Shown: one piece after another, positions 1 through 64,000 of the stretch | How positions within the stretch are numbered: position 1 is the first letter of the stretch | Layout of the letters: each line of letters begins with the position of its first letter | The notes under the pieces: generated by a model | The model's database searches: none | Told to the model about the DNA's origin: nothing | Seen by the model: the letters and a program-made list of their open reading frames with translations, nothing else | Assembly: GCA_002239005.1 (NCBI GenBank) | Contig: MPNL01000001.1 | Location: forward strand, 124,001 to 188,000 | Direction of reading: 5' to 3' | DNA: 64,000 nt | Origin: Truepera sp. bin119 | GTDB taxonomy: Bacteria > Deinococcota > Deinococci > Deinococcales > Trueperaceae | Translations under genes and position numbers: made by a program

Positions 1-108
1 GGTCAGGTAGTCGCCGGGGGGGAGAGTGATGATGGTGAAGGAGATAAACGAGATCATGAGCAGGAGAGGTACCAGGTACACGATCCGCCTGACGATATGC
101 TCGATCAT
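1..108 (-). CDS. Peptide ABC transporter permease (DppB type), N-terminal part, cut by the window edge
   Basis: The first 36 codons of a gene that leaves the window. It starts at ATG 108, with a GGGAGAGG-like ribosome site at 117-124. The protein begins MIEHIVRRIVYL, then has a hydrophobic first membrane segment and a LPPGDYLT motif. This is the usual opening of DppB-type inner-membrane permeases of peptide importers. It lies downstream of a binding protein on the same strand, separated by a hairpin, so the two should form one importer. Only the first membrane span is visible, so the substrate cannot be judged. Confidence 0.75.
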   Translation of the reverse strand, partial: MIEHIVRRIVYLVPLLLMISFISFTIITLPPGDYLT

Positions 109-234
109 GCCCTGCACCTCTCCCTATTCCCGGCAAGCCGTTGGGAGTCGCAACTCACCCAGGGATAACACCTAGGCCTTAACACCTGCCAGACCATTTA
201 ATATCTCCGCAGTCGCGGCACAGGCGTAATCAAG

Positions 235-270
235 CGGCATTGGGGCTGGAACGCGCCAGCCCCAATGCCG
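235..270 (-). terminator. Perfect 15-bp hairpin between binding-protein and permease genes
   Basis: Positions 235-249 and 256-270 are exact inverted repeats (15 bp, GC-rich) around a 6-nt loop. The hairpin sits about 87 nt after the binding-protein stop and before the permease start. There is no clear T-run, so a partial terminator or an mRNA-stabilising 3' hairpin is more likely than a full terminator. Such elements commonly let the binding protein be made in excess of the permease. The other two peptide-importer operons in this window have hairpins at the same place. Confidence 0.6.
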
Positions 271-356
271 ATCACACCTTCTCACCCCGCTCGGTCTGGG
301 CCGGACCGGAGTGAATGCGGAGACGAAGGAGGCTCACCCAACCCTTGCCTGCACTC

Positions 357-2441
357 CTATTCCTGACCCAGACCCTGAAGGACTGGCTGATACCAGTCTG
401 CGGACTGGTAGATCTCTGCGGTTGGGATCAGCCCCTCGAACTCGCTCGTGTCGAACTGCGCCGGCAACGGGGTCCAGATGATCTCCTTGGGAACCGACAT
501 CGTCACGCCGTTGTAGATGCGGACGGGGTAGTCCGAGGGGTAGTTCTGGAACCGGTCGGCGTGCCCCGTCATCATGCGCTCCACCCAGATGCCCACAGTG
601 TAGACGTTCTCGGTGAAGATCTCCTGCACCTGCGCAAAGGTCCTCGCCCGGTCTTCCGCCGAGTCCATCGTCCGGGTCGCCTTGAGCAATTCACCGATCT
701 CCACCTCGAAAGGCATAAGCTCTCGACCCCCTGGACCTTCCCGGTGCCAGACGGGCGTGTTGCCACCGATCGAGCCCAGCGAGGCCGGTGAAATCCAGGG
801 TTTCCCCAGATTCTGGTCTCGTGTGAGGACCGCTTCGAAGTTCCCGGTGTTGATATTCGACTGCGCGATTCCGCCCGTCAACGGGTTGAGGCGCAGATCG
901 ATGCCGATCTCCCGGAACATGGGGGCCAGAGCCTCGCTGGTCGACACGAAGTCCGGATCCGTCGAAGAGGTCTGAAGCCCGATGATCAACTCTTCACCGG
1001 GGATCAACGAGTCCGCTGGCCAGTTCAGGATGCCGTCCCCATCGGTGTCGCTGAATCCCAGGTCGGCAAGTAGCGTTCTCGACCCGTCAGGGTCGTAAGC
1101 GAAGGTGGCGGTCATGCTCGCCTCGTAGAAGGGAGATCCCGGTGTGATCCCACCAAAGTAGGGATCGGAGGAGGGGTCCGGGAAGACACCCCCGGCAATT
1201 CCCTCTCGATCGATTGCATGCGAGATGGCCTGGCGGAACGTGAGGTCTCTAAACAGCTGCCGCAGCGCCAGATCCCGATCCGTCTCCACCGAATTGGTGA
1301 GCGACAGGTTGAAGTAGAGGTGGAAGCCGGAGAGGAACTGTCCCCACGATGACACGAACTGGGAATCGGCGCTTCGCTCGGCAGCCAGGGCCTGGGGCTG
1401 CAGCGAGACCTTGACGTTAGCGATATCGGCACTGCCTGTCATCAGATCCAGGGCCCACTGGTCCCAATCCTGGGCGAAGGTCCATACGATCACGTCCCAG
1501 TAGGGTAGCTGGTTGCCGGCCTCGTCAACCTTCCAGTAGTAGGGGTTCCGGACCGCGATCAGCTGTTGGCCCGGGACGTAGGTGACGGGAACCCAGGGAC
1601 CCAGGGCGACCTGGGGTACGGCGTCCATCGGCGTCGCCAAGACGTACTCTTCATAGCTACTCTCCGGGTTGTACTTCGGATGGAAGTTCTTATACACGTG
1701 CGCCGGCGTGATGGTGTTGAAGCTCCTCTCGCCCAGCTGGAAGAAGACCTGAACCGGGAAGGGCTCGCCGAAGGTCCAGCGGATCGTGTAGTCGTCGATC
1801 TTCTCCAGTTGGGTGACCTCACCCCCGAAGGTCCACTGACCTTCGCCTACCGGGCTGGGTACCTGGGGGTCGAGCCACTCGTCGTAGTAGGTGTAGAGCA
1901 CATCATCGGCGGTGAAGGGCTGACCGTCAGACCACCTGACCCCTTCGATCAGGTGCATGGTGAGGGAGGTCCCGTCCTCGGACCACTCCCAGGACCGGGC
2001 CAAGTTGGGGGTGGGCTCGGGATTCTCGAGCATCCACATCCAGCCGAATCGGACCAGGGTCTCCCGATAGGCGTGGTGTACGGTCCACCCAGCGATGTTT
2101 CCGGCGTTGAGGTGATAGCCGGTGGAAGCCGTCCCATCGGTCCGCCTCACGAGATCACCATAGGTGCCGTTCCCATCGAGCATCATGGCATCTCTCCAGA
2201 CGAACGGTTCAGCCGGCAATCTCTCTGCGACGGGGGGCAGTTGCCCCTGGGCCACCAGATTCGCCAGCGATGGTGCCTCATTGTACGAAGAGAAGCTCCT
2301 GAAATCGATCATCTCGTCTAGCGATCCGAACTTACCCCACAGAGCCCTACTATCTTGTGCTAGTCCGCTACTCGTGACCAAGGCAAGGAACAGAGAAGCG
2401 ACCACTACACCGGACAGCATTGCGCGCGCTCGTTTTTGCAT
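357..2441 (-). CDS. Peptide ABC transporter substrate-binding protein (SBP_bac_5 family)
   Basis: Extracytoplasmic binding protein that would deliver a peptide or similar solute to the permease encoded downstream. I start at ATG 2441 rather than a farther upstream ATG because a GAGAGG ribosome site precedes it and a signal peptide follows: basic start (KRAR), hydrophobic core about residues 8-25, ending SSGLAQ near residue 29. The mature part has family hallmarks such as WEWSEDGTSLTMHL and WSDGQPFTADDV, and a DTDGDG acidic loop in the C-terminal half. At 694 residues it is longer than the common 500-600. It ends with TAG. The specific ligand is unknown. Confidence 0.9.
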   Translation of the reverse strand: MQKRARAMLSGVVVASLFLALVTSSGLAQDSRALWGKFGSLDEMIDFRSFSSYNEAPSLANLVAQGQLPPVAERLPAEPFVWRDAMMLDGNGTYGDLVRRTDGTASTGYHLNAGNIAGWTVHHAYRETLVRFGWMWMLENPEPTPNLARSWEWSEDGTSLTMHLIEGVRWSDGQPFTADDVLYTYYDEWLDPQVPSPVGEGQWTFGGEVTQLEKIDDYTIRWTFGEPFPVQVFFQLGERSFNTITPAHVYKNFHPKYNPESSYEEYVLATPMDAVPQVALGPWVPVTYVPGQQLIAVRNPYYWKVDEAGNQLPYWDVIVWTFAQDWDQWALDLMTGSADIANVKVSLQPQALAAERSADSQFVSSWGQFLSGFHLYFNLSLTNSVETDRDLALRQLFRDLTFRQAISHAIDREGIAGGVFPDPSSDPYFGGITPGSPFYEASMTATFAYDPDGSRTLLADLGFSDTDGDGILNWPADSLIPGEELIIGLQTSSTDPDFVSTSEALAPMFREIGIDLRLNPLTGGIAQSNINTGNFEAVLTRDQNLGKPWISPASLGSIGGNTPVWHREGPGGRELMPFEVEIGELLKATRTMDSAEDRARTFAQVQEIFTENVYTVGIWVERMMTGHADRFQNYPSDYPVRIYNGVTMSVPKEIIWTPLPAQFDTSEFEGLIPTAEIYQSADWYQPVLQGLGQE

Positions 2442-2993
2442 ACCTAACCTCTCAAATGAATGATGCGTGAACGTGGGGTGCCCAAGGATCCGGAGACCCT
2501 CTTCCATGGTCTGGAAACCGAAGTGGCACCAAGCCTACGAGTCTCCTCTTCACGATTTCGAGAATCCACCTCCAAACCAACTAGGACAGATAGAGGGATT
2601 GGTTCCTTAAGATGATCAGCCCGGCACACAGATTCCCCTTCTTAACTTGCCGACTATATCAGAGTCTCTCATGGACCACCTATTTTGGCCTCGCAATGAC
2701 AGACTTTAGCTTGTGCAAGCCCAGCAACCGGTAACTCGGTAGCCCCCAAGCTGCACTACCGCTAGATCCTGTCTCAGCTCACCGGTTGTGTTCTTTAATG
2801 CTCCAGAAAAGAGCGAGAGGCTTTAGTCGCTCAGGGTGTGAGTGAACCCCCAAGGTCATGGCATACTGTTGCACTCGGCTGGTCAGGCGGCAAGGGGAGT
2901 CACGGGCCTCGACATTACATCGGCTCTGACGTGAGGTGGCCTCAACTGAAAAGCTCTTGAGTACCTGTCGGATGTAAGGCTGATGAGCTAGCG
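2442..2993. other. Intergenic region without a supported gene
   Basis: Leader of the binding-protein gene and the space after cysC. I see the ribosome site at about 2448-2453 (minus strand) and a TATAGT-like -10 word at 2652-2657 (minus strand) without a convincing -35. Short open frames here have no recognisable protein features. Confidence 0.4.
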
Positions 2994-3608
2994 TCAGCCC
3001 ACGCTCAGGAGACCGACCTTCACCAGGTAATCCACCAGAGCATCCACGCTCTGCTCGACGGTGAGCTTGGAGGTATCGAGGATCAGTTCGGGAGACTCGG
3101 GCTCCTCGTAGGGCGAGTCGATACCGGTGAAGTTCGAGATCTCGCCAGCGCGAGCCCTCTGATAGAGGCCCTTGGGGTCACGGGCCTCGGCCACCTCGAG
3201 AGGGGCGTAGACGAAGACCTCAATGAACTCACCCTCACCGACGAGATTCCGAACTAGGTCCCGGTCGGCGTAAAAGGGGCTGATGAAGGCGGTCATCACG
3301 ATCAGGCCGGCGTCGACGAAGAGCTTGGCCACCTCGCCGACGCGACGGATATTCTCAACCCGGTCAGCATCAGAGAAGCCCAAATCCCTGTTAAAACCGT
3401 GGCGGACATTGTCGCCGTCGAGCAGGTAGGTATGACGCCCGAGTCGAAGCAGGCGACTCTCGAGAGCATTGGCGATGGTCGACTTTCCAGCGCCGGAGAG
3501 GCCGGTAAACCAGAGGATAGCGGGACGCTGACCCTTGGCGGCAGCGCGGACGGCGCGAGTGACCTTATGATCGTGCCAGACGATGTTGGTAGCCCTCCGG
3601 GTCGCCAT
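2994..3608 (-). CDS. cysC: Adenylylsulfate kinase (APS kinase)
   Basis: Phosphorylates adenylylsulfate (APS) to PAPS, the donor for sulfation or for sulfate reduction. The 204-residue protein has the P-loop GLSGAGKST (residues 36-44), the APS-binding segment [10 protein letters not shown] (62-71) and the [12 protein letters not shown] lid motif. I start at ATG 3608, which overlaps the sat stop by one base (TGATG), so translation is probably coupled. A longer open frame reads into sat but its N-terminus is sat sequence in another frame. With sat and cysQ upstream it forms a three-gene sulfate-activation unit. Confidence 0.95.
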
Positions 3609-4771
3609 CACGCTACCTGATAGGCCTCGATGAGGATATCGACGACTTCGGGGCGGCTGAACTCGGCGGGGGGCCTCTCGCCTGCGGCGAGGAGGGCGCG
3701 CACCCCGGTGCCAGAGAGGAAGATGTGATCCTCGCTGCCGTGCGGGCAACTCTTGCCCGAGGCCATCTGGCCGCAGGTCCTGCAATAGAAGGCGTGTTCG
3801 AACTTCAGGGGCTGAATAACCAGTTCGTCCCGACCGAACTGCTCGAAGATACGCTGGGCGTCGTAAGCACCGTAGTAGTCGGCCAAGCCGGCATGGTCCC
3901 GACCCACGATGAAGTGGGTGCAGCCGTAGTTCTGGCGCGAGATCGCGTGCAAGATGGCCTCGCGAGGTCCAGCGTAGCGCATCGCGGCCGGGTAGGTGCC
4001 GAGGAAGACGCGATCCTGAGGATAGTAGCCCTCCAGCAACACATGGTAGCAGCGCATGCGCACGTCGGCAGGGATGTCGTCGGACTTGGTGCTGCCTACC
4101 AGGGGGTTAATGAATAGCCCATCGACCTGCTCAAGTGCGACCTTGGTGAGGTACTCATGGGCACGGTGGATGGGGTTTCGTGTCTGAAAAGCGACCACCG
4201 TGTCCCAGCCGCGCTTGGTGAATTCCGCACGGGTCTGATGGGGAGTGAAATTGTGTTCCACGAAAGGTCCCCGGGGCAGGTCGTTGAGGAGTTGTACCGG
4301 CCCGCCCAGGTAGACGGGGCCGGCGAGCTTCACAGCGGCGACCCCGGGATGGGTGTCGTCGGTGGTGCCGTAGACCTTAGCCGCCTCCACGGTCTGGTCG
4401 GGACGGTAGAGGTCGGTAACGGTCATGATCGCCAGCACGGTCCCAGCGGGGTGTTTCAGGGCGACCTCAGTGTTAGGGGCGAGGCCTGCGGCCTCCTTCT
4501 CGGAGAGCTGGAGGGTGATGGGAATGCTCCAGGCAAGCCCTGAGGGCAACCGCAGGTCGTGAACGATGGTGTGGTAGGCCTCCTCAGTGACGAAGCCGCC
4601 GTGGGGGCTGTAGACGCCGGTGCCGATGCACTCAAGATCGTGGAGGCTGCGCTCAGAGAGCGTCACGGAGGGTGCCTGGGCAGCCGCCTCGAGGGCAGCC
4701 TGACGCTCATGTCCGGTCAGTCTGCATTCGATCAGAGTGCCGCCGTGGGGGGGGATCAGGGTTCTGCTCAT
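3608..4771 (-). CDS. sat: Sulfate adenylyltransferase (ATP sulfurylase, monomer type)
   Basis: Converts sulfate and ATP to APS. The 387 residues contain the PUA-like N-terminal domain followed by the catalytic domain with [11 protein letters not shown] (196-206), GRDHAG (290-295) and a zinc-type cluster (C330, C333, C342, H344), as in dissimilatory/archaeal-type Sat enzymes. It is separate from, and translationally coupled to, cysC. No APS or PAPS reductase is visible nearby, so the local purpose may be PAPS for sulfating surface glycans encoded next door; that is inference. Confidence 0.96.
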
Positions 4772-4859
4772 CTCGACTCCTGTGAGTTAGGGACCCTACG
4801 CGTCGGGTACCGACCGCGCCTAGGCATACCGAACAAGCATACTGATTTCACCGCCAGGT

Positions 4860-5663
4860 TCAAGTCGGCATACCCGGTGCAGCCGCGCCATAGGCCACCA
4901 CAAAGTGGGGATTGCGGAGATCTTCTTTGTTGTAGCGCAGGGGACCTCCACCATCCAAACGGATCATCACCCCGCCCGCCTCTTCGACGATGACCTGTGC
5001 GGCGGCTGTGTCCCACTCCATAGTGGGGCCGATTCGGGGATAGAGGTGGGCGCTACCCTCGGCGACCAGGCAGATTTTGAGCGAACTGCCCTTCGAGGTG
5101 AGATCCACCGGGTGGTCGCGACGCAGCCGCTCAAGGAATCGTTCGCTGGCCTCGTTGCTGTGGGAGCGGCTAGCGACTACGGTGAGCCTCCCACTCTCGG
5201 GTGCCGATGTACGGATCGGCTCGGGCTCTGCGTCACCCTCCCAGCGACTCGCACCGTGGCCGTCGGCTGCCGCGTAGGTGAGGTTCAGGTCGGGTGCGTG
5301 GACCACCCCCAGTACGGGCCGCCCGTCCTCAATGAGCGCGATATTCACTGTGAACTCGCCATTACGCTTGACAAATTCCTTGGTGCCGTCGAGCGGGTCG
5401 ACGAGCCAGAAGCTCCTCCAGGTACGCCGGGTGGCGTAGGGGACCTCTGCAGACTCCTCACTGAGGAGGGGGATCTCAGGCGTAAGTCGGGCCAGTTCGG
5501 CGATGTGGCGCTGCGAGGCGAGGTCGGCCTCCGTAAGTGGGGAGGTGTCGGCCTTGGTGGTCACATCGAAATCTGTCTTATAGATCTCAAGGATCGCGTC
5601 GCCCGACAGGCGGGCGACGCGGGACGCGACAGGTAATAGGACATTGAGGTCGGGGGGGGTCAC
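4860..5663 (-). CDS. cysQ: 3'(2'),5'-bisphosphate nucleotidase
   Basis: Hydrolyses PAP, the by-product of PAPS-dependent sulfation, to AMP. The 267-residue inositol-monophosphatase-fold protein has the metal motifs LSEE (68-70) and DPLDGTKEF (89-97) and the later EWDTAAAQ segment. Start is GTG 5663, preceded by no strong ribosome site. It is the first gene of cysQ-sat-cysC, with about 90 nt to sat. A PAP phosphatase beside PAPS-forming enzymes fits sulfotransfer, although cysQ also supports cysteine synthesis. Confidence 0.92.
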   Translation of the reverse strand: MTPPDLNVLLPVASRVARLSGDAILEIYKTDFDVTTKADTSPLTEADLASQRHIAELARLTPEIPLLSEESAEVPYATRRTWRSFWLVDPLDGTKEFVKRNGEFTVNIALIEDGRPVLGVVHAPDLNLTYAAADGHGASRWEGDAEPEPIRTSAPESGRLTVVASRSHSNEASERFLERLRRDHPVDLTSKGSSLKICLVAEGSAHLYPRIGPTMEWDTAAAQVIVEEAGGVMIRLDGGGPLRYNKEDLRNPHFVVAYGAAAPGMPT

Positions 5664-5762
5664 AAGAACTTATGGGGGGCTGGCAGTGTGCCAGTCAAGG
5701 GGAGACACCTGAGAACTGCCGGTGATATTCGCCCGGCCGAGGGACTGAGTACCTAGATGTCC

Positions 5763-5885
5763 TCACCGAAGGGTAGTGAGCCTCTCCTGGTCGATATCGA
5801 TGCGGGCGACCTGGTGACCGAGGTAGGCCAGCATGGCCCCGGTGGTGAGCCCTACGTAGCCGGTTCCGACGATGGTGATGTTCAT
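5763..5885 (-). pseudogene. 5' remnant of UDP-glucose 6-dehydrogenase
   Basis: Forty codons remain, from ATG 5885 to TGA 5763. The product starts MNITIVGTGYVGLTTGAMLA and continues LGHQVARIDIDQERLTTLR, the Rossmann N-terminus of UDP-glucose/GDP-mannose dehydrogenases. An AAGGAG ribosome site is intact. One frame away the DNA continues with GEDI before a TAG, matching where the family continues with GE, so a frameshift followed by loss of the rest is likely. Intact enzymes have about 430 residues. It lies just after an epimerase gene, the usual place for ugd in polysaccharide loci. Confidence 0.75.
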
Positions 5886-5935
5886 GAACTCCTTCAGTAT
5901 CTAGGGTTAAGTGGAGGGTTGGGAGTAGTCAGGAT

Positions 5936-7027
5936 TCAGAGAGCGGTCCGAGGTCGGATAAGGACGGTTTCGTCGGACCCGTAGAGCCCTTTCTTGCTCC
6001 GGGCCTGTTCAAGATACCAGTCTAGCGTCCGCTTAAGCCCCTCAACTAAGTCTACCTCCGCCCGCCAGTCGAGTAGTCGCTCCGCCTTCGAGCAGTCCGA
6101 GTAGCTGCGCCGGATCTCGCCAGGCAGTGGATCGGTATAGCTGACCTCCACCCCGCTGATCCCGGCAGCCTCGAGCAGGGGGAGCAAGAGGGTAGCGAGT
6201 TCGCCGATGCTGGTCTCGCGACCGCTGGCGATCTGGAACACCTCACCACCCACCCCGGGGGTGTGGGCGGCCTTGACCACGGCCCGTACCAGGTCGTCTA
6301 CATAGATGAAGTCCCGGCTCCTGGAGCCGTCGCCGTAGATCTCCAGGCTCTCGCCGGCGAGGGCCCGGAGGATGAACCGGGCGACCACGCTCTCCTGATG
6401 ACTCGAGCCGGGCCCGTAGACATTGGCGAAGCGGAGCGCCACCGTGTCGATGCCGAAGCTACCCTGATAGGCAGAGAGGTAGCCCTCGCAGGCCGACTTG
6501 CTGGCGCCGTAGGGGCTCTTGGGGCGGGGAACCATCTCTTCGTGGATCGGTGGGGTGATGTCGCCGATGACGGCGACGCTGGAGGCGAAGATGAAGCGGG
6601 GGACGGCCTGTAAGCGGGCAGCTTCGAGGTAGTTGAGGGTACCGACGACGTTGGTGGTGCAGTCGAGGCGGGGATCGGCGATCGAGGGTTGGGTCCCGCT
6701 GTTGGCGGCGAGGTGGACGATCACCTCAGCTCCCTCGGCGGCGCGGAGGGCGAGGTCGGCATCGGCGATGTCGGCGACGACGAGTTCGATCCCTTCGGGC
6801 GGTCCGGCGAGGTCGGCCGGAGCGAGTTCGCGGTAGGCGACGGAGCCGCAATTCCGACGAAGCTGGTCTCGATCGATCGTGGCGAACTGGTCGCAACTCC
6901 CCAGCGACCCGCAGAGTCCGCCTGTGCGGCTATCGACGACCCGGACCGAGGCGTCCCCTGCCGCCCAGAGCTGGTGGACGAGGCGGCTCCCTATGAAGCC
7001 AGCCCCACCGGTAATCAGCCAGTTCAC
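5936..7027 (-). CDS. NAD-dependent nucleotide-sugar epimerase/dehydratase (extended SDR)
   Basis: Probably a UDP-sugar 4-epimerase or related enzyme acting in surface-polysaccharide synthesis. It has the NAD motif TGGAGFIGS, the catalytic SS...YGASK set and the RFANVYGPG and RDFIYVDD motifs of the extended SDR family. Start is GTG 7027. Residues about 35-80 are an unusual insertion rich in Gly and Cys between the second and third Rossmann strands, absent from ordinary GalE-like enzymes. At 363 residues it is slightly long for that reason. It follows rmlA by 19 nt and precedes the ugd remnant. Confidence 0.88.
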   Translation of the reverse strand: MNWLITGGAGFIGSRLVHQLWAAGDASVRVVDSRTGGLCGSLGSCDQFATIDRDQLRRNCGSVAYRELAPADLAGPPEGIELVVADIADADLALRAAEGAEVIVHLAANSGTQPSIADPRLDCTTNVVGTLNYLEAARLQAVPRFIFASSVAVIGDITPPIHEEMVPRPKSPYGASKSACEGYLSAYQGSFGIDTVALRFANVYGPGSSHQESVVARFILRALAGESLEIYGDGSRSRDFIYVDDLVRAVVKAAHTPGVGGEVFQIASGRETSIGELATLLLPLLEAAGISGVEVSYTDPLPGEIRRSYSDCSKAERLLDWRAEVDLVEGLKRTLDWYLEQARSKKGLYGSDETVLIRPRTAL

Positions 7028-7046
7028 AAACTATTCTACCAGCCGA

Positions 7047-7919
7047 TCAGAGGTCGCTGAGGAGTTCCAGCAGGTAGGTCCGGTAGGGGTTGTCCCGATG
7101 CATCTTGTGGGCGAGGCGGGTCAGGTCGTCTGCGCCGATCCAGCCTTTGCGGTAGGCAACCTCCTCGGGGCAGGCGATCTTGAGACCCTGTCTGGCCTCA
7201 ATGGTCTCGACGAAGTTGGCGGCCTGCAACAGACTTTGGTGGGTGCCGGTGTCAAGCCAAGCGCTGCCACGACCCAGAATCTCGACCTGCAACTCTCCCT
7301 GCTCGAGGTAGCGCCTGTTGATGTCGGTGATCTCGAGTTCGCCCCGGGTTGAAGGTTTCAGCTCCCGGGCGTAGCCGGCTACCCGGCCGTCGTAGAAGTA
7401 GAGACCGGTGACGGCGTAGCGGCTCTTGGGCCGCTCTGGCTTCTCCTCTATGCTGAGCACCCTGCCGTCGTCGGCGAACTCGATGACGCCGTAGCGACGG
7501 GGGTCCCTGATGTAGTAGCCGAACACCAGGGCACCGCACTCTAAGTGGGCGGCGCGCTCTAAGGTGGCGGAAAGGCCGTGGCCGAAGAAGATATTGTCGC
7601 CGAGCACAAGACAGACGGGCTCGCCGGCGATGAAGGACTCTCCGATGATGAGTGCCTGGGCAAGGCCTTCGGGACGAGGCTGCTCGGCGTAACGAAACTC
7701 TACCCCCCAGCAGCCGCCATCTCCGAGTAGCTTCTGGAAAAGGGGTAGATCGTATGGGGTGGTAATAACCAGGATCTCACGAATGCCAGCCAGCATTAGC
7801 ACGGTAAGGGGGTAGAAGATCATCGGCTTGTCATACACTGGGAGGAGTTGCTTGCTGATGCTGCGCGTGACGGGGTGCAGCCGGGTGCCAGAGCCGCCAG
7901 CGAGGATTATGCCCTTCAC
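7047..7919 (-). CDS. rmlA: Glucose-1-phosphate thymidylyltransferase
   Basis: First enzyme of dTDP-L-rhamnose synthesis: joins glucose-1-phosphate and dTTP. It shows the nucleotidyltransferase motif [16 protein letters not shown] at its N-terminus, then [23 protein letters not shown] and [11 protein letters not shown] start at GTG 7919, overlapping the rmlB stop (GTGA), which gives 290 residues, the family length; the upstream extension of the open frame is rmlB sequence in another frame. Part of a gap-free rmlD-rmlC-rmlB-rmlA operon. Confidence 0.97.
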
Positions 7920-8977
7920 GTCTGCGCTCGGGTGCCTAGGCGCTCGAGGCCTCGGCCAGAGAGCACCCCGGCCACCCAGTCGAGATTCCCCAGGTACCAC
8001 GCAACCGTCTTGCGAAGACCGCTCTCGAAGGTCTCTTCAGGGGTCCAGCCCAGTTCTCGCCGAAGCTTCGAGGCATCGATGGCGTAGCGGAAGTCGTGGC
8101 CGGGCCGATCCTCGACAAAGGTGATCTGCTCGCTGTAGTCCCGCGCCCCGGGTCTGAACTCATCGAGAAGGGCACAGAGTCGCTGGGCCATCTCGAGGCT
8201 ACTGCGCTCGTTACTCGCACCGATAGCGTAGCTCTCTCCAGGGGTTCCTCGCTCGAGAACGGTGAGGAGGCTGCGGACATGATCCTCGACGAAGAGCCAG
8301 TCACGTACGTTGTCTCCACGCCCGTAGATCGGAATCGCTTCTCCCGCCAGCGCTCTGAGGAGCAGGGTGGGAATGAGCTTCTCCGGGTGTTGGAAGGGAC
8401 CGTAGTTGTTTGAACAGTTGGTGATCAGAGTCGGCAAGCCGTAGGTGTGGTAGTAGGCGCGCACAAAGTGGTCGGAGGCGGCTTTGCTGGCGGAGTATGG
8501 GGAGCGCGGGTCGTAAGGGGTGTCCTCGAAAAAGTGGCCCTCTGGACCGAGGCTGCCGAAGACCTCGTCAGTCGAGACGTGGAGGAAGCGGAAGCGGCTC
8601 TGCAGTTCCGCGGACAGGCCTTGGAAATAGTCGTGGGCGGCCTCGAGTAGCGTGAAGGTGCCTACGACGTTGCTACCTACGAAGGAGGCGGGCTTATCGA
8701 TGGAACGGTCGACGTGTGTCTCGGCAGCTAGGTGCATCACGGACTCTGGGCGATAGGTCTTGAAGAGGCGTGCAACCTTTCCAGCATCGCAGATATCGAT
8801 GCGCTCGAAGTGGTGGCGAGGGTCATCTATCACCGCTGCGAGGGAGGTGAGGTTGCCAGCATAGGTAAGGAGGTCTGCGTTCACAACACAGTGCCTGGTG
8901 TGGCCTATAAGATGGCGCACCAGTGCCGAGCCGATAAAGCCCGCCCCGCCGGTGACGAGGATGGTTCTTCTAGGCAT
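7916..8977 (-). CDS. rmlB: dTDP-glucose 4,6-dehydratase
   Basis: Second step of dTDP-rhamnose synthesis. The 353-residue extended SDR begins with [15 protein letters not shown] (NAD site, residues 9-23), carries the catalytic [11 protein letters not shown] triad segment, [10 protein letters not shown] (YxxxK) and [17 protein letters not shown], all diagnostic of RmlB. It overlaps rmlA by four bases and follows rmlC after two bases. Confidence 0.97.
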
Positions 8978-8979
8978 GG

Positions 8980-9561
8980 TCAGGGCTCCTCTGCAAGGCT
9001 CTTCGCAACCCTATACTCGAACGGGATATCGGCCTCCGCAAACCTCGGCAGGTTCTGATCGCGCTCCGAGAGCAAGGGGTCTCTAATCCCCCAGGCAATA
9101 CCGAGATCGGGATCGTTCCAGAGGATACCGCGATCGCTCTCTGGAGCGTACTCAGAAGTCACCTTGTAGGTCAGATCGGCCTCCTCGCTGAGCACCAGGA
9201 ACCCGTGGGCGAAGCCGACCGGCAGGTACAGCTGGCGGTGGTTCTCATCAGACAGCCGGACCGCAACCCAGCGGCTGAAGGTGGGGGAGCCGCGCCGGAG
9301 GTCCACCGCCACGTCGAGGATCTCGCCACGCGTGACCGACACTAGCTTCCCCTGAGCGTTGGGGGGGGCTTGGAAGTGGAGTCCGCGCAGGGTGCCTCTC
9401 ACCGAACGAGAGTGATTATCCTGGACGAATGTCTGCGGGATGCCGCCCACACGATAGGTCGAGGCCTTGTAGGTCTCGAGAAAGAACCCGCGGGCGTCGG
9501 GGATGGCACGGGGCTCGATCAGGATTAGGTCGGGGACGGCCTGCGGATGGAAGGTGGTCAC
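8980..9561 (-). CDS. rmlC: dTDP-4-dehydrorhamnose 3,5-epimerase
   Basis: Third step of dTDP-rhamnose synthesis; a cupin enzyme of 193 residues. Motifs: [31 protein letters not shown], the catalytic His in that segment, [14 protein letters not shown], and [20 protein letters not shown]. It overlaps rmlD by four bases (ATGA), so expression of the two is coupled. Confidence 0.97.
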
Positions 9562-10295
9562 GAGATCAACCTCCCCCGCAGGCTGTGCCAGCGCGAGATA
9601 TCGAGGGAGGTATCTTCAGGCAGGGCGACACCAGCGTCCGCCCTCGAGCCCCGCTCGATGTCAGGATTGCGGCGCCGGGCCAACTCGAAAGCGCTCTTGC
9701 GCTCGGTAGCGATGTGGAGCGTGTCGAACGGAATGATCTCTCGCCAGCGGATCGCCAAGGCGATCTCCGGTGCGATCAGGTCGACATAGTCCTGCGAGGT
9801 GTAGACATCATCGAAGGCAACCGGGTAGGGCCACTTTCGTGGGCGGAAGCTCGTGCGGACGACCAGCGTCGGCTCGTGGATCCGGACGACCTCCTCGGCG
9901 ACGAGCTTTGACAGCGCATAGTGATTGCGCACCGGACCAAGCACATCGTCCTCGTGGTAGCCGCCCCGATCGCCGTAGAAGACGTAGTCGGTAGAGATGT
10001 GGACCAGCGGAATCCCCCTCAAGATGAGTTCGCGGACCAAAGCACGGGTCCCTCCGACATTCACCGCCCAGCAGCCCTTACGGTCGCTTTCGGCACCGCG
10101 CACATCGGTGTAAGCCGCAGCGTGGATGACGAGGTCGGGCTTGTGGCACTCCAAGGCCTCTACGATCGTATTGGGCCGGGTTAGGTCGAGAATGCTACGG
10201 GCCGGGCGGATCAACTCCAAGTGAAGGGCGAGCTCTCGACCGAGACACCCGCTCCCACCTGTCAGGAGGATACGCCCCGGGGGTTCGGGGGTCAT
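9558..10295 (-). CDS. rmlD: dTDP-4-dehydrorhamnose reductase-like SDR
   Basis: Last step of dTDP-L-rhamnose synthesis by position in the operon. It has the TGGSGCLGREL nucleotide motif, HISTDYVFYGDRGGYHEDD, and HYALSKLVAEE (YxxxK). At 245 residues it is shorter than the usual near 290, with a reduced C-terminal substrate domain, so a related reductase making a different deoxysugar is possible. It is the first intact gene of the minus-strand polysaccharide operon; a decayed wzz lies upstream. Confidence 0.88.
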   Translation of the reverse strand: MTPEPPGRILLTGGSGCLGRELALHLELIRPARSILDLTRPNTIVEALECHKPDLVIHAAAYTDVRGAESDRKGCWAVNVGGTRALVRELILRGIPLVHISTDYVFYGDRGGYHEDDVLGPVRNHYALSKLVAEEVVRIHEPTLVVRTSFRPRKWPYPVAFDDVYTSQDYVDLIAPEIALAIRWREIIPFDTLHIATERKSAFELARRRNPDIERGSRADAGVALPEDTSLDISRWHSLRGRLIS

Positions 10296-10512
10296 AGCTG
10301 CAATCTAGCACGGGGTTCGACAGGCCGCACCTGCAGCTACCGGGGCCAGGTGGATAGATCTGAGATCGCCGCCAGATCAGGACCCCTACAGCAGGTCGAC
10401 GATCACTGTGCGATCCCGCTGTGGGAGCGGCGTCCGCTGGGGCCCGTACGGCCTCCCGGAGGAGCACGAACAGAGTGGTGGGTGTCCCCAGCCAGCACTA
10501 GGGGCAAGGCTG

Positions 10513-10834
10513 TCACCACGGTCCGGCCCTATCTCTTCGGGTGTAGAGGCTGAAGCGACGACGGAGATGGCCTCGTAGGCCTAGAGTAGAGAACTCGTAG
10601 ATCTCGATGGAGGGGTCTTCGGGACCCTGCAAGAGGAGGGGGTAAGGGGTGTAGCGAATCGGCGAGGGCAAGATCTGGACGGTGGCTTGAGCCCGAAATC
10701 TCTCAGGCCGGACGCTGGCCACGCCAAAAGCCACCACGGCCGCGAGCGAACTCAGTCCTGTGATGAGGGGAAAGCCCCCACCTCAGGATCAGGTACAGGC
10801 TGCGCAACGAGACCTCATCGCCGGTTTCGGGCAC
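10513..10834 (-). pseudogene. Decayed N-terminal part of a Wzz-type chain-length determinant
   Basis: Reading from GTG 10834 (GGGGAG ribosome site just upstream) gives VPETGDEVSLRSLYLILRWG. After a one-base shift near the G-run at 10767-10770 it continues LITGLSSLAAVVAFGVASVR, then PERFRAQATVQILPSP. A basic start, a membrane span and a YxAxATV-like strand are the layout of Wzz polysaccharide co-polymerases. A second shift near 10570 gives YEAISVVASASTPEEI, also Wzz-like. The long coiled-coil body and second membrane span are missing. The location beside rmlDCBA fits, but identification rests on pattern only. Confidence 0.5.
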
Positions 10835-10870
10835 GATCGCTCCCCACTTAAGGTAGGGGGGCTGTCTGGC

Positions 10871-11878
10871 CTATTCGCTCAGGCGGATGAAGCCTTCGTC
10901 CTCGAGCCGCTTGAGCCACGGCTTGAGTTCCTGCAACTCAATGTCGAGGTTCATAGCGGCCTGTTCGATGGTGCCGCCACCGCCGAGGATCTCGAGTACC
11001 GCGCGTCCAGAGGTGCCAAAAGCCTCGCGGAAGTGCATCGACAGATCGGTCATAGGGTTGAGCGCATCCTTGCCGCGCAGCGTCAGGGCGTACCGGAACT
11101 CCTCCCATCCGGGAGGATCATCAGGGAGGTGGAGGTCCGGGGCGGGGTCGAGGGGGAGGTAGCGGCGGCTGGAGCCCCGAAGCTCCGCTTCGACCCGGAG
11201 GAAGGCCTGGCCGTTCTGATAGAAGAGGTAGCCTCGTTCCTCAGAGACGAGACCGCTGTAGGTGTCGAGGTTCAGGCTAGAGCTGTGCCGCCCGTAGGCG
11301 AGGCCCAGCAGGCTCCGCACCAGCAGCGGGTTGAGCCGGTGTGCAGTGAGAGGGGGGTGATTCGAGGAGAGGCTATAGCGAAAGATGGCACGCAGCGCGT
11401 CGCTTCGCTCTAAGGTGTAGCTGTTGCGCTCAAACAGTGCAGCCCCGATCTGGCCATTCAGAAACAGGACAACGCCGTAGTCGGTGCGGTGTGTGAGCGT
11501 GAGACTACCGGTGAACTCCTGGCACCGGAGGTGGCCGACGAGAGCCCGCAGATCGGTCGGTCCCACGGGATAGAGGGCGCCTGGACCTAGCTGGGGCAGG
11601 GCCTGCATCACTGCGAGGCGGCTGCCCTCAAAGTGGCTCTGCAGCCGAGGCGCGGCCGCAGGTGGGTGCCACTCGACCCGGAAGTCGAGGTTGTCGTCGT
11701 CTAGCGAACTGAAGCTGCCCAGCCGAAAGCTGGACTGCAGTTCGCCGTGGTTGAGAAGCAGAATGATGCTGCCGGCCCCCTGGGAGAGGATCAGGGTACC
11801 GCTGGCCTTGAGTTTCCTGAGTCCGTCGATCAACTCCTGGCCCGACAGGGTGCCACTATTGCCCGACATACCCTTCAT
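10871..11878 (-). CDS. DUF4388-type regulatory or signalling protein
   Basis: A 335-residue soluble protein, no signal peptide or membrane span. The N-terminal half (about 8-170) has two repeats resembling DUF4388, an alpha/beta module: LRKLKASGTLIL...ILLLNHGELQSSFRLGS and CQEFTGSLTLTH...GVVLFLNGQIGAALFE. The C-terminal 80 residues look like a winged helix (EQAAMNLDIELQELKPWLKR LEDEGFI). ATG 11878 overlaps the Nudix stop (ATGA), so the genes are coupled. DUF4388 proteins are common in Deinococcota and Myxococcota with mostly unknown roles. No enzyme motif is seen. Confidence 0.7.
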   Translation of the reverse strand: MKGMSGNSGTLSGQELIDGLRKLKASGTLILSQGAGSIILLLNHGELQSSFRLGSFSSLDDDNLDFRVEWHPPAAAPRLQSHFEGSRLAVMQALPQLGPGALYPVGPTDLRALVGHLRCQEFTGSLTLTHRTDYGVVLFLNGQIGAALFERNSYTLERSDALRAIFRYSLSSNHPPLTAHRLNPLLVRSLLGLAYGRHSSSLNLDTYSGLVSEERGYLFYQNGQAFLRVEAELRGSSRRYLPLDPAPDLHLPDDPPGWEEFRYALTLRGKDALNPMTDLSMHFREAFGTSGRAVLEILGGGGTIEQAAMNLDIELQELKPWLKRLEDEGFIRLSE

Positions 11879-12288
11879 CGCAACTCCTGGAGCAGGGCAC
11901 GGTCCTCCGCGAAACTGAGGCGACCCGCCGCCCCCTCGAGTGATAGGAACGTTCCCTCGGGAAAGGTTCGTTCGCGCATCAGCGGCTCGGTGGCCTCAGT
12001 CACGAGGTGGAAGTAGGTGATCCGCCGCCGCTCCCCACGACCATTGACGTAGCGGGTGACCGCACAGCGCCCCGGATTTGGACAGTACGCTCTCACCCCC
12101 GCCTCCTCCTCAACCTCGCGTAGGGCCGCCCCTAAGTGCGACTCGCCGTTCTCAAGGCGACCCTTGGGCAAGACCCAGGTGCCGTTTTTGTGCCGGATGA
12201 CCAGCACCTCACCCTGTCGGTTAAAGACCACACCGCCAGCCCCCTCAATAACGGGACCGCTCGGCGGAGGCAGGTCAGGACGGACCAC
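11875..12288 (-). CDS. Nudix hydrolase
   Basis: A 137-residue single-domain pyrophosphohydrolase. The Nudix box is complete: G in GRLENGES, then ALREVEEEAGV (consensus GX5EX7REUXEEXGU). The preceding strand GTWVLPKGRLENGE resembles diadenosine polyphosphate (Ap4A/Ap6A) hydrolases of the MutT/NUDT2-like group, so cleaning of dinucleoside polyphosphates or oxidised nucleotides is likely. Start is GTG 12288. It is translationally coupled to the DUF4388 gene. Confidence 0.9.
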   Translation of the reverse strand: MVRPDLPPPSGPVIEGAGGVVFNRQGEVLVIRHKNGTWVLPKGRLENGESHLGAALREVEEEAGVRAYCPNPGRCAVTRYVNGRGERRRITYFHLVTEATEPLMRERTFPEGTFLSLEGAAGRLSFAEDRALLQELR

Positions 12289-12635
12289 GGGGTCATACTA
12301 GCAAATGGAGTTGCCGCCACCACCCTGAGCCAACGCCGCGCCACCCCAACAGCGAACAGTAAGATTGGGACTATTGCAGCCTGGACATCGAACGGTAGCC
12401 GTTGGTATCAGGATCGATCTAACGCAACCTCCATCCGGTGAATCTCGATCTCTGGAGCGATCGGCTATCTCGCCCTGACGACCCATCTCCTATTTGGGCT
12501 CGGCGCGCTCTGCATATAGGAACACCCTCTCGACCGGGAATCTCCAGGGCTAGGGGGTAATCGAGGGTATTCTGCCGTATTTCGAGGGGATTTGGTTCGC
12601 AGCGCCACCAGACCCACTGACAAAACAGCACGTCC
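12289..12635. other. Intergenic region, nothing recognised
   Basis: Between the amidase stop and the Nudix start, both on the minus strand. Short open frames show no protein-like composition. I see no strong hairpin or promoter word. Confidence 0.4.
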
Positions 12636-14246
12636 TCACTGACAGTCGACCGGCAAACCCTTGTTGGCAAGATAGTCTATTATCTCAATCCCGCCCCTCC
12701 TCCCGCCCCTGCTAAGGAACTCCTTAATCCCGTCCGCTAGGGCAGCCGCCAACTTGTTCTGGTAGTCGGCGGTCGCCAACTTGGACCCCTCGTCCTCGTT
12801 GCTGACGAAGCCGACCTCAACGAGGATGGCAGGGATCCGGGCAGTGCTGATAACATAGAAGGCGTTCTGCCTTACCCCGCGATCGCTAGCCCCAGTCGCC
12901 TCAACCATACGGTCCTGGACAATCTGGGCGAGGGCACAGCTGTATCGGAGTTGCTCATTCTTGATAACGTCGGACCTAGCGGCGTCGACGGAACTGACTA
13001 GCTCCAGTGCCTCCTGCGTCAGCACTTCCCCGACAGCTCCCCCGCCATTCTCGCGAATGGCTTGGTCGATGAGGCTAGGGTCGAGCGGCTGGCCGAAGAC
13101 CCAGGTCTCAATGCCGCTGGCAGCGGGGTTGGGCGCGGCGTTAGCGTGGATGGAGACAAACAGGTTCCGGTCGGGGGTCGCGAAGGTAGAGCGTTCCTGC
13201 AGGGTGTAGAAGGTGTCTCGATCACGAGTCAGAACCACCCCGATGCCCCCATTCTCAAGCAGCCGCTTGAGCTGCAAAGCGATATCGAAGACGACCTCCT
13301 CCTCGATTGCGAAGGCGCTACTCGCCCCGGGGTCGTGGCCACCATGGCCGGGGTCGATTACGACGGTTGTCTGGGACCCTAGCCCCTCCCAGGAAGGTGA
13401 TTCGGCGATCAGAGTCTCGACAGGCTCACCGTGGAGGCCGGGGCCGAAATCGATGTACAAGCTCAAGACCTCGACGCGGTCGGGGGAGTGCCACTCCCCG
13501 AACCTGAACCCGTTTCCAGCCGGGTCGATGGCATGTCGGGGTCGAACGATCAGAAGAAGGTCGGGGCCGCTCTGCCCGAAGGTAAGACTCTCCAGGTTTT
13601 CAGCATCGGCCAAGGCATAGGAGTCGCCGCGGACGTCGGGCAGGGTAACGACCAATAGGCCTCGCCCGACGGCTATCCTCGTCTCTTGGCCGATGGGAAG
13701 GTCGAGCACGACCCGGGTGAACTCCCCGCTGTCTCCGCTGTGGAAGCCGATCCGGGGTGCGGGAATGCGAACGGGGAGTCGGTCAGCCGTCCTAATAGCA
13801 ATGAGGGTTACATCGGGGTGCCAATCGCTCTCGCCGCCGAACGCCGAGACGATGGGGGTGATGGCGACATAGGCAGTCCCGTCGACGAGGATGCCCATGG
13901 GACTGTCGATGGACTGACCGTTCACCGTGAACACGCCGGACCGCTTGACCAAGCCCTGGGTTATGTCGGCTGTGGCCTGGAGCAGGGCGACGGTGTCGCC
14001 CTGCTGGAAAGTCAACTCCTTATTGCTGTTATCGAAGCTGAGGGCAAGGCCTAATGCCTCCGCCAAGGGAACGGCCTTGGCAAAAGCGTTTTCGCGGTCG
14101 CCGTAGTTGATGAAGTAGTATGGCCCCGCCTCGTCCAACAACTCTCCGTTGACCCCAAGGAAGTTGACACGTTCTTGCGCAGTTGCGAAACAAAGGCCTA
14201 AGAGAAGGAAAAGCGCACCCGAGCTCTTACCGAGTCCCCACCTCAC
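12636..14246 (-). CDS. Secreted N-acetylmuramoyl-L-alanine amidase (AmiC/Amidase_3 type)
   Basis: Cleaves the amide between MurNAc and the peptide stem of peptidoglycan, outside the membrane. Start GTG 14246; signal peptide residues 1-23 ending FATA. Residues about 35-155 form a copper-amine-oxidase-N-like domain (PLAEALG, DGTAYVAITPIV), about 165-275 an AMIN-like domain, and about 290-520 Amidase_3. Zinc ligands are visible in VVIDPGHGGHDPGA, FDIALQLKRLLE (with EEEV), SIHANAAPN and the catalytic Glu in VEVGFVSNE. This three-part layout is familiar in Thermus/Deinococcus relatives. A TATGAT -10 lies 15 nt upstream. Confidence 0.95.
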   Translation of the reverse strand: MRWGLGKSSGALFLLLGLCFATAQERVNFLGVNGELLDEAGPYYFINYGDRENAFAKAVPLAEALGLALSFDNSNKELTFQQGDTVALLQATADITQGLVKRSGVFTVNGQSIDSPMGILVDGTAYVAITPIVSAFGGESDWHPDVTLIAIRTADRLPVRIPAPRIGFHSGDSGEFTRVVLDLPIGQETRIAVGRGLLVVTLPDVRGDSYALADAENLESLTFGQSGPDLLLIVRPRHAIDPAGNGFRFGEWHSPDRVEVLSLYIDFGPGLHGEPVETLIAESPSWEGLGSQTTVVIDPGHGGHDPGASSAFAIEEEVVFDIALQLKRLLENGGIGVVLTRDRDTFYTLQERSTFATPDRNLFVSIHANAAPNPAASGIETWVFGQPLDPSLIDQAIRENGGGAVGEVLTQEALELVSSVDAARSDVIKNEQLRYSCALAQIVQDRMVEATGASDRGVRQNAFYVISTARIPAILVEVGFVSNEDEGSKLATADYQNKLAAALADGIKEFLSRGGRRGGIEIIDYLANKGLPVDCQ

Positions 14247-14826
14247 TCTGCAGCCAAGCCTATCATAGTGACTCCAACGCGCTGCTTAGCGCGGGCGTGT
14301 CCGCCAATCATCCTGTCCCCCTCGGTTCGGTCTCAGATGCTTGAGTATCAAGTGGGCCATCACGATGTGAACGAAGGTCTCGCTCGTAATCTTTAGATCG
14401 AATGGAATAACCGCCCTCTGATGACTGCCAGAACCGGCACTAGCGCCATCACAAACGCCAGTGCCATGGTTGCTGTGTTGACTAACATACGGCGTCATAT
14501 GGCGTTCCACCGGTCTTTATGACCTCGCTCGGCACCTCGTCCGCCCTCTGCCCAGTCCCTTCACGATTAGCCATGACCCACCTGGCATCTGCTCGCCCAG
14601 CGTGGTGCCGAGTGATGTCTACCGGTGACATCTCGAGAATAGCGGTGCTCTAGGCGAAATCCATCGTCGTCAGAAACAGAGCGAGGGACAGAACCGAGAT
14701 AGGGGAACGGATCATAGAACAGCCGTGCTGTCATAAAGATCCCTCACTTACTAACCTGGCTTCAGTATCTGCATCCCTAGCAGAGGGTCGGGCAAGTCCC
14801 TGTTTATCCCCTCTCAGAGGGGACTT
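14247..14826. other. Intergenic region, promoter of the amidase and a small hairpin only
   Basis: Contains a minus-strand TATGAT at 14262-14267 that could serve the amidase, and the hairpin listed separately. The remaining roughly 500 bp show no supported coding or RNA gene. Confidence 0.35.
14807..14823 (-). terminator. Short GC hairpin after the SDR gene
   Basis: TCCCCTCT and AGAGGGGA (14807-14814 and 14816-14823) form an inverted repeat three bases past the SDR stop. The loop is tight and there is no T-run on the minus strand, so termination would be weak or the match may be chance. Confidence 0.3.
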
Positions 14827-15657
14827 TCAGTCCATCAGGAATCCGCCCGCTACAGTGAACGACAGGCCGGTGAGGTAGTCCGCTTCGGCTGAGGCGAGGA
14901 ACGCCGCCGAGCGGGCGACATCGTCCGGCTTGGCGATCCGACCGAGGGGAATCTGACGGGTGGTCTGCTCGACCATCTCCCGACTGTAGGTCTCCGTCTC
15001 GACACCAGCGGGCTTGAGCGCAGCTGCCATCTCACTCACCCGCTCCGTATCGACCAGGACAGGACAGATCGCATTGACGGTGATCCCATAGGGGGCCAGT
15101 TCGAGGGCTAACGACTGGCTGAAGCCGCGTACCGCGAACTTCGACGCGCAGTAGGCGGCGAAGCGTGCCATCCCGCGCTTGCCGGCTACGGACGAGAGGT
15201 TGATGATCCGGCCCCCCCCGCCCCGCTCAATCATCGACCGAGCAACCGCTTGTGAGCAGAGGAAGGTGCCCTTGACGTTGACCCGTTGGACCAAGTCCCA
15301 GGCGTCCTCCTCCAACTCAATCACCGGGACCCGATCGCGGCCGGCGGGAGCCCCGGCATTGTTAACCAGGATGTCGATACGACCGAACGCACCGAGGGCC
15401 CTCGCAACCATGGTCTCGACCTGCTTCGCATCCGAAATATCGGCCCGTATGGCCACTGCTCTGCGGCCCAGCGCCTCGACCTCCTCAACGATGGCTGGCA
15501 GACCGCCCCAGTTGCCCGAACCGGAAGGCCGGTCGACGAGATCGTTGGCGACGATATCGGCACCCTCCAAGGCAAGTCGGACCGCAATCGCGCGACCGAT
15601 CCCGTTCCTGCCTGCAACGCCTGTAACTAGGGCAACCTTGCCACTAAGGGAGTACAT
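14827..15657 (-). CDS. Short-chain dehydrogenase/reductase (3-oxoacyl-ACP reductase-like)
   Basis: Classical SDR of 276 residues with the glycine-rich motif TGVAGRNGIGRAIA, NNAG, the catalytic Ser in IINLSSVAG and YCASKFAVRG (YxxxK). It is a single-domain NAD(P)-dependent oxidoreductase; the substrate cannot be told, sugar alcohols or hydroxy acids being common. An AAGGAGG ribosome site stands 5 nt before ATG 15657. It appears monocistronic. Confidence 0.92.
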   Translation of the reverse strand: MYSLSGKVALVTGVAGRNGIGRAIAVRLALEGADIVANDLVDRPSGSGNWGGLPAIVEEVEALGRRAVAIRADISDAKQVETMVARALGAFGRIDILVNNAGAPAGRDRVPVIELEEDAWDLVQRVNVKGTFLCSQAVARSMIERGGGGRIINLSSVAGKRGMARFAAYCASKFAVRGFSQSLALELAPYGITVNAICPVLVDTERVSEMAAALKPAGVETETYSREMVEQTTRQIPLGRIAKPDDVARSAAFLASAEADYLTGLSFTVAGGFLMD

Positions 15658-16133
15658 AGGCCTCCTTCGACAGCCTGGAATCCTGGACCCAATCTACCCC
15701 CAGAGGCTACATACCGTCGTCCGGTACACTGTCGCTAGCCGCTTCACGGAAAATCCCAAGCGGCCTGTTCGCCAACAGGGGTGGCCACTCCGACAGCGCC
15801 GACACGGTCCCCGCCGACCATCAACAATCGCACCCTCAATGGGTCAAAGGCAACATCCATCTCCGACCCCACATCATCCAATTCTGATCGGTAACGATCT
15901 AGTGAGGGTCATGAGGATAAGGATGCGATCCTCGCGGGACTTGAGGTTCATCCCGAGGCGGTCAGCACTCCGAAATAGGGTGTTGGATCAAGCGAAACTG
16001 CAGAGAGGGCGAACGCCCCGGTCAGGTCTGGGGCCGGGGTAGCGTTGGCAGTGCAGTAGAACGAGGTGGGCAAGAAGGTCCCGGCGACAACGAACCAGAC
16101 GGCGGCAGCGCTATGCGGGGTGGCCTCCAAGGG
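15658..16133. other. Intergenic region, possible traces of a membrane protein
   Basis: A minus-strand open frame at 15948-16130 has a hydrophobic, Thr/Ala-rich translation (VWFVVAGTFLPTSFYC) that could be a fragment of a membrane protein. There is no recognisable family signature and no start or ribosome site, so I do not call a gene. Confidence 0.3.
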
Positions 16134-16811
16134 TCACTTGTCTCCCGATAGTGGTAGGGCGGAGGCCAACCGGTGGGCGTGGCGGGTGGTCTCAGGGAGC
16201 TTGAAGCGGGTGACACACCCCATCACGTAACGGATTGCCGTCTCCAGCGAGATCCGGTGTCCGATCGAAACGTATATGGGCTTGATAGCGGCGCGGCTCC
16301 GAAGGGCGGCACCGACCACCTCGCCACGGTCTACGAGGGGCACCCAAGCCCCTCTCTTATCCGGGAGGGTGCCGTGTCGGCCCACATACAGTGACTTCGC
16401 CACGCCGATGCTAGGAATGCCTGTCAGCACCCCGAGGTGGCAGGCGAGACCGAAGCGGCGCGGATGCGCGATCCCTTGACCGTCACAGAGGAGGAGGTCC
16501 GGGGCCTGCGAGAGGCGCTCGAGGGCCTCGAGGACGGCGGGTGCCTCTCGAAACGACAGCAGGCCAGGGACGTATGGAAACGGGGTGGGGAAGCGGACCA
16601 CCGTCTGCTCGAGGGGTTCTAGTCCTGGATAGCTCAGCACCGTCACCGCAGCTCGGGCCACCGCGCCACCAGCCTCGAAGCCGACATCGGTCCCGGCGAC
16701 GGTATCGACCCTGCCGAGATCATCTCGGGTCAAGACCTCAGCACGCAAGCCCTCTTGAATGGACCTGGCTTCAGACGGGGAGACCTCCCAAGGATGACGG
16801 GGAATGGGCAT
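16134..16811 (-). CDS. nfi: Endonuclease V (deoxyinosine 3' endonuclease)
   Basis: Repairs deaminated adenine (inosine) by nicking one base 3' of the lesion. The 226-residue protein has [10 protein letters not shown] (catalytic Asp), the family segment [34 protein letters not shown] (second Asp and GxxHPRxxG), and GVAKSLYVG (catalytic Lys). I chose ATG 16811 rather than an ATG 30 codons upstream since it gives the usual length. Stands alone between gaps. Confidence 0.96.
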
Positions 16812-17365
16812 GGGGGAATAGCCCTCTAGGGAGCACCCCCTACCCGAGTAACTCCTACCGATGTGAGTTTGATCTCCCCAATGTAGCCCCTCGCTTCCCA
16901 ACGACCCTCCTCCAGAAAGGCAAGGGCCCTAGCCTGAAAGCCAATCGGCCCGAAGCCGTCCGGGATATGTATAGAGTTCGGTGCTACCACCGAGCCGCCA
17001 CGATAATCAGCCACGGGGGCTTCATGGCCAGAACGCCCTCCGCCACCGACCGCTGGGGAATCGGCCCCCAAGCCGCCACACTGCCTACAACCCCCCACAT
17101 CCCGCCGCCCAGAGGTTACACGGGCCCAAGAACCCAGAGACGGACAGGTAGATGGGCACATCAACAAGCCTACCCGAGCACATATCGCGCCACAGCGTCG
17201 TCGGACACCAGGCTCCCGAACACCTCTGGACTCTCGAGAATGGTGGGGGTTACCCATCCTACCCTTAGGTACTCGATCACCACGAGCCCCTCCTCGACGA
17301 TCGTCTTGAAACGGCGGATCTTAAGGTTGGAAGCCGCAGTTTCCATAGCAATCCCCCAGCCTACG
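16812..17365. other. Intergenic region without a supported gene
   Basis: Two minus-strand open frames (16826-17257 and 17170-17439, the second overlapping the PfkB gene end) read fairly smoothly but match no family I know and lack starts with ribosome sites. One stretch reads IHIPDGF, recalling the start of CbiM, but nothing after it fits. Best regarded as decayed or non-coding. Confidence 0.3.
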
Positions 17366-18361
17366 CTACGGATCGCACCCCAAAACGCCCAGACCGACGA
17401 GATGCCCCGAGCCTCCGCCAGACTCAACTCTCCCCTCATTCAGCAGCGCCCGGAGCTGCCCGTCCGGGTTCGGACGGGCTCCCAAGTGTTCGATCACCCA
17501 GGCGGAGATCCGCGTGGCGAACCGCGCTGCGGTTTCCGGAGATTCCCCACGCAGATACCGGGCCAGGAAACTGCCTGCGAAAGAATCGCCTGCGCCGGTC
17601 GCATCGATCAGGTGGTTGGTAGCCGGCGGGATCGGCGTAGCCTCTTCCCCATTCAAAATCAGGGCACCATGGGCGTCTAGCTTGAGCGCGATCAGTGCCC
17701 CAGGGAAGAGCTCAGCGAGCGATTCGGCGATCGCACCAGGCTCGTTCTCGCCCGCAAGGGTGGCCCCCTCCTCCTTATTGGGTAGAAGAAGATCGATATC
17801 TAGGTCGCGCGTGAAGTCGAGAAAGGCCTCCACCCCCATCTCCTGGATCATCTGGAACGAACCCGGATCGAACGACAGGGTTGCACCGGCCCCCTTCGCC
17901 ACCTGCGCCGCCTGTCGCGCCGCCGTGCGGGGCGGGTCGGCAAAGAATGACCAAGCGGTGAGGTGAAGGTGGCGACACCCCTCGAGTAGTTCCCTAGGCA
18001 GTTCCGAGGGAAGCAGGTAGTGGTCGGCCCCCTTACCCGAAACCATCGACCGCTCGCCGGTATGATCGATCCACACCGCCACCGACCCTGTCAGGTGGGC
18101 GTCGGTCTCAATGAAGTTAGCCTTGACCCTCTCGTCGCGCAAATCCCGCCTAGCCAGTTGCCCAAAGCGATCCCGTCCAATTTTGCCGATGAAGGCCGTA
18201 TCGAGGCCACAGCGACGCGCCCACACCGCCACGTTGGCAGCGCTCCCACCCGGTACTAGCATCACCTCACCAAAGGTATCGCCACCGGTGAGCAGTTCGG
18301 TGTTCGTGCGGATCAGCACGTCCCAGGCAAAGTCACCAAGGACCAAGAGGGGGACGGACAT
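17366..18361 (-). CDS. PfkB-family carbohydrate kinase
   Basis: ATP-dependent sugar kinase of the ribokinase family. The 331-residue protein has the N-terminal signature GGSAANVAVWARRCG, the substrate-domain segment IGKIGRDRFG and the C-terminal catalytic motif IDATGAGDSFAGSFLA with the anion hole GAGD. Start is ATG 18361; an open frame extends 18 codons further up without a better site. The last 20 residues are Gly-rich and unlike the family, so the original stop may have been lost. The substrate is unknown. Confidence 0.9.
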   Translation of the reverse strand: MSVPLLVLGDFAWDVLIRTNTELLTGGDTFGEVMLVPGGSAANVAVWARRCGLDTAFIGKIGRDRFGQLARRDLRDERVKANFIETDAHLTGSVAVWIDHTGERSMVSGKGADHYLLPSELPRELLEGCRHLHLTAWSFFADPPRTAARQAAQVAKGAGATLSFDPGSFQMIQEMGVEAFLDFTRDLDIDLLLPNKEEGATLAGENEPGAIAESLAELFPGALIALKLDAHGALILNGEEATPIPPATNHLIDATGAGDSFAGSFLARYLRGESPETAARFATRISAWVIEHLGARPNPDGQLRALLNEGRVESGGGSGHLVGLGVLGCDP

Positions 18362-19019
18362 GCGGGAGAGAGTGTAGCACGTATCGGCGCCCGCTCCCGC
18401 GTTTGGTCTCTGCACCGGAGTTCACGCATTTTGGACCCTGTGCAGGCACCTGTTGCCCGCTGACGCGTGTAGGGGTTAAGCGTAAGGTGCCGAGTTCACC
18501 TGCGCGGGCTCGGCCCGCAGAAGCCCGGTTCCAGCACCGCTCCGAATAGCCGCCGCCATGACCCGCAAAGGCCCGGGCCGAAGTGCCGGTCCAGCGCCGA
18601 CACGATACGCAACCAATCTGACCGAGGCGATCTGGGGTGGGATCCGGCACAACGACTCTCCCTTACAGGAGAACGTAAGGAAACGCTTTCCACCTTGAAC
18701 CTGGACGGACTCCACTAGGCCTACTCACTGAGCTCCTGATCGGGAAAGGCGTGCGCAACGACGAACGAGGGGAATCCCGCTGGTCCCGGTCACCGAACCC
18801 ACCCCGGAGCGCAACTTCTTCGGGCCAGGAGAGGTGGGTGGTCAACGCCTATGTCAGCGGCGAACACGCCTTCAAAGCGGGAACGATGCCGGGTGATCTC
18901 CCCGATGGGGAAGCGGTCCTTTGGGCAGATCCTGTTACTCATGGGGTGAGTCTAGGCGACGCGGAGGTGCAAATTCCGACGCGTGCGACGATGGGTGAGA
19001 AGGTCTCCGCAACGACCCG
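18362..19019. other. Intergenic region, nothing recognised
   Basis: Between MATE and PfkB genes on the minus strand. Several small overlapping frames exist, including a plus-strand one at 18751-19071, but none resembles a known protein. I see no strong hairpin, RNA gene or repeat. Confidence 0.35.
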
Positions 19020-20381
19020 TCACACCAGCTTGATCGACTTCCATCGCCCAGATCGGAACCGGATCAGATAGATCACGGACAAGCCGCTTAGATAGACGAG
19101 CGCTCCGATCCAGGCGTCATGCACCCCGCCGCCGAACTGGAACACGATCAGCGCCACGAGGGGGATGAACACCATCCAGCCCATGATCGTCCTCGCCACC
19201 ATCGTGAAGGTGGTGTCGCCCGCCCCATTGAGAGCCCCGGCAAGCACGATGGTGACGGCGTCAAACACCTGGTAGAGCGCCACCAGCCGCAGGATCCGAA
19301 CCCCGGCCTGGACGACCTCTGGATCAGCGCTGAACAGGCGCATCAACTCCCCAGGTGCAATCAGGTAGCCGAGGCCGATCAGGCCCATGGAGACCATGCC
19401 GAGCACTGTGCCGCGGTAGCCCAATCCCTCAGCTAGATCGGGGCGCCCCGCACCGAGTTGCCGCGCCACCAGGCTCGAGGTCGCCATTCCGAAGGCGATA
19501 CCGACGGTGAATGACATGCTCATGTACTGCACAGCAACTTGGTTAGCAGCCAGCGCCTCGGTTGAGATGTGGCCGATCAGAGCGAAGAAGGTGCTGAAAC
19601 TAGCGATCTCGATGCAGTCCCCAAGGCCCATGGGCAGGCCTATCTTGAAGACCTGGGCCAGGTCGCGCCTCCGCAACCTCGGGGGCAAAAAGGTGCGGTA
19701 GCGGCGCCGAGCCGCCGGTGCCCACAGGATGGCAGCACTGAGGGTGGCGTTCACGATGTTGGCGATCAGCGTCGCCACCGCCGCGCCGGTCACCTCGAGC
19801 CGGGGAAACCCGAGATTGCCGAGGACCAGTAACCAGTCGAGCAGGATGTTCAGGAGCACAGTGGTCCAGGCGAGGATCATGGGCGTCCGCGAGTCGCCCC
19901 GACCTACGAGGTAGCCCCATACGACGCCCGAGAACATTATGAAGGGGATCTCGAACCCCCGGATGAACAGGTAGTTCGCTCCCAGGACCGCTACGCTGGG
20001 CTCGTCGCTGGGGGCTATGAAGCCGAAGCCCTGGCGGAACAACCAGGGAATCGTGAGGGCCACGATGCTCATGAGTCCAACAACGGCCAGACAGCGCCAC
20101 ACCCAGGCCCCAACGGCTTCGTCGTCATCGGCGCCGTAGGCGCGGCCGATGAACACCACACTGCTGCTGGCGGTCCCGCGGAAGAGGAGCGCCACAGCGA
20201 AGAAGATCACCCCACCGAGGCCCACCGCCGCTAGTGCCTGGGTACTCACCCGGGATACAAAGAAGGTATCGGCTACTCCGAGCAGGGTGTAGGAGACCTG
20301 TTGAAAGATGAGCGGCGTCGCCAGGAGCGCCACCTTGCGGGTAAGGCCGGTGCGCGAGTAGAACCGTCCCCGCGCCCTCAT
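19020..20381 (-). CDS. MATE-family multidrug/metabolite exporter
   Basis: Twelve-helix inner-membrane antiporter. The 453-residue protein opens with RKVALLATPLIFQQVSYTLL and VADTFFVSRVSTQALAAVGL, the family signature in helix 1-2, and repeats the pattern in the second half (GLPMGLGDCIEIASF, STEALAANQVAVQYMSM). I start at ATG 20381 because the longer open frame adds 59 residues without family character. MATE proteins extrude drugs or metabolites using Na+ or H+; the substrate is not evident here. Confidence 0.94.
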   Translation of the reverse strand: MRARGRFYSRTGLTRKVALLATPLIFQQVSYTLLGVADTFFVSRVSTQALAAVGLGGVIFFAVALLFRGTASSSVVFIGRAYGADDDEAVGAWVWRCLAVVGLMSIVALTIPWLFRQGFGFIAPSDEPSVAVLGANYLFIRGFEIPFIMFSGVVWGYLVGRGDSRTPMILAWTTVLLNILLDWLLVLGNLGFPRLEVTGAAVATLIANIVNATLSAAILWAPAARRRYRTFLPPRLRRRDLAQVFKIGLPMGLGDCIEIASFSTFFALIGHISTEALAANQVAVQYMSMSFTVGIAFGMATSSLVARQLGAGRPDLAEGLGYRGTVLGMVSMGLIGLGYLIAPGELMRLFSADPEVVQAGVRILRLVALYQVFDAVTIVLAGALNGAGDTTFTMVARTIMGWMVFIPLVALIVFQFGGGVHDAWIGALVYLSGLSVIYLIRFRSGRWKSIKLV

Positions 20382-21242
20382 AGCCGCTTCGCTGGGCAAC
20401 CTGCCCACCCGATCGGTGGGAGGGTGCGATACGAGACCTGGACACGGCAAGTCCGTCCTGACATGCCGGCTATTATCGGTTGTGAGACCTCGATTGAGAA
20501 CCCCCCCCCTTAGCGCGGCGGGCTCCCAGCACAACAGAGGGGCTCGAGTGCTCTGCAACTTAAGCCACGTGAACTCGTATAGTGGGGTAGGGAGCGCCCG
20601 CCCCTATGGGGCTCTGACATCAGGACCCGCACGAGGTAGCTAGGGGTTGACCGCGCCGAACGCCACGGTAGAGATCCAGGGGCAGACTGCGAGGTAGAGG
20701 AGCCAGCCCAACAACCCCTTTCGGACCCTCGTGCCCCTGCCGCTGTGGGGATAGGATATCGTGCCGGGCCTCCAAACTCCCTGCGAATGAAGCCCGGCAT
20801 CGACATCGCCGCCTAGATGGTGACCGGTGCAATACCGAGAACAGTTGTCTGCAGGTGGTGCCTAGAAGTCACGAACCGCCAGTTCTGTACGCTGCGAAAG
20901 CTGATCGCAACGCAGGCTTCACCGACCTGACCGTGCCTGCGCCTGGCCCTCGAGCTGATGATCACAGCTTCAGGAGACGTGCTGTCTTTCAACGAGCGGG
21001 GATCCACAGCCACTTCCCGGACCGAAGTCGGCTCCGACTCCGATAGGAACTGATCGGTCACAATCATTGTCCTGGAGGTGGAATCGGTCACCCAATATTC
21101 CTGGCGCTGAACATAATCGGCTGCAAGGTCGAAGACCGGCGAAGGTGGCTCGCGAAGTGTGGGTCGAGCGGGACGGACGACCCGCTGCAGACAATGGAGC
21201 CGGAGACGGGCCTATAATGCGGTTTGCGATGGGCAAGGGGAT
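20382..21242. other. Intergenic region between divergent genes
   Basis: Upstream of the MATE gene (minus) and the Gfo/Idh dehydrogenase (plus). A minus-strand frame near 20640-20725 reads RKGLLGWLLYLAVCPWISTV and could be the last membrane helix of a lost protein. The plus-strand promoter is listed separately. Nothing else is supported. Confidence 0.35.
21213..21218 (+). promoter_or_regulatory. TATAAT -10 box for the Gfo/Idh dehydrogenase
   Basis: A perfect TATAAT lies 25 nt before ATG 21243. A GACAAT/CAGACA-like word about 17-19 nt upstream is a weak -35. An AAGGGG ribosome site lies between. Transcription would start near 21225. Confidence 0.45.
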
Positions 21243-22283
21243 ATGAGGCTAAATATCGCTCTTCTCGGCGCGGGCTTCATCGGCAAGGTCCATGCTGAGA
21301 ACCTGGCGCAGAATCCCAGCGTCGGGTTCGCCGGTATCTATGACTTAGACGAGGCCTCGGCACGGGCAGTGGCCGAACAGCACGGCGTCCCGCTCCTCGG
21401 CAGTCTCGAGGGGGCGCTCAACGACGATTCTATCGACGCCGTCTTCATCACCACACCACCCGACACGCACCCCACCCTCATCCTACGGGCCGCCCAAGCT
21501 GGCAAGGCGGTCTTCTGCGAGAAGCCGGTCGGAACGAATCTCGATGAGGTCGACGCCCTGCTGCAATCGCTGGCGGATATCGACCGTCCTGTCCAGATCG
21601 GCTTCAACCGCCGCTTCGATTCCCACCACCGCGCCCTGGCCGAAAAGCTGAAGGGGGGTGCGATCGGTAGGCTCGAGCAGGTCACCATCACCAGCCGCGA
21701 TCCCCACCCACCACCGGTGGCCTACATGCGTAACACCCCCGGCGGCATCTTCTACGATTCGATGATTCACGACTTCGACATGGCTCGCTGGCTGCTGGAC
21801 GAGGAACCTATCGAGGTCTACGCAGTCGCCAGCAGCCTGATTGGCGAGGAACTCAACCCCGACCGGGATCCCGACACGGCGATGGCGACGTTGCGCACGG
21901 CTAGCGGCAAGATGTGTGCCATCCAGATGAGCCGTCGCGCCGTCTACGGCTACGACCAGCGCCTCGAAGTGTTTGGAGAGAAGGGGATGTTGCAGTCGGG
22001 AAACGTGCAGGTGCACAACGTGCGGCACTACGGGGCCAAGATCATCGGCGAGGAGGTCTTGCTCAATTTCTTCACCGATCGATATCGGCAGAGCTACGTT
22101 CAGGAACTCGAGTCCTTCCTGTTAGCGGTGCTCCATGACCACCCGGTCGAGGTGACGATCTGGGATGGTCGCCAAAGCCTGGCACTCAGCCTAGCCGCAC
22201 TGCGCTCCGCCACCGAAGGCGTACCCGTTCAGCTAAACTACCCACATGCACCGAGACAGACTCACCGAGACAGACTTCAATGA
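21243..22283 (+). CDS. Gfo/Idh/MocA-family dehydrogenase, inositol 2-dehydrogenase-like
   Basis: NAD(P)-dependent oxidation of an inositol or sugar. The 346-residue protein has the Rossmann motif ALLGAGFIGKVHAENLA, TPPDTH, the EKP motif in FCEKPVGTN and, in the C-terminal half, GGIFYDSMIHDFDMARWLL with the catalytic Asp/His pair typical of IolG. I start at ATG 21243 with an AAGGGG site; a longer open frame begins upstream of the promoter. Neighbours (manA, class II aldolase, FGGY kinase) fit polyol or sugar catabolism. Confidence 0.93.
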   Translation: MRLNIALLGAGFIGKVHAENLAQNPSVGFAGIYDLDEASARAVAEQHGVPLLGSLEGALNDDSIDAVFITTPPDTHPTLILRAAQAGKAVFCEKPVGTNLDEVDALLQSLADIDRPVQIGFNRRFDSHHRALAEKLKGGAIGRLEQVTITSRDPHPPPVAYMRNTPGGIFYDSMIHDFDMARWLLDEEPIEVYAVASSLIGEELNPDRDPDTAMATLRTASGKMCAIQMSRRAVYGYDQRLEVFGEKGMLQSGNVQVHNVRHYGAKIIGEEVLLNFFTDRYRQSYVQELESFLLAVLHDHPVEVTIWDGRQSLALSLAALRSATEGVPVQLNYPHAPRQTHRDRLQ

Positions 22284-22406
22284 ACACGGTCCTGCGCCTC
22301 GAGGCCGACCCCTTCTGCCTCCTCCGAGTGGGAGTCCGCACCACCGCCCACCCCTCCGCAGCGCGAAAGCGTGATCCTCTAGACCTTTGAGGGAGACAGA
22401 ACGCGC

Positions 22407-23453
22407 ATGGATCGGTACCCGCTCAAGCTATCGTTTCACGTTCGCACCTACGCCTTCGGCGAGAGGCTCATCCCCACAAGGCTCGGCGAGCAGGGGGTCC
22501 CCGATGGGGTGGTGGCCGAGACCTGGGAGATAAGTGACTACAAGGAGACTGCCGGGACGATCCTCAACGGCGACTATCAGGGTAGGACCCTGCACGACCT
22601 AGTCCTCGCGAACCCCTACCAACCGTCGGGCAGGGTCGGCGAGACCCGCACTTCCCACTCCTAGAGAAGTTCCTTGATGCCTCTCACATGCTCCCCGTGC
22701 ACCTCCACGCGGACGAGGAGACCGCCCGCAGCAAGTATGGCGAACCGAACGGCAAGACCGAGGCTTGGCATATCCTCTGGGCCGCTGAGGGTGTCACCAT
22801 CCTCGCTGGTGTGCGGGCCGAGATGACCCACCAAGATCTGTTTCGACGCCTTCAAGGATCGGGACTACGACCGCGCCATGCTGAGGCTGCCGATCCGCAC
22901 CGGTGAGACCGTCTATGTCCCCGCTGGTACCATCCACAGCTTCGGCCCCGACATCCTCATCTTCGAGGTCCAGCAGACCAGCGACCTAGGCGCTAACGTC
23001 ATGCCGAACGACCTCTATAACAACCCCTGTCCCGAGGAGACCTGGGAGGTCAACATTCGCAACACCCTATCTGAACTCCGTACCCATTACCAGCCCCGAC
23101 CCCACCCAGGCCAGCCACTTGAGGAGAGCGTCAACCGACGCGTGGTCGGTGCTGCGGGGCCCCACTTTTCCCTCGAGCGAGCGCATGTGGTGCCCGCTCA
23201 CCCTGAGCGCTGCACGACCCTGACAAACGCACGCGACCCGGTATTGCTCGATGACCAGGGTGGCGAAGAGATCCTAGGCAGAGCGGAGTCCTGCATCCTG
23301 CCCGCCGCCCTAGGTGAGGTGCGGGTTGTTCCTTCGGGGGCGGGCGACCTCATCACCTGCTACCTGCCCGACCTCGAGTGTGACGTGATCGCACCGCTGC
23401 AGGCTGCAGGACACAATGATGGGGCGATTCGCGAACTAGGGGAGGTTTGCTAG
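22407..23453 (+). pseudogene. Mannose-6-phosphate isomerase-like gene with two frameshifts
   Basis: Three consecutive frames together give a complete class I phosphomannose isomerase-like cupin: FGERLIPTRLGEQG and GTILNGDYQGRTLHDLV at the start, MLPVHLHADEETARSKYG (metal site) in the middle, and GETVYVPAGTIHSFGPDILI FEVQQ at the end. The first shift looks like a lost C in a C-run at 22645-22647 (restoring ETPHFPLLEKF), the second an extra T at 22841-22843 (restoring DLFDAFKDRDYD). The repaired product would have about 348 residues. Both lesions are in short homopolymers, so sequencing error and recent decay are equally possible. Confidence 0.8.
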
Positions 23454-23587
23454 TCGACCGCTAAAGCGCCGCGGGCCCCCCAGACATTAAAGATACCCGG
23501 CTCTCACCGACCGACCTTGTGGAGTTGGGCACTCAAAATCCCCTTTCTTAATAAGGATCTGGCCCTCACCCGAGCCCGCTCCGTCCC

Positions 23588-24412
23588 TCAGGCCCGGCCG
23601 GCTGCCTTCATGATGCGGATCTTGCCACACGCCACCTCGACCAGCGCGGCGCGGGCCGCATCGCTCACTTCGTAGACGCCCTCTGCCTCCGACCGCTCGC
23701 GCCACGCCTTCAGCACCGCACGCTGAAGCCCAGCACCGATATTCACCTTGACGACGCCGAGCGTCGTGGCCACCGCTAGATCTTCTGCTGGGATCCCCGT
23801 TCCACCATGCAGCACTAGCGGCTTTCGGGTCCGCCGCGCAATAGCCCCGAGCCGATCCAGATCGAGACGGCTGGCCTGGCCATGCACCGACCCGACCGAG
23901 CAGGCGACCATGTCAGCACCGCCGTCGTCGAGAAGGCGCAGGGCGATCTCGGGATCGGTGAGATGAAGCCCTTCACCCCTACCCTCTCCGGCACCGAAGC
24001 TGCCCGCCGCCGCCTCCAGCGAGACGCCCGAGCCGTGGGCCCACTCGGCCAGCCGCCGAGTGGTGGCGATGTTCTCCTCAGGCTTTAGGTGATCTCCGTC
24101 GTACATAACCGAACTGTACCCGGCTCTTAGACACGCGGCGACGCGCTCCGGCCCCTCCCCGTGGTCGAGGTGCAACATCACCGGGACAGCCACCTCCTCC
24201 GCCAGCGCCCGTATCATCCCCGCTAGCACGGCGGGCGAGGCCTGTGTCAACTCCCCCGGGCTGGTTTGTAGAATGATCGGGGCCCGCTCCAACTCCGCCG
24301 CCTCGACGCAAGCACGCGCCATCTCGAGGGTGCCGACATTGAACGCCGGCATGGCAAACCCCCCCTTAAACGCGTAGTCGATCAACGTGCGCCCGTCGTA
24401 AACATACGGCAT
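23588..24412 (-). CDS. Class II fructose/tagatose-bisphosphate aldolase family protein
   Basis: Zinc aldolase that splits a ketose bisphosphate into two trioses or similar fragments. The 274-residue protein has AMPAFNVGTLEMARACVEAA, the zinc segment VMLHLDHGEG, SVMYDGDHLKPEENI, and LHGGTGIP, VKVNIGAGLQ near the end, as in GatY/KbaY/FbaA. It lies 6 nt after an FGGY kinase gene on the same strand, so kinase and aldolase probably act in sequence on one imported sugar. Confidence 0.93.
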   Translation of the reverse strand: MPYVYDGRTLIDYAFKGGFAMPAFNVGTLEMARACVEAAELERAPIILQTSPGELTQASPAVLAGMIRALAEEVAVPVMLHLDHGEGPERVAACLRAGYSSVMYDGDHLKPEENIATTRRLAEWAHGSGVSLEAAAGSFGAGEGRGEGLHLTDPEIALRLLDDGGADMVACSVGSVHGQASRLDLDRLGAIARRTRKPLVLHGGTGIPAEDLAVATTLGVVKVNIGAGLQRAVLKAWRERSEAEGVYEVSDAARAALVEVACGKIRIMKAAGRA

Positions 24413-24418
24413 ACCGTT

Positions 24419-25888
24419 TTAGACCCCTTCCCTGCTCTCTCGCAGCGCCTCGACGATGCGGCGACTACGCGCGTACGCCTCCTCGTAGGGCGCCTGCCAT
24501 TCCGGTTCAGGCTCGAACATCCGCCGAATCCTATAGGTCCTGGCGACGGCCTCCTCAGCGCTCGCGTAGACCCCCAGACCGATCCCGGCGAGTAGCGCCA
24601 CACCCGCCGTGACCATGTCGGGGTGCCGGGCGACCTCCAGGGGCCGGCCCAGCACAGAGGCACGAATCCTGCCCGACAGGTCATCCTCGTCGGAGGCTCC
24701 CACCAAGCGGATCACAGCAACAGACTCTCCGGTGACCCGTTCCAGCGCTTCGATCCCGGCCCGGATCTCGAGGGCGAGCCCATCGTACACGGCCCTGGCG
24801 AGATGCGCCCGATCGTGATCTGGGGTGATGCCAACGAAGGCGCCAGTGGCACCGGGATCGTTGAACGGCGGCCCAGCGCCGTAGAACTGTGCGATGAACT
24901 GCGGAGCGGCTCCGGGCTCAACGGCAGCAGCGAGTTGCCTAAGCTCGGTGAAGCTGGCCACGCCGAGAAGCTCCTTGAGCCAGCGAAGCGCCCCTCCGGA
25001 GCTATAGAGCCCCCCGATCAGGTAGCTGTGGTCGGCTGCCACATGAATGCCGACCCCAAAGCCGCCAGCCCTTTCGGGATCGGGAGGTCCCTGCCAACCC
25101 AGGGTAAGGGCTTCCGCAGTACCTAGGGAGTCGAGCACGACCTCAGGCACCACCGCGCCACAGGCTAGGGCCGCACAGACGTGGTCGTGGCCCCCGGCAA
25201 AGACCGGCGTCCCCGGTCGGAGACCCACCAGCGATGCCGCCTCGACCGTCACGGTGCCGACCGGGTCGGTCGCCGAGACCACCGGGGGCAGGAAGTCGGT
25301 CGTCAGACCTGCGAGCTCAATCAGTTCAGCCGACCAGTCCCCGGAACGAATGTCGAAGGCCATGGTGCGGCAGGCCTGCGAGACCTCCATGACCGCCCCC
25401 CCGGTCAACCGGTAGCCTATGTAGTTGCAGATGCTCAACCACAACTGGGTCCGATCCCAGGCTCCCGGATCGACCTCGCGTAGCCACACCCACTTGGCGA
25501 TGCTATGGATCGGATTGGGAAACAAGCCGGTGATGGAAAACCAACCCTTCGGCTTGAGCGCCTCCGAGAGTCGCCGCATCTGCACCTCAGCCCGAGTGTC
25601 GTTCCAGGGAATGACAGGATAGGTCGGTTCCCCGCTGCGACCCAGCGGAACCCCGGCCTCACCCATGCTGGAGATAGCCAGCGCCTCGATCGGCCGGGAG
25701 AGGCCGGCGGTCGCCCCACGAATGAGCGTGGCGGTGTCACACCACAGGGTCTCCGGCGACCTGAATGACAATCCGTCAGCTGCCACCTCTCGATGGGTAG
25801 GGCCGCAGGTGTAGGCCAGCAGGCGTCCATCTTCCTCGTAGACGCCGACCTTGGTGTGGGTGGTGCCGACATCGACGCCGAGCAGCAT
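24419..25888 (-). CDS. FGGY-family carbohydrate kinase
   Basis: Phosphorylates a ketose or polyol. The 489-residue protein opens with the phosphate-1 motif LLGVDVGTTHTKVGVYEE, has WNDTRA, the phosphate-2 region FAGGHDHVCAALACG and the C-terminal adenosine motif AVIRLVGASDEDDLSGRIRA. The family covers xylulose, glycerol and gluconate kinases; overall it looks xylulokinase-like. Start is ATG 25888, between a decayed sugar permease and the aldolase gene. Confidence 0.92.
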   Translation of the reverse strand: MLLGVDVGTTHTKVGVYEEDGRLLAYTCGPTHREVAADGLSFRSPETLWCDTATLIRGATAGLSRPIEALAISSMGEAGVPLGRSGEPTYPVIPWNDTRAEVQMRRLSEALKPKGWFSITGLFPNPIHSIAKWVWLREVDPGAWDRTQLWLSICNYIGYRLTGGAVMEVSQACRTMAFDIRSGDWSAELIELAGLTTDFLPPVVSATDPVGTVTVEAASLVGLRPGTPVFAGGHDHVCAALACGAVVPEVVLDSLGTAEALTLGWQGPPDPERAGGFGVGIHVAADHSYLIGGLYSSGGALRWLKELLGVASFTELRQLAAAVEPGAAPQFIAQFYGAGPPFNDPGATGAFVGITPDHDRAHLARAVYDGLALEIRAGIEALERVTGESVAVIRLVGASDEDDLSGRIRASVLGRPLEVARHPDMVTAGVALLAGIGLGVYASAEEAVARTYRIRRMFEPEPEWQAPYEEAYARSRRIVEALRESREGV

Positions 25889-25900
25889 GACACTACCCTT

Positions 25901-26266
25901 TCACAGCACCAAAGTCAGACCCCGGACGATGTAACGCTGCGCCAGCAGGGCGAGGACGGTCGGTGGGATAATGGCAAGCAGCGTCCGGACCGCCACGAAC
26001 CAGAACTGGATACCCCGGGTATCGACCGCGCTGGCCATCAACACGGGGATGGTCTTGGCCTTGAGCGGGGCGAGCGTCAGGGCGAACAGGGACTTATTCC
26101 AACTGAACGCCAGTACGATCATCAGGGTCACCACCATAGCCGGTGCCGCCAGCCACAGGGCGATGTTCGTAAAGGCCTGAAACGCCGAGGCCCCGTCGAC
26201 CAGGGTCGCCTCCTCCAACTCGACGGGCAGATCCATAAACGCCTAGCGCATGATGACGGTGGCGAA
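25901..26266 (-). pseudogene. C-terminal fragment of a sugar ABC permease (MalG type)
   Basis: Only the last third of a binding-protein-dependent permease remains. It carries the EAA loop (DLPVELEEATLVDGASAFQAF) that docks on the ATPase, then two membrane spans (VVTLMIVLAFSWNKSLFALT and LLAIIPPTVLALLAQRY). Upstream in the same frame is FATVIMR, a TAG at 26243-26245, then AFMDLP, so a nonsense codon interrupts the recognisable part. The rest of the permease and its partners are absent. It abuts the FGGY kinase gene, suggesting a former import-and-catabolism operon. Confidence 0.8.
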
Positions 26267-26275
26267 CTACCATCC

Positions 26276-27031
26276 TTACCGATGATCTTCCGCCCTATCT
26301 TGTGGCTCAAAGCCCAGAACCTTGTGGGCGTGGCTCAGATCCCGGTAGCCCCACCTGTTATCTGAAAGCACAAAGAGGGTAGCGAATGGCAAATCGATTG
26401 GTGCGGCCACAGCTAGCTCGACCATACGGGCAATGTCGCGCTGACTGCACCAGACCGCATAGTCGCGAGCACTAAGAGGACGATCTTCTTCGGTCACATG
26501 GCCGATACGCAGACAGATGATGGACAGGTCGGTCGTGTCCGCGTAGTGGCGAGCTAATGCCTCACCCCAAACCTTGCTGGCACCGTAGATACCGCTGGGT
26601 CGAATCGGTGTTTGGTGGGTCAGCATGGGCCAGGAAGTAGGAGCATCATCGTAACGACCCTGGGCAATAGATAGGTATGGCTCTTCCTTTTCCCAGCCCG
26701 CAATCGTCGCACCGCTGCTGGCATAAATCACGCGTTTCACCCCGGCTTCACGTGCTGCCTCAAAGACGTTGTATGTGCCCGCCACATTAACCGCCTGCAA
26801 CTCTTCCCAGGTGTACTCACCTGCTTTGGCTGCCAAGTGAACAACGACATCCTGTCCCGTAAAGGCGGGTCGGATGGCGTCCAAATCCGAAATATCGGCT
26901 TGGTGGCACTTGACACCGGCCACCCCGCTGCGGTTGAGGGCACTTAGTTCATACTTGTCTGCAAGTTGCTCTTTCACCACACCGCCGATCAGGCCGCTCA
27001 TACCGGTTATGAGAACGTTCATTTTAGCCAT
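26276..27031 (-). CDS. NAD-dependent epimerase/dehydratase (uronate dehydrogenase-like SDR)
   Basis: Extended SDR of 251 residues with VLITGMSGLIGGVVKEQL, VVVHLAAKAG, YASSGATIAGW and IYGASKVWGEALAR (YxxxK). Its short length and LRIGHV segment resemble uronate dehydrogenases and related sugar oxidoreductases. Start ATG 27031 has an AAGGAGATG site. It probably belonged with the adjacent sugar kinase, aldolase and permease fragment. Confidence 0.85.
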   Translation of the reverse strand: MAKMNVLITGMSGLIGGVVKEQLADKYELSALNRSGVAGVKCHQADISDLDAIRPAFTGQDVVVHLAAKAGEYTWEELQAVNVAGTYNVFEAAREAGVKRVIYASSGATIAGWEKEEPYLSIAQGRYDDAPTSWPMLTHQTPIRPSGIYGASKVWGEALARHYADTTDLSIICLRIGHVTEEDRPLSARDYAVWCSQRDIARMVELAVAAPIDLPFATLFVLSDNRWGYRDLSHAHKVLGFEPQDRAEDHR

Positions 27032-27184
27032 GATCCATCTCCTTCATAGCTCAAGGGAATTCACAGGAATCGAGGGGGCCTCGTCCCGAAGGGAAGGCTC
27101 GGCAGGGCCCTGAGAACCTGAAGCGCAGGGGAGTGTTGGCAGCCGAACTCGAGAATGTGATCCTCGGCCGAATGGGAAGCAGGC

Positions 27185-27750
27185 TCATCCCCACAGCCGG
27201 CACACCCGGGCAGCTGTTCTGTAGAACATTGCCCCCCTCCGTCCTCCGAAAAGGGGGCGGCGATCTTCTTGAGGCCGTTCCACAGCACCGGGTAGGAGAG
27301 CGAGAACTTGCCGACCGGGAGGTTACTCTCGAACATGTAGCGCTCCGGGCCGAAGCACTCGGTCGCGTGGAGGTAGTAGGGGCTCTGGGCGGCGACGAGC
27401 TCGTCCGGGGTGGGGGGACGGGGATCGCTGTGCCAGCCGAAGCCGTTGTCAGGCACGGCCATGCCGCCGAGGTTGGCATAGACGTTGGGAAGTTCAGCAA
27501 GAGCAGCGATATCCTCCCTCCAGCATTCGAAGATAGCCTCGCGCCGGCCGGCGTAGGAGCCGACGCCCAGCAGTGTACCGAAGTGATCGAGGATAATAGT
27601 GGCCTCGGGCGCAGCCGCTGCAAGGTCGCGCAGGTAGAGGATCTAATGGTGATAGTTCCAGGTCTTGTAGGCCGCCTCGTGTGCCTCGAGCACCTCCGTC
27701 GCCGCCCCAGCGAGGGTCGGCGTGGTCAAGTCGCCCGGTGTCCCGTCACC
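27185..27750 (-). pseudogene. Amidohydrolase_2 (TIM-barrel) gene broken by a nonsense codon and a frameshift
   Basis: The minus strand reads EAAYKTWNYHH, then TAG at 27643-27645, then ILYLRDLAAAAPEATIILDH FG, GVGSYAGRREAIFECWREDI, NLGGMAVPDNGFGWH, and FGPERYMFESNLPVGKFSLS YPVLWNGLKKIA. These are the C-terminal landmarks of metal-dependent amidohydrolases. The TAG replaces what is usually Gln in YHHQ. A shift in the G-run at 27231-27240 restores AMFYRTAARVCRLWG and a stop at 27185, the normal C-terminus. The N-terminal half is not recognisable. Confidence 0.8.
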
Positions 27751-28153
27751 GGCGGGCGGATTTGCCGCCTCGGCAAGTGCAGGCACTACCAGGGTGGCGT
27801 CTGCGCTCACCCGGACGCCTGGCGGAGCCGACCCCGGAGACGCCGCCGGTGACCGACTTGGCTCGCCCTGCTGCCTTGCACGGGACGCACTGGCCACCAT
27901 GTGGCCTCCAGCAGCCGGCAGATGCAGCGCCTACCCTACCTACCCTGCCGGAGGTGTGCCGCGCCTGGAACAGCATCTCGATCCCTTCCTCGATAAGCGC
28001 TTGTGTGCTGGTGGATTCGACCGCGGCCAGCATGCGGAGCCAGTGCGCCACGTCCGGTAGGACATAGACGCCGACATGCTTCCGCCCTTGGCGGGTGGCC
28101 GGCACGCCCCGGTGCCGCAGCGGCGTCTTCAACGTATCGGTAAACCTGCTCAT
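27746..28153 (-). CDS. Ribbon-helix-helix (CopG-like) DNA-binding protein with an abnormal tail
   Basis: Starts at ATG 28153 with an AGAGGA site. Residues 25-62 (KHVGVYVLPDVAHWLRMLAA, then STSTQALIEEGIEMLF) have the strand-helix-helix pattern of RHH repressors and antitoxins, with a basic N-terminal arm. Related small proteins are about 70-80 residues. Here the frame runs on to 135 residues with an Arg/Gly/Pro-rich tail that overlaps the decayed amidohydrolase, so the original stop is probably lost. It is divergent from the Cache-ClpP-like gene, and may regulate that promoter; no toxin gene is seen beside it. Confidence 0.6.
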   Translation of the reverse strand: MSRFTDTLKTPLRHRGVPATRQGRKHVGVYVLPDVAHWLRMLAAVESTSTQALIEEGIEMLFQARHTSGRVGRVGAASAGCWRPHGGQCVPCKAAGRAKSVTGGVSGVGSARRPGERRRHPGSACTCRGGKSARR

Positions 28154-28212
28154 GGTGTCCTCTTGGTGTGCTCTCTGTGCACAGAAAAGCGCAGCGTGCA
28201 CCCGAATTGCAT

Positions 28213-28244
28213 TTGACAACAGCGCAATGATACCGCATTATAAT
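28213..28244 (+). promoter_or_regulatory. Promoter with consensus -35 and -10, placed for a leaderless transcript
   Basis: TTGACA at 28213-28218 and TATAAT at 28239-28244 (spacer 20, longer than ideal). Transcription should start about 7 nt after the -10, which is GTG 28251, the start codon chosen for the next gene. No ribosome site is present, consistent with leaderless translation. Confidence 0.55.
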
Positions 28245-28250
28245 TCCGAC

Positions 28251-29990
28251 GTGAGCCGATCATTTGTCACGCACGGGCGGGTCCTCCTTGCGGTGCTTGC
28301 AGCGTTGCTGCTCCTCTCTGCGTGGGCGGTGCCCGCCTTCGCACAGACGCCGTGTGACGCCACCGGGGAGCCGCTAGACGCGATCCAGACGCGCCGCCAG
28401 CTCAAGCGCCTCGTGCAGTGCGCCGTCGCCTATGTAGCAGCGGTGGGCTGGACCCAAGCGACCGTGGACTTTCAGAGCAGCAGCGTCTGGCTGGACGGCT
28501 CGACGTACCTGTTCGCCGGCGACATCAGCGGCACGTCGATCCGCTTCGTCACTGGCTCCGACCTCGCGCCGGGCGCAGATCTTTCGGACCGGCGGGGCTC
28601 GAACGGTCATTATTACATCCTGGACATCGCGCGCGTGGCCCGCGAATATGGCTCGGGATACGTGTACTACGGCAACCGTAACTCCGGCGTTGAGGAGCCC
28701 CATCTGGCGTATGTCACGACACTCGACGTGCATGGCGAGCAGCTCTACTTCGGCGCTGGCACCTATCCTCTGGACGCCCCGGGCGCGTGCCCGGCGGACC
28801 GGATACGGGCGGCGCTGGTGGCCACCGAGCGCGACGTGGAGCAGTTCGTGAACTGTGCGGCCGAACATCTGAGGCGGCAGGGCCTTGCCGCGCTGGCCGC
28901 GTTCGAGACCGAGTCGCGCTGGATCTCCGGGACCACCTATCTATTTCTTGTCGACCTGGAGACGCTGGTGACGGTCTCCAACGCCGGGGACCCGGGTCTG
29001 CGCGGCACATACCGCGGCGACACGGTCCACGTACGGGAGATGCAGCGAATCCTGAAAGACTACGGCGAAGGGTACGTGTACTACATGCGCAGAAACCCGG
29101 TCTCGGGTGCGGTCGAACCCAAGGCGTCATTCGTCCGGCGGGTGTCACTCGACGGCCGCGACTACATCCTCGGCGCCGGCCTGTACGTCGCTCCACGGTC
29201 GACGCTGGTCCCCGCCGATGCTCCCGTGTCGACCGACGAGTCGGTAGAACGGGGTGGATACCGGTTCGATGACGAGCTCGCGGAGATCACCGTAGAAGGT
29301 TCCATGCTGGTATACACGGGGACCATCAACGCACGGTCATACGAACTCTTTCTGAACGTGGTAGCCGGCAAGGAAGACGAGATCACGACGTTTCGTATCG
29401 ATTCCGGCGGCGGCGACACGGAGTATGGGCGCAAGCTGGGGGGCTGGATACTCGACAGAGGCCTGGACGTGGTAGTGCAGAATCTGTGCTTTTCGTCTTG
29501 TGCAAACTATGTGTTCACGGCCGGAAGAAACAAGACTATACTCGCCGATTCGATCGTCGGGTGGCATGGATCCGAACAACAGGACGCGATCGTAACGCGC
29601 GCTCTGGGCTTGTCCATGAATGAGCACTTTGGGCAGATGTACAACGAAAGCGCGGCGAGTTGGGGAGAAGCCCCTTCCGATGTCGGTCGCAAGGAGTTCA
29701 TCAACTACATGCTGGCGCGTGTCGAGAGGGGCGTGAAGGAAGAACGGGAGTTCCTGGACCGGATCGGAGTGAGCTCGGATGCATTGCTCTACGGCCTGCT
29801 GCCTGCCCGATTTGACGCCTACTACCTTCGTGAGGACCCCGCGTTTGCCGATGCCGTCGGGTGGACGTTCTCTATCGAGGATATGGCGGCGTTCGGTATC
29901 GGGAATGTTACTTATGAGGGAGATGGCGAGTATCCGAGCGATAGGGCGCAGCAGATGTATGGCGTAGTCGTGTTCACCGCGTCGAATTGA
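28251..29990 (+). CDS. Secreted tandem-Cache protein with a C-terminal ClpP-like serine protease domain
   Basis: A 579-residue exported protein of unusual layout. Signal peptide residues 1-32 (VLLAVLAALLLLSAWAV, ending AFAQ). Two Cache-like sensor modules follow, at about 45-175 and 183-315; each has a YLF strand, a YGxGYVYY motif (133-140 and 271-278) and GAGxY at the end. Residues about 345-470 resemble periplasmic ClpP-like proteins: DSGGGDTEYGRKL (384-396), LCFSSCANYVFTAG (412-425, probable nucleophile S416) and GWHG (His439), a Ser-His spacing close to ClpP. The third triad residue is unclear. Start GTG 28251 follows a TATAAT by 6 nt; an earlier in-frame ATG 28227 lies inside the promoter. 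It may sense a small ligand outside the membrane and cleave something in response; that is inference. Confidence 0.75.
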   Translation: MSRSFVTHGRVLLAVLAALLLLSAWAVPAFAQTPCDATGEPLDAIQTRRQLKRLVQCAVAYVAAVGWTQATVDFQSSSVWLDGSTYLFAGDISGTSIRFVTGSDLAPGADLSDRRGSNGHYYILDIARVAREYGSGYVYYGNRNSGVEEPHLAYVTTLDVHGEQLYFGAGTYPLDAPGACPADRIRAALVATERDVEQFVNCAAEHLRRQGLAALAAFETESRWISGTTYLFLVDLETLVTVSNAGDPGLRGTYRGDTVHVREMQRILKDYGEGYVYYMRRNPVSGAVEPKASFVRRVSLDGRDYILGAGLYVAPRSTLVPADAPVSTDESVERGGYRFDDELAEITVEGSMLVYTGTINARSYELFLNVVAGKEDEITTFRIDSGGGDTEYGRKLGGWILDRGLDVVVQNLCFSSCANYVFTAGRNKTILADSIVGWHGSEQQDAIVTRALGLSMNEHFGQMYNESAASWGEAPSDVGRKEFINYMLARVERGVKEEREFLDRIGVSSDALLYGLLPARFDAYYLREDPAFADAVGWTFSIEDMAAFGIGNVTYEGDGEYPSDRAQQMYGVVVFTASN

Positions 29991-30119
29991 CGTCGCGCGA
30001 GCGGTGCGACTGTCACGGCGGCGCTGATACTCACCCGATTATCGACCGAGAGTCGAGGCTCGTAGCTACGCATGCGGGGCGACGGCGTTCAGCGCCGTCA
30101 CTTCGGGGCGTCACTCGTG

Positions 30120-30492
30120 TCACTTGTATGGATCGGCCGCGTCGCGCAGACCGTCGCCGACGAAGTTGAACGCCAGCACCGCGACCACCACGAACAGGGC
30201 GGGGATGATCAGCCACGGGAACGCGGCCACGCTGCGGATCTTCTGCGCACCCTGGAGCGGCACCCCCCAGCTCACCGCCAGCGACCGCAACCCGAGGCCC
30301 AGGAAGCTGAGGGCGGTCTCGGCCAGGATCATGCCGGGGATGTCGAGACTGACGTTCACGATCAGGTAGCCAGCGAAGTTGGGCAGCAGGTGGCGGCCGA
30401 TGATGCCGGACTCCTTCATGCCGGCCACCCGCGCCGCCATCGCGTAGTCGAGGGCGCGCAACTCCAGCAACTTGCCGCGCACCACGCGCCGT
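30120..30492 (-). pseudogene. C-terminal fragment of a peptide ABC permease (DppC type)
   Basis: About 120 residues of a DppC-type permease remain: VVRGKLLELRALDYAMAARV, AGMKESGIIGRHLLPNF (the EAA-like loop), LAETALSFLGLGL, WGVPLQGA and the terminal FNFVGDGLRDAADPYK. The join to unrelated DNA is at about 30492, just before the conserved RVVRG. Base composition looks more GC-extreme than the flanking operon. No partner genes are adjacent. It is probably a transferred or deleted remnant. Confidence 0.8.
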
Positions 30493-30938
30493 GGCGCCGC
30501 TGGCGAACGGCACCGGCAATCCACCGGCACCGGTCGCCAAGCGCTGCGCGCGTATCGCGTCTACGGCGACCTGCGAGCGGCAAGCCGAGGCACCGGCCCG
30601 CTGACCCGCCGCTTGGCACGCCGCGCGGTGTTCCGGTCGCTCGGGCGATTGTGAGCACCGAACCCGTGCAACTTGACTTGTTCGACCTCCCGTAGGGGTC
30701 AAAGGAATCCGACACCCTAAGCTTCCACTCTGAAATCCGCTGGACCACCGGGGGCTACGGATACACCTGCAGCAAGAACTCCCCCTGCATCTTCTCCCTG
30801 TCACCCGCCTCGGGCGGGGCCGTCACCCAAGCTCCGGGAATTTCGCCCGGATAGTGTCCTTGGTGTGTATTCCAGAGGCTCTCATTAAGATTCAGGTGCC
30901 CGCTCACAGGGGTAGTGGTTTACTACATCATCACCCTC
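30493..30938. other. Region with unidentified plus-strand fragments
   Basis: A plus-strand frame ending at 30654 reads ALRAYRVYGDLRAASRGTG and ends in a basic tail; its stop overlaps GTG 30651 of a 14-codon frame, MSTEPVQLDLFDLP (30651-30695). QLDLF matches the beta-clamp-binding consensus QLxLF, though so short a match may be chance. On the minus strand near 30770-30860 a frame reads GAWVTAPPEAGDREKMQGEF and ends VYP, perhaps the C-terminus of a lost enzyme. None is a supportable gene. Confidence 0.3.
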
Positions 30939-32420
30939 TCACACCCTCGTGTTCCAGAATGCCTGTGTGTAGCACCCGACCTCGTCCGCTCCCAGACGCT
31001 CTAGAGCGAGCGTTGCCTCCTCGTGAGCGAGCGAGACGATCTCCGCGGGATCGATTCGGGTCGGGCGACCGTCGCGCAGCAACACCCGACCGTCGACAAT
31101 CACAGTATCGACATCCTGTCCCGTGGCGTAGTGGACCAACAACCTCGGGGTGAAGGCACCGGAGACCAAGTGCGGCCGGTCGAGATCCACGGCGATTAGG
31201 TCGGCCCGCTTGCCGACCTCGAGTGAGCCGATCCGGTCGCCTAGGCCGAGGGCGCGAGCGGCCTCTACGGTGATCATCCGGAGCGCAACACCGGGTGGCA
31301 AAATCCGCTCATTGCCCCGAACGAGCCACTGGTTCCAGAGGGCCCGCGGCAGCTCCCGCCACAGATCGAGAGAGGTATAGGGCGCTGCCCCGTCCGAACT
31401 GATGGTGACGGTGGCCCCCGCCTCGATCAATTCCGGTATCGGTGCCAGGCCGTACCAGAGGTTCTCATGAGTGTAGGCCACGGTCGCCACCGCGCAACCC
31501 GCTGCGCCCAGCGTAGTCACTTCGGGCTCCAGGAGGCCATTTGCGTGAGCGATGACCACGTCTGGGCCCAAGAGCTCTGAGACCACCCCAGCACCGAAGT
31601 GCTTGAGGGCGAACGAGACCGAACCGCGGAACATGTGCGTGTGAAGCTGGATCCCGTAGTGGTCAGCATGTTCGCGCAACTCCTCAGCCCGCGCGAGCAT
31701 GTCCGGGGCATCCTCAGCGGTCGGTAGCCGCTGGGGGTGCCGACGGTGCTCCACGTGGCGGCCGAACAGGTAGGGCGGCGCCAGCGCAACCCCCACCAAG
31801 CCCCCGGCAGCGCCGTGCCAATTGCGGACGGTCTCCAGGCTGCTCTGGAGCGCGTCGCGGTAGCTGAAGTTGCGCCGGACCCAGTGACCACCCTCGAGGA
31901 AGCTGCCACTCCACGGCTCCTCGAGGTGGGAGAACAGGGGATCGGGCGGACCCACCCCGAGCACCACTCTGACGCCGGTCTCGGCGTAGGCGCGAGCCCC
32001 TTGTTCGGCAAACACCGGGCTGTCGCAGCGGGCCGGCGTCGCGCCCACAACGGATACACCGGTGGTAACGCCGCAGCGGAGCCTCTCAGTCGCTGCCAGC
32101 AGCGCCTCGGCGTACCACCAACGCTCGCTGGTGGCGTGCCAGTACAGCTCGCCGGCCGGCCAGCCGTGGTCGGGGTGGAACAGGCCGCGTATCATCCCGT
32201 GCCCCGCGTGAGCGTAGGTGTCGACGAGACCGGGCATCAGCACCCGTCTCCCACCGCAGAGGGTCTCAGCAGGTCGGTAACGACCCTCGAGCTCCACGCG
32301 AGGCCCGACAGCCACGATCTCCCCAGCTCGCACCGCTACGCCACCATCCTCAAGCACCCGATCTTGGGCGTCCATAGTGAGGACGAAACTACCTAGAACC
32401 AGGAGGTCGACCTCTTCCAC
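30939..32420 (-). CDS. Amidohydrolase of the TrzA/SsnA (cytosine-deaminase-like) family
   Basis: Metal-dependent hydrolase/deaminase of 493 residues, acting in the cytoplasm on an amide, amidine or halogenated ring. It has the N-terminal strand LLVLGSFVLTMD, then MPGLVDTYAHAGHGMIRG, QLHTHMFRG, VIAHANGL, ISSDGAAP and the C-terminal GSLEVGKRADLIAVDLD. The usual first metal motif HxH is YAH here, so the first His is replaced. Start is GTG 32420. It is the last gene of the large minus-strand catabolic operon, after an SDR gene. Confidence 0.9.
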   Translation of the reverse strand: MEEVDLLVLGSFVLTMDAQDRVLEDGGVAVRAGEIVAVGPRVELEGRYRPAETLCGGRRVLMPGLVDTYAHAGHGMIRGLFHPDHGWPAGELYWHATSERWWYAEALLAATERLRCGVTTGVSVVGATPARCDSPVFAEQGARAYAETGVRVVLGVGPPDPLFSHLEEPWSGSFLEGGHWVRRNFSYRDALQSSLETVRNWHGAAGGLVGVALAPPYLFGRHVEHRRHPQRLPTAEDAPDMLARAEELREHADHYGIQLHTHMFRGSVSFALKHFGAGVVSELLGPDVVIAHANGLLEPEVTTLGAAGCAVATVAYTHENLWYGLAPIPELIEAGATVTISSDGAAPYTSLDLWRELPRALWNQWLVRGNERILPPGVALRMITVEAARALGLGDRIGSLEVGKRADLIAVDLDRPHLVSGAFTPRLLVHYATGQDVDTVIVDGRVLLRDGRPTRIDPAEIVSLAHEEATLALERLGADEVGCYTQAFWNTRV

Positions 32421-32448
32421 ACTCTTGTCTGGAGTCAGAAGCGGTTCC

Positions 32449-33234
32449 TTACAGGCTGCGGACAGCCCCGCCGTCGACTAAGACTGTGCTGCCACTTATG
32501 TATAGCGCCGCCTCTGAGCAGAGGAAGGCTGCCACCCTGCCAAACTCCTCGGGCTGGCCGAGGCGGCCCATAGGGATCGCCTGGAGTGCCTGTTCACGGA
32601 CCGCCTCGAAGCTGCTGCCGCGGCGCTCGGCCAGAGCTCGGTCCAGTTGGTTCACCCGCTCCGTCTCGATCCGCCCGGGTGCGAGGCAGTTGACCTGGAT
32701 GTTGTCGCCAGCCAGTTCGATCGACAGAGATTTGCAGAGCCCCTGAACCGCGGGCCGGAACACATTGGAGAGCAGCAAGTTTGGCAGCGGACGCTTGACG
32801 CTCGAACTGGCGATCGCCAGGATGCGACCACCACCCGCTGCCCGAAGGTGGGGGAGTGCGTAGCGGACGCTACGCACCACGCTCTGAAGAGTCAGCGCGT
32901 AGGCGCTGTCCCAAGCCTCTTCGTCCAGCGATTCAAAACTGCCTGGGGAGGGCCCGCCGGCGTTGCAGACCAAGATGTCGAGCCCCCCTAGATCCGCAGC
33001 GACCGCCTCGAACAGCGATTGCAGGTCTGCGTCGCTGCTCACATCCGCCCGGAAGGCCCGCGCCCGGCCACCCCCCCTGCTCAGGCGGGTGGCTGCCGCC
33101 TCGGCTCGGCCGAGGTCGCGGCTGCACAGGGCTACCTCGGCCCCTTCTGCAGCCAGCGCCTCGGCGGTAGCAAAGCCAAGTCCCCCACTGGCGGCCGTCA
33201 CCAGCACCCGCTTGCCGTCTAAGCCGAGATTCAT
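32449..33234 (-). CDS. Short-chain dehydrogenase/reductase
   Basis: Classical SDR, 261 residues, with VTAASGGLGFATAEALA, VCNAGG, ILAIASSSVKRPLP, and PEEFGRVAAFLCSEAALYIS near the end. The usual active-site Tyr of YxxxK is replaced: the equivalent region reads LPNLLLSNVFRPAVQGLCKS, with no Tyr or Lys in the normal spacing. It may therefore lack normal dehydrogenase activity or use another residue. ATG 33234 overlaps the upstream gene stop by four bases. Confidence 0.88.
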   Translation of the reverse strand: MNLGLDGKRVLVTAASGGLGFATAEALAAEGAEVALCSRDLGRAEAAATRLSRGGGRARAFRADVSSDADLQSLFEAVAADLGGLDILVCNAGGPSPGSFESLDEEAWDSAYALTLQSVVRSVRYALPHLRAAGGGRILAIASSSVKRPLPNLLLSNVFRPAVQGLCKSLSIELAGDNIQVNCLAPGRIETERVNQLDRALAERRGSSFEAVREQALQAIPMGRLGQPEEFGRVAAFLCSEAALYISGSTVLVDGGAVRSL

Positions 33235-34142
33235 GCCGAGACCCTGTCAAACCCGCAGACATCGAGGGCCGCGCGTAACTCGCTGCGGAGTCGATCATCG
33301 ATCTGCGGGCCGGGGTGGCGCACGTAGGCCGAGGCGATGGCGCCGCGCCGACGGTAGACCTCCTTGCGCAGCGCCAAGCCGACCCCAGGCTGGAACTCGT
33401 AGCGCAGGATCGGGCAGGCGCGGTAGAAGATGCGGGCCGCCTCTTCGTGATCACCGCCCATGAAGGCGCGCTGAATAGCCACCAGGACCTCCGGGTAGGA
33501 GAAGCCCGTCATCATGCCATCCGAGCCGCGCAGAAGCTCCTCAAGATAGTGGATGCCACCCAGGCCCCCGACGATCCCTATGTCGCTCCCTAGATCCCGG
33601 AGGGCACTCACCTTGGGGCCGGTCGGCGGCTCCTCGAGCTTGATGACCTCGACATGCTCAAGCTCTCGGTGAAGCCGTACGACCAACTCGGGGCTGAGCC
33701 GCACGCCGGTCGTCGCCGGATAGTCATGGAGGATGATGGGGGCGTTGACCGCCTCGTCGAGGCGGCGGTAGGACTCGAAGATGACGGTGTCGCTCTGGAT
33801 CGAAGGGGGCGCCACCAGTAGTCCGGCGGCGCCAAGGTCTAAGGCGGCTCGGCTCCGCACGATGGTCAGGTCGGTGCCGCCGGAACTGGTCCCCACGAAG
33901 ACGGGGATCCGGCCCGAGGTCGCCTCGACGGTGGTACGGATCACGGCCACCTGCTCCTCGTCGGATAGCTTGGGCGCCTCGCCCATAACGCCCAGGACCA
34001 CTACCCCGTCCACCTCGAGATCGATCAAGAAACGGGTGAGTCGGTCGAGGCTGGCGGTGTCGAGGCGGCCATCTTCCGCAAACGGTGTCGGCATGATCGT
34101 GAAAACCCCTCTGAACCAACCCGATTCAAATCCCTCTAGCAT
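33231..34142 (-). CDS. Dihydrodipicolinate synthase/N-acetylneuraminate lyase family aldolase
   Basis: Class I (Schiff-base) aldolase/lyase of 303 residues. Motifs: FTIMPTPFAEDGRLD, VLGVMGEAPKLSDEEQ, LHDYPATTGV (catalytic Tyr) and VEVIKLEEPPTGPK (Schiff-base Lys). It is not necessarily the lysine-pathway enzyme: position in a catabolic operon with amidohydrolases suggests cleavage or dehydration of a keto-acid intermediate. It overlaps the SDR gene by four bases and follows the dihydropyrimidinase-like gene. Confidence 0.92.
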   Translation of the reverse strand: MLEGFESGWFRGVFTIMPTPFAEDGRLDTASLDRLTRFLIDLEVDGVVVLGVMGEAPKLSDEEQVAVIRTTVEATSGRIPVFVGTSSGGTDLTIVRSRAALDLGAAGLLVAPPSIQSDTVIFESYRRLDEAVNAPIILHDYPATTGVRLSPELVVRLHRELEHVEVIKLEEPPTGPKVSALRDLGSDIGIVGGLGGIHYLEELLRGSDGMMTGFSYPEVLVAIQRAFMGGDHEEAARIFYRACPILRYEFQPGVGLALRKEVYRRRGAIASAYVRHPGPQIDDRLRSELRAALDVCGFDRVSA

Positions 34143-34171
34143 GCTAAGAAACCTCCCACTGGATCTGGCTA

Positions 34172-35596
34172 CTATGTCGTCGGCATCTGCTGCCCACCCG
34201 CCACAGACCCACCTCCGGGACAGATGAATCGCCCCTGGCCCGGCTCGCCGGTAATCTTACCGTCGAAGATGGTCCGGCCGGCGAGCAGGGTCCGGAGGAC
34301 CTTCCCCCTAAAGGCCATCCCATCATAGAGGCGGTCGCAGCATCGGGCCTGGGTGTAGAGATCCTCTTGGCGGATGACGGTCTCCGCCTCGAGGTCGGCG
34401 ACGACGAGGTCGGCGTCCGCGCCGACCTCGATGACCCCCTTGCGTGGGTAGAGGCCGAAGCGCCTGGCACCGTTGGTGCTCATCAACTCGACAGCCTTCT
34501 CCAAGCCGAGACGGCCCGTCGCCACCGCGTGGAGCATCCCCGGCACCAACTCCTCGACGCCGGGCGCGCCCGGCGGGGCGGCCCAGATATCGGTCCTGGC
34601 CTCCTCCTTCTCTGCCACCGTAAATGGTGAGTGGTCGGTGGTGACCACCAGCAGGGTCCCATCCCGCAACCCCTCCCACAGGGCCTCCCGGTCGTCGGGG
34701 GTACGCAGGGGCGGATTGATCTTGGCGTACGATCCGTGCTCTGAGAGGGCTTCCTCGGTGAATAGCAGGTACTGCGGGCAGGTCTCGGCCGTCACATCCA
34801 TCCCCTGGGACCGAAACATCCGCACCGTGTCGAGGGCCATCCGGGAGGTCACGTGGGCGATGTGGAGCGGCCCGCCTACGGCCCGGTTGAGGGTGAGCAG
34901 CTTGGCGATCGCGAGCGCCTCGACCAGCGGCGGCCGGGACTCTCCGTGGGTCTCGGGATCGTTGCGCCCGGTCTTAAGGAGCCTCGCTGTGAAGTGCTTG
35001 AGAAGCGGGTTGCTCTCGGCATGCACCGAGGTGACCAGTCCCGTCGCAGCGACCAGTCGGAGGGCCTCGAGGAGGGGGCCCTCGTCGGGCAGGCACAGGC
35101 CGCCAAACTCGTCGTCGCGCCCCTTCGGCGCCTCGGTCATAAAGATCTTAAAGCCGATGGCTCCCTCCTCAACCATACCGGCGACGTGGTCTGGATTCAG
35201 GGTTCCGGGCGCACCGTAGAGCGCAAAGTCGACATAGGCCTCTCGGGCGAACAGCTCTCGGCGGCTCCGGAACACCTCGGGAGTAGCACAGCAGGGCTTC
35301 GAAATCGGCATCTCGAACAGGGTAGTAACCCCGCCCGCAGCGGCGGCACGCGTCTCCGAGGCGACCGTGCCGCGCTCGGGGTAGGCCGGGGCGCGGACAT
35401 GGAAGTGAATATCGACGGCGCCGGGGAGCACATGCTTCCCAGTCGCACCTATCACCTCATCTGCGGTAGCCCCGGCACCCGGCTCAAGCAGCGCCGCAAT
35501 ACGACCGCCCTTTATAGCAACGTCTACCTCCCTTACTCCACCGGAGGTCACGACCGCTCCCCCCTCGATCAGGCTGTCATACACTGCGTCGCTCAC
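34172..35596 (-). CDS. Dihydropyrimidinase/allantoinase-like cyclic amidohydrolase
   Basis: Opens a cyclic amide ring (hydantoin, dihydropyrimidine, allantoin or dihydroorotate type). The 474-residue protein has HVLPGAVDIHFHVRAP (HxH), GAIGFKIFMTEAPKG (carboxylated Lys), SVHAESN, LHIAHVTSR, and TTDHSPFTVAEKE (metal Asp): a full binuclear site. The SVHAES and CPQYLLFTEE segments look closest to allantoinase (AllB) and hydantoinase. Start GTG 35596. It lies 10 nt after the aspartoacylase-like gene. Confidence 0.93.
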   Translation of the reverse strand: MSDAVYDSLIEGGAVVTSGGVREVDVAIKGGRIAALLEPGAGATADEVIGATGKHVLPGAVDIHFHVRAPAYPERGTVASETRAAAAGGVTTLFEMPISKPCCATPEVFRSRRELFAREAYVDFALYGAPGTLNPDHVAGMVEEGAIGFKIFMTEAPKGRDDEFGGLCLPDEGPLLEALRLVAATGLVTSVHAESNPLLKHFTARLLKTGRNDPETHGESRPPLVEALAIAKLLTLNRAVGGPLHIAHVTSRMALDTVRMFRSQGMDVTAETCPQYLLFTEEALSEHGSYAKINPPLRTPDDREALWEGLRDGTLLVVTTDHSPFTVAEKEEARTDIWAAPPGAPGVEELVPGMLHAVATGRLGLEKAVELMSTNGARRFGLYPRKGVIEVGADADLVVADLEAETVIRQEDLYTQARCCDRLYDGMAFRGKVLRTLLAGRTIFDGKITGEPGQGRFICPGGGSVAGGQQMPTT

Positions 35597-35606
35597 ACCT
35601 GTCCCC

Positions 35607-36730
35607 TCAGCGACCGGGGATCAGATTGTCGACGGTCTGCTCGACCACCCCGAAGAAGCAGCACCAGTGCCCTTCGAGAAGCGAGGCCCGCGCGCGAAGC
35701 CCGAATACCACACCCTCCTGAGGCGCCCTCACCTCACCGACCACATCGCCATAGAGGTTGTAGATCTGCCCGAGGAGGGTCCCTTCAGCAATCGACGTCT
35801 CAAACTCCAACTCGGGATTGCCCACGAACATCCCGCTAGCGGGGGCGAGCAGTGCGATCTGGTGGCCCTGGCGCCAACTGTCGGCGTACTCAGCCTCACC
35901 ACCGATCATGCCGTAGTGCCGCATCACGTTGAGGTAGCTGTCAGCGAGATCGCTGGCGACAGCGTGGAAATCGCTGGTCAGCAGCCGGCAGTTACCGCCC
36001 AACTCCACAGTGATACCCCCCTTACCGAGGCTGCCAACCATCGAACTCGGGTTACCGCTGCCGGTCCCGCCACGGAACACCACGGTCCACCGCGGCCCAG
36101 CCCCCGGCACTCCCCCCCCACCCCCCCAGTCACCCCCCCCTCCCCGGGCCTCCCCACCATCGACCCGGGGTTACCCCCGCCGGCCCCGCCACGGAACACC
36201 AGGGTCCACCGAGGGCCCATGGCAGCGGCCAGCTCCCAGCTGGCGGGGTTGTCGGCGGAGAAGATCATGTGTGCCAGGTAGGAGTGCTCTCCGCCCGAGT
36301 GGATCGCGATCTGCAGATCGCACCGATCCTTCATCGCCTGCCAGTGTGCGAAGGCGATCCGCTCCGTCGGGTAGCCGTCGGGACGACCCGGGTAGAGCCG
36401 GTTCATATCGTAAGAAAAGGTGTCGAGGGGGTCACCCCGGGTCCCGGCCGCAAAGGCACCGACATTCAGGACCGGCACCGCAACGACCGTTCCCCTTAAC
36501 TCCGCCGGGTCGAGCTGTTGGGTGGCGAGGAAGATCGAGAAGGGGCCTTCGGGCTCATCGCCGTGGGTTGCACCGTTTAGCCACAGGATGGGGCCGTCCC
36601 GCGCCCCCCGGAAGACGGTGACGGGGATGGCCCGCTCGTTGCCGCAGATGTCCCGTCCGACGGGGATGCCACCCCGTTTGACCTCACCGGGAAGGACCGA
36701 AATGTTGCCGATGGTCAGGGGTTCAGACAT
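35607..36730 (-). pseudogene. Succinylglutamate desuccinylase/aspartoacylase-like gene split by a near-duplication
   Basis: Zinc deacylase of the M14-like AstE/AspA family. The N-terminal part (from ATG 36730, site GAGGAGA) shows LWLNGATHGDEPEG and LQIAIHSGGEHSYLAHM, the zinc His/Glu/His set. The C-terminal part (from about 36100) shows GKGGITVELGGNCR and a beta-rich tail. The two parts are in different frames only because a 119-bp imperfect copy lies between them (36005-36100 against 36124-36219). Removing 119 bp restores one 334-residue reading frame. The intervening DNA is heavily G-biased on the coding strand, so an assembly artefact is likely and the true gene is probably intact. Confidence 0.8.
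36005..36219. repeat. Imperfect 119-bp-offset tandem duplication with extreme C/G bias
   Basis: 36005-36100 recurs at 36124-36219, for example CCACGGAACACCA at 36070 and 36189. The left half of the second copy is a version of the first with many bases turned to C. The DNA just right of the first copy (36101-36123) is likewise a C-converted version of the DNA right of the second copy. Such one-way conversion to G on the coding strand is what low-quality read ends produce in two-colour sequencing. Confidence 0.7.
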
Positions 36731-36770
36731 GACACTCTCCTCACAGGGGCCGCGCGGGAACGGTGCGCGG

Positions 36771-37946
36771 TCACGTCCGCTCCTTCCCCGCTGCCGGGGC
36801 AGTCATCACCGCCTCGAGAAATGATGACAGAATCGCCTCGCACTCGTGCAGGGCCGAAAGTTCGACATACTCGTCGAAGGCGTGGGCCACCTCATAACTG
36901 CCAGGGCCGAAGATAACCATATCCCCTCGGGCCCGTTCCAACAGGTGCTTGGCGTCACTCCCCGGCAGGTAGCCGATCGGATCGGCATCCGCGTACGCAC
37001 TCACAGCGATCTGGAACGCCTGCCCGAACTCGGTCGACAGCTCCGAGTCGAACCAGCCTGAGAACAGGAAGTTGCCCACCTCGGCAGTCGCAGGAGCGAT
37101 CTGGACCGAGGCTACGACCTCCCCCAACTCACGTCGGACCGTCTCCGGATCCTCTCGCGGGATCACCCGCCGATCGAGCCGGACCGAACAGCTGTCGGGC
37201 ACCGCATTGGCGGTGCTGCCCCCCCAGATAGTGCCCACATTACAGGTGGGAGAACCGGCCAGCGGGTGGCTGCGCTGCCCTAGTCGCTGGTGATAGTCCT
37301 CCAAGGCGAGGATTACCCGCGACATGGCGACGATGGCATTAACGCCACGGTCGGGGTTGGTCGCGTGGACAGAGTGGCCGCGGGTAGTCACCGTAGCGCG
37401 CATTATCCCCTTGTGAGCCAGTGCGATCCGGTTGCCTGTCTGCTCCCCGACTATAACAAAATCCGCATCGGGCAGGTGACCCCCGTCGGCCAGCCAGCGG
37501 GTCCCCAACTGTCCCCCCGTCTCCTCCTCAGCCGCGGCCACCAGCACCAGCGTCCCACAGAGAGCGTCGGCGACTGCGGCCAGCTTTGCGAAGGCCGTCA
37601 TCATGGCGGCCAGTGGTGCCTTGTCGTCCACGCTTCCTTTACCATAGAGCCGGCCCTCGATCACGCTCGGCAAGAAGGGATCGGTCGACCAGCGCCGCTC
37701 CTCGTCGGCGGCCACTGGAACCGTGTCGGTGTGAGCGTGGAGTATGATCACCGGCGCCTCGCCACTGCCCAGGGTCGCCACCACGCTGGAGGCCTCGCTC
37801 TTCTGTGGCGGCTGCAGGGTCTCGACCTCCGCACCGGTTGCGGCAAGCCGCTCGGCGACGAACTCGGCGATCGCCCGGCAGTCGCCTGGCGGATTCGGCG
37901 AGGGGATCCCCACTAGCTCAGCGAGGAGGTGCTCAAGGTCGCTCAC
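36771..37946 (-). CDS. M20-family metallopeptidase (ArgE/DapE/CPG2-like)
   Basis: Zinc-dependent deacylase or dipeptidase, 391 residues, cytoplasmic. Motifs: VIILHAHTDTVPV (metal His and catalytic Asp), GKGSVDDKAPLA (bridging Asp), LVAAAEEETGGQLG (catalytic Glu pair), dimerisation segment RGHSVHATNPDRGVNAI, and YEVAHAFDEYVEL (final His). Start GTG 37946. Between the VOC and aspartoacylase-like genes, it probably removes an N-acyl or N-carbamoyl group from an amino acid set free by the ring-opening enzyme. Confidence 0.93.
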   Translation of the reverse strand: MSDLEHLLAELVGIPSPNPPGDCRAIAEFVAERLAATGAEVETLQPPQKSEASSVVATLGSGEAPVIILHAHTDTVPVAADEERRWSTDPFLPSVIEGRLYGKGSVDDKAPLAAMMTAFAKLAAVADALCGTLVLVAAAEEETGGQLGTRWLADGGHLPDADFVIVGEQTGNRIALAHKGIMRATVTTRGHSVHATNPDRGVNAIVAMSRVILALEDYHQRLGQRSHPLAGSPTCNVGTIWGGSTANAVPDSCSVRLDRRVIPREDPETVRRELGEVVASVQIAPATAEVGNFLFSGWFDSELSTEFGQAFQIAVSAYADADPIGYLPGSDAKHLLERARGDMVIFGPGSYEVAHAFDEYVELSALHECEAILSSFLEAVMTAPAAGKERT

Positions 37947-37963
37947 CCGTGCGAACCCATCAG

Positions 37964-38503
37964 CTAGAGGTCGAGGGGACCCTCGCGGTACTCTTCGGGA
38001 ACCTCCTCAGGCCTGTAGACCTGCATGAACTCGACACCCGGTCCCGGAACCCCATCGTCTTCTAGGAAGGCGACCCAGCCTTCGGGATGCTCGTAGCTGC
38101 CCACGATCCCGCAGTTGTGACACACGGTATTCTCGTCGACCTCAGCCTCCCAGCGAGCGACCTCTTCCGGATCGTTGGAGATCCGGCAACTCTGCTCGCG
38201 CATCTGTGCCCCCTCCGCCACGGCCTGCTGGATCGTCGCCTTGAGGTCGTCGACCGTGTAGCAGATATGATGGATGCTCTCACCGAACTCAGCAACATGC
38301 TTCGCGTAGCGCCCATCGGGGTCGAGCGACTGGATCAGCTGATACTGGACATCCCCGATCATGAAGGTCGCGGTGCGCTGGCGGGTAACCTGCGACTCCT
38401 TGACCACCGCATCGGCGCCAGCGCCTAAGCGTTTGCGGTAGCGCCCGAGCGCTTCATCGGCGTCCGCCACCGCAACAGCGATGTGCTTGACTCCTGTAAC
38501 CAT
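37964..38503 (-). CDS. VOC-superfamily protein (glyoxalase/methylmalonyl-CoA epimerase-like)
   Basis: Vicinal-oxygen-chelate fold of 179 residues. KHIAVAVADADEALGRYRKRLG gives the first metal His; ESIHHICYTVDDLKATIQQA gives the central His pair; VEFMQVY carries the final Glu. The spacing is that of methylmalonyl-CoA epimerase, with an insertion of about 40 residues (including CHNCG) before the last strand. Likely an epimerase, lyase or dioxygenase for a pathway intermediate. Confidence 0.85.
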   Translation of the reverse strand: MVTGVKHIAVAVADADEALGRYRKRLGAGADAVVKESQVTRQRTATFMIGDVQYQLIQSLDPDGRYAKHVAEFGESIHHICYTVDDLKATIQQAVAEGAQMREQSCRISNDPEEVARWEAEVDENTVCHNCGIVGSYEHPEGWVAFLEDDGVPGPGVEFMQVYRPEEVPEEYREGPLDL

Positions 38504-38588
38504 ACCTCCACTCTCCTCCTCGGTGACTCATTGAGCGTACACGAAGTCGGCCCCCTCTTCACCCGACCTGCGACGCATCCCCCTCCGA

Positions 38589-39482
38589 TCAGTCCCCTCT
38601 TCCCTTGGACACCCTGGGGTCGAGCACCTCGCTCAGGCGATCCCCCAGGAGATTGACCGACATCACGGACAGAAATAGCGCGAGTCCGGGGAAAATCATG
38701 GTCCAGGATGCGAAGCGCATGTAGTCGCGGCTCTTATTCAGCATCGCCCCCCACTCCGGCGTAGGTGGCTGCGCCCCCAACCCGAGGAAACTAAGCGAGG
38801 CCGTCGAGATGATAGCCCCCGCCAGATTGAGCGTCGCCAGAACCGTGATGGTGGGGAGCACACTCGGCAGCAGGTGTCTCAAGACGACCCGGAGGCTGCC
38901 GGCTCCGAGAGCCTGCGACGCCTCCACGAAGGGCCGGTTCTTGATCGCCAGCGTCGACCCCCGAACAACCCGGGCGAAGCGGGGAATCCCGGCGATACCC
39001 ACAGCGACCACCACATTAGGGAGACCCACCCCGAGCACCGCCACGATCAGGATCGCCAGGACGATCGGCGGGAAGCCGAGCATCACATCTATGATCATGA
39101 CGCCGACATGGTCGATCCGCCCACCGAAATGGGCGATGAAGAGTCCAAAGAGGCTGCCCACGATCATGGAGAAGAGCACCGTCGCAATGCCGACCGAAAG
39201 CGAGAAACGCCCACCGTAGAGCACCCGCGAGAACACATCCCGGCCGAACAGGTCGGTGCCGAACCAGTGGGTGGCGCTCGGAGGGGAGAGGCGAGGACCG
39301 ACGAACTGCTCCTTCCAGTCGTAAGGGGCCACCCAGGGAGCGACCACGGCGCCGACGACCAATGTCAACAGGATCAGGGCGCCGATGAAGGCACCGGGAT
39401 TCATTACCAACTGACGCCATACCCTTCGTGCCCTGCTGCGGCCTTCGCGGCCGCCCTCGCGGGCAGGGGCGTTCGAGATCAC
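38589..39482 (-). CDS. Peptide ABC transporter permease (DppC type)
   Basis: Inner-membrane permease, 297 residues. Cytoplasmic N-terminus, then a first span (AFIGALILLTLVVGAVVA), FGTDLFGRDVFSRVLYGGR, the ATPase-contact loop EASQALGAGSLRVVLRHLLP and TASLSFLGLGAQPPTPEWGAM, all typical of DppC. GTG 39482 overlaps the dppB stop (GTGA). No ATPase gene follows; the only ATPase pair nearby is on the other side of the regulator. Confidence 0.94.
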   Translation of the reverse strand: MISNAPAREGGREGRSRARRVWRQLVMNPGAFIGALILLTLVVGAVVAPWVAPYDWKEQFVGPRLSPPSATHWFGTDLFGRDVFSRVLYGGRFSLSVGIATVLFSMIVGSLFGLFIAHFGGRIDHVGVMIIDVMLGFPPIVLAILIVAVLGVGLPNVVVAVGIAGIPRFARVVRGSTLAIKNRPFVEASQALGAGSLRVVLRHLLPSVLPTITVLATLNLAGAIISTASLSFLGLGAQPPTPEWGAMLNKSRDYMRFASWTMIFPGLALFLSVMSVNLLGDRLSEVLDPRVSKGRGD

Positions 39483-40408
39483 CCCGACCTCGCATCGCGG
39501 ATCCGCGGGTCGATGACTCCGTAGAGCAGATCGACGATGAGATTGAAGACGATATAGGCGCTGGTGGTGTAGATGACTAGCGCCTGAACCATCGGAACAT
39601 CCTTGTTGAGGACCGACGTCACCAGCAGCTGGCCGAGGCCGGGCCGGGCGAACACCGTCTCGGTGATGACCGCTCCGCCGATCAGCAGTGCAAACTGCAC
39701 CCCCAGCAGTGTCACAGGTGGGATCATGGCGTTCCGCAGGGCATGTTTGAAGACCACGCGCAGATGGTTGAGACCCTTGGCCTTACCGGTACGGATATAA
39801 TCCTCGGTCATGACCTCGAGGATGGTCGAGCGGATGAGCCGCGCCAGGTTCCCTACCAGGAAGAATCCGACCGAGATCGACGGCAGCACCAAAGCCGGCA
39901 GACCCTCGCCCACAATGGGGAACAGATCGAGCTTGAGCCCGAAGAAGAAGATGAGTAGCATCGCAGTCCAGAAGCTGGGCATGGAGATGCCCGCCAAGGC
40001 GAACATCATCGACCCAGTGTCAGCCCAGGAGTTGGGTCGGGTGCCGGACAGCACCCCCAAGGAGACACCGAATACGAGACCGACCAGCAGACCTCCGGCT
40101 GCCAACTCCAGGGTCGGTCGGAGTTGGGCCCCGACCTCCCGAATGACCGGCTGCCGGGTGCGGTAGGAGTCGCCGAGGTCGCCTCGGACAACGCGCCACA
40201 GGAAATTCACGTAGCGGCTAAGGATCGGCTTGTCGAGACCGAGGTTGCGACGGACGTTCTCCCTGACCTCTTGTGAGGCGGGGCGACCCGCCAGCATCAG
40301 ATTGACGGGGTCGCCCGGAATAATCTGCAAGACGGCGAAGATAAGGGTCCAAGATATGAACAGTACCGGGACGATACCGGCAAGACGTCTGAGGAAATAG
40401 CTGGTCAT
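39479..40408 (-). CDS. Peptide ABC transporter permease (DppB type)
   Basis: Inner-membrane permease, 309 residues. FLRRLAGIVPVLFISWTLIF (first span), IIPGDPV, the ATPase-contact loop IRTGKAKGLNHLRVVFKHAL RNAMIP and the terminal DLLYGVIDPRIRD are family hallmarks. It follows the binding protein after a hairpin and is translationally coupled to dppC. Confidence 0.95.
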   Translation of the reverse strand: MTSYFLRRLAGIVPVLFISWTLIFAVLQIIPGDPVNLMLAGRPASQEVRENVRRNLGLDKPILSRYVNFLWRVVRGDLGDSYRTRQPVIREVGAQLRPTLELAAGGLLVGLVFGVSLGVLSGTRPNSWADTGSMMFALAGISMPSFWTAMLLIFFFGLKLDLFPIVGEGLPALVLPSISVGFFLVGNLARLIRSTILEVMTEDYIRTGKAKGLNHLRVVFKHALRNAMIPPVTLLGVQFALLIGGAVITETVFARPGLGQLLVTSVLNKDVPMVQALVIYTTSAYIVFNLIVDLLYGVIDPRIRDARSG

Positions 40409-40487
40409 CTGAGATTCCTCACGGAGCTACGCAGGGGCCCGTGACATCCGCTCCCGAAAGGGGTCGGGAGAGCCCGTTGGATGAGGC

Positions 40488-40519
40488 ATGGGTATCCCCC
40501 CGACCGGGGGGATACCCAT
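40488..40519 (-). terminator. Perfect 14-bp hairpin after the binding-protein gene
   Basis: 40488-40501 and 40506-40519 are exact inverted repeats with six G/C pairs next to a 4-nt GACC loop. It stands 16 nt past the binding-protein stop and about 80 nt before dppB. There is no clear T-run; a 3'-end stabiliser or partial terminator is likely. Confidence 0.65.
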
Positions 40520-40534
40520 AATCCACGTCGACGA

Positions 40535-42127
40535 TCAGTTGGCCCGTGTGACGTCGTAGAAACGGACCTGCCAGTTGCCGGGGGCGAAGCGGAATCCGCT
40601 GAAGTCGCTGCTGAAAGCCACCATCTGTAGCTGATCGTGCAGCGCGAAGAAGGTGGCACCGTCCATAATCATCTGCTGGATCTGCTGGTAGAGCGCAGCC
40701 CGCTCGTCTGGAGAGGTGGCGGCCTCGGCATCTTCGAGGAGCTGGTCGAGCACCGGGTCGTCGATCCGCGACCAGTTGAACTTGAAGATGCCGGGTTCAG
40801 GGATGTTGCGGCTGTGGAACGGGATGATCAGCACGCCCGGATCGTTCGAGACCCAGCGGATCACCAGCACGTCGTAGTCGTTGGCAAAGATGAGCTCGTC
40901 CTGCCTGGCTTTGAGGACATTCTCAACCTGCACGTCGAAGCCGACCTTGGCGACCTCGGCCTGAACCGCGACCGCGGTGTCGGGCTCGAGAAGCGATGGG
41001 AAGAACAGGCTCAACTCCTCACCATCCTTCTCACGAACCCCGTCGCCGTCGCTGTCGGTCCAACCGGCCTGCTCGAGTAGCGCCATAGCCCGCTCGGGAT
41101 CATAGTTGTAGTACGACTCGACACCGTCCCAGTAGAGCGGGGTCGAGGCGCTGAGCGGACCGTAGGCCGGGGCGGCGAAGCCGAAGAACAGGTTCTCCGC
41201 CAACCGGGGACGATCCACTGCATGCATGAAGGCCTGCCTCACCAGGGGATCCATGAGCGGCCCGCGAGTGGTGTTGAACATGATGCTGAAGGGTAGCCCA
41301 GCGACATTGCCGACCATGGTCCCGAAGTCGGGGTCACTCTGGTAACTGAGCAGATCGAGCGGGGTCACGAGGTCGGCGATGTTGATCTCACCCGCCTCGA
41401 GCGCGGCCACCCGAGTGCTGGTGTCGGGAATGAAGCGCAGGACGACGCGCTCGACCTCGGACGGTCCCTGGTGATCGTAGAAGGCGGGGGCCCAGTTGTA
41501 ATCTTCGTTGCGCTCGAGGGTCACCCGCAGGCCAGCCTCCCAGGAGACGAATTTGAAGGGGCCGGTACCCACCGGATTGCGGGCGAAGCCGTCGTTGCCC
41601 AACTCCTGAACCGCAGTGGGGCTGACGATCGAGAGCTCGGTCTCACTAAAGGCGCTCAGGGCCGCAGCGTAGGGCCGCTCAAAGTTTACCCGAACCTCGA
41701 GATCGCCCAGGATCTCTGTTGAAGCGTAGGGGCCCAGGACATCGATGGCGCCCTGCGATCCGAGCTCCGGGTCCTGGATTGAGTCGAAGGTAAACTTCAC
41801 AGCCTCGGCGTTGAACGGTGTGCCATCGTGAAAGGTCACACCCTCGCGTAGCTGGAAGGTCCATGAGAGATCGTCGTCGGAGACCTCCCACGAGGTGGCC
41901 AGACCGGGATAGAAGTCCTGCCCGTCACGGTAGATGAGCGGATCGAAGATCTGGAGGATCATCTGCTCTTCGTGCCGCGACTGGGTCACCCTCGGATCGA
42001 GCGTCGAGTGGTCCGATCGGTCCTCACCCCAGACCACAGTGAGGCCGTCCTGGGCAAAACCTGTACTCAGGCCCACCAGGGGTAGGGCCAGCAGGACGGC
42101 TAGTAGGATGGATGCTTGTCTTTTCAC
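40535..42127 (-). CDS. Peptide ABC transporter substrate-binding protein (SBP_bac_5)
   Basis: Extracytoplasmic binding protein, 530 residues. I start at GTG 42127: a GGAGG site at 42136-42140 precedes it and a signal peptide follows (VKRQASILLAVLLALPLVG, ending GFAQ). Upstream codons in the same frame lack sense. The mature protein has DHSTLDPRVTQSR, ATSWEVSDDDLSWTFQLREG, FHDGTPFNAEAVKFTFD and NPVGTGPFKF, classic DppA/OppA segments. Encoded with dppB and dppC and controlled from the GntR region. The ligand is unknown; the enzymes nearby suggest amides or short peptides. Confidence 0.95.
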   Translation of the reverse strand: MKRQASILLAVLLALPLVGLSTGFAQDGLTVVWGEDRSDHSTLDPRVTQSRHEEQMILQIFDPLIYRDGQDFYPGLATSWEVSDDDLSWTFQLREGVTFHDGTPFNAEAVKFTFDSIQDPELGSQGAIDVLGPYASTEILGDLEVRVNFERPYAAALSAFSETELSIVSPTAVQELGNDGFARNPVGTGPFKFVSWEAGLRVTLERNEDYNWAPAFYDHQGPSEVERVVLRFIPDTSTRVAALEAGEINIADLVTPLDLLSYQSDPDFGTMVGNVAGLPFSIMFNTTRGPLMDPLVRQAFMHAVDRPRLAENLFFGFAAPAYGPLSASTPLYWDGVESYYNYDPERAMALLEQAGWTDSDGDGVREKDGEELSLFFPSLLEPDTAVAVQAEVAKVGFDVQVENVLKARQDELIFANDYDVLVIRWVSNDPGVLIIPFHSRNIPEPGIFKFNWSRIDDPVLDQLLEDAEAATSPDERAALYQQIQQMIMDGATFFALHDQLQMVAFSSDFSGFRFAPGNWQVRFYDVTRAN

Positions 42128-42179
42128 AACTCTAACCTCCTCGAAAATCACCGAACACCATAAATACCAGAATTTCCGC

Positions 42180-43433
42180 TCAGGAAACCTCCTTTCCATC
42201 CTTAAAAACGCGCAGCCGTGAGGGATCCTGCAAGAGGGTGATGTCAGCACTCGGGTCGCCGCAGACCAGAACCAGGTCGGCAAGCTTGCCCGCTTGAAGG
42301 GTCCCGGCCTCGTCGAGGCCCAGGAGTTCCGCACCGGTGCGGGTCGCCGCTGTGATCGCCTCCAAGGGCGTCAATCCACCACGCACCAGCAGTTCGATCT
42401 CGACGGCGTTCATTACCCCGTGCGGAAGCATGAAGCCTGCATCGGTCCCGACAGCGATCTTCACTCCAGCCCGGTGGGCGTTCACAAGACTCTCCCACTT
42501 CGCCTCGCGAGACAGGTTCAGCCAGCGCCAAGAGGCGTCAGAGGCCCCCATCTCCTCCTGGGTGAAGTCGAAGTTCCGTTCGTTAACCAGCAATGTGGGT
42601 ACGTAGAAGGTGCCCCGCTCCGCCATCAGCGCGGCTGTCTCCTCATCGATCCAGTGTCCGTGCTCGACGGTGTTGAGGCCTGCCCGGACCGCAGTGGCGA
42701 TGGCGGGCCCACCCGAGGTGTGGGCAGCGACGGGGCGCTCGAGCCGATGGGCCTCGTCGCAGGCCGCCTCGATCTCCTCGTCGGTCATCTCTTGCCGGTA
42801 GGGCCGCTCCGGGTCCTTAATCGAGCTGACGCACACGTTGATCTTAATGAGATCGGCTCCACGTTTAACCTGTTCCCGAACACCCTTACGGAAGGCGTTG
42901 GGACCGTCACACACGGCGTTCATTCCGTTCAGAGAGACATGGTCGCCGAACCCCGGCTGATCCATGTGGCCACCGCTAGCCGAGAGGCCTAACCCGCACG
43001 CGCGGATGCGAGGGCCGGGAACGTGACCCGCGTCGATGGCGTCACGCAGGTCGATAACGACCCCACCAGGAGCGTTGAGGTCGCGCACCGCGGTGAAGCC
43101 GGCCCGCAGCGTGTCACGGGCGTAGCCAGCAGCCCGCAGCGCCATCGCCGGGTAGGACATGTCGGTCCCCTCGGCGCGGAAGGCCCGCTTGTGGGGAATA
43201 CCGCTGTAGGCCAGGTGGACGTGGACATCCACCAAGCCAGGCATGAGTGTGTATCCCGGCGCCTCGATGATCTCAGCGCCCTCGGGAACGACCACGTCGG
43301 TGCGCGACCCGACCGAGGCGATCCGCCCACCAGTGACTACCAGGGCGGCGTCGCGCAGCGGCGGGCCGCCGTTGCCGTCGATTAACCCGTCGACCCGGAA
43401 CGCAAGTACGCGACCCTCGTCACTCAACCGCAC
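42180..43433 (-). CDS. Amidohydrolase (imidazolonepropionase/prolidase-like)
   Basis: Metal-dependent hydrolase, 417 residues. MPGLVDVHVHLAYSG gives HxH; the carboxylated-Lys region is GADLIKINVCVSS; AAHTSGG and VEHGHWID give later His ligands; VGTDAGFMLP gives the metal Asp; ends with AGKLADLVLVCGDP. This is the layout of the Xaa-Pro dipeptidase/imidazolonepropionase subgroup. Start GTG 43433, one base after the SDR stop. Confidence 0.92.
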   Translation of the reverse strand: MRLSDEGRVLAFRVDGLIDGNGGPPLRDAALVVTGGRIASVGSRTDVVVPEGAEIIEAPGYTLMPGLVDVHVHLAYSGIPHKRAFRAEGTDMSYPAMALRAAGYARDTLRAGFTAVRDLNAPGGVVIDLRDAIDAGHVPGPRIRACGLGLSASGGHMDQPGFGDHVSLNGMNAVCDGPNAFRKGVREQVKRGADLIKINVCVSSIKDPERPYRQEMTDEEIEAACDEAHRLERPVAAHTSGGPAIATAVRAGLNTVEHGHWIDEETAALMAERGTFYVPTLLVNERNFDFTQEEMGASDASWRWLNLSREAKWESLVNAHRAGVKIAVGTDAGFMLPHGVMNAVEIELLVRGGLTPLEAITAATRTGAELLGLDEAGTLQAGKLADLVLVCGDPSADITLLQDPSRLRVFKDGKEVS

Positions 43434-43434
43434 C

Positions 43435-44202
43435 TCACAGCCACCCTTCCGCCCGCAGCCTCTCGGAGAGCTCCCAGGCCTGAATGTAGCGGTCGTGAAC
43501 GCCCTCGGGCGTCTGCAAGGCCAAGTGCACGAAGGCCGGGGTGATCACAGCCGGGTCCTGCCACAGCTTTCGCTTCTCGGCGTCGTAGGTGATCTCGCTC
43601 ATCGAAGTGTGGACCAGGACACCCGGGGTGATCGTGTTAACGGAGATGCCAAAGGGTCCGAGTTCGGCCGCCAGCGCCCGGCTCATCCCTTCGATGCCGA
43701 ACTTCGAGGCGCAGTAGGCGACCTCGGTGGCGAAGCCGAGCACACCCGCCCGGCTCGAAACGTTGATGATAGCCCCGCGGCCGGCCGCCTTCATGGCGGG
43801 CACGACCTCCCGGCAGAGCATGAATGGGCCGCGCAGATTGACACCGAGGACCCGGTCCCAGTCCTCAACAGAGGTCTCCTCAACAGGCCTCTCGATAATG
43901 ATGCCGGCGATATTCGCCAGCACGTCGATGCAGCCCTGCTCCTCGAGAACGCGCCCGACGAGCACCGCAACCTGCCGCCCGTCGGCCACATCCGTCGGTA
44001 CCGCGTGAGCTGCGAAACCCTCCGCCCGAAGGGCATCCACCTCGCGAGTCAGCTCGTCGGTGACTAGGTCAGCTCCGTAGACAACCGCTCCCTCACGGGC
44101 GTAACGGCGCGCTACCGCCCGACCGATACCGCGGGCAGCCCCGGTGACGATCGCCACCCGGCCCGCTAGCAGAGGGACCCCGCCACTGCCGCTATCAGCC
44201 AC
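43435..44202 (-). CDS. Short-chain dehydrogenase/reductase (FabG-like)
   Basis: Classical SDR, 255 residues: VTGAARGIGRAVARRYA, LANIAGI, IINVSSRAGV, YCASKFGIEGMSRALA (YxxxK) and SVNTITPGV. It would oxidise or reduce a hydroxyl group of a pathway intermediate. Its start overlaps the gntR stop by eight bases, so it is the first enzyme gene after the regulator. Confidence 0.93.
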   Translation of the reverse strand: MADSGSGGVPLLAGRVAIVTGAARGIGRAVARRYAREGAVVYGADLVTDELTREVDALRAEGFAAHAVPTDVADGRQVAVLVGRVLEEQGCIDVLANIAGIIIERPVEETSVEDWDRVLGVNLRGPFMLCREVVPAMKAAGRGAIINVSSRAGVLGFATEVAYCASKFGIEGMSRALAAELGPFGISVNTITPGVLVHTSMSEITYDAEKRKLWQDPAVITPAFVHLALQTPEGVHDRYIQAWELSERLRAEGWL

Positions 44203-44908
44203 TGCAGTCGCCTCCTGAATCCTCCAGATCCCAGTTCGGATTCACCACTTCCAACTGATTCAGATGGACGATAATATTCTCAACGTGCTCCCGGGCCGCC
44301 ACCTCAGCGAGGTCCGGGTCCCGCTCAACCAGCGACTCGAAGATCTTCTGGTGCTCGGCACGAACGACCTCGCGGGAACGTCCCTGCCCGCTAGCGCTCA
44401 GCTTCCGGATCGTGTTGCGACGATAGATGGCTGCGAGCTCGTGGGCGATCTGCGCGAAGCGGATCAGATGCCGGTTACCGGTGACCTGATAGATGATCTC
44501 GTGGAAGCTCATGTCGGCAACCCAGAGGGCATGGAGATCGTCCTCCAGGGGGGGCCGCTCCCAGACGCGAAGCTGATGCTCGAGCCGAGCCAACCCCTCG
44601 CCGGTAATCAACTCGGCTGCGAGACGGGTGGCCAAGCTGTCGAGTGCCAACCGGCAGCGATATAGGTCCACAACATCCATGATCGACTGCTTCGCGACGG
44701 CGAGCCTGCCCCCCTGTTCCTCGAGGAGTCCTCGCTCCTTGAGCACGATCAGCGCGCTGCTCACCGGCGTCCGACTTACTCCCAACTCCTCCGCGAGCTC
44801 CGCCTCCACCAGCACCTGTCCCGGTTTGTAGGTGCCGTTGATAATGTGCTCCCGGACAAACTCGCAAACCTGCTCGCTGAGCGTCGGACCACGAACGATA
44901 ACAGACAT
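44195..44908 (-). CDS. GntR-family transcriptional regulator (FCD subfamily)
   Basis: Probable local regulator. Residues about 8-75 form the winged helix: VCEFVREHIINGTYKPGQVL, then EELGVSRTPVSSALIVLKER. The C-terminal alpha-helical FCD ligand domain shows DMSFHEIIYQVTGNRHLIR with metal-type Asp/His residues, and a late AAREHVENI. 237 residues, normal length. Gene order (first in the minus-strand catabolic operon, divergent from dppD) strongly suggests control of both operons, usually repression relieved by a carboxylate. Confidence 0.93.
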   Translation of the reverse strand: MSVIVRGPTLSEQVCEFVREHIINGTYKPGQVLVEAELAEELGVSRTPVSSALIVLKERGLLEEQGGRLAVAKQSIMDVVDLYRCRLALDSLATRLAAELITGEGLARLEHQLRVWERPPLEDDLHALWVADMSFHEIIYQVTGNRHLIRFAQIAHELAAIYRRNTIRKLSASGQGRSREVVRAEHQKIFESLVERDPDLAEVAAREHVENIIVHLNQLEVVNPNWDLEDSGGDCSG

Positions 44909-45164
44909 ACTCCCCCAAGCGCCGATACCGAAGATGGCATATCCTAAAGAGGTTGTTGGGATGCTGAATGCGGAATGCCTTATTCCAACGCTACGAGAGT
45001 CGGACCGACACTGTCAAGGGCTTCAAGTCCGTCCCGATAAGGTGCGCCAGGGTGCAGCAGGCACCATTTGACGATGGGGCGCCCCGACGCCGTACAATGC
45101 ATATCACCACGATAGTCATCCCGATGCTCACGAGACGAACCCCTCACTCTGAAGCGACCGCTCC
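44909..45164. promoter_or_regulatory. Divergent promoter and probable operator region between gntR and dppD
   Basis: For the minus strand, TAGGAT at 44941-44946 with TTCAGC at 44963-44968 (spacer 16) could drive gntR. An inverted repeat GGAAT-GCCTT-ATTCC at 44972-44986 lies just upstream and is the best operator candidate. For the plus strand, TTGACG at 45068-45073 and TACAAT at 45093-45098 (spacer 19) could drive dppD. The assignment of operator is inference. Confidence 0.45.
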
Positions 45165-46170
45165 GTGGCTCTGACCTCCCTCGACGAGTCCGCCATCCTC
45201 CAGGTCAGGGACATCCAGATCAGGTTCAAGACCCAGGAGGGCACGGTCCACGCCGTCAACGGCATCAGCTTCGATCTCAACGAGGGCGAACTCCTCGGCG
45301 TGGTGGGCGAGAGCGGGTCGGGCAAGAGCGTCACCATGATGTCGCTGCTGAAGCTCCTGCCGATGCCCCCGGCCGAGATCGCCTCGGGTGAGGCCCTGTT
45401 CAACGGGCGCGACCTGATCCGCCTGAGCGATGAAGAACTGCGCCGGGTGCGCGGCCGAGAGATCGGCTTCATCTTCCAGGACCCGATGACCTCGCTCAAT
45501 CCCGTGCTGACCGTCGGCTACCAGTTGACCGAGCACCTGCGCCGGCACCTGGGGATGACCCGGTCCCAGGTCAGGTGCCGGGCTGCAGAGTTGCTGGCGC
45601 TGGTGGGCATTCCCCAGGCCGAGGCGCGGCTGGACGACTACCCCCACCAGTTCTCTGGGGGGATGCGCCAGCGCGTGATGATCGCCATCGCTCTGGCCTG
45701 CGACCCCAAAGTGCTTATCGCGGACGAACCCACCACCGCCCTGGATGTCACCATCCAGGCACAGATCCTAGAACTGATCAAACAGCTGCGCCAGGAGCTG
45801 GGCATGTCCATTATCTGGATCACCCACGACCTAGGTGTGGTGGCCGGCATGGCCAACCGGGTGATGGTGATGTACGGCGGTTTTGTAGTGGAGCGGGCCG
45901 GGGTGAGCGAACTCTACGGCAACCCGCAGCACCCCTACACTCGAGGCCTGCTCGAGTCCTTGCCGAGGCTCGACGAGGAGGGCGACGAGCACCTCCAGGG
46001 CATCGAGGGGCAACCGCCCAACCTGCTCAGCCAACCATCGTCCTGCCCATTCGCACCGCGCTGCCCCTACGCCTTCGAACGGTGCACCGAGGAAAACCCC
46101 CTGCTCGAGGAGGTCGGTGACGGCCACGAGGTCGCCTGCTGGTGGGACATCGACGGGGGAGTGCCGCGCC

Positions 46171-46181
<11 letters not shown>
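45165..46181 (+). CDS. dppD: Peptide ABC transporter ATP-binding protein (DppD)
   Basis: Cytoplasmic ATPase, 338 residues. Walker [10 protein letters not shown]-loop [11 protein letters not shown], signature [15 protein letters not shown], Walker [14 protein letters not shown]-loop WITHDLG, and the C-terminal oligopeptide motif [14 protein letters not shown], which may hold an iron-sulfur cluster in this family. Start GTG 45165 without a strong ribosome site. It overlaps dppF by 11 bases. It may also serve the permeases at 38589-40408. Confidence 0.96.
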
Positions 46182-47196
<1,015 letters not shown>

Positions 47197-47340
47197 CCCT
47201 TCGACTTTGGTGCCTACCGGCAACACCTTGGGTACTTTGTGTCCCACCGCACATAGATGTAGATTATTGATGATGACTCCCCTGAAACATAACCGGAGGA
47301 CTAGACACCACAAAGCCATCACCGAGCATCTAAGGAGGTG

Positions 47341-47427
47341 ATGACCAGCTCGCTATCCGTTCGAAAGATGGTCCCTGCCGTGACTCTCGTGCCCGCAGGA
47401 ACTCAATCCTCAGTAATGTTCCCCTAA
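47341..47427 (+). other. Possible 28-codon upstream open frame with an anti-SD match
   Basis: TAAGGAGGTGAT at 47331-47342 matches the complement of a typical 16S rRNA 3' end over 12 bases. ATG 47341 follows too closely for standard initiation. The frame (MTSSLSVRKMVPAVT...) stops at TAA 47427, 14 nt before the binding-protein start. It could be a leader peptide, a ribosome standby site, or chance. Confidence 0.3.
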
Positions 47428-47441
47428 TTAAGGAGATTGCC

Positions 47442-49151
47442 TTGAAAAGACTCGGAACCCTGACTCTAGCCCTCGCAGCCGTGTCGATGCTCACCACTAC
47501 TGCCCTTGCCCAGCGGGGCCGCGACGGCGAACTCAACATCCTGTACTGGCAGGCGGTGTCCAACCTCAACCCCTACCTCTCGGGCGGCACCAAGGATATC
47601 GAGGCCGCCTCGCTGGTCCTCGAACCGCTCGCCCACTACGACGAGGACGGCAACATGGTGCCTATCCTGGCTGCGGAGATCCCCACCGTCGAGAACGGCG
47701 GCGTCTCCGAGGATCTCACCACCATCACCTGGACCCTCAAGGAGGGGATCGTCTGGTCGGACGGCAGCCCGCTGACCGCTGCCGACGTGGAGTTCTCGGC
47801 AACCTACTGCCTGGATCCTGACGCAGGCTGTAACGCGCTATCGAACTTCACCGACGTAGTCAGTGTCGAAGCTGTCGACGACCTGACCGTGGTCATCACC
47901 TTCGGCGTGTCCAAGCCCTTCCCCTATGGCCCCTTCGTCGGTGCAACCAACCCGATTATCCAGAAGGCGCAGTTCGATTCCTGCCTGGGGGCCGCAGCTC
48001 AGGCCTGTACCGAAGAGAACTTCGGTCCCATCGGCACCGGCCCCTTCGCAGTCACCGACTTCCGCGCCAACGACGTGGTCATCTTCGAAGCCAACGAGAA
48101 CTACCGTGAGGCCGATAAGCCCGCCTTCGCCCGGGTGGTCTTTAAGGGTGGCGGTGACGCCGTCTCGGCCGCCCGCGCGGTGCTGGAGACCGGCGAGGTC
48201 GACTACGCCTGGAACCTCCAGGTCGAGCCCGAGATCCTCAGTCAGATGATGGCGGGCGGCCAGGGCACCGTCGTCACCGCGTTCGGTCCCTTAGTTGAGA
48301 GGCTGATGGTCAACCTCACCAACGACGATCCCGGCCTCGGCACCTTGCGCTCCGAATATGATGGCGGCAACAACCCGCACCCCTTCCTGAGCGATCTCGC
48401 CGTGCGGCGCGCCCTCTCGCTCGCTATCGACCGCCAGATCCTGGTCGATGTCGGCTACGGCGCCTCCGGGCAGCCGACCTGCAACGTGCTCCCTGCGCCT
48501 GCGATCTACATCTCGACCGCCAACGACGAGTGCCTCACCCAGAACATTGAGTTGGCCAATCAGATCCTCGACGAGGCCGGTTGGGAACGCGGCCGCGACG
48601 GCGTCCGCGCCAAGGACGGTGTGCGCCTCTCGATCCTCTACCAGACCTCGACCAACTCCGTCCGTCAGGGTACTCAGGCGCTCATCAAGCAGACGTGGGA
48701 GGAGATCGGCGTCGAGACCGAACTCCGCAACATCGATGCTGCGGTGTTCTTCGGCGGCGACCCTGCCAGCCCCGACACCTACGGCAAGTTCTACGCCGAT
48801 ATCGAGATGTACGCCAATACCTTCAACGGCACCGACCCCGAGAACTACATGGCCAACTGGGGCTGCAACGAGGTCTCCGGCGAGGCCAATCAGTGGATCG
48901 GCAACAACATCCCACGCTTCTGCGACCCCGCCTACGACACCCTGATCGCCCAGATGGGTCAGACCGCCTCGCTGGAAGAGCGCGCTGCGCTCGCCAAGCA
49001 GATGAACGACATCCTCATGCAGAATTACATCATGATTCCGCTCATCCACCGTGGGGACGTCTCGGCCCACGCGAACAGCCTGGCGGGCGTCCGTATGAAC
49101 TCGTGGGACAGCGAGCTATGGAATATCGCTGACTGGCACCGCTCAAACTGA
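47442..49151 (+). CDS. Peptide ABC transporter substrate-binding protein (SBP_bac_5)
   Basis: Extracytoplasmic binding protein, 569 residues. Start TTG 47442 is fixed by an AAGGAG site at 47430-47435 and by the signal peptide KRLGTLTLALAAVSMLTTT, ending ALAQ near residue 23. Family segments include LNILYWQAVSNLNPYLSGGT, WTLKEGIVWSDGSPLTAADV and GTGPFAVTDF. Third gene of dppD-dppF-SBP-dppB-dppC. A hairpin lies just after its stop. Confidence 0.95.
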   Translation: MKRLGTLTLALAAVSMLTTTALAQRGRDGELNILYWQAVSNLNPYLSGGTKDIEAASLVLEPLAHYDEDGNMVPILAAEIPTVENGGVSEDLTTITWTLKEGIVWSDGSPLTAADVEFSATYCLDPDAGCNALSNFTDVVSVEAVDDLTVVITFGVSKPFPYGPFVGATNPIIQKAQFDSCLGAAAQACTEENFGPIGTGPFAVTDFRANDVVIFEANENYREADKPAFARVVFKGGGDAVSAARAVLETGEVDYAWNLQVEPEILSQMMAGGQGTVVTAFGPLVERLMVNLTNDDPGLGTLRSEYDGGNNPHPFLSDLAVRRALSLAIDRQILVDVGYGASGQPTCNVLPAPAIYISTANDECLTQNIELANQILDEAGWERGRDGVRAKDGVRLSILYQTSTNSVRQGTQALIKQTWEEIGVETELRNIDAAVFFGGDPASPDTYGKFYADIEMYANTFNGTDPENYMANWGCNEVSGEANQWIGNNIPRFCDPAYDTLIAQMGQTASLEERAALAKQMNDILMQNYIMIPLIHRGDVSAHANSLAGVRMNSWDSELWNIADWHRSN

Positions 49152-49162
49152 CGCCCCCAATC

Positions 49163-49190
49163 GGAGTGCGCGGCCTAGGCCGCGCACTCC
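49163..49190 (+). terminator. Perfect 28-bp palindrome after the binding-protein gene
   Basis: GGAGTGCGCGGCC, TA, GGCCGCGCACTCC: a complete 28-bp palindrome 12 nt past the stop and 12 nt before the dppB GTG. It would fold into a very stable GC hairpin followed by CCCCCCT, not a T-run. Probably sets the binding-protein to permease ratio. Confidence 0.7.
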
Positions 49191-49202
49191 CCCCTAGCTG
49201 AC

Positions 49203-50216
49203 GTGCTTCGCTATATCGTCCGTCGGTTGCTGATCGCCATCCCGACGCTGGTTGCCATCAGCTTCGTGGTTTTCGCGCTGCTGGACCTAGCACCCAGCGA
49301 CCCGACCGGCAACTTGCCCCTAACCATTCCGCTCGAGGTAAGGGCCAAGATCCGTGAATCGCTGGGCTTGGGGCAGCCGTTCGTTATTCGCTACGCAAAG
49401 TGGATGCGGCAGTTCTTCATAAACGAGCCCCTCAACCTGCTCGAGGAGACCTTCGACATCACCGTCGGCGACTCAGAGAACCGACTGCGGGTGCTCTCTT
49501 GGCAGACGCGCAGTCCGGTGGTGGATCTGGTGCGCGAACGTATGCCGCAGACCCTGTGGGTGGTGGGCCTAGCCTATCTGCTCGGCATCCTGGTGGCTAT
49601 CCCTATCGGTATCGTCTCGGCCTACCGACAGTACTCGATCTTCGACCAGGTCGGCACCTTCGTATCGATGGTCGGGTTCTCGGTACCTACATTTTTCACC
49701 GGAGTGCTGGCCATCATCATCTTCAGCTCCGGGTTGGGCTGGTTCCCCTCGATCTACGACACCACCCTGGTGGTCACCGACTGGACCAGTCTCATGGAGC
49801 AGGTGAGGCAGATGGTCATGCCGGTGACGGTGCTGACGCTATTCAACGCGGCCCAACTGTCGCGGTTTATGCGCTCTTCAATGCTGGACAATCTCAATCT
49901 CGACTACGTCCGCACCGCCCGCAGTAAGGGTATGCGTGAGCGCATCGTCCTCCTGATTCACGTGCTCCGCAACAGCATGATACCGGTGGTGACCCTGATC
50001 GCCCTAGGCATCCCCACCATCTTCTCGGGCGCTATCATCACCGAGCAGATCTTCCGGATCAACGGCCTCGGTGAACTCTTAATCCGCGGCATCCAGAACT
50101 CTGATATTCCGCTGGTGCAGACGCTGACCTTTATCTTCGCCATCCTGATCGTCATCTTCAACATCGCTGCGGATGTCGCCTACGGTGCCCTCGACCCGAG
50201 GATTCGCTATGACTGA
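49203..50216 (+). CDS. Peptide ABC transporter permease (DppB type)
   Basis: Inner-membrane permease, 337 residues. First span LLIAIPTLVAISFVVFALLD, then LAPSDPT, LRVLSWQTRSPVVDLVRERM, the ATPase-contact loop VRTARSKGMRERIVLLIHVL RNSMIP, and the terminal DVAYGALDPRIRYD. Start GTG 49203 right after the palindrome. A periplasmic insertion near residues 75-100 is longer than in E. coli DppB. Confidence 0.95.
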   Translation: MLRYIVRRLLIAIPTLVAISFVVFALLDLAPSDPTGNLPLTIPLEVRAKIRESLGLGQPFVIRYAKWMRQFFINEPLNLLEETFDITVGDSENRLRVLSWQTRSPVVDLVRERMPQTLWVVGLAYLLGILVAIPIGIVSAYRQYSIFDQVGTFVSMVGFSVPTFFTGVLAIIIFSSGLGWFPSIYDTTLVVTDWTSLMEQVRQMVMPVTVLTLFNAAQLSRFMRSSMLDNLNLDYVRTARSKGMRERIVLLIHVLRNSMIPVVTLIALGIPTIFSGAIITEQIFRINGLGELLIRGIQNSDIPLVQTLTFIFAILIVIFNIAADVAYGALDPRIRYD

Positions 50217-50228
50217 ACAGGTATCCTC

Positions 50229-51140
50229 ATGAGCCTCGTCCCTGAACAGGCCGAGGCCCACCAGCACCGCTCCCTGTGGATGGATGTGTGGTTGCAGTTC
50301 CGCAACCACACGGGGGCGATGATCAGTGTTGGCGTCCTGGCCTTCATCGTACTGGCGGTGCTAGTGGGGCCGCTGCTGTGGGAGCTCGACCCGCAACGCC
50401 TCGACCCCCGCGTCTCCAACCAGGGCCCGTCACGGGCTCACCCCTTCGGCACGGACAACCTAGGCCGCGACATGCTGGCCCAGATGCTGGCAGGAGGCCG
50501 CATCTCGCTCGCTGTCGGCGTCACCGCCATGCTGATCTCGCTGATCCTGGGCACCGTCATCGGTATCATCGCGGGCTTCTTCCCCCGCGTAGACGGGCTG
50601 TTAATGAGGATCACCGACCTGTTCCTGTCGCTGCCGCTCCTGCCCCTGCTGCTAGTGGCCATCCTACTATTCCGCGATACCCTCCGCTCAGCCTTCGGGC
50701 CGGAGGTTGGGATCTTCCTGCTGATCGTATTCATGATCGGTATCACCTCCTGGATGCAGACTGCCCGCATCGTCCGTGGGGACGTGCTCACGGTCAAAGA
50801 GCAGGAGTTCGTCACCGCGGCCCACAGCGTCGGAACCAGGCGGAGTCGCATCATCACCCGGCACATCTTCCCCAACGTGCTCTCCCCCATCATGGTTTCA
50901 GCCACTCTCGGAATCGCCAACGCCATCATCACCGAGTCCGCCCTATCATTCCTGGGATTGGGCTTCCCGCCCGACTTTCCCACCTGGGGACGACTGCTGT
51001 TCGATGGGACCAACTTCATGACGATCACCCCGATGCGAGTGATATGGCCGGGTCTCGCGATCTCACTAACCGTGCTGAGCGTGAACTATATCGGGGATGG
51101 GCTGAGGGACGCGCTGGACCCGAGGCTGAGAGGAAGGTGA
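50229..51140 (+). CDS. Peptide ABC transporter permease (DppC type)
   Basis: Inner-membrane permease, 303 residues: GAMISVGVLAFIVLAVLVGP (first span), HPFGTDNLGRDMLAQMLAGGR, the contact loop TAAHSVGTRRSRIITRHIFP, and ESALSFLGLGFPPDFPTWGR. Last gene of the plus-strand importer operon, 12 nt after dppB. No clear terminator hairpin follows. Confidence 0.95.
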   Translation: MSLVPEQAEAHQHRSLWMDVWLQFRNHTGAMISVGVLAFIVLAVLVGPLLWELDPQRLDPRVSNQGPSRAHPFGTDNLGRDMLAQMLAGGRISLAVGVTAMLISLILGTVIGIIAGFFPRVDGLLMRITDLFLSLPLLPLLLVAILLFRDTLRSAFGPEVGIFLLIVFMIGITSWMQTARIVRGDVLTVKEQEFVTAAHSVGTRRSRIITRHIFPNVLSPIMVSATLGIANAIITESALSFLGLGFPPDFPTWGRLLFDGTNFMTITPMRVIWPGLAISLTVLSVNYIGDGLRDALDPRLRGR

Positions 51141-51462
51141 GCGGGAAGGCCTCCGGCGTCCCTCAGACCAGTCAGTTGCCGCTCAGGATCAGTCCCTCGC
51201 TGCGGTAGGCACCTCTCTCTAGACTCGGCCAACAGTGCAAGAACGGACCCGCCAATAGACATCCCGAGAAGCCTTAAGAGTTCAGCATGAATGGGAGTCT
51301 GGAGAGGAGCACAACCACCCCCGACCGTGCACCCTCTACAAGTACACTGCTAGCCTGTTCGAGGCGCGAGACTTGCCCTAGATGTGATCTCTTAGGTCGA
51401 CCTTCGAGGCCTCTTGGTAGCGAGGCTGTAGCCTGACCCTGAGGGTGAGGTAAAACAAGCCG
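51141..51462. other. Intergenic region, nothing recognised
   Basis: Between dppC and the convergent small gene at 51463. I see no hairpin with a T-run, no RNA gene and no protein-like frame. Confidence 0.4.
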
Positions 51463-51690
51463 TCATGACCCCTGCCCCCTCTTAGCCTGCTCTCCATGGG
51501 CCTTGGCGGCGACAAGGATATGGAATCCGGTCTTCGACGCGTCGAGGGCGATCTCGTCGAAGATATCCGAGTCGAACTCCAGGCCACCGCTGGCTTTTGA
51601 CCACACCTTCGCCACCTGGTCAGCAAGTTCTTTGGCGCGGTCAAGGGCCTCCAACTCCCCTAGTGCATCGAGAGGCTCTTCGGAACTCAC
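51463..51690 (-). CDS. Small acidic helical protein, function unknown
   Basis: A 75-codon frame from GTG 51690 with codon use like the real genes here (third positions mostly G or C). The product (MSSEEPLDALGELEALDRAK, then helices rich in Glu, Asp and Ala) has no signal peptide or membrane span and no motif I recognise. It is downstream of the frameshifted coiled-coil gene on the same strand. A longer frame begins at 51729. It could be chance. Confidence 0.35.
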   Translation of the reverse strand: MSSEEPLDALGELEALDRAKELADQVAKVWSKASGGLEFDSDIFDEIALDASKTGFHILVAAKAHGEQAKRGQGS

Positions 51691-51790
51691 GACCCTGTTC
51701 GCCACTCTGTGCAGACGACACCGGCACATTTCACCGAGTACGGCACCGAGCGAGTCGACTGCATCGCCAACCCGTAACCCCGCTCAGGTT

Positions 51791-51987
51791 TCACTGCACC
51801 ACCTCCTGCTCGGAGACACCCCGGCCAGTAATGCTCATCGAGTCGACCCCGATGCGGGCGATCCGGTCGCCTAAGGCGTGCAGGTCCCACCTCAACTCAG
51901 CTATCTCGGCCGCATGTTGAGCAGCAGTGCCAGAACACCTAACAACGTCACACCGACGCCGATGACGGCAATTATGTTGGGGCTCAC
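51791..51987 (-). pseudogene. Small membrane-anchored coiled-coil protein with a frameshift
   Basis: From GTG 51987 the frame gives SPNIIAVIGVGVTLLGVLAL LLNM, a single membrane span. One base is missing near 51912; in the next frame follows AEIAELRWDLHALGDRIARI, a heptad-patterned amphipathic helix, to a stop at 51791. A short membrane helix plus coiled coil is a common architecture of small bacterial hypothetical proteins. No function is known. Confidence 0.5.
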
Positions 51988-52399
51988 CTAGCCTCAAGTC
52001 TCCCATCCATGCCGGCCTCCCTCTGACCTCGTCACCTTGAACTTCCGCGTATCGAACTCAAGCCTCGAGACCACACTGCACTGCTAGTCGAGCGAGTATT
52101 GCCCGGGCAACCCCGTACCGCTCACTAGACCATTTCCAGTGACGCCTTCTGCTCATCGATCAGGTAGAGACCGGCTTGTGTGCCTTCCCTCACAACCCAG
52201 GGCAAACGTCCTCACCCCCTTTCCGGGCGGGAGCATAGCATGTGCACCGTGTAACTGACTGTTGACAAGCGCACTCCAACTTCCCAATGGGGCTAGGAGA
52301 GCCTGATCTTGGGCGCTACCCCGATGGCCTCCACCGCACCATCAGCGGATTGAAACATCCAATGCCAGGCTGTGCGAACAAGAGTGAAGGCCCCGGAGC
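51988..52399. other. Intergenic region, nothing recognised
   Basis: Between the small coiled-coil gene and the ankyrin remnant, both on the minus strand. No supported gene, hairpin or repeat. Confidence 0.4.
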
Positions 52400-52857
52400 C
52401 TACCTCGGGAACCGCTGCTTGCCGAGGTCGGGGCCATGCCCCCACTCAAAGCGCCCTTCGTTAAGCCGCCACCGAACATCAGAGCCTTTGAGAGCTTTGT
52501 TGTCTTGAGCATAGTACCAGGGGGTTATGCCGTCATCGTCTCGTGCGGCCGCGTCTGCCCCGGCGTCCAACAGGGTCCTGATGACGGCAGCGTTACGCCG
52601 CATGGCCACACGGTGCAGGCGGGTTGCTCTCCTCCGCACGATCCCCTCACTCCCGGTAGCGGAGCCTCGCCACCGCCCCGAACACACAAGTAAGGCGAAC
52701 AACACACCGGCCCAACCAGATCCAACGATAATGCCATAGGCAGCCTCGGCGTCAAAGGCGGCCCGACGCTGTCGCCGAACAGTGTGGCACCAACGGTGAA
52801 GACGCCAGAGATGCCTGCGATAATCGCTACGATTCCTCTGTCCATCCTCATGACCAT
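52400..52857 (-). pseudogene. Remnant of a membrane protein joined to an ankyrin C-terminal repeat
   Basis: The upstream part reads MDRGIVAIIAGISGVFTVGA TLFGDS (a membrane span). After a one-base shift near 52760 it continues RAAFDAEAAYGIIVGSGWAG VLFALLVCSG (second span). In the same frame follows one ankyrin unit, LHRVAMRRNAAVIRTLLDAG ADAAARDDDGITPWYYAQD, and the C-cap NKALKGSDVRWRLNEGRF also found in the neighbouring ankyrin proteins. The front repeats and the cysteine cap are missing. It looks like a fusion by deletion of two genes. Confidence 0.6.
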
Positions 52858-53036
52858 CTCTCGCTACCCCACCCTACTCCCGGTACCTCCGCCTCGCCAT
52901 CACGCCCCGACTGGCAAGCTCGGTCCGAGTGCAGTGATTCGACAAGAGGAACAGCTGAACAGTGAAGAGGCTTTGAGAGAGCCGCAGGTCGAAGGGGCCC
53001 TCCGGAAATTGGTCCCCAAGACCACCAGTCTATAAG

Positions 53037-53810
53037 CTACCTGAAGCGCGCCTCGCCTAGTCGCCGGTAGGCATCAGAGCCTTTGAGCTCTTCTCGATCC
53101 TCAGCATAGTCCCAAGGGGTCAAGCCAGCGGTGTTTTGGGCAGTCGCATCTGCCCCAGCATCAAGCAGAGCTGCGATGATGGCAGGGTTGTCGCTACTCA
53201 CAGCTGCAAGGTGCAGGGGGGAGAGGCCACCTGCGATCTGGGCATCTACCTCTGCCCCGGCATCTGCCAGGGCTGTGATAATGGCAGGGTTGTCGTTAAA
53301 CCAGACCGCAGTGTGTAGGAGGGTGAGGCCACCCTTGTCCCGGGCATTCACCTCCGCCCCAGCCTCTACCAGTGCCGTGATGATAGCAGGATTGGTGTTG
53401 AATTTAGCCGCAAGGTGGAGCGGAGTAGAACCTTCTACATTTCTAGCATTCACCTCCGCTCCGGCCTCTACCAGTGCCGTGATGATGGCGGGGCTGGTAT
53501 TGGTTTGGGCCGCAAAGTGAAAGGGGGTATGGCCGTATCTATCCCTGGCTTCCACCTCTGCCCCAGCATTAGTCAGAGCTGTGATGATGGCAGGATCGGT
53601 GTCGAAGAAGGCGGCATCGTGCAGGGGGGTTCTGCCACTTTCATCTCGAGGGGTCACCTCTGCCCCAGCATTGAGGCAATCGATCACCTCTTCCAAGGTG
53701 GTCGATTGGAAGAAGGCCAAGGTATTCCACTCTGTACACTCTGCAGCAGCTACCTGGGCCGTTAGTGAGAGTGCGGCTAAGGCTACCAGGAGTTGTGTCT
53801 TTAGGTTCAT
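53037..53810 (-). CDS. Secreted ankyrin-repeat protein, one cassette
   Basis: Exported 257-residue protein. Signal peptide residues 1-23 (TQLLVALAALSLTAQVAAA). Then the N-cap CTEWNTLAFF...EEVIDCLNAGAEV with two Cys (likely a disulfide), about six 34-residue ankyrin units of the type NxNPAIITALVEAGAEVNAR, and the C-cap TPWDYAEDREELKGSDAYRR. Ankyrin units bind proteins; the partner is unknown and may be on another cell. The gene lies just downstream of the two-cassette paralogue. Confidence 0.92.
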   Translation of the reverse strand: MNLKTQLLVALAALSLTAQVAAAECTEWNTLAFFQSTTLEEVIDCLNAGAEVTPRDESGRTPLHDAAFFDTDPAIITALTNAGAEVEARDRYGHTPFHFAAQTNTSPAIITALVEAGAEVNARNVEGSTPLHLAAKFNTNPAIITALVEAGAEVNARDKGGLTLLHTAVWFNDNPAIITALADAGAEVDAQIAGGLSPLHLAAVSSDNPAIIAALLDAGADATAQNTAGLTPWDYAEDREELKGSDAYRRLGEARFR

Positions 53811-53920
53811 AATCTCTTACTCTACCCGACCAAGCCTCTGGTAGTGCAGTTCGGTCGTGGCTCCTCTGCTGTCAAGCCCGGCATCGTGAGCCATTCCCAG
53901 CGGCCCGCGTGCTTCAACTC

Positions 53921-55201
53921 TCACCTGAAGCGTGCATCGTTCAGGCGCCAGTAGGCGTCCGTGCCTCTGAGGGCTTCGTTGTCTTGAGCGTGGTCCCAAG
54001 GGGTCTGGCCATTCTCGCTTCGTACGGTCGCGTCTGCCCCAGCGTCCAGCAAGGTTGTGACGACGGCGGGGTTGGTGGTGAAGGTGGCTTCATAAGTCGC
54101 TAGGTGCAGGGGGGTCCAGCCGTTGGCGGCTTGCGCATTCACCTCCGCCCCAGCAACGACCAGGGCTTCGATGACGGCAGGATTATCGTTGTACCAAGCT
54201 GCATCGTGCAAGGGGGTTAGGCCCCCCTCATCCCGAGCATTCACCTCCGCCCCAGCAGCGACCAGAGCAGTGATGATGGCGGGGTTGGGGTTGAACCCAG
54301 CCGCCCGGTGCAGCGGGGTGCGGCCACCACTACCGCGAGCATTCACCCTCGCCCCTGACCTCACCAGGGCGTGGATGACAGCGGGATCGGTACTACTCTC
54401 TGCCGCATAGTGCAGTGGGGTGACATCGAGTCCATCCCGGGCATTCACCTCCGCCTCAGCAGCGAGACAACCCCTGACCTCCGTCAGTGTGGCCGATTCA
54501 AAGAACTCCTCTGTGTTCCACTCCGCACAGGAAGACGGACTCTCCAGAACTGCGAGCGGGGGCTCATTCGGACGTAGTTGCTGGTAGGTGTCAGAACCTT
54601 CGAGCTCTTCTCGGTCCTTGGCAAGATCCCAAGGGGTCCAGCCGGACTCATTCCGGGCATTCACCTCCGCTCCAGCGTCCAGCAGGGCTCTGATGATGGC
54701 GGGGTTGTCGCTGGCTGCGGCCGCGTTGTGCAGGGGGGTCCAACCGGACTCATTCCGGGCATTCACCTCCGCTCCAGCGTCCAGCAAGGTCGTGACGACG
54801 GCGGGGTTGTTGGTATACCAGGCTGCATAGTGCAGGGGGGTCCAACCGGACTCATTCCGGGCATTCACCTCCGCTCCAGCGTCCAGCAAGGTCGTGACGA
54901 CGGCGGGGTTGTTGGTATACCAGGCTGCATAGTCCAGGGGGGTGCGGCCATACTCATCCACCTGTCGGGCATTCGCCCCAGCAGCAAGGCAATCCTTCAC
55001 CTCCTCCAACGTGGCCTGGACGAAAAATTCCGACGTGTTCCAGCTCCAAGCCTCACAGTCCACTGCCGCGGCCGGAACCCGAGCGGCGCCACGATCGCCC
55101 TCGCGAGTTGTGGGGGTCTCCAGCGTCTGCGTACCAGGGGGGGCGCAACTCGTCGCCAGCACGAGCACACTCCAAACCACCAGCAGGTATCTCAGTCTCA
55201 T
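53921..55201 (-). CDS. Ankyrin-repeat lipoprotein, two cassettes
   Basis: Exported protein of 426 residues. I start at ATG 55201 rather than ATG 55207 because the ribosome-site spacing is better and the paralogue at 62201 has the same arrangement. RLRYLLVVWSVLVLATSC ends in a lipobox, so it is probably membrane-anchored by Cys18. Cassette 1 begins CEAWSWNTSEFF and ends TPWDLAKDREELEGSDTYQQ; cassette 2 begins CAEWNTEEFFESATLTEV and ends TPWDHAQDNEALRGTDAYWR. Ankyrin units are 34 residues. Two units (WYTNNPAVVTTLLDAGAEV) are nearly identical in DNA. Confidence 0.93.
   Translation of the reverse strand: MRLRYLLVVWSVLVLATSCAPPGTQTLETPTTREGDRGAARVPAAAVDCEAWSWNTSEFFVQATLEEVKDCLAAGANARQVDEYGRTPLDYAAWYTNNPAVVTTLLDAGAEVNARNESGWTPLHYAAWYTNNPAVVTTLLDAGAEVNARNESGWTPLHNAAAASDNPAIIRALLDAGAEVNARNESGWTPWDLAKDREELEGSDTYQQLRPNEPPLAVLESPSSCAEWNTEEFFESATLTEVRGCLAAEAEVNARDGLDVTPLHYAAESSTDPAVIHALVRSGARVNARGSGGRTPLHRAAGFNPNPAIITALVAAGAEVNARDEGGLTPLHDAAWYNDNPAVIEALVVAGAEVNAQAANGWTPLHLATYEATFTTNPAVVTTLLDAGADATVRSENGQTPWDHAQDNEALRGTDAYWRLNDARFR
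54739..54942 (-). repeat. Two near-identical 102-bp ankyrin-unit repeats
   Basis: The DNA from 54739 repeats with a 102-bp step from 54841, differing at very few bases and covering one 34-residue ankyrin unit each. Other units in the gene are much more diverged, so this is a recent unit duplication or a conversion event. Confidence 0.75.
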
Positions 55202-55213
55202 GGTCATCCCCCT

Positions 55214-55324
55214 CTACTGCAATCCTAACTTCCGAATAGCGCAACTCGTCGCTAGCGCGAGTACGCCTGCGACTACCAGCAGATATCGAGGCAGATATCG
55301 AGAGCGAACTCTTCGGATCTTCAT
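55214..55324 (-). pseudogene. Orphan lipoprotein leader, paralogue of the ankyrin gene starts
   Basis: A 36-codon frame, ATG 55324 to TAG 55214: MKIRRVRSRYLPRYLLVVAG, then VLALATSCAIRKLGLQ. It carries the same leader as the adjacent ankyrin lipoprotein (RYLLVV...LATSC). The DNA around both copies is also similar. It ends 13 nt before the next start. Most likely the stub of a deleted ankyrin lipoprotein gene; a functional tiny lipoprotein is possible. Confidence 0.6.
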
Positions 55325-55491
55325 GCTCTCCACCCTACTTCCAATAGCGCAACCTTGTCACCGCACCCTTACCAGCCAACTCCGCCCGGGCATAATGCCC
55401 CGGCCTCGAGATCCACGCACCCGTCGACATCGCCCTGCTGCTAAACTCCCAAGGGACCGCAGGCACCACACTGAAAGGCTAGGCTGTAGGC

Positions 55492-56370
55492 ATGATCCTT
55501 CTAACGTATCAGACCCCCAAAGGCCTTAAGCTCGGTGTCAAGACTGACCGCGGCGTCCTCGACATCGCCGCCCCCGGTCACACCGACACCCCCGTAACAC
55601 CCGATGCCCTCTACCGAATGGGTAGCGCCGCCGTCGCCCCGCTGGCTGCCCGGGTAGATGAGGCCCTCGAGCGCGGCGCAGCAGAGTGGTTCCACGACGA
55701 GAGCAGGCTCCGGCTAGGTCCCCCTGTACCCAACCCAGGCAAGATTTTATGCATCGGCCTGAACTATCTGCGTCACGCCCAAGAGTCCGGCATGGCGGTC
55801 CCCACCACCCCGGTGCTCTTCTCGAAGTTCAACAACGCCATCGCAGGACCCGGTGAGGACATCCCCCTCCCCGCCCACGCCGAGGAGTACGACTACGAAG
55901 CGGAACTGGTCGTCGTCATCGGCAGGCGAGCCAAGGAGGTGAGCGAGGCCGAGGCACTCGACTACGTTCTGGGCTACTGCAACGGCAACGACGTAAGCGA
56001 GCGCCAGCTGCAGATGCTGACCGGTCAGTGGCTGCTGGGCAAGACCCTGGACAAGTTTATGCCGCTCGGACCCTACCTGGTGACCGCGAACGAGGCGGGC
56101 GACCCCCAGGAGATGCGGATGCGCTGCTGGCTCAATGGCGAACTGCGCCAGGATTCGAGCACCTCAGACATGATCTTCTCGGTCGCCGAGGTCGTGAGCT
56201 ATGCCAGCCGCTACCTGACCCTGGAACCGGGCGACATCATCTCGACCGGGACCCCAGAAGGTGTCATCTTCGGGATGAAAGAGAGGGTATGGATGAGACC
56301 CGGAGACGAGGCCACAGTCGAGGTCGGCAACTTAGGGCAGCTCAGCAACCGGATGGTCGAGGGGCGTTGA
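55492..56370 (+). CDS. Fumarylacetoacetate hydrolase (FAH) family protein
   Basis: Metal-dependent hydrolase, decarboxylase or dehydratase of 292 residues. N-terminal cap domain, then GKILCIGLNYLRHAQESGM, PVLFSKFNNAIAGPGEDIPL, the metal Glu pair in YDYEAELVVVIG, the Asp in GNDVSERQLQ and TGTPEGVIFGM. Close relatives act on 2-keto-3-deoxy sugar acids or ureidoglycolate. First gene of a tightly packed operon with an SDR, an APH-type kinase and an enolase paralogue; it overlaps the SDR by four bases. Confidence 0.94.
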   Translation: MILLTYQTPKGLKLGVKTDRGVLDIAAPGHTDTPVTPDALYRMGSAAVAPLAARVDEALERGAAEWFHDESRLRLGPPVPNPGKILCIGLNYLRHAQESGMAVPTTPVLFSKFNNAIAGPGEDIPLPAHAEEYDYEAELVVVIGRRAKEVSEAEALDYVLGYCNGNDVSERQLQMLTGQWLLGKTLDKFMPLGPYLVTANEAGDPQEMRMRCWLNGELRQDSSTSDMIFSVAEVVSYASRYLTLEPGDIISTGTPEGVIFGMKERVWMRPGDEATVEVGNLGQLSNRMVEGR

Positions 56371-57344
56371 CAACCGGCCCCACCTACCTGGTCACAGGGG
56401 GTATGGGCTGCCTCGGCACCTGGACGCTCCACCACCTCGTTCGCGAGGGCAAGCGGGCTATCAGCTTCGATCTGAGCGAGGATCGGCACCGGCTCAATCT
56501 CCTGCTGACCCCCGAGGAGCAGGGGGCCATCACCTTCCTGAAGGGCGACCTCACCGACTTCGGCCAGGTCCACGAGGCGCTAGAGGGCTGCGGTGTCACC
56601 CATGTCGTGCACCTCGCAGCGCTGCAGATCCCCTTCTGCAAGGCCGATCCGGTGCTGGGCGCGCGGGTGAACGTCGGCGGCACCGTCAACATCTTCGAGG
56701 CGGCTCGCCTAGCGGGCCTGAAGCATATCGCCTACGCCTCGTCGGTCGCCGTCTACGGCCCCCCAAGCGTCTACCGGCCCGAAGTGATCGCTGCCGACTC
56801 CCCGTTCGACCCACGGACCCTCTACGGGGTCTACAAGCAGGCGAACGAGGGCACCGCCCGCATCTACTGGCAGGACCACAAGCTGAGCAGCACCACGCTC
56901 CGCCCCTACACGGTGTACGGGGTCGGCCGGGACCAGGGGGTGACCAGCGAACCGACCAAGGCGATGCTCGCGGCTGCGGCCGGGCGCGACTATCAGATCA
57001 GCTTCGGCGGCACCATGCAGTTCCAGCTCGCCTCGGACGTCGCGAAGCAGTTTATCGAGGCCGCCGAGACACCCCTGAGCGGCGCCTATGGGTTCGCACT
57101 CGGGACTACCCCGACCGCCATCGCCGAGGTCGCCGCCCTAATTGAGCGAGAGCGGCCCGGAGTCTCCGTGACCTGCGACGAGACCCCCCTCCCCTTTCCC
57201 CAAGGGATCGACAGCGGGGAGTTCAAGACCCGGCTGCCCCGGGTGGTCGAGACGCCCCTCGCAGACGGCATCCGCCAGACCATCGAGCACTTCGAGACTC
57301 TCCTCGCCAAGGGGTACCTGAACCCAGAGCCCCCGACCACCTGA
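56367..57344 (+). CDS. NAD-dependent epimerase/dehydratase (extended SDR)
   Basis: 325-residue extended SDR: YLVTGGMGCLGTWTLHHLV (NAD site), VVHLAALQIP, IAYASSVAVYGPPS and LYGVYKQANEGTARIY (YxxxK). I start at TTG 56367, overlapping the FAH stop (TTGA); the longer open frame upstream is FAH sequence in another frame. Probably oxidises, epimerises or dehydrates a free or nucleotide-linked sugar in the pathway of this operon. Confidence 0.9.
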   Translation: MTTGPTYLVTGGMGCLGTWTLHHLVREGKRAISFDLSEDRHRLNLLLTPEEQGAITFLKGDLTDFGQVHEALEGCGVTHVVHLAALQIPFCKADPVLGARVNVGGTVNIFEAARLAGLKHIAYASSVAVYGPPSVYRPEVIAADSPFDPRTLYGVYKQANEGTARIYWQDHKLSSTTLRPYTVYGVGRDQGVTSEPTKAMLAAAAGRDYQISFGGTMQFQLASDVAKQFIEAAETPLSGAYGFALGTTPTAIAEVAALIERERPGVSVTCDETPLPFPQGIDSGEFKTRLPRVVETPLADGIRQTIEHFETLLAKGYLNPEPPTT

Positions 57345-57350
57345 GTCGCC

Positions 57351-58382
57351 ATGGCGGGACCGGAAGCTGAACTAGACATCGAGAGGCCCGACGCGCTCCT
57401 CGCCTACCTCGAACGGTCCGGCCGCATCGCGCCCGGCGAACAGTCGCAACTGACCAATCTCCGGGGCGGCGTCTCGAACCGGACGGTGCTCATCACCCGA
57501 CCCGGGGGCGAAGCCTGGGTGCTCAAACAGGCGCTTCCCAAGTTGCGGGTCGAGGTCGACTGGTTCAGCAGCCCGGAGCGGACCCACCGGGAGGCGGAGG
57601 GGTTGCGCTGGCTCTCGCGACTGACCCCCGCAGGCAGCGTCCCCCGGCTGGTATTCGAGGATCGGGACCGCAATCTGCTGGCGATGGAGGCGGCACCCCG
57701 GCCGCACCGGAACTGGAAGGAGTTGCTGCTCGAGGGCGAGGTGGACGGCGATCTGGTCCGCCAGTTTGGCACCCTCCTGGGGACCATTCATCGCAGCGGC
57801 TCAGAGCAGCGCGACGGGGTGGCAAAGGTGTTCGACGATCGCTCCTTCTTCGAATCACTCCGGCTCGAGCCCTACCACCTGTTCAGCGCAGAGCGGACCC
57901 CCGCCGCGGCCCCCTTCCTGACCGACCTCGTCGCGGAGACCCGCAGGGAGCGCCTGACGCTCGTCCACGGCGACTACAGCCCGAAGAATATCCTGGTCCA
58001 CCGCGGCCGCCTGATCCTGCTCGATCACGAGGTCATCCACTTCGGCGACCCAGCCTTCGACCTAGGCTTTGCCCTCACCCACCTCCTCAGCAAGGCCCAT
58101 CACCTCAAGGGGGCTCGTGACACCTTCCTCAAAGCCGGCGAGGAGTTCTGGCAGAGCTATCTCAAGGCGCTCGGAGAGGTCCCCTGGCTCGCAAAACTAG
58201 AGGGGCGAGCGGTGCGCCATACGCTCGCCTGCCTGCTGGCCCGAGCCTGCGGTCGCTCCCCCCTCGAGTATCTCGGGCCAGCCGCCCGGGCGGCCCAGCG
58301 CAACGCCGTCCTGACGCTCCTCACCACCCCGCCCCAACGCACCCCGGACCTCATCCGGCGTTTCGCAAAGGAGCTGCCCTGA
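57351..58382 (+). CDS. APH-family phosphotransferase (methylthioribose kinase-like small-molecule kinase)
   Basis: Protein-kinase-fold enzyme of 343 residues. VLKQALPKLRVEVDW contains the ATP Lys (59), THREAEGLRWL the partner Glu, LTLVHGDYSPKNILVH (206-213 core) is the catalytic loop, and LLDHEVIHFGDPAFDLGF holds the metal residues. The pattern is close to methylthioribose kinase and sugar kinases of the APH class. It probably phosphorylates the sugar handled by the adjacent SDR. Six bases after the SDR; its stop overlaps the enolase-like start (TGATG). Confidence 0.9.
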   Translation: MAGPEAELDIERPDALLAYLERSGRIAPGEQSQLTNLRGGVSNRTVLITRPGGEAWVLKQALPKLRVEVDWFSSPERTHREAEGLRWLSRLTPAGSVPRLVFEDRDRNLLAMEAAPRPHRNWKELLLEGEVDGDLVRQFGTLLGTIHRSGSEQRDGVAKVFDDRSFFESLRLEPYHLFSAERTPAAAPFLTDLVAETRRERLTLVHGDYSPKNILVHRGRLILLDHEVIHFGDPAFDLGFALTHLLSKAHHLKGARDTFLKAGEEFWQSYLKALGEVPWLAKLEGRAVRHTLACLLARACGRSPLEYLGPAARAAQRNAVLTLLTTPPQRTPDLIRRFAKELP

Positions 58383-59659
58383 TGCCTACCATCGCAGACC
58401 TGGGAGGTCTCGAGATCCTCGACAGTCGGGGACGTCCCACGGTACTGGCCCGCTGCACCCTGGCCAGCGGCGCTGTCGGGAGCGCCTCGGTACCCTCAGG
58501 AGCCTCGACGGGCCGGGCAGAGGCCTTAGAACTGCGCGACGGCGACCCCGAACGCTACCGGGGACTGGGCTGCCGGAAGGCCGTCTCCCACCTGCGGGGC
58601 GAATTGCGAGAAGCCCTCAAGGGTCAGACCTTCGAGCACCAGTGCGAACTCGACCGGGCGCTGATCGCGCTCGACGGAACCGACGGCAAAGCCCGGCTGG
58701 GAGCCAACGCTATCCTCGCAGCCTCGCTCGCCTTCGCCCGCGCGGCGGCAGAGGGCAATAGCCCCCTCTACCGCCACCTCGCCGAGGCGTTCGGGCACGA
58801 GCCGATCACCCTGCCGAGGCCCACGGTCAACCTGTTCAGCGGCGGCAAGCACGCGGGCGGGCAGGTCGACATCCAGGATGTGCTCCTTATCCCAGAGGCC
58901 GCGACCACTATGGACGAGGCGCTGGCGACGGTCTACGACATCTATCAGCACGCCGCCGAAAGGGCCGGGGAACGTTATGGGGTGCGGGCCCTGGTAGCTG
59001 ACGAGGGGGGCCTCGCCCCCCCCTTTCCCACCGCCGAGGCGATGATCGAGGAGGCGCTCGAGGCCATCTCGGCGGCGGGCTACACCCCAGGGGAGGAGGT
59101 GGCGCTGGCTGTCGACGTGGCCTCGAGTCACTTCTTCCAAGGGGGCCTGTACCGGCTCGGCGAGGAGGCGCTCGAGGCCCAGGGGATGATCGAGCGGCTG
59201 CTCGGCTGGCTCGACGCCTACCCGATCCGGAGTATCGAGGACGGCCTGGCCGAGGACGACTGGGATCACTGGCCCGAATTGCGAGAGCGGGTCGGCGGTC
59301 GGGCGCTGGTGCTGGGCGACGACCTCCTCTGCTCCAACCCCAGGCGGGTCGACCGGGCGCTCAAGACCGGCGCCACCGACGCGCTGCTGCTCAAGGTAAA
59401 TCAGATCGGCACCCTGACCGAGGCCGATCGGGCGCTGAAGCTAGCCCGCTCGGCCGGCTGGGCCGTGACCGTGAGCGCCCGCAGCGGAGAGACGGAGGAT
59501 GACTGGCTCGCAGACCTCGCCACCGGCTGGGACGGGGATTTTATCAAGATCGGCTCGCTGACCCGCTCCGAGCGACTCGCCAAGTACAATCGCCTGCGGG
59601 CCATCGAGGAGGAGACCGGCTTCGCTCTCGCCCGTTGGCACCGGGACGGGAATCCCTGA
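58382..59659 (+). CDS. Divergent enolase paralogue lacking the catalytic-site histidine
   Basis: 425-residue protein clearly of the enolase family: LEILDSRGRPTV, loop SGAST (40-44), GGKHAGG (His157), DEGGLAPPFPT (Glu208), Asp245 in AVDVASS, SIEDGLAEDDW (Glu286), LGDDLLCSNP (Asp313), LLKVNQIGTLTE (Lys338), and KIGSLTRSERLAKYN (Lys389). Two changes stand out: the invariant SHRSGET motif is SARSGET (Ala366 for His), and the active-site Glu in QEFM is Asp166 (QDVLL). It therefore may not be a glycolytic enolase but dehydrate a related phosphorylated sugar acid. Coupled to a kinase gene. Confidence 0.9.
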   Translation: MPTIADLGGLEILDSRGRPTVLARCTLASGAVGSASVPSGASTGRAEALELRDGDPERYRGLGCRKAVSHLRGELREALKGQTFEHQCELDRALIALDGTDGKARLGANAILAASLAFARAAAEGNSPLYRHLAEAFGHEPITLPRPTVNLFSGGKHAGGQVDIQDVLLIPEAATTMDEALATVYDIYQHAAERAGERYGVRALVADEGGLAPPFPTAEAMIEEALEAISAAGYTPGEEVALAVDVASSHFFQGGLYRLGEEALEAQGMIERLLGWLDAYPIRSIEDGLAEDDWDHWPELRERVGGRALVLGDDLLCSNPRRVDRALKTGATDALLLKVNQIGTLTEADRALKLARSAGWAVTVSARSGETEDDWLADLATGWDGDFIKIGSLTRSERLAKYNRLRAIEEETGFALARWHRDGNP

Positions 59660-59708
59660 GATGCTCAGAGCCCGGCCCGCCCGGGTCTCCGGAAAGCGGA
59701 GGTGCCTC

Positions 59709-59981
59709 TTGGCACGCATCAGACTGGCCTATATCGGTGGTGGCAGCACCCGCGCCCAGGACATCCTGTCATGGCTGCCCGACTACTGGCGGCACTACCG
59801 TGAACAGGCCGAGGCGGAGATCCCTCAACTCGACCCAGAGCGCTCCCGGGGTGGCATCTTCGAACTCGAGTTGGCCTTCGACCTCATGGACGCCATCTAC
59901 ACCGCCTCTGGCGAGATCCTGCCGGCACTTCAGTCGACCGCCCGCTCCGACGCCTTCCTCGGTGCTGGCGACACCCCTTGA
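59709..59981 (+). pseudogene. Internally deleted glycoside hydrolase family 4-like gene
   Basis: TTG 59709 has a GGAGG site 6 nt before it. The product starts ARIRLAYIGGGSTRAQDIL, the GH4 (alpha-glucosidase/6-phospho-beta-glucosidase) NAD motif, then jumps to WLPDYWRHYREQAEAEIPQL DPERSRGGIFELELAFDLMD AIY, which belongs late in this family. Some 250 residues between are absent, and the C-terminus is lost. It would have hydrolysed a glycoside for the operon upstream. Confidence 0.6.
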
Positions 59982-60060
59982 GAGCCGCATAGCCTTCATC
60001 CCTTCATCATTGAGGGCGAGAACGCCAAGACCGGACGGATCAGCTTCTTCACCTGAGTGG

Positions 60061-60195
60061 AATGAGTTGAACGGCTCGATCATCAGCCCGACCCTAGAGT
60101 CGATCTGGGCCGGCGAAGCCAACCCGGCAGAGGTGCTGCCGGAACTCTGCTCGCAGGTAGACGCCTTCCCGAGCGACAACGGCTACGGCAACTAG
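60061..60195 (+). pseudogene. C-terminal stub of a sugar ABC binding protein
   Basis: The final codons read NELNGSIISPTLESIWAGEA NPAEVLPELCSQVDAF and SDNGYGN, the usual end of SBP_bac_1 sugar-binding proteins, and stop at 60195, directly before the malF-like gene. The rest of the gene is missing; it appears joined to the GH4 remnant by deletion. Confidence 0.6.
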
Positions 60196-60211
60196 CCGCT
60201 CTACAACCCCC

Positions 60212-61142
60212 TTGCTGGCTCGCTGGCTGGGCCTGAATCGGTGGCTGCCCCACCAGCAGAGCGAAGGCTACCCGTTCCTGTTGCCGAACCTGATCGGCTT
60301 CGCCATCTTCGTGCTGGTGCCGATCCTCGGGGCCTTTGCGCTCAGCTTCTTCCGCTGGAACCTGCTCACCCCGCCGGAGTTTGCCGGGGTGAATAGCTAC
60401 GTCCAACTCATCACCCAGGACGCGGTCTTCCGCAAGGTGCTCGGCAACACCCTGTTCTATGCGGTGACCATATGTCCTGGTCCAGTTGGTGTTCGGCCTC
60501 CTGTTCGCCGTCGCCCTGAATCAGGGCATCCGCGGTCTCGAGATCTACCGGCTGATCTACTTCATGCCGGTGGTGACCAATATCGTTGCGGTCGCCATCA
60601 TCTTCCAATGGCTGCTGAACCGCAACTTCGGCATCACCAACGCCTGGGTCTGGCAGCTCGCGGAGTCGACCGGCTGGAACATCGCTCCGCCCGACTGGCT
60701 CAATAGCTCCGTGTGGGCCAAGCCCGCGGTCGTACTGCTGACCGTCTGGAAGAATGTCGGCTTTACCATGGTCATCTACTTAGCGGGGCTTCAGGCGGTG
60801 CCTGACAGCCTCTACGATGCCGCCAAGGTCGACGGGGCCAGCAGCTGGCAGCGCTTCCGCTACGTCACCATCCCTATGGTCAGCCCCACCACCTTCTTTC
60901 TGCTAGTCATCCAGATGATCGGCGCCTTCCAACTCTTCTCGGAACCGTTCGTGCTGACCCGAGGCGGACCTGCGCAGGCAACCCTTTCGATCGTCTACTA
61001 TATCTACCAGAACGCTTTCGAGTTCGGCCGCATGGGCAAGGCAACCGCTATCGCCTAGCTGCTATTCGCCATCATCTTCCTCTTCACCGTGATCCAGGTG
61101 CGCCTGCAGCGCCGCTGGGTCCACTACGAGACGGGGAGCTGA
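60212..61142 (+). pseudogene. Sugar ABC permease (MalF type) with a frameshift and a nonsense codon
   Basis: Two frames together give a MalF/UgpA-type permease of about 310 residues: YPFLLPNLIGFAIFVLVPIL, WNLLTPPEFAGVNSY, VFGLLFAVALNQGIRGLEIY, and the EAA loop DSLYDAAKVDGASSWQRFRY VTIP. An extra T near 60473 shifts the frame (removing it restores TIVLVQLVFG). A TAG at 61056-61058 replaces what is usually Trp in AIAWLLFAIIF; the frame then runs to TGA 61142, the natural end. Either recent decay or sequencing errors. Confidence 0.82.
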
Positions 61143-61145
61143 GCC

Positions 61146-61985
61146 GTGGTCCAAGCCTCTCAGAGACCAGACCGACGCCGCATCAACTGGGGCAAACTGG
61201 CTCTACATCTAGGCCTTATCCTCGGCAGTTCGCTGATGCTCTTGCCCTTTCTGTGGATGGTCTCCACCTCGCTGAAGCTCCCCCGCGAGATCTTCACCTT
61301 TCCCCCCACCTGGATCCCCAGCGAGTTCGCCTGGTCGAACTACACCAAAGCGCTTACAGCTATGCCCTTCAGCCGCTTCTATCTCAACAGCTTAGCTGTC
61401 GCCATCGCCGTCACCCTGCTGACCATCCTCACCTCGGCGCTTGCCGCCTTCGCCAGACTCCGCTTCCGGGGCCGTGATACCCTCTTCCTCATCTATCTGG
61501 CGACGCTGATGATCCCCTTCACCATGCTGCTGATACCCAACTTCGTCCTCATCCGACAGTTCAACTGGTACGACAGCTACCAGGCCCTGATCCTGCCCCC
61601 TGCCTTCGCCATCTTCCTGCTCCGCCAATACTTCCGAGGTATCCCCCAGGAACTCGATGACGCCGCCCGCATGGACGGCGCCTCCTCGTTCCGGATATGG
61701 TGGCAGATCATCATGCCCAACAGCGCCCCGGTCATCGCAGCGCTGGCGATCTTCGTCTTCCTCGGCAACTGGAACGAGTTCCTGTGGCCGCTCGTGGTCA
61801 CCAATTCCCCTGAGATGCGCACCATACCTGTGGGCTTAAGCGCCTTCCAGGGCCAGTTCAACGTGCGCTGGGAGCTGCTCATGGCCGCCGCCGTGGTCGC
61901 CATGCTGCCGATCATCGTGGTCTACCTATTCGCCCAACAGTGGTTCATCAAGGGGATCACGATCACGGGCATGGGGGGACGCTAG
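61146..61985 (+). CDS. Sugar ABC transporter permease (MalG type)
   Basis: Inner-membrane permease, 279 residues, six spans: LGLILGSSLMLLPFLWMVST, VAIAVTLLTILTSALAAFAR, LATLMIPFTMLLIPNFVLIR, the ATPase-contact EAA loop PQELDDAARMDGASSFRIWW, LAIFVFLGNWNEFLWPLVV and a terminal IKGITITGMGGR. Start GTG 61146, four bases after the malF stop. Intact, but its MalF partner and binding protein look broken and no MalK is in view. Confidence 0.94.
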   Translation: MVQASQRPDRRRINWGKLALHLGLILGSSLMLLPFLWMVSTSLKLPREIFTFPPTWIPSEFAWSNYTKALTAMPFSRFYLNSLAVAIAVTLLTILTSALAAFARLRFRGRDTLFLIYLATLMIPFTMLLIPNFVLIRQFNWYDSYQALILPPAFAIFLLRQYFRGIPQELDDAARMDGASSFRIWWQIIMPNSAPVIAALAIFVFLGNWNEFLWPLVVTNSPEMRTIPVGLSAFQGQFNVRWELLMAAAVVAMLPIIVVYLFAQQWFIKGITITGMGGR

Positions 61986-62200
61986 CGGGATGAGGCAGGC
62001 CCTCCGGGAGATAGGGTCTTCCACGTCGAGATGCAACAGGCGGGTCGCTGGGAGTCGCCCACAGTGCCTGGTCACTACGCTACAGCCGAACTCGCCACCA
62101 GACCCGAAGAGTCCGAATCTCGGGACAGTGGTGAGGTTGCTCTATAGGAAGTAGGATGCGGCAGACCCAAAGAGTCTGGCTTTGAAGTTGGAGGATGACC
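61986..62200. other. Intergenic region before the large ankyrin gene
   Basis: A plus-strand frame (about 61998-62145) reads GDRVFHVEMQQAGRWESPTV with reasonable codon use but no start or known family; it may be a gene stub. GGAGG at 62190-62194 is the ribosome site for the next gene. Confidence 0.35.
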
Positions 62201-64000
62201 TTGAGACTGAGATATCTGCTGGTGGTTGCGGGCGTACTCGCATTAGCGAGTCAGGGGTTTGCGCAGGGGTGTGAGGGATGGAACACGAGCCTATTCTTCT
62301 TGTCTGCCACGCCTACAGAAGTGGAGAATTGCCTTGCTGCTGGGGCAGATGTGAATGCTCGGAGCGCCGGGTTGGGCGACACCCCCCTGCACCTTGCAGC
62401 CCGGTTCAGCGCCAACCCTGCCATCATCACAGCTCTGCTCGACGCCGGGGCAGACACGACTACTCAGGACAACAGGGGCAAGACCCCCTGGGACTATGCC
62501 AAGGACCGAGAAGGACTCGAGGGCTCTGACGCCTACCGGCGACTAAGCGAGGCGAGCGAGGTGCAGGCGGTTGCCGCAGAGTGTGCGGCGTGGAACACGG
62601 CGGATTTCTTCTTCTGGGCCACATCGGCGACGGTGGCAGATTGCCTTGCTGCTGGTGCAGAGGTAAATACCCGGAACGCAGATGGCAACACCCCCTTGCA
62701 ATTCGCAGCGGCGAACAGTACCGACCCCACCGTCATCCGCATCCTAGTGGGGGCGGGGGCCGGGGTGAATGCTCGCGGTGGTGGTGGCTGGACCGCATTG
62801 CACCGGGCGGCCGCGTCCACCGACAGCCCCACCATCATCACAGCCCTAGTGGACGCTGGAGCAGAGGTGGATGCCCGGGACGAGGATGGCTTGACTCCCC
62901 TGCACCTCGCGGCCTTGTATACCGACAACCCCACCATCATCACAGCCTTGGTTGCCGCTGGCTCAGACGTGAATGCTCGGGCGGACTCTGGCTTCACCCC
63001 CCTGCACATGGCGGCCTACGGCAGTGACAACCTCGCCATCATCACAGCCCTGCTCGACGCCGGGGCAGACGCAACCGCTCGGGACGACGATGGCAACACC
63101 CCCTGGAACTACGCCGAGGACCGAGAAGAACTCGAGGGTACAGACGCCTATCGGAGGTTAGAGGAACAAGCGGTTGCAGCGGAGTGTGAAGGGTGGAACA
63201 CGTCGGAGTTCTTCGAGCGGGTCACGGTTGCAGGGGTGCAGGTCTGTCTCGAAATCGGGGCCGATGTGAATGCCCGAGACGACGAGTACGACGCCACCCC
63301 CCTGCACAACGCGGCCTGGTTCAACGACAACCCTGCTGTTATCACAGCCCTGCTCAACGCCGGGGCCGATGTGAATGCTCGGGATAGAGCTGGCGACACC
63401 CCTCTACACAATGCGGCCCGGTTCAACGACAACCCTGCTGTTATCACAGCCCTGCTCAACGCCGGGGCAGACGCAGCGATCCAAAACGGCGTAGGCAACA
63501 CCCCCTGGAACTACGCCGAGGACCGAGAAGAACTCGAGGGCTCTGGTGCTTACGAGCGACTAGCGGAGCACGCGGTTGCCGCAGAGTGTGCGGAGTGGAG
63601 CACAAGTGTGTTCTTTGAGTCGGCGACGCTAGCGGAGGTACAGGCTTGCCTCGCTGCTGGGGCCGATGTGAATGCTCGGAGCGCCGGATTGGGCGGCACG
63701 CCCCTGCACTGGGCGGGCTTCTCCAGCAACGATCCCGCCATCATCCGGGCCCTGGTGTCTGCCGGAGCGAGGGTGAACGCTGGAGACGAGGACGGCGATG
63801 CTCCCTTATTCTATGCGGCCCAGGGGGGCACACCCGCCGTCATCAGGGCATTGGTAGAGGCTGGAGGCGACGTGTATGCCCGGAGCGAGAATGGCTGGAC
63901 CCCCCTGCACCATGCAGTCTTGTACAACGACAGCCCTGCTGTCATCCGGGCCCTGGTGTCTGCCGGAGCGGAGGTGAACGCTGGAGACGAGGACGGCGAC
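62201..64000 (+). CDS. Secreted multi-cassette ankyrin-repeat protein, 3' end outside the window
   Basis: Open through the right edge, at least 600 residues. Start TTG 62201 is 6 nt after GGAGG; ATG 62195 is too close to it. Leader LRLRYLLVVAGVLALASQGF AQ suits signal peptidase I. Four cassettes follow, each opening with a Cys cap (CEGWNTSLFF, CAAWNTADFF, CEGWNTSEFF, CAEWSTSVFF) and a second Cys about 15-20 residues on. The first three close with TPW(D/N)YA(K/E)DRE...YRRL or YERL and a short QAVAAE-type linker. They hold about 2, 5 and 3 ankyrin units of 34 residues; the fourth is unfinished. Probably an extended extracellular binding rod. Confidence 0.93.
   Translation, partial: MRLRYLLVVAGVLALASQGFAQGCEGWNTSLFFLSATPTEVENCLAAGADVNARSAGLGDTPLHLAARFSANPAIITALLDAGADTTTQDNRGKTPWDYAKDREGLEGSDAYRRLSEASEVQAVAAECAAWNTADFFFWATSATVADCLAAGAEVNTRNADGNTPLQFAAANSTDPTVIRILVGAGAGVNARGGGGWTALHRAAASTDSPTIITALVDAGAEVDARDEDGLTPLHLAALYTDNPTIITALVAAGSDVNARADSGFTPLHMAAYGSDNLAIITALLDAGADATARDDDGNTPWNYAEDREELEGTDAYRRLEEQAVAAECEGWNTSEFFERVTVAGVQVCLEIGADVNARDDEYDATPLHNAAWFNDNPAVITALLNAGADVNARDRAGDTPLHNAARFNDNPAVITALLNAGADAAIQNGVGNTPWNYAEDREELEGSGAYERLAEHAVAAECAEWSTSVFFESATLAEVQACLAAGADVNARSAGLGGTPLHWAGFSSNDPAIIRALVSAGARVNAGDEDGDAPLFYAAQGGTPAVIRALVEAGGDVYARSENGWTPLHHAVLYNDSPAVIRALVSAGAEVNAGDEDGD

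Follow-up and report, generated by a model that had tools for sequence, protein, structure and literature searches.

The thirteen genes that follow one another on one strand of the window, the whole 64,000-nucleotide stretch of Truepera sp. bin119 DNA analysed here, raise the question of whether they encode a single breakdown pathway and, if so, what kind of compound the pathway dismantles. The initial annotation regarded them as one catabolic operon for cyclic amides or acylated amino acids. Below, gene order in other genomes is considered together with the features of the individual enzymes, and the possible substrates are weighed.

Gene content of the operon

All thirteen genes are on the minus strand and collinear over positions 30939-44908. 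Neighbouring genes are spaced by -8 to +126 bases (overlaps of up to 8 and gaps of 1-126 bases) and GC3 is 0.76-0.82 in each of them. The Pfam families comprise three amidohydrolases, two short-chain dehydrogenases (SDR), DHDPS, the AstE/AspA catalytic domain, M20 and glyoxalase/VOC, as well as two OppB/C-type permeases, SBP_bac_5 and GntR-FCD. Thus both the co-directional arrangement and the enzyme, importer and regulator families claimed by the initial annotation are borne out. Neither promoter-like sites (2, compared to a mean of 2.3 in shuffles) nor terminator-like sites (1, compared to 7.7) gave a signal.

The first gene encodes a GntR/FCD regulator (44195..44908; Pfam GntR and FCD), and it is followed by SDR2 (43435..44202; Pfam adh_short) and by AH2 (42180..43433), a prolidase/carboxypeptidase-like amidohydrolase. 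AH2 is homologous over nearly its full length to amidohydrolase-superfamily prolidases, ochratoxinase and Arg carboxypeptidase Cc2672, the last being its closest PDB relative (3mtw), but it scores only 311.6 bits on the Caulobacter-type Xaa-Pro dipeptidase model NF051886, the cut-off of which is 500. The solute-binding protein of the oligopeptide-type importer (40535..42127; SBP_bac_5, 300 bits) probably starts at 42127 and not at 42334. The permeases are of DppB type (39479..40408; BPD_transp_1) and DppC type (38589..39482; BPD_transp_1, OppC_N). There is no importer ATPase among the thirteen genes. Divergently oriented DppD-type (45165..46181) and DppF-type (46117..47196) ATPase genes, both with ABC_tran and oligo_HPY domains, are found on the plus strand at 45165-47196 and may power the importer; in Devosia loci, DppD (50-55% identity) is located directly after AllB and DppF belongs to the same context.

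The last gene, AH1 (30939..32420), codes for a TRZ/ATZ-type amidohydrolase by Pfam, in which Tyr replaces the first metal His (Y69-x-H in all three sequences). At 40% identity, AH1 was found in none of the 80 named loci, including the 59 with a close AllB, and in genome G016 it is about 40 kb away. AH1 is outside the conserved unit and would represent an accessory gene of the Truepera sp. bin119 genome.

The core enzymes

The core enzyme is an AllB-like cyclic amidohydrolase (34172..35596). Its scores are below the curated cut-offs of all three relevant models: allantoinase AllB (TIGR03178; 329.8 bits, cut-off 357.85), dihydropyrimidinase/D-hydantoinase (TIGR02033; 313.3 bits, cut-off 393.25) and general dihydroorotase (TIGR00857; 273.7 bits, about 6 below 279.05). 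A paralogue in G016 exceeds the last of these cut-offs. The metal site of the superfamily (HxH, carboxylated Lys, His, His, Asp) is present: H64, H66, K150, H192, H248 and D321, which we take to be the metal ligands, are at least 95% conserved among 78 sequences and align with those of E. coli allantoinase. Fold family and these six binuclear-metal ligands are common to allantoinase AllB, D-hydantoinase/dihydropyrimidinase and dihydroorotase, from which the AllB described here differs by the unmet cut-offs and by clade signatures of its own (HFHxRAP, MPISKP, GRxDEF and KINPP). Its neighbours are M20 and VOC, unlike the all-gene layout in E. coli (for the allantoinase of this species, see PMC9863593).

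R68 and N294 of AllB are likewise conserved in at least 95% of the 78 sequences. The position of R68 is occupied by Arg in the two dihydroorotases aligned and by Ser in E. coli allantoinase, and this dihydroorotase-like Arg suggests that the ring substrate carries a carboxylate. Genomes G002 and G016 have dedicated dihydroorotases elsewhere (a separate PyrC above cut-off), so that the housekeeping role does not fall to AllB in these two; in G000 the other dihydroorotase candidate, on C41, consists of two pieces. In a plasmid search, the best match to AllB was 40%, with no close relative.

The M20 deacylase (36771..37946) reaches 231.8 bits on the ArgE/DapE model TIGR01910 (cut-off 217.6), and this broad assignment is the sole one for which a cut-off is exceeded. 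Like AllB, DapA and VOC, M20 has conserved residues of catalytic type. The adjacent VOC-fold protein (37964..38503; Glyoxalase_4) is methylmalonyl-CoA-epimerase-like, and its residues H7, Q55, H79, C128, C131, H139 and E158 are identical in at least 95% of 53 sequences. The DapA-superfamily aldolase/dehydratase (33231..34142; Pfam DHDPS) has the active-site lysine of class I Schiff-base enzymes, K168, which is at least 95% conserved in 36 sequences and aligned with the Lys in 3dz1 and 7c0c. Its closest characterised PDB relative is L-2-keto-3-deoxyarabonate dehydratase; on the 4-hydroxy-tetrahydrodipicolinate synthase model TIGR00674 it scores 115.1 bits, below the cut-off of 206.15. SDR1 (32449..33234; Pfam) completes the row.

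A near-repeat of 119 bases at about 36094-36213 breaks the gene for the AspA/AstE/DoeB-like deacylase (35607..36730; AstE_AspA_cat) into the ORFs 35978-36730 and 35607-36110. The copies of the near-repeat differ by 29 substitutions, 24 of which are X->G, and the gene is unbroken in the relatives from G002 and G016 (334 aa at L009:8904-9908). Because the X->G pattern is one-sided, the near-repeat is probably a sequencing or assembly artefact, and a genuine frameshift is less likely. Among PDB entries, AspA is nearest to N-acetyl-diaminobutyrate deacetylases, the intact relative reaching 75 bits to these DoeB structures. On the DoeB/EutE model TIGR02994 (cut-off 402.7), 88.7 bits were obtained with just the N-terminal part of the split gene.

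Conservation of the gene order

The six genes VOC-M20-AspA-AllB-DapA-SDR1 are retained in G002 with 71-82% identity, the SDR1 relative (76%) being directly after DapA. G016 retains SDR2-AH2-SBP-DppB-DppC-VOC-M20-AspA-AllB with insertions and with 65-83% identity (SDR2, directly before AH2, 70%; AH2 76%; solute-binding protein, in the same place, 75%; DppB 83%; DppC 82%), except for VOC (44%). Among the 59 named loci having AllB of at least 55% identity, M20 was found in 58, VOC in 46, DapA in 33, SDR1 in 22 and AspA in 11; contig ends make these counts lower bounds, and many of the loci are related. In 57 of the 59, the gene immediately upstream of AllB is M20. Judging by the counts for DapA, SDR1 and AspA, not every step is therefore obligatory. 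No M20 of at least 40% identity was found in the 15 loci with AllB at 45-55%, and none of the six loci with AllB below 45% had M20, VOC, DapA, SDR1 or AspA. The window displays the conserved AllB-M20-VOC cluster: M20 and VOC share the strand of AllB and are upstream of it, and AspA lies between the M20 and AllB genes, as it does in G002. The Chloroflexota relatives of DapA are only 39-44% identical, and the Devosia loci have no M20 or VOC relatives at 40% identity.

The initial annotation held that gene order not conserved in relatives would speak for chance assembly. The order is kept for most genes, and chance assembly is ruled out for the core by this conservation. Because distant bacteria have the central genes in the same order too, the operon very probably encodes a breakdown pathway. 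The families, and the order across genera and phyla, support a catabolic operon in which an importer accompanies deacylases and an amidohydrolase that opens a ring; this support for a single thirteen-gene unit does not extend to AH1, nor to an inseparable whole.

Indeed, judging from the distribution of the genes, the SDR2-AH2-importer half is separable from the VOC-to-SDR1 half. One could go further and consider a peptide-import/prolidase unit, GntR-SDR2-AH2-SBP-DppB-DppC, and the VOC-M20-AspA-AllB-DapA-SDR1 unit as independent and brought together by rearrangement. At the thresholds used G002 has no SDR2 or AH2 match, yet VOC-to-SDR1 is present; in G032, AH2-AH2-SDR2-SDR-GntR are on a contig without AllB; and SBP, SDR2 and GntR (40% identity) occur in none of the 59 close loci. 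However, G016 holds both halves in the same order and on the same strand, GntR-SBP-DppB-DppC-VOC are together in G013 and G022, and AH2 relatives are near AllB in both Meiothermus loci, which renders two independent units unlikely. Importer genes accompany the conserved unit in G013, G016 and G022, and GntR relatives (53-54%) adjoin importer or AH2 genes in G013, G022 and G032.

The similarity to G002 extends to flanking genes. A class II aldolase and an FGGY kinase (23588..25888, minus strand; 65% and 63% to L009:14683-15522 and 13207-14670) have relatives directly following SDR1 in G002, and an FAH-family hydrolase and an NAD-epimerase (55492..57344, plus strand; 70% and 68% to L009:6607-5723 and 5717-4761) have relatives directly preceding VOC on the opposite strand. 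The two pairs thus flank the six-gene block in G002, and order and orientation match those in the window. The best NCBIfam model for the FAH protein is 2,4-didehydro-3-deoxy-L-rhamnonate hydrolase (224 bits, below the cut-off of 500).

The conserved unit represents one version of a larger cluster that occurs in Chloroflexota, Deinococcota (including Meiothermus) and, partly, Devosia. AllB, M20, VOC, AspA, DapA, SDR1 and an amidohydrolase are common to this cluster and the operon, while a DUF4438 pair, an aminotransferase, Ldh_2, MFS, peptidases (M14, M24 and M32) and a glycosidase-like protein that belongs to no Pfam family are variously added in the former. DUF4438 had no match in the whole genome of the window, and no paper on it was found in open-access PMC. 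For the glycosidase-like protein (470 aa), fold searches gave only a general glycosidase-like barrel among the families listed. Enduracididine-type chemistry was considered for the aminotransferase, which reaches 332.4 bits with the GntC guanitoxin model (cut-off 415; for GntC, see PMC10367076) but is absent from the operon.

Proposed pathway and its alternatives

We propose, with about even confidence, that GntR controls a catabolic operon which includes an importer of oligopeptide type and is arranged around VOC-M20-AspA-AllB-DapA-SDR1. The SBP/DppBC importer would take up a small amide-containing acid, of which AllB would hydrolyse a carboxylate-bearing ring amide (ureide, lactam or imide), and M20 and the AspA/DoeB-like enzyme would strip N-acyl or N-carbamoyl groups off the opened product. 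The VOC protein would epimerise an acidic centre, AH2 would trim a peptide-like amide, SDR1 and SDR2 would oxidise the hydroxylated backbone, and the DapA-like enzyme would dehydrate or cleave the resulting 2-keto-3-deoxy-type acid. The 2-keto-3-deoxy sugar-acid routes (L-arabinonate, L-rhamnonate) resemble this scheme in the DapA relative, the SDR and the FAH gene of the window. Here, however, DapA and FAH are below the equivalog cut-offs, they are combined with amide hydrolases, and FAH is 17 kb away within the window.

Since the unit is elsewhere near glycosidase-like, Gfo/Idh, epimerase, FAH and kinase genes, the substrate may join amino-acid-like and sugar-acid-like parts. More tentatively, and with rather low confidence, the operon could be the short form of an undescribed cross-phylum pathway dismantling an amino-acid- or peptide-like amide, possibly ring-closed, joined to a sugar-acid-like part; besides AllB, M20, VOC, AspA, DapA and SDR, the full form would use the DUF4438 pair and the glycosidase-fold protein that no Pfam family covers. 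In agreement with the initial annotation, no described pathway of this kind was found in open-access PMC (cyclic amidohydrolases, Devosia hydantoinase, Trueperaceae amidohydrolases, Anaerolineae clusters, sponge Chloroflexi and SAR202).

Salvage of cyclic dipeptides or modified peptides, in which AllB would open a diketopiperazine-like ring and M20, AH2 and AspA would finish the peptide, could account for the oligopeptide-type importer, the similarity of AH2 to prolidase and Arg carboxypeptidase and the peptidases of the larger clusters. Those peptidases are absent from the operon, however, and DapA, the SDRs, FAH, the kinase/aldolase pair, Gfo/Idh and the glycosidase-like protein are left unexplained, making such salvage improbable. 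Ureide or hydantoin catabolism of purine/pyrimidine type (allantoin, dihydropyrimidine or hydantoin) has in its favour the AllB score on the allantoinase model, an M20 enzyme nearby and the AllD-like Ldh_2 of the larger clusters. We consider it very unlikely: AllB is below the allantoinase and D-hydantoinase cut-offs, M20 is of ArgE/DapE type, the layout is unlike the E. coli allantoin region, and DapA and SDR1 find no explanation. Degradation of an ectoine-like cyclic amidine, with AllB replacing the usual hydrolase and AspA acting as DoeB, would fit the nearest structures of AspA and the fact that ectoine, like dihydroorotate, is a carboxylated six-membered ring, but it is highly improbable, given that AspA is a remote DoeB relative, the fragment of which from the broken gene is below the TIGR02994 cut-off, that most related clusters are without AspA, and that EutD/DoeA ectoine hydrolase is above cut-off in none of the three genomes, which leaves the canonical ectoine route unsupported.

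The catabolic operon built around AllB thus provides a well-bounded conserved enzyme set, the shared context of which constrains the substrate, and DUF4438 and the unclassified glycosidase-like family gain a probable pathway. If the substrate were identified, the pathway would be a predictable trait of many environmental genomes from Chloroflexota, Deinococcota and Devosia, and enzymes at present annotated as allantoinase or dihydroorotase could be given new names.

Organization of the operon

All thirteen ORFs claimed in the initial annotation at 30939-44908 are present on the minus strand, and every family was confirmed by Pfam. The order of transcription is GntR-FCD regulator, short-chain dehydrogenase SDR2, amidohydrolase AH2, solute-binding protein (SBP), permeases DppB and DppC, VOC protein, M20 deacylase (M20), AspA/AstE/DoeB-like deacylase (AspA), cyclic amidohydrolase (AllB), DapA-superfamily aldolase/dehydratase (DapA), short-chain dehydrogenase SDR1 and amidohydrolase AH1. 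Adjacent ORFs overlap by at most 8 bases or are separated by at most 126 bases, and GC3 is 0.76-0.82 in all operon genes. No promoter or terminator signals above the shuffled-sequence background were found. The oligopeptide-type ATPases DppD and DppF (45165-47196) are divergent from the operon; since they are followed by a second SBP gene and two ORFs assigned to permeases by eye, we can only infer that the operon importer shares them. Just downstream of AH1 (30120-30530, minus strand) there is a C-terminal fragment of a DppC-type permease, covering profile positions 67-180 of 184 and apparently left over from a rearrangement.

The AspA-like gene is divided into two ORFs by a 119-base near-repeat (36094-36213, minus strand), the copies of which differ by 29 substitutions, 24 of them to G (8 each from A, C and T). 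Such a bias towards one base is more suggestive of low-quality base calls in the contig than of evolution. The gene is unbroken in two related genomes, G002 and G016, and the split is probably a sequencing or assembly artefact, the gene really being intact. Other frameshifts in the assembly of the window are therefore also suspect. A candidate dihydroorotase of the same genome, found in two pieces (G000:C41:67000-68288), is possibly another assembly error.

Conservation of the gene order

Among the 40 other genomes searched, close relatives of AllB were found in G002 (77%), G016 (76%), G021 (69%) and G032 (61%). The check on conservation of the gene order was positive: VOC-M20-AspA-AllB-DapA-SDR1, here called the core unit, is contiguous in G002 (71-82% identity). 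There it is directly flanked by genes for an NAD-epimerase and a FAH hydrolase on one side and for an FGGY kinase and a class II aldolase on the other. The window contains relatives of these, identically ordered and oriented but located 17 kb (55492-57344) and 6.5 kb (23588-25888) farther out. Elsewhere in the window, an enolase-type gene adjoins a phosphotransferase-like gene (57351-59659, both by eye), the former matching at 47-48% stretches near two distant AllB relatives (L092 and L093). Secreted-looking ankyrin-repeat proteins (repeats by eye) are encoded at 53037-55207 and 62195-64000, one running off the window end.

In G016, SDR2-AH2-SBP-DppB-DppC comes first; an insertion, consisting of a gene identified by eye as M20-dipeptidase-like and two permease genes, separates it from VOC, aminotransferase, M20, SDR, AspA and AllB, which follow in that order. 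The arrangement in both G013 and G022 is GntR-SBP-DppB-DppC-VOC-aminotransferase-DUF4438 pair. Several genomes thus keep the importer half linked to the hydrolase half. They can also separate, as SDR2 and AH2 had no match in G002 at the thresholds used.

The scan of named genomes retained 80 loci, the G016 and G021 records counted among them. By title, the 59 loci with AllB of at least 55% comprise 54 from Chloroflexota, four from Deinococcota and one from Pleurocapsa minor; the last is possibly a contig placed in the wrong bin. At thresholds of 40% identity and 40% query coverage, these 59 loci carry M20 (58), VOC (46), DapA (33), SDR1 (22), AspA (11) and AH2 (2). AH1, SBP, SDR2 and GntR were found in none of the 59; AH1 is best excluded from the core. 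Where AllB is 45-55% (15 loci), SDR2 (7), DppD (8), DppF (8) and AH2 (1) were detected, and M20, VOC, DapA, SDR1 and AspA in none at the same thresholds. None of the six distant-AllB loci carries any of these genes. All of these counts are lower bounds, because contig ends truncate many of the loci, and they are not independent, since many loci are related.

The larger cluster and the 470-aa protein

In Chloroflexota the core unit lies within a larger cluster which variously includes a DUF4438 pair, an Ldh_2 dehydrogenase, an aminotransferase, M14, M24 and M32 peptidases, an amidohydrolase, a transporter and a divergent GntR-epimerase-Gfo/Idh group. DUF4438 had no match in the genome of the window. 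The order in Devosia is DUF4438 pair-Ldh_2-M24-amidohydrolase-aminotransferase-470-aa protein-AllB-DppD-DppF-M14, and M20 and VOC relatives are absent from these clusters at 40% identity and 40% query coverage.

The 470-aa protein (L014:5983-7395 and 35 other members) matched no Pfam family and no PDB sequence. Structure prediction (mean pLDDT 87.3) gives a glycosidase-like barrel that comes closest to PgaB and Cwp19 (Z ~25, rmsd 3.3-3.7 over 314-331 residues); a shared fold is no proof of function. In the genome of the window it is encoded on another contig, where its neighbours are a paralogue of AllB and two genes of the hydantoinase-B type. Loci of this second paralogue (L014:1-8664, L015 and L016; ~50% identity) are common to this genome, G002 and G016, and also contain an M24-type gene and an amidohydrolase gene. 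One of the hydantoinase-B-type genes matched a caprolactamase-beta model with a score below the cut-off.

Enzyme families and the putative pathway

Across 78 sequences, the six presumed metal ligands of AllB are conserved at 95% or more. The protein scores under the allantoinase, hydantoinase and dihydroorotase cut-offs, missing the last by 6 bits. Its R68 is also Arg in the two dihydroorotase-like sequences aligned, whereas E. coli allantoinase has Ser. In dihydroorotase the equivalent Arg binds the substrate carboxylate, which suggests a carboxylated ring substrate for AllB. M20 passes the ArgE/DapE cut-off. The VOC protein (37964-38503) keeps an H-Q-H-E set of the kind found in methylmalonyl-CoA epimerase, plus an unusual CxxC-His stretch (C128, C131, H139). 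DapA keeps the active-site Lys and is closest to the uncharacterised protein 3dz1 and L-2-keto-3-deoxyarabonate dehydratase. AH2 is similar to prolidase/Arg carboxypeptidase, and in AH1 Tyr replaces the first metal His in all three sequences.

Like the initial annotation, our searches of open-access PMC papers came up with no described pathway for such a gene set. Ring opening would most plausibly come first, with deacylation and oxidation after it, and we infer every step as well as the substrate. We conclude that the conserved operon is genuine and has a catabolic character.
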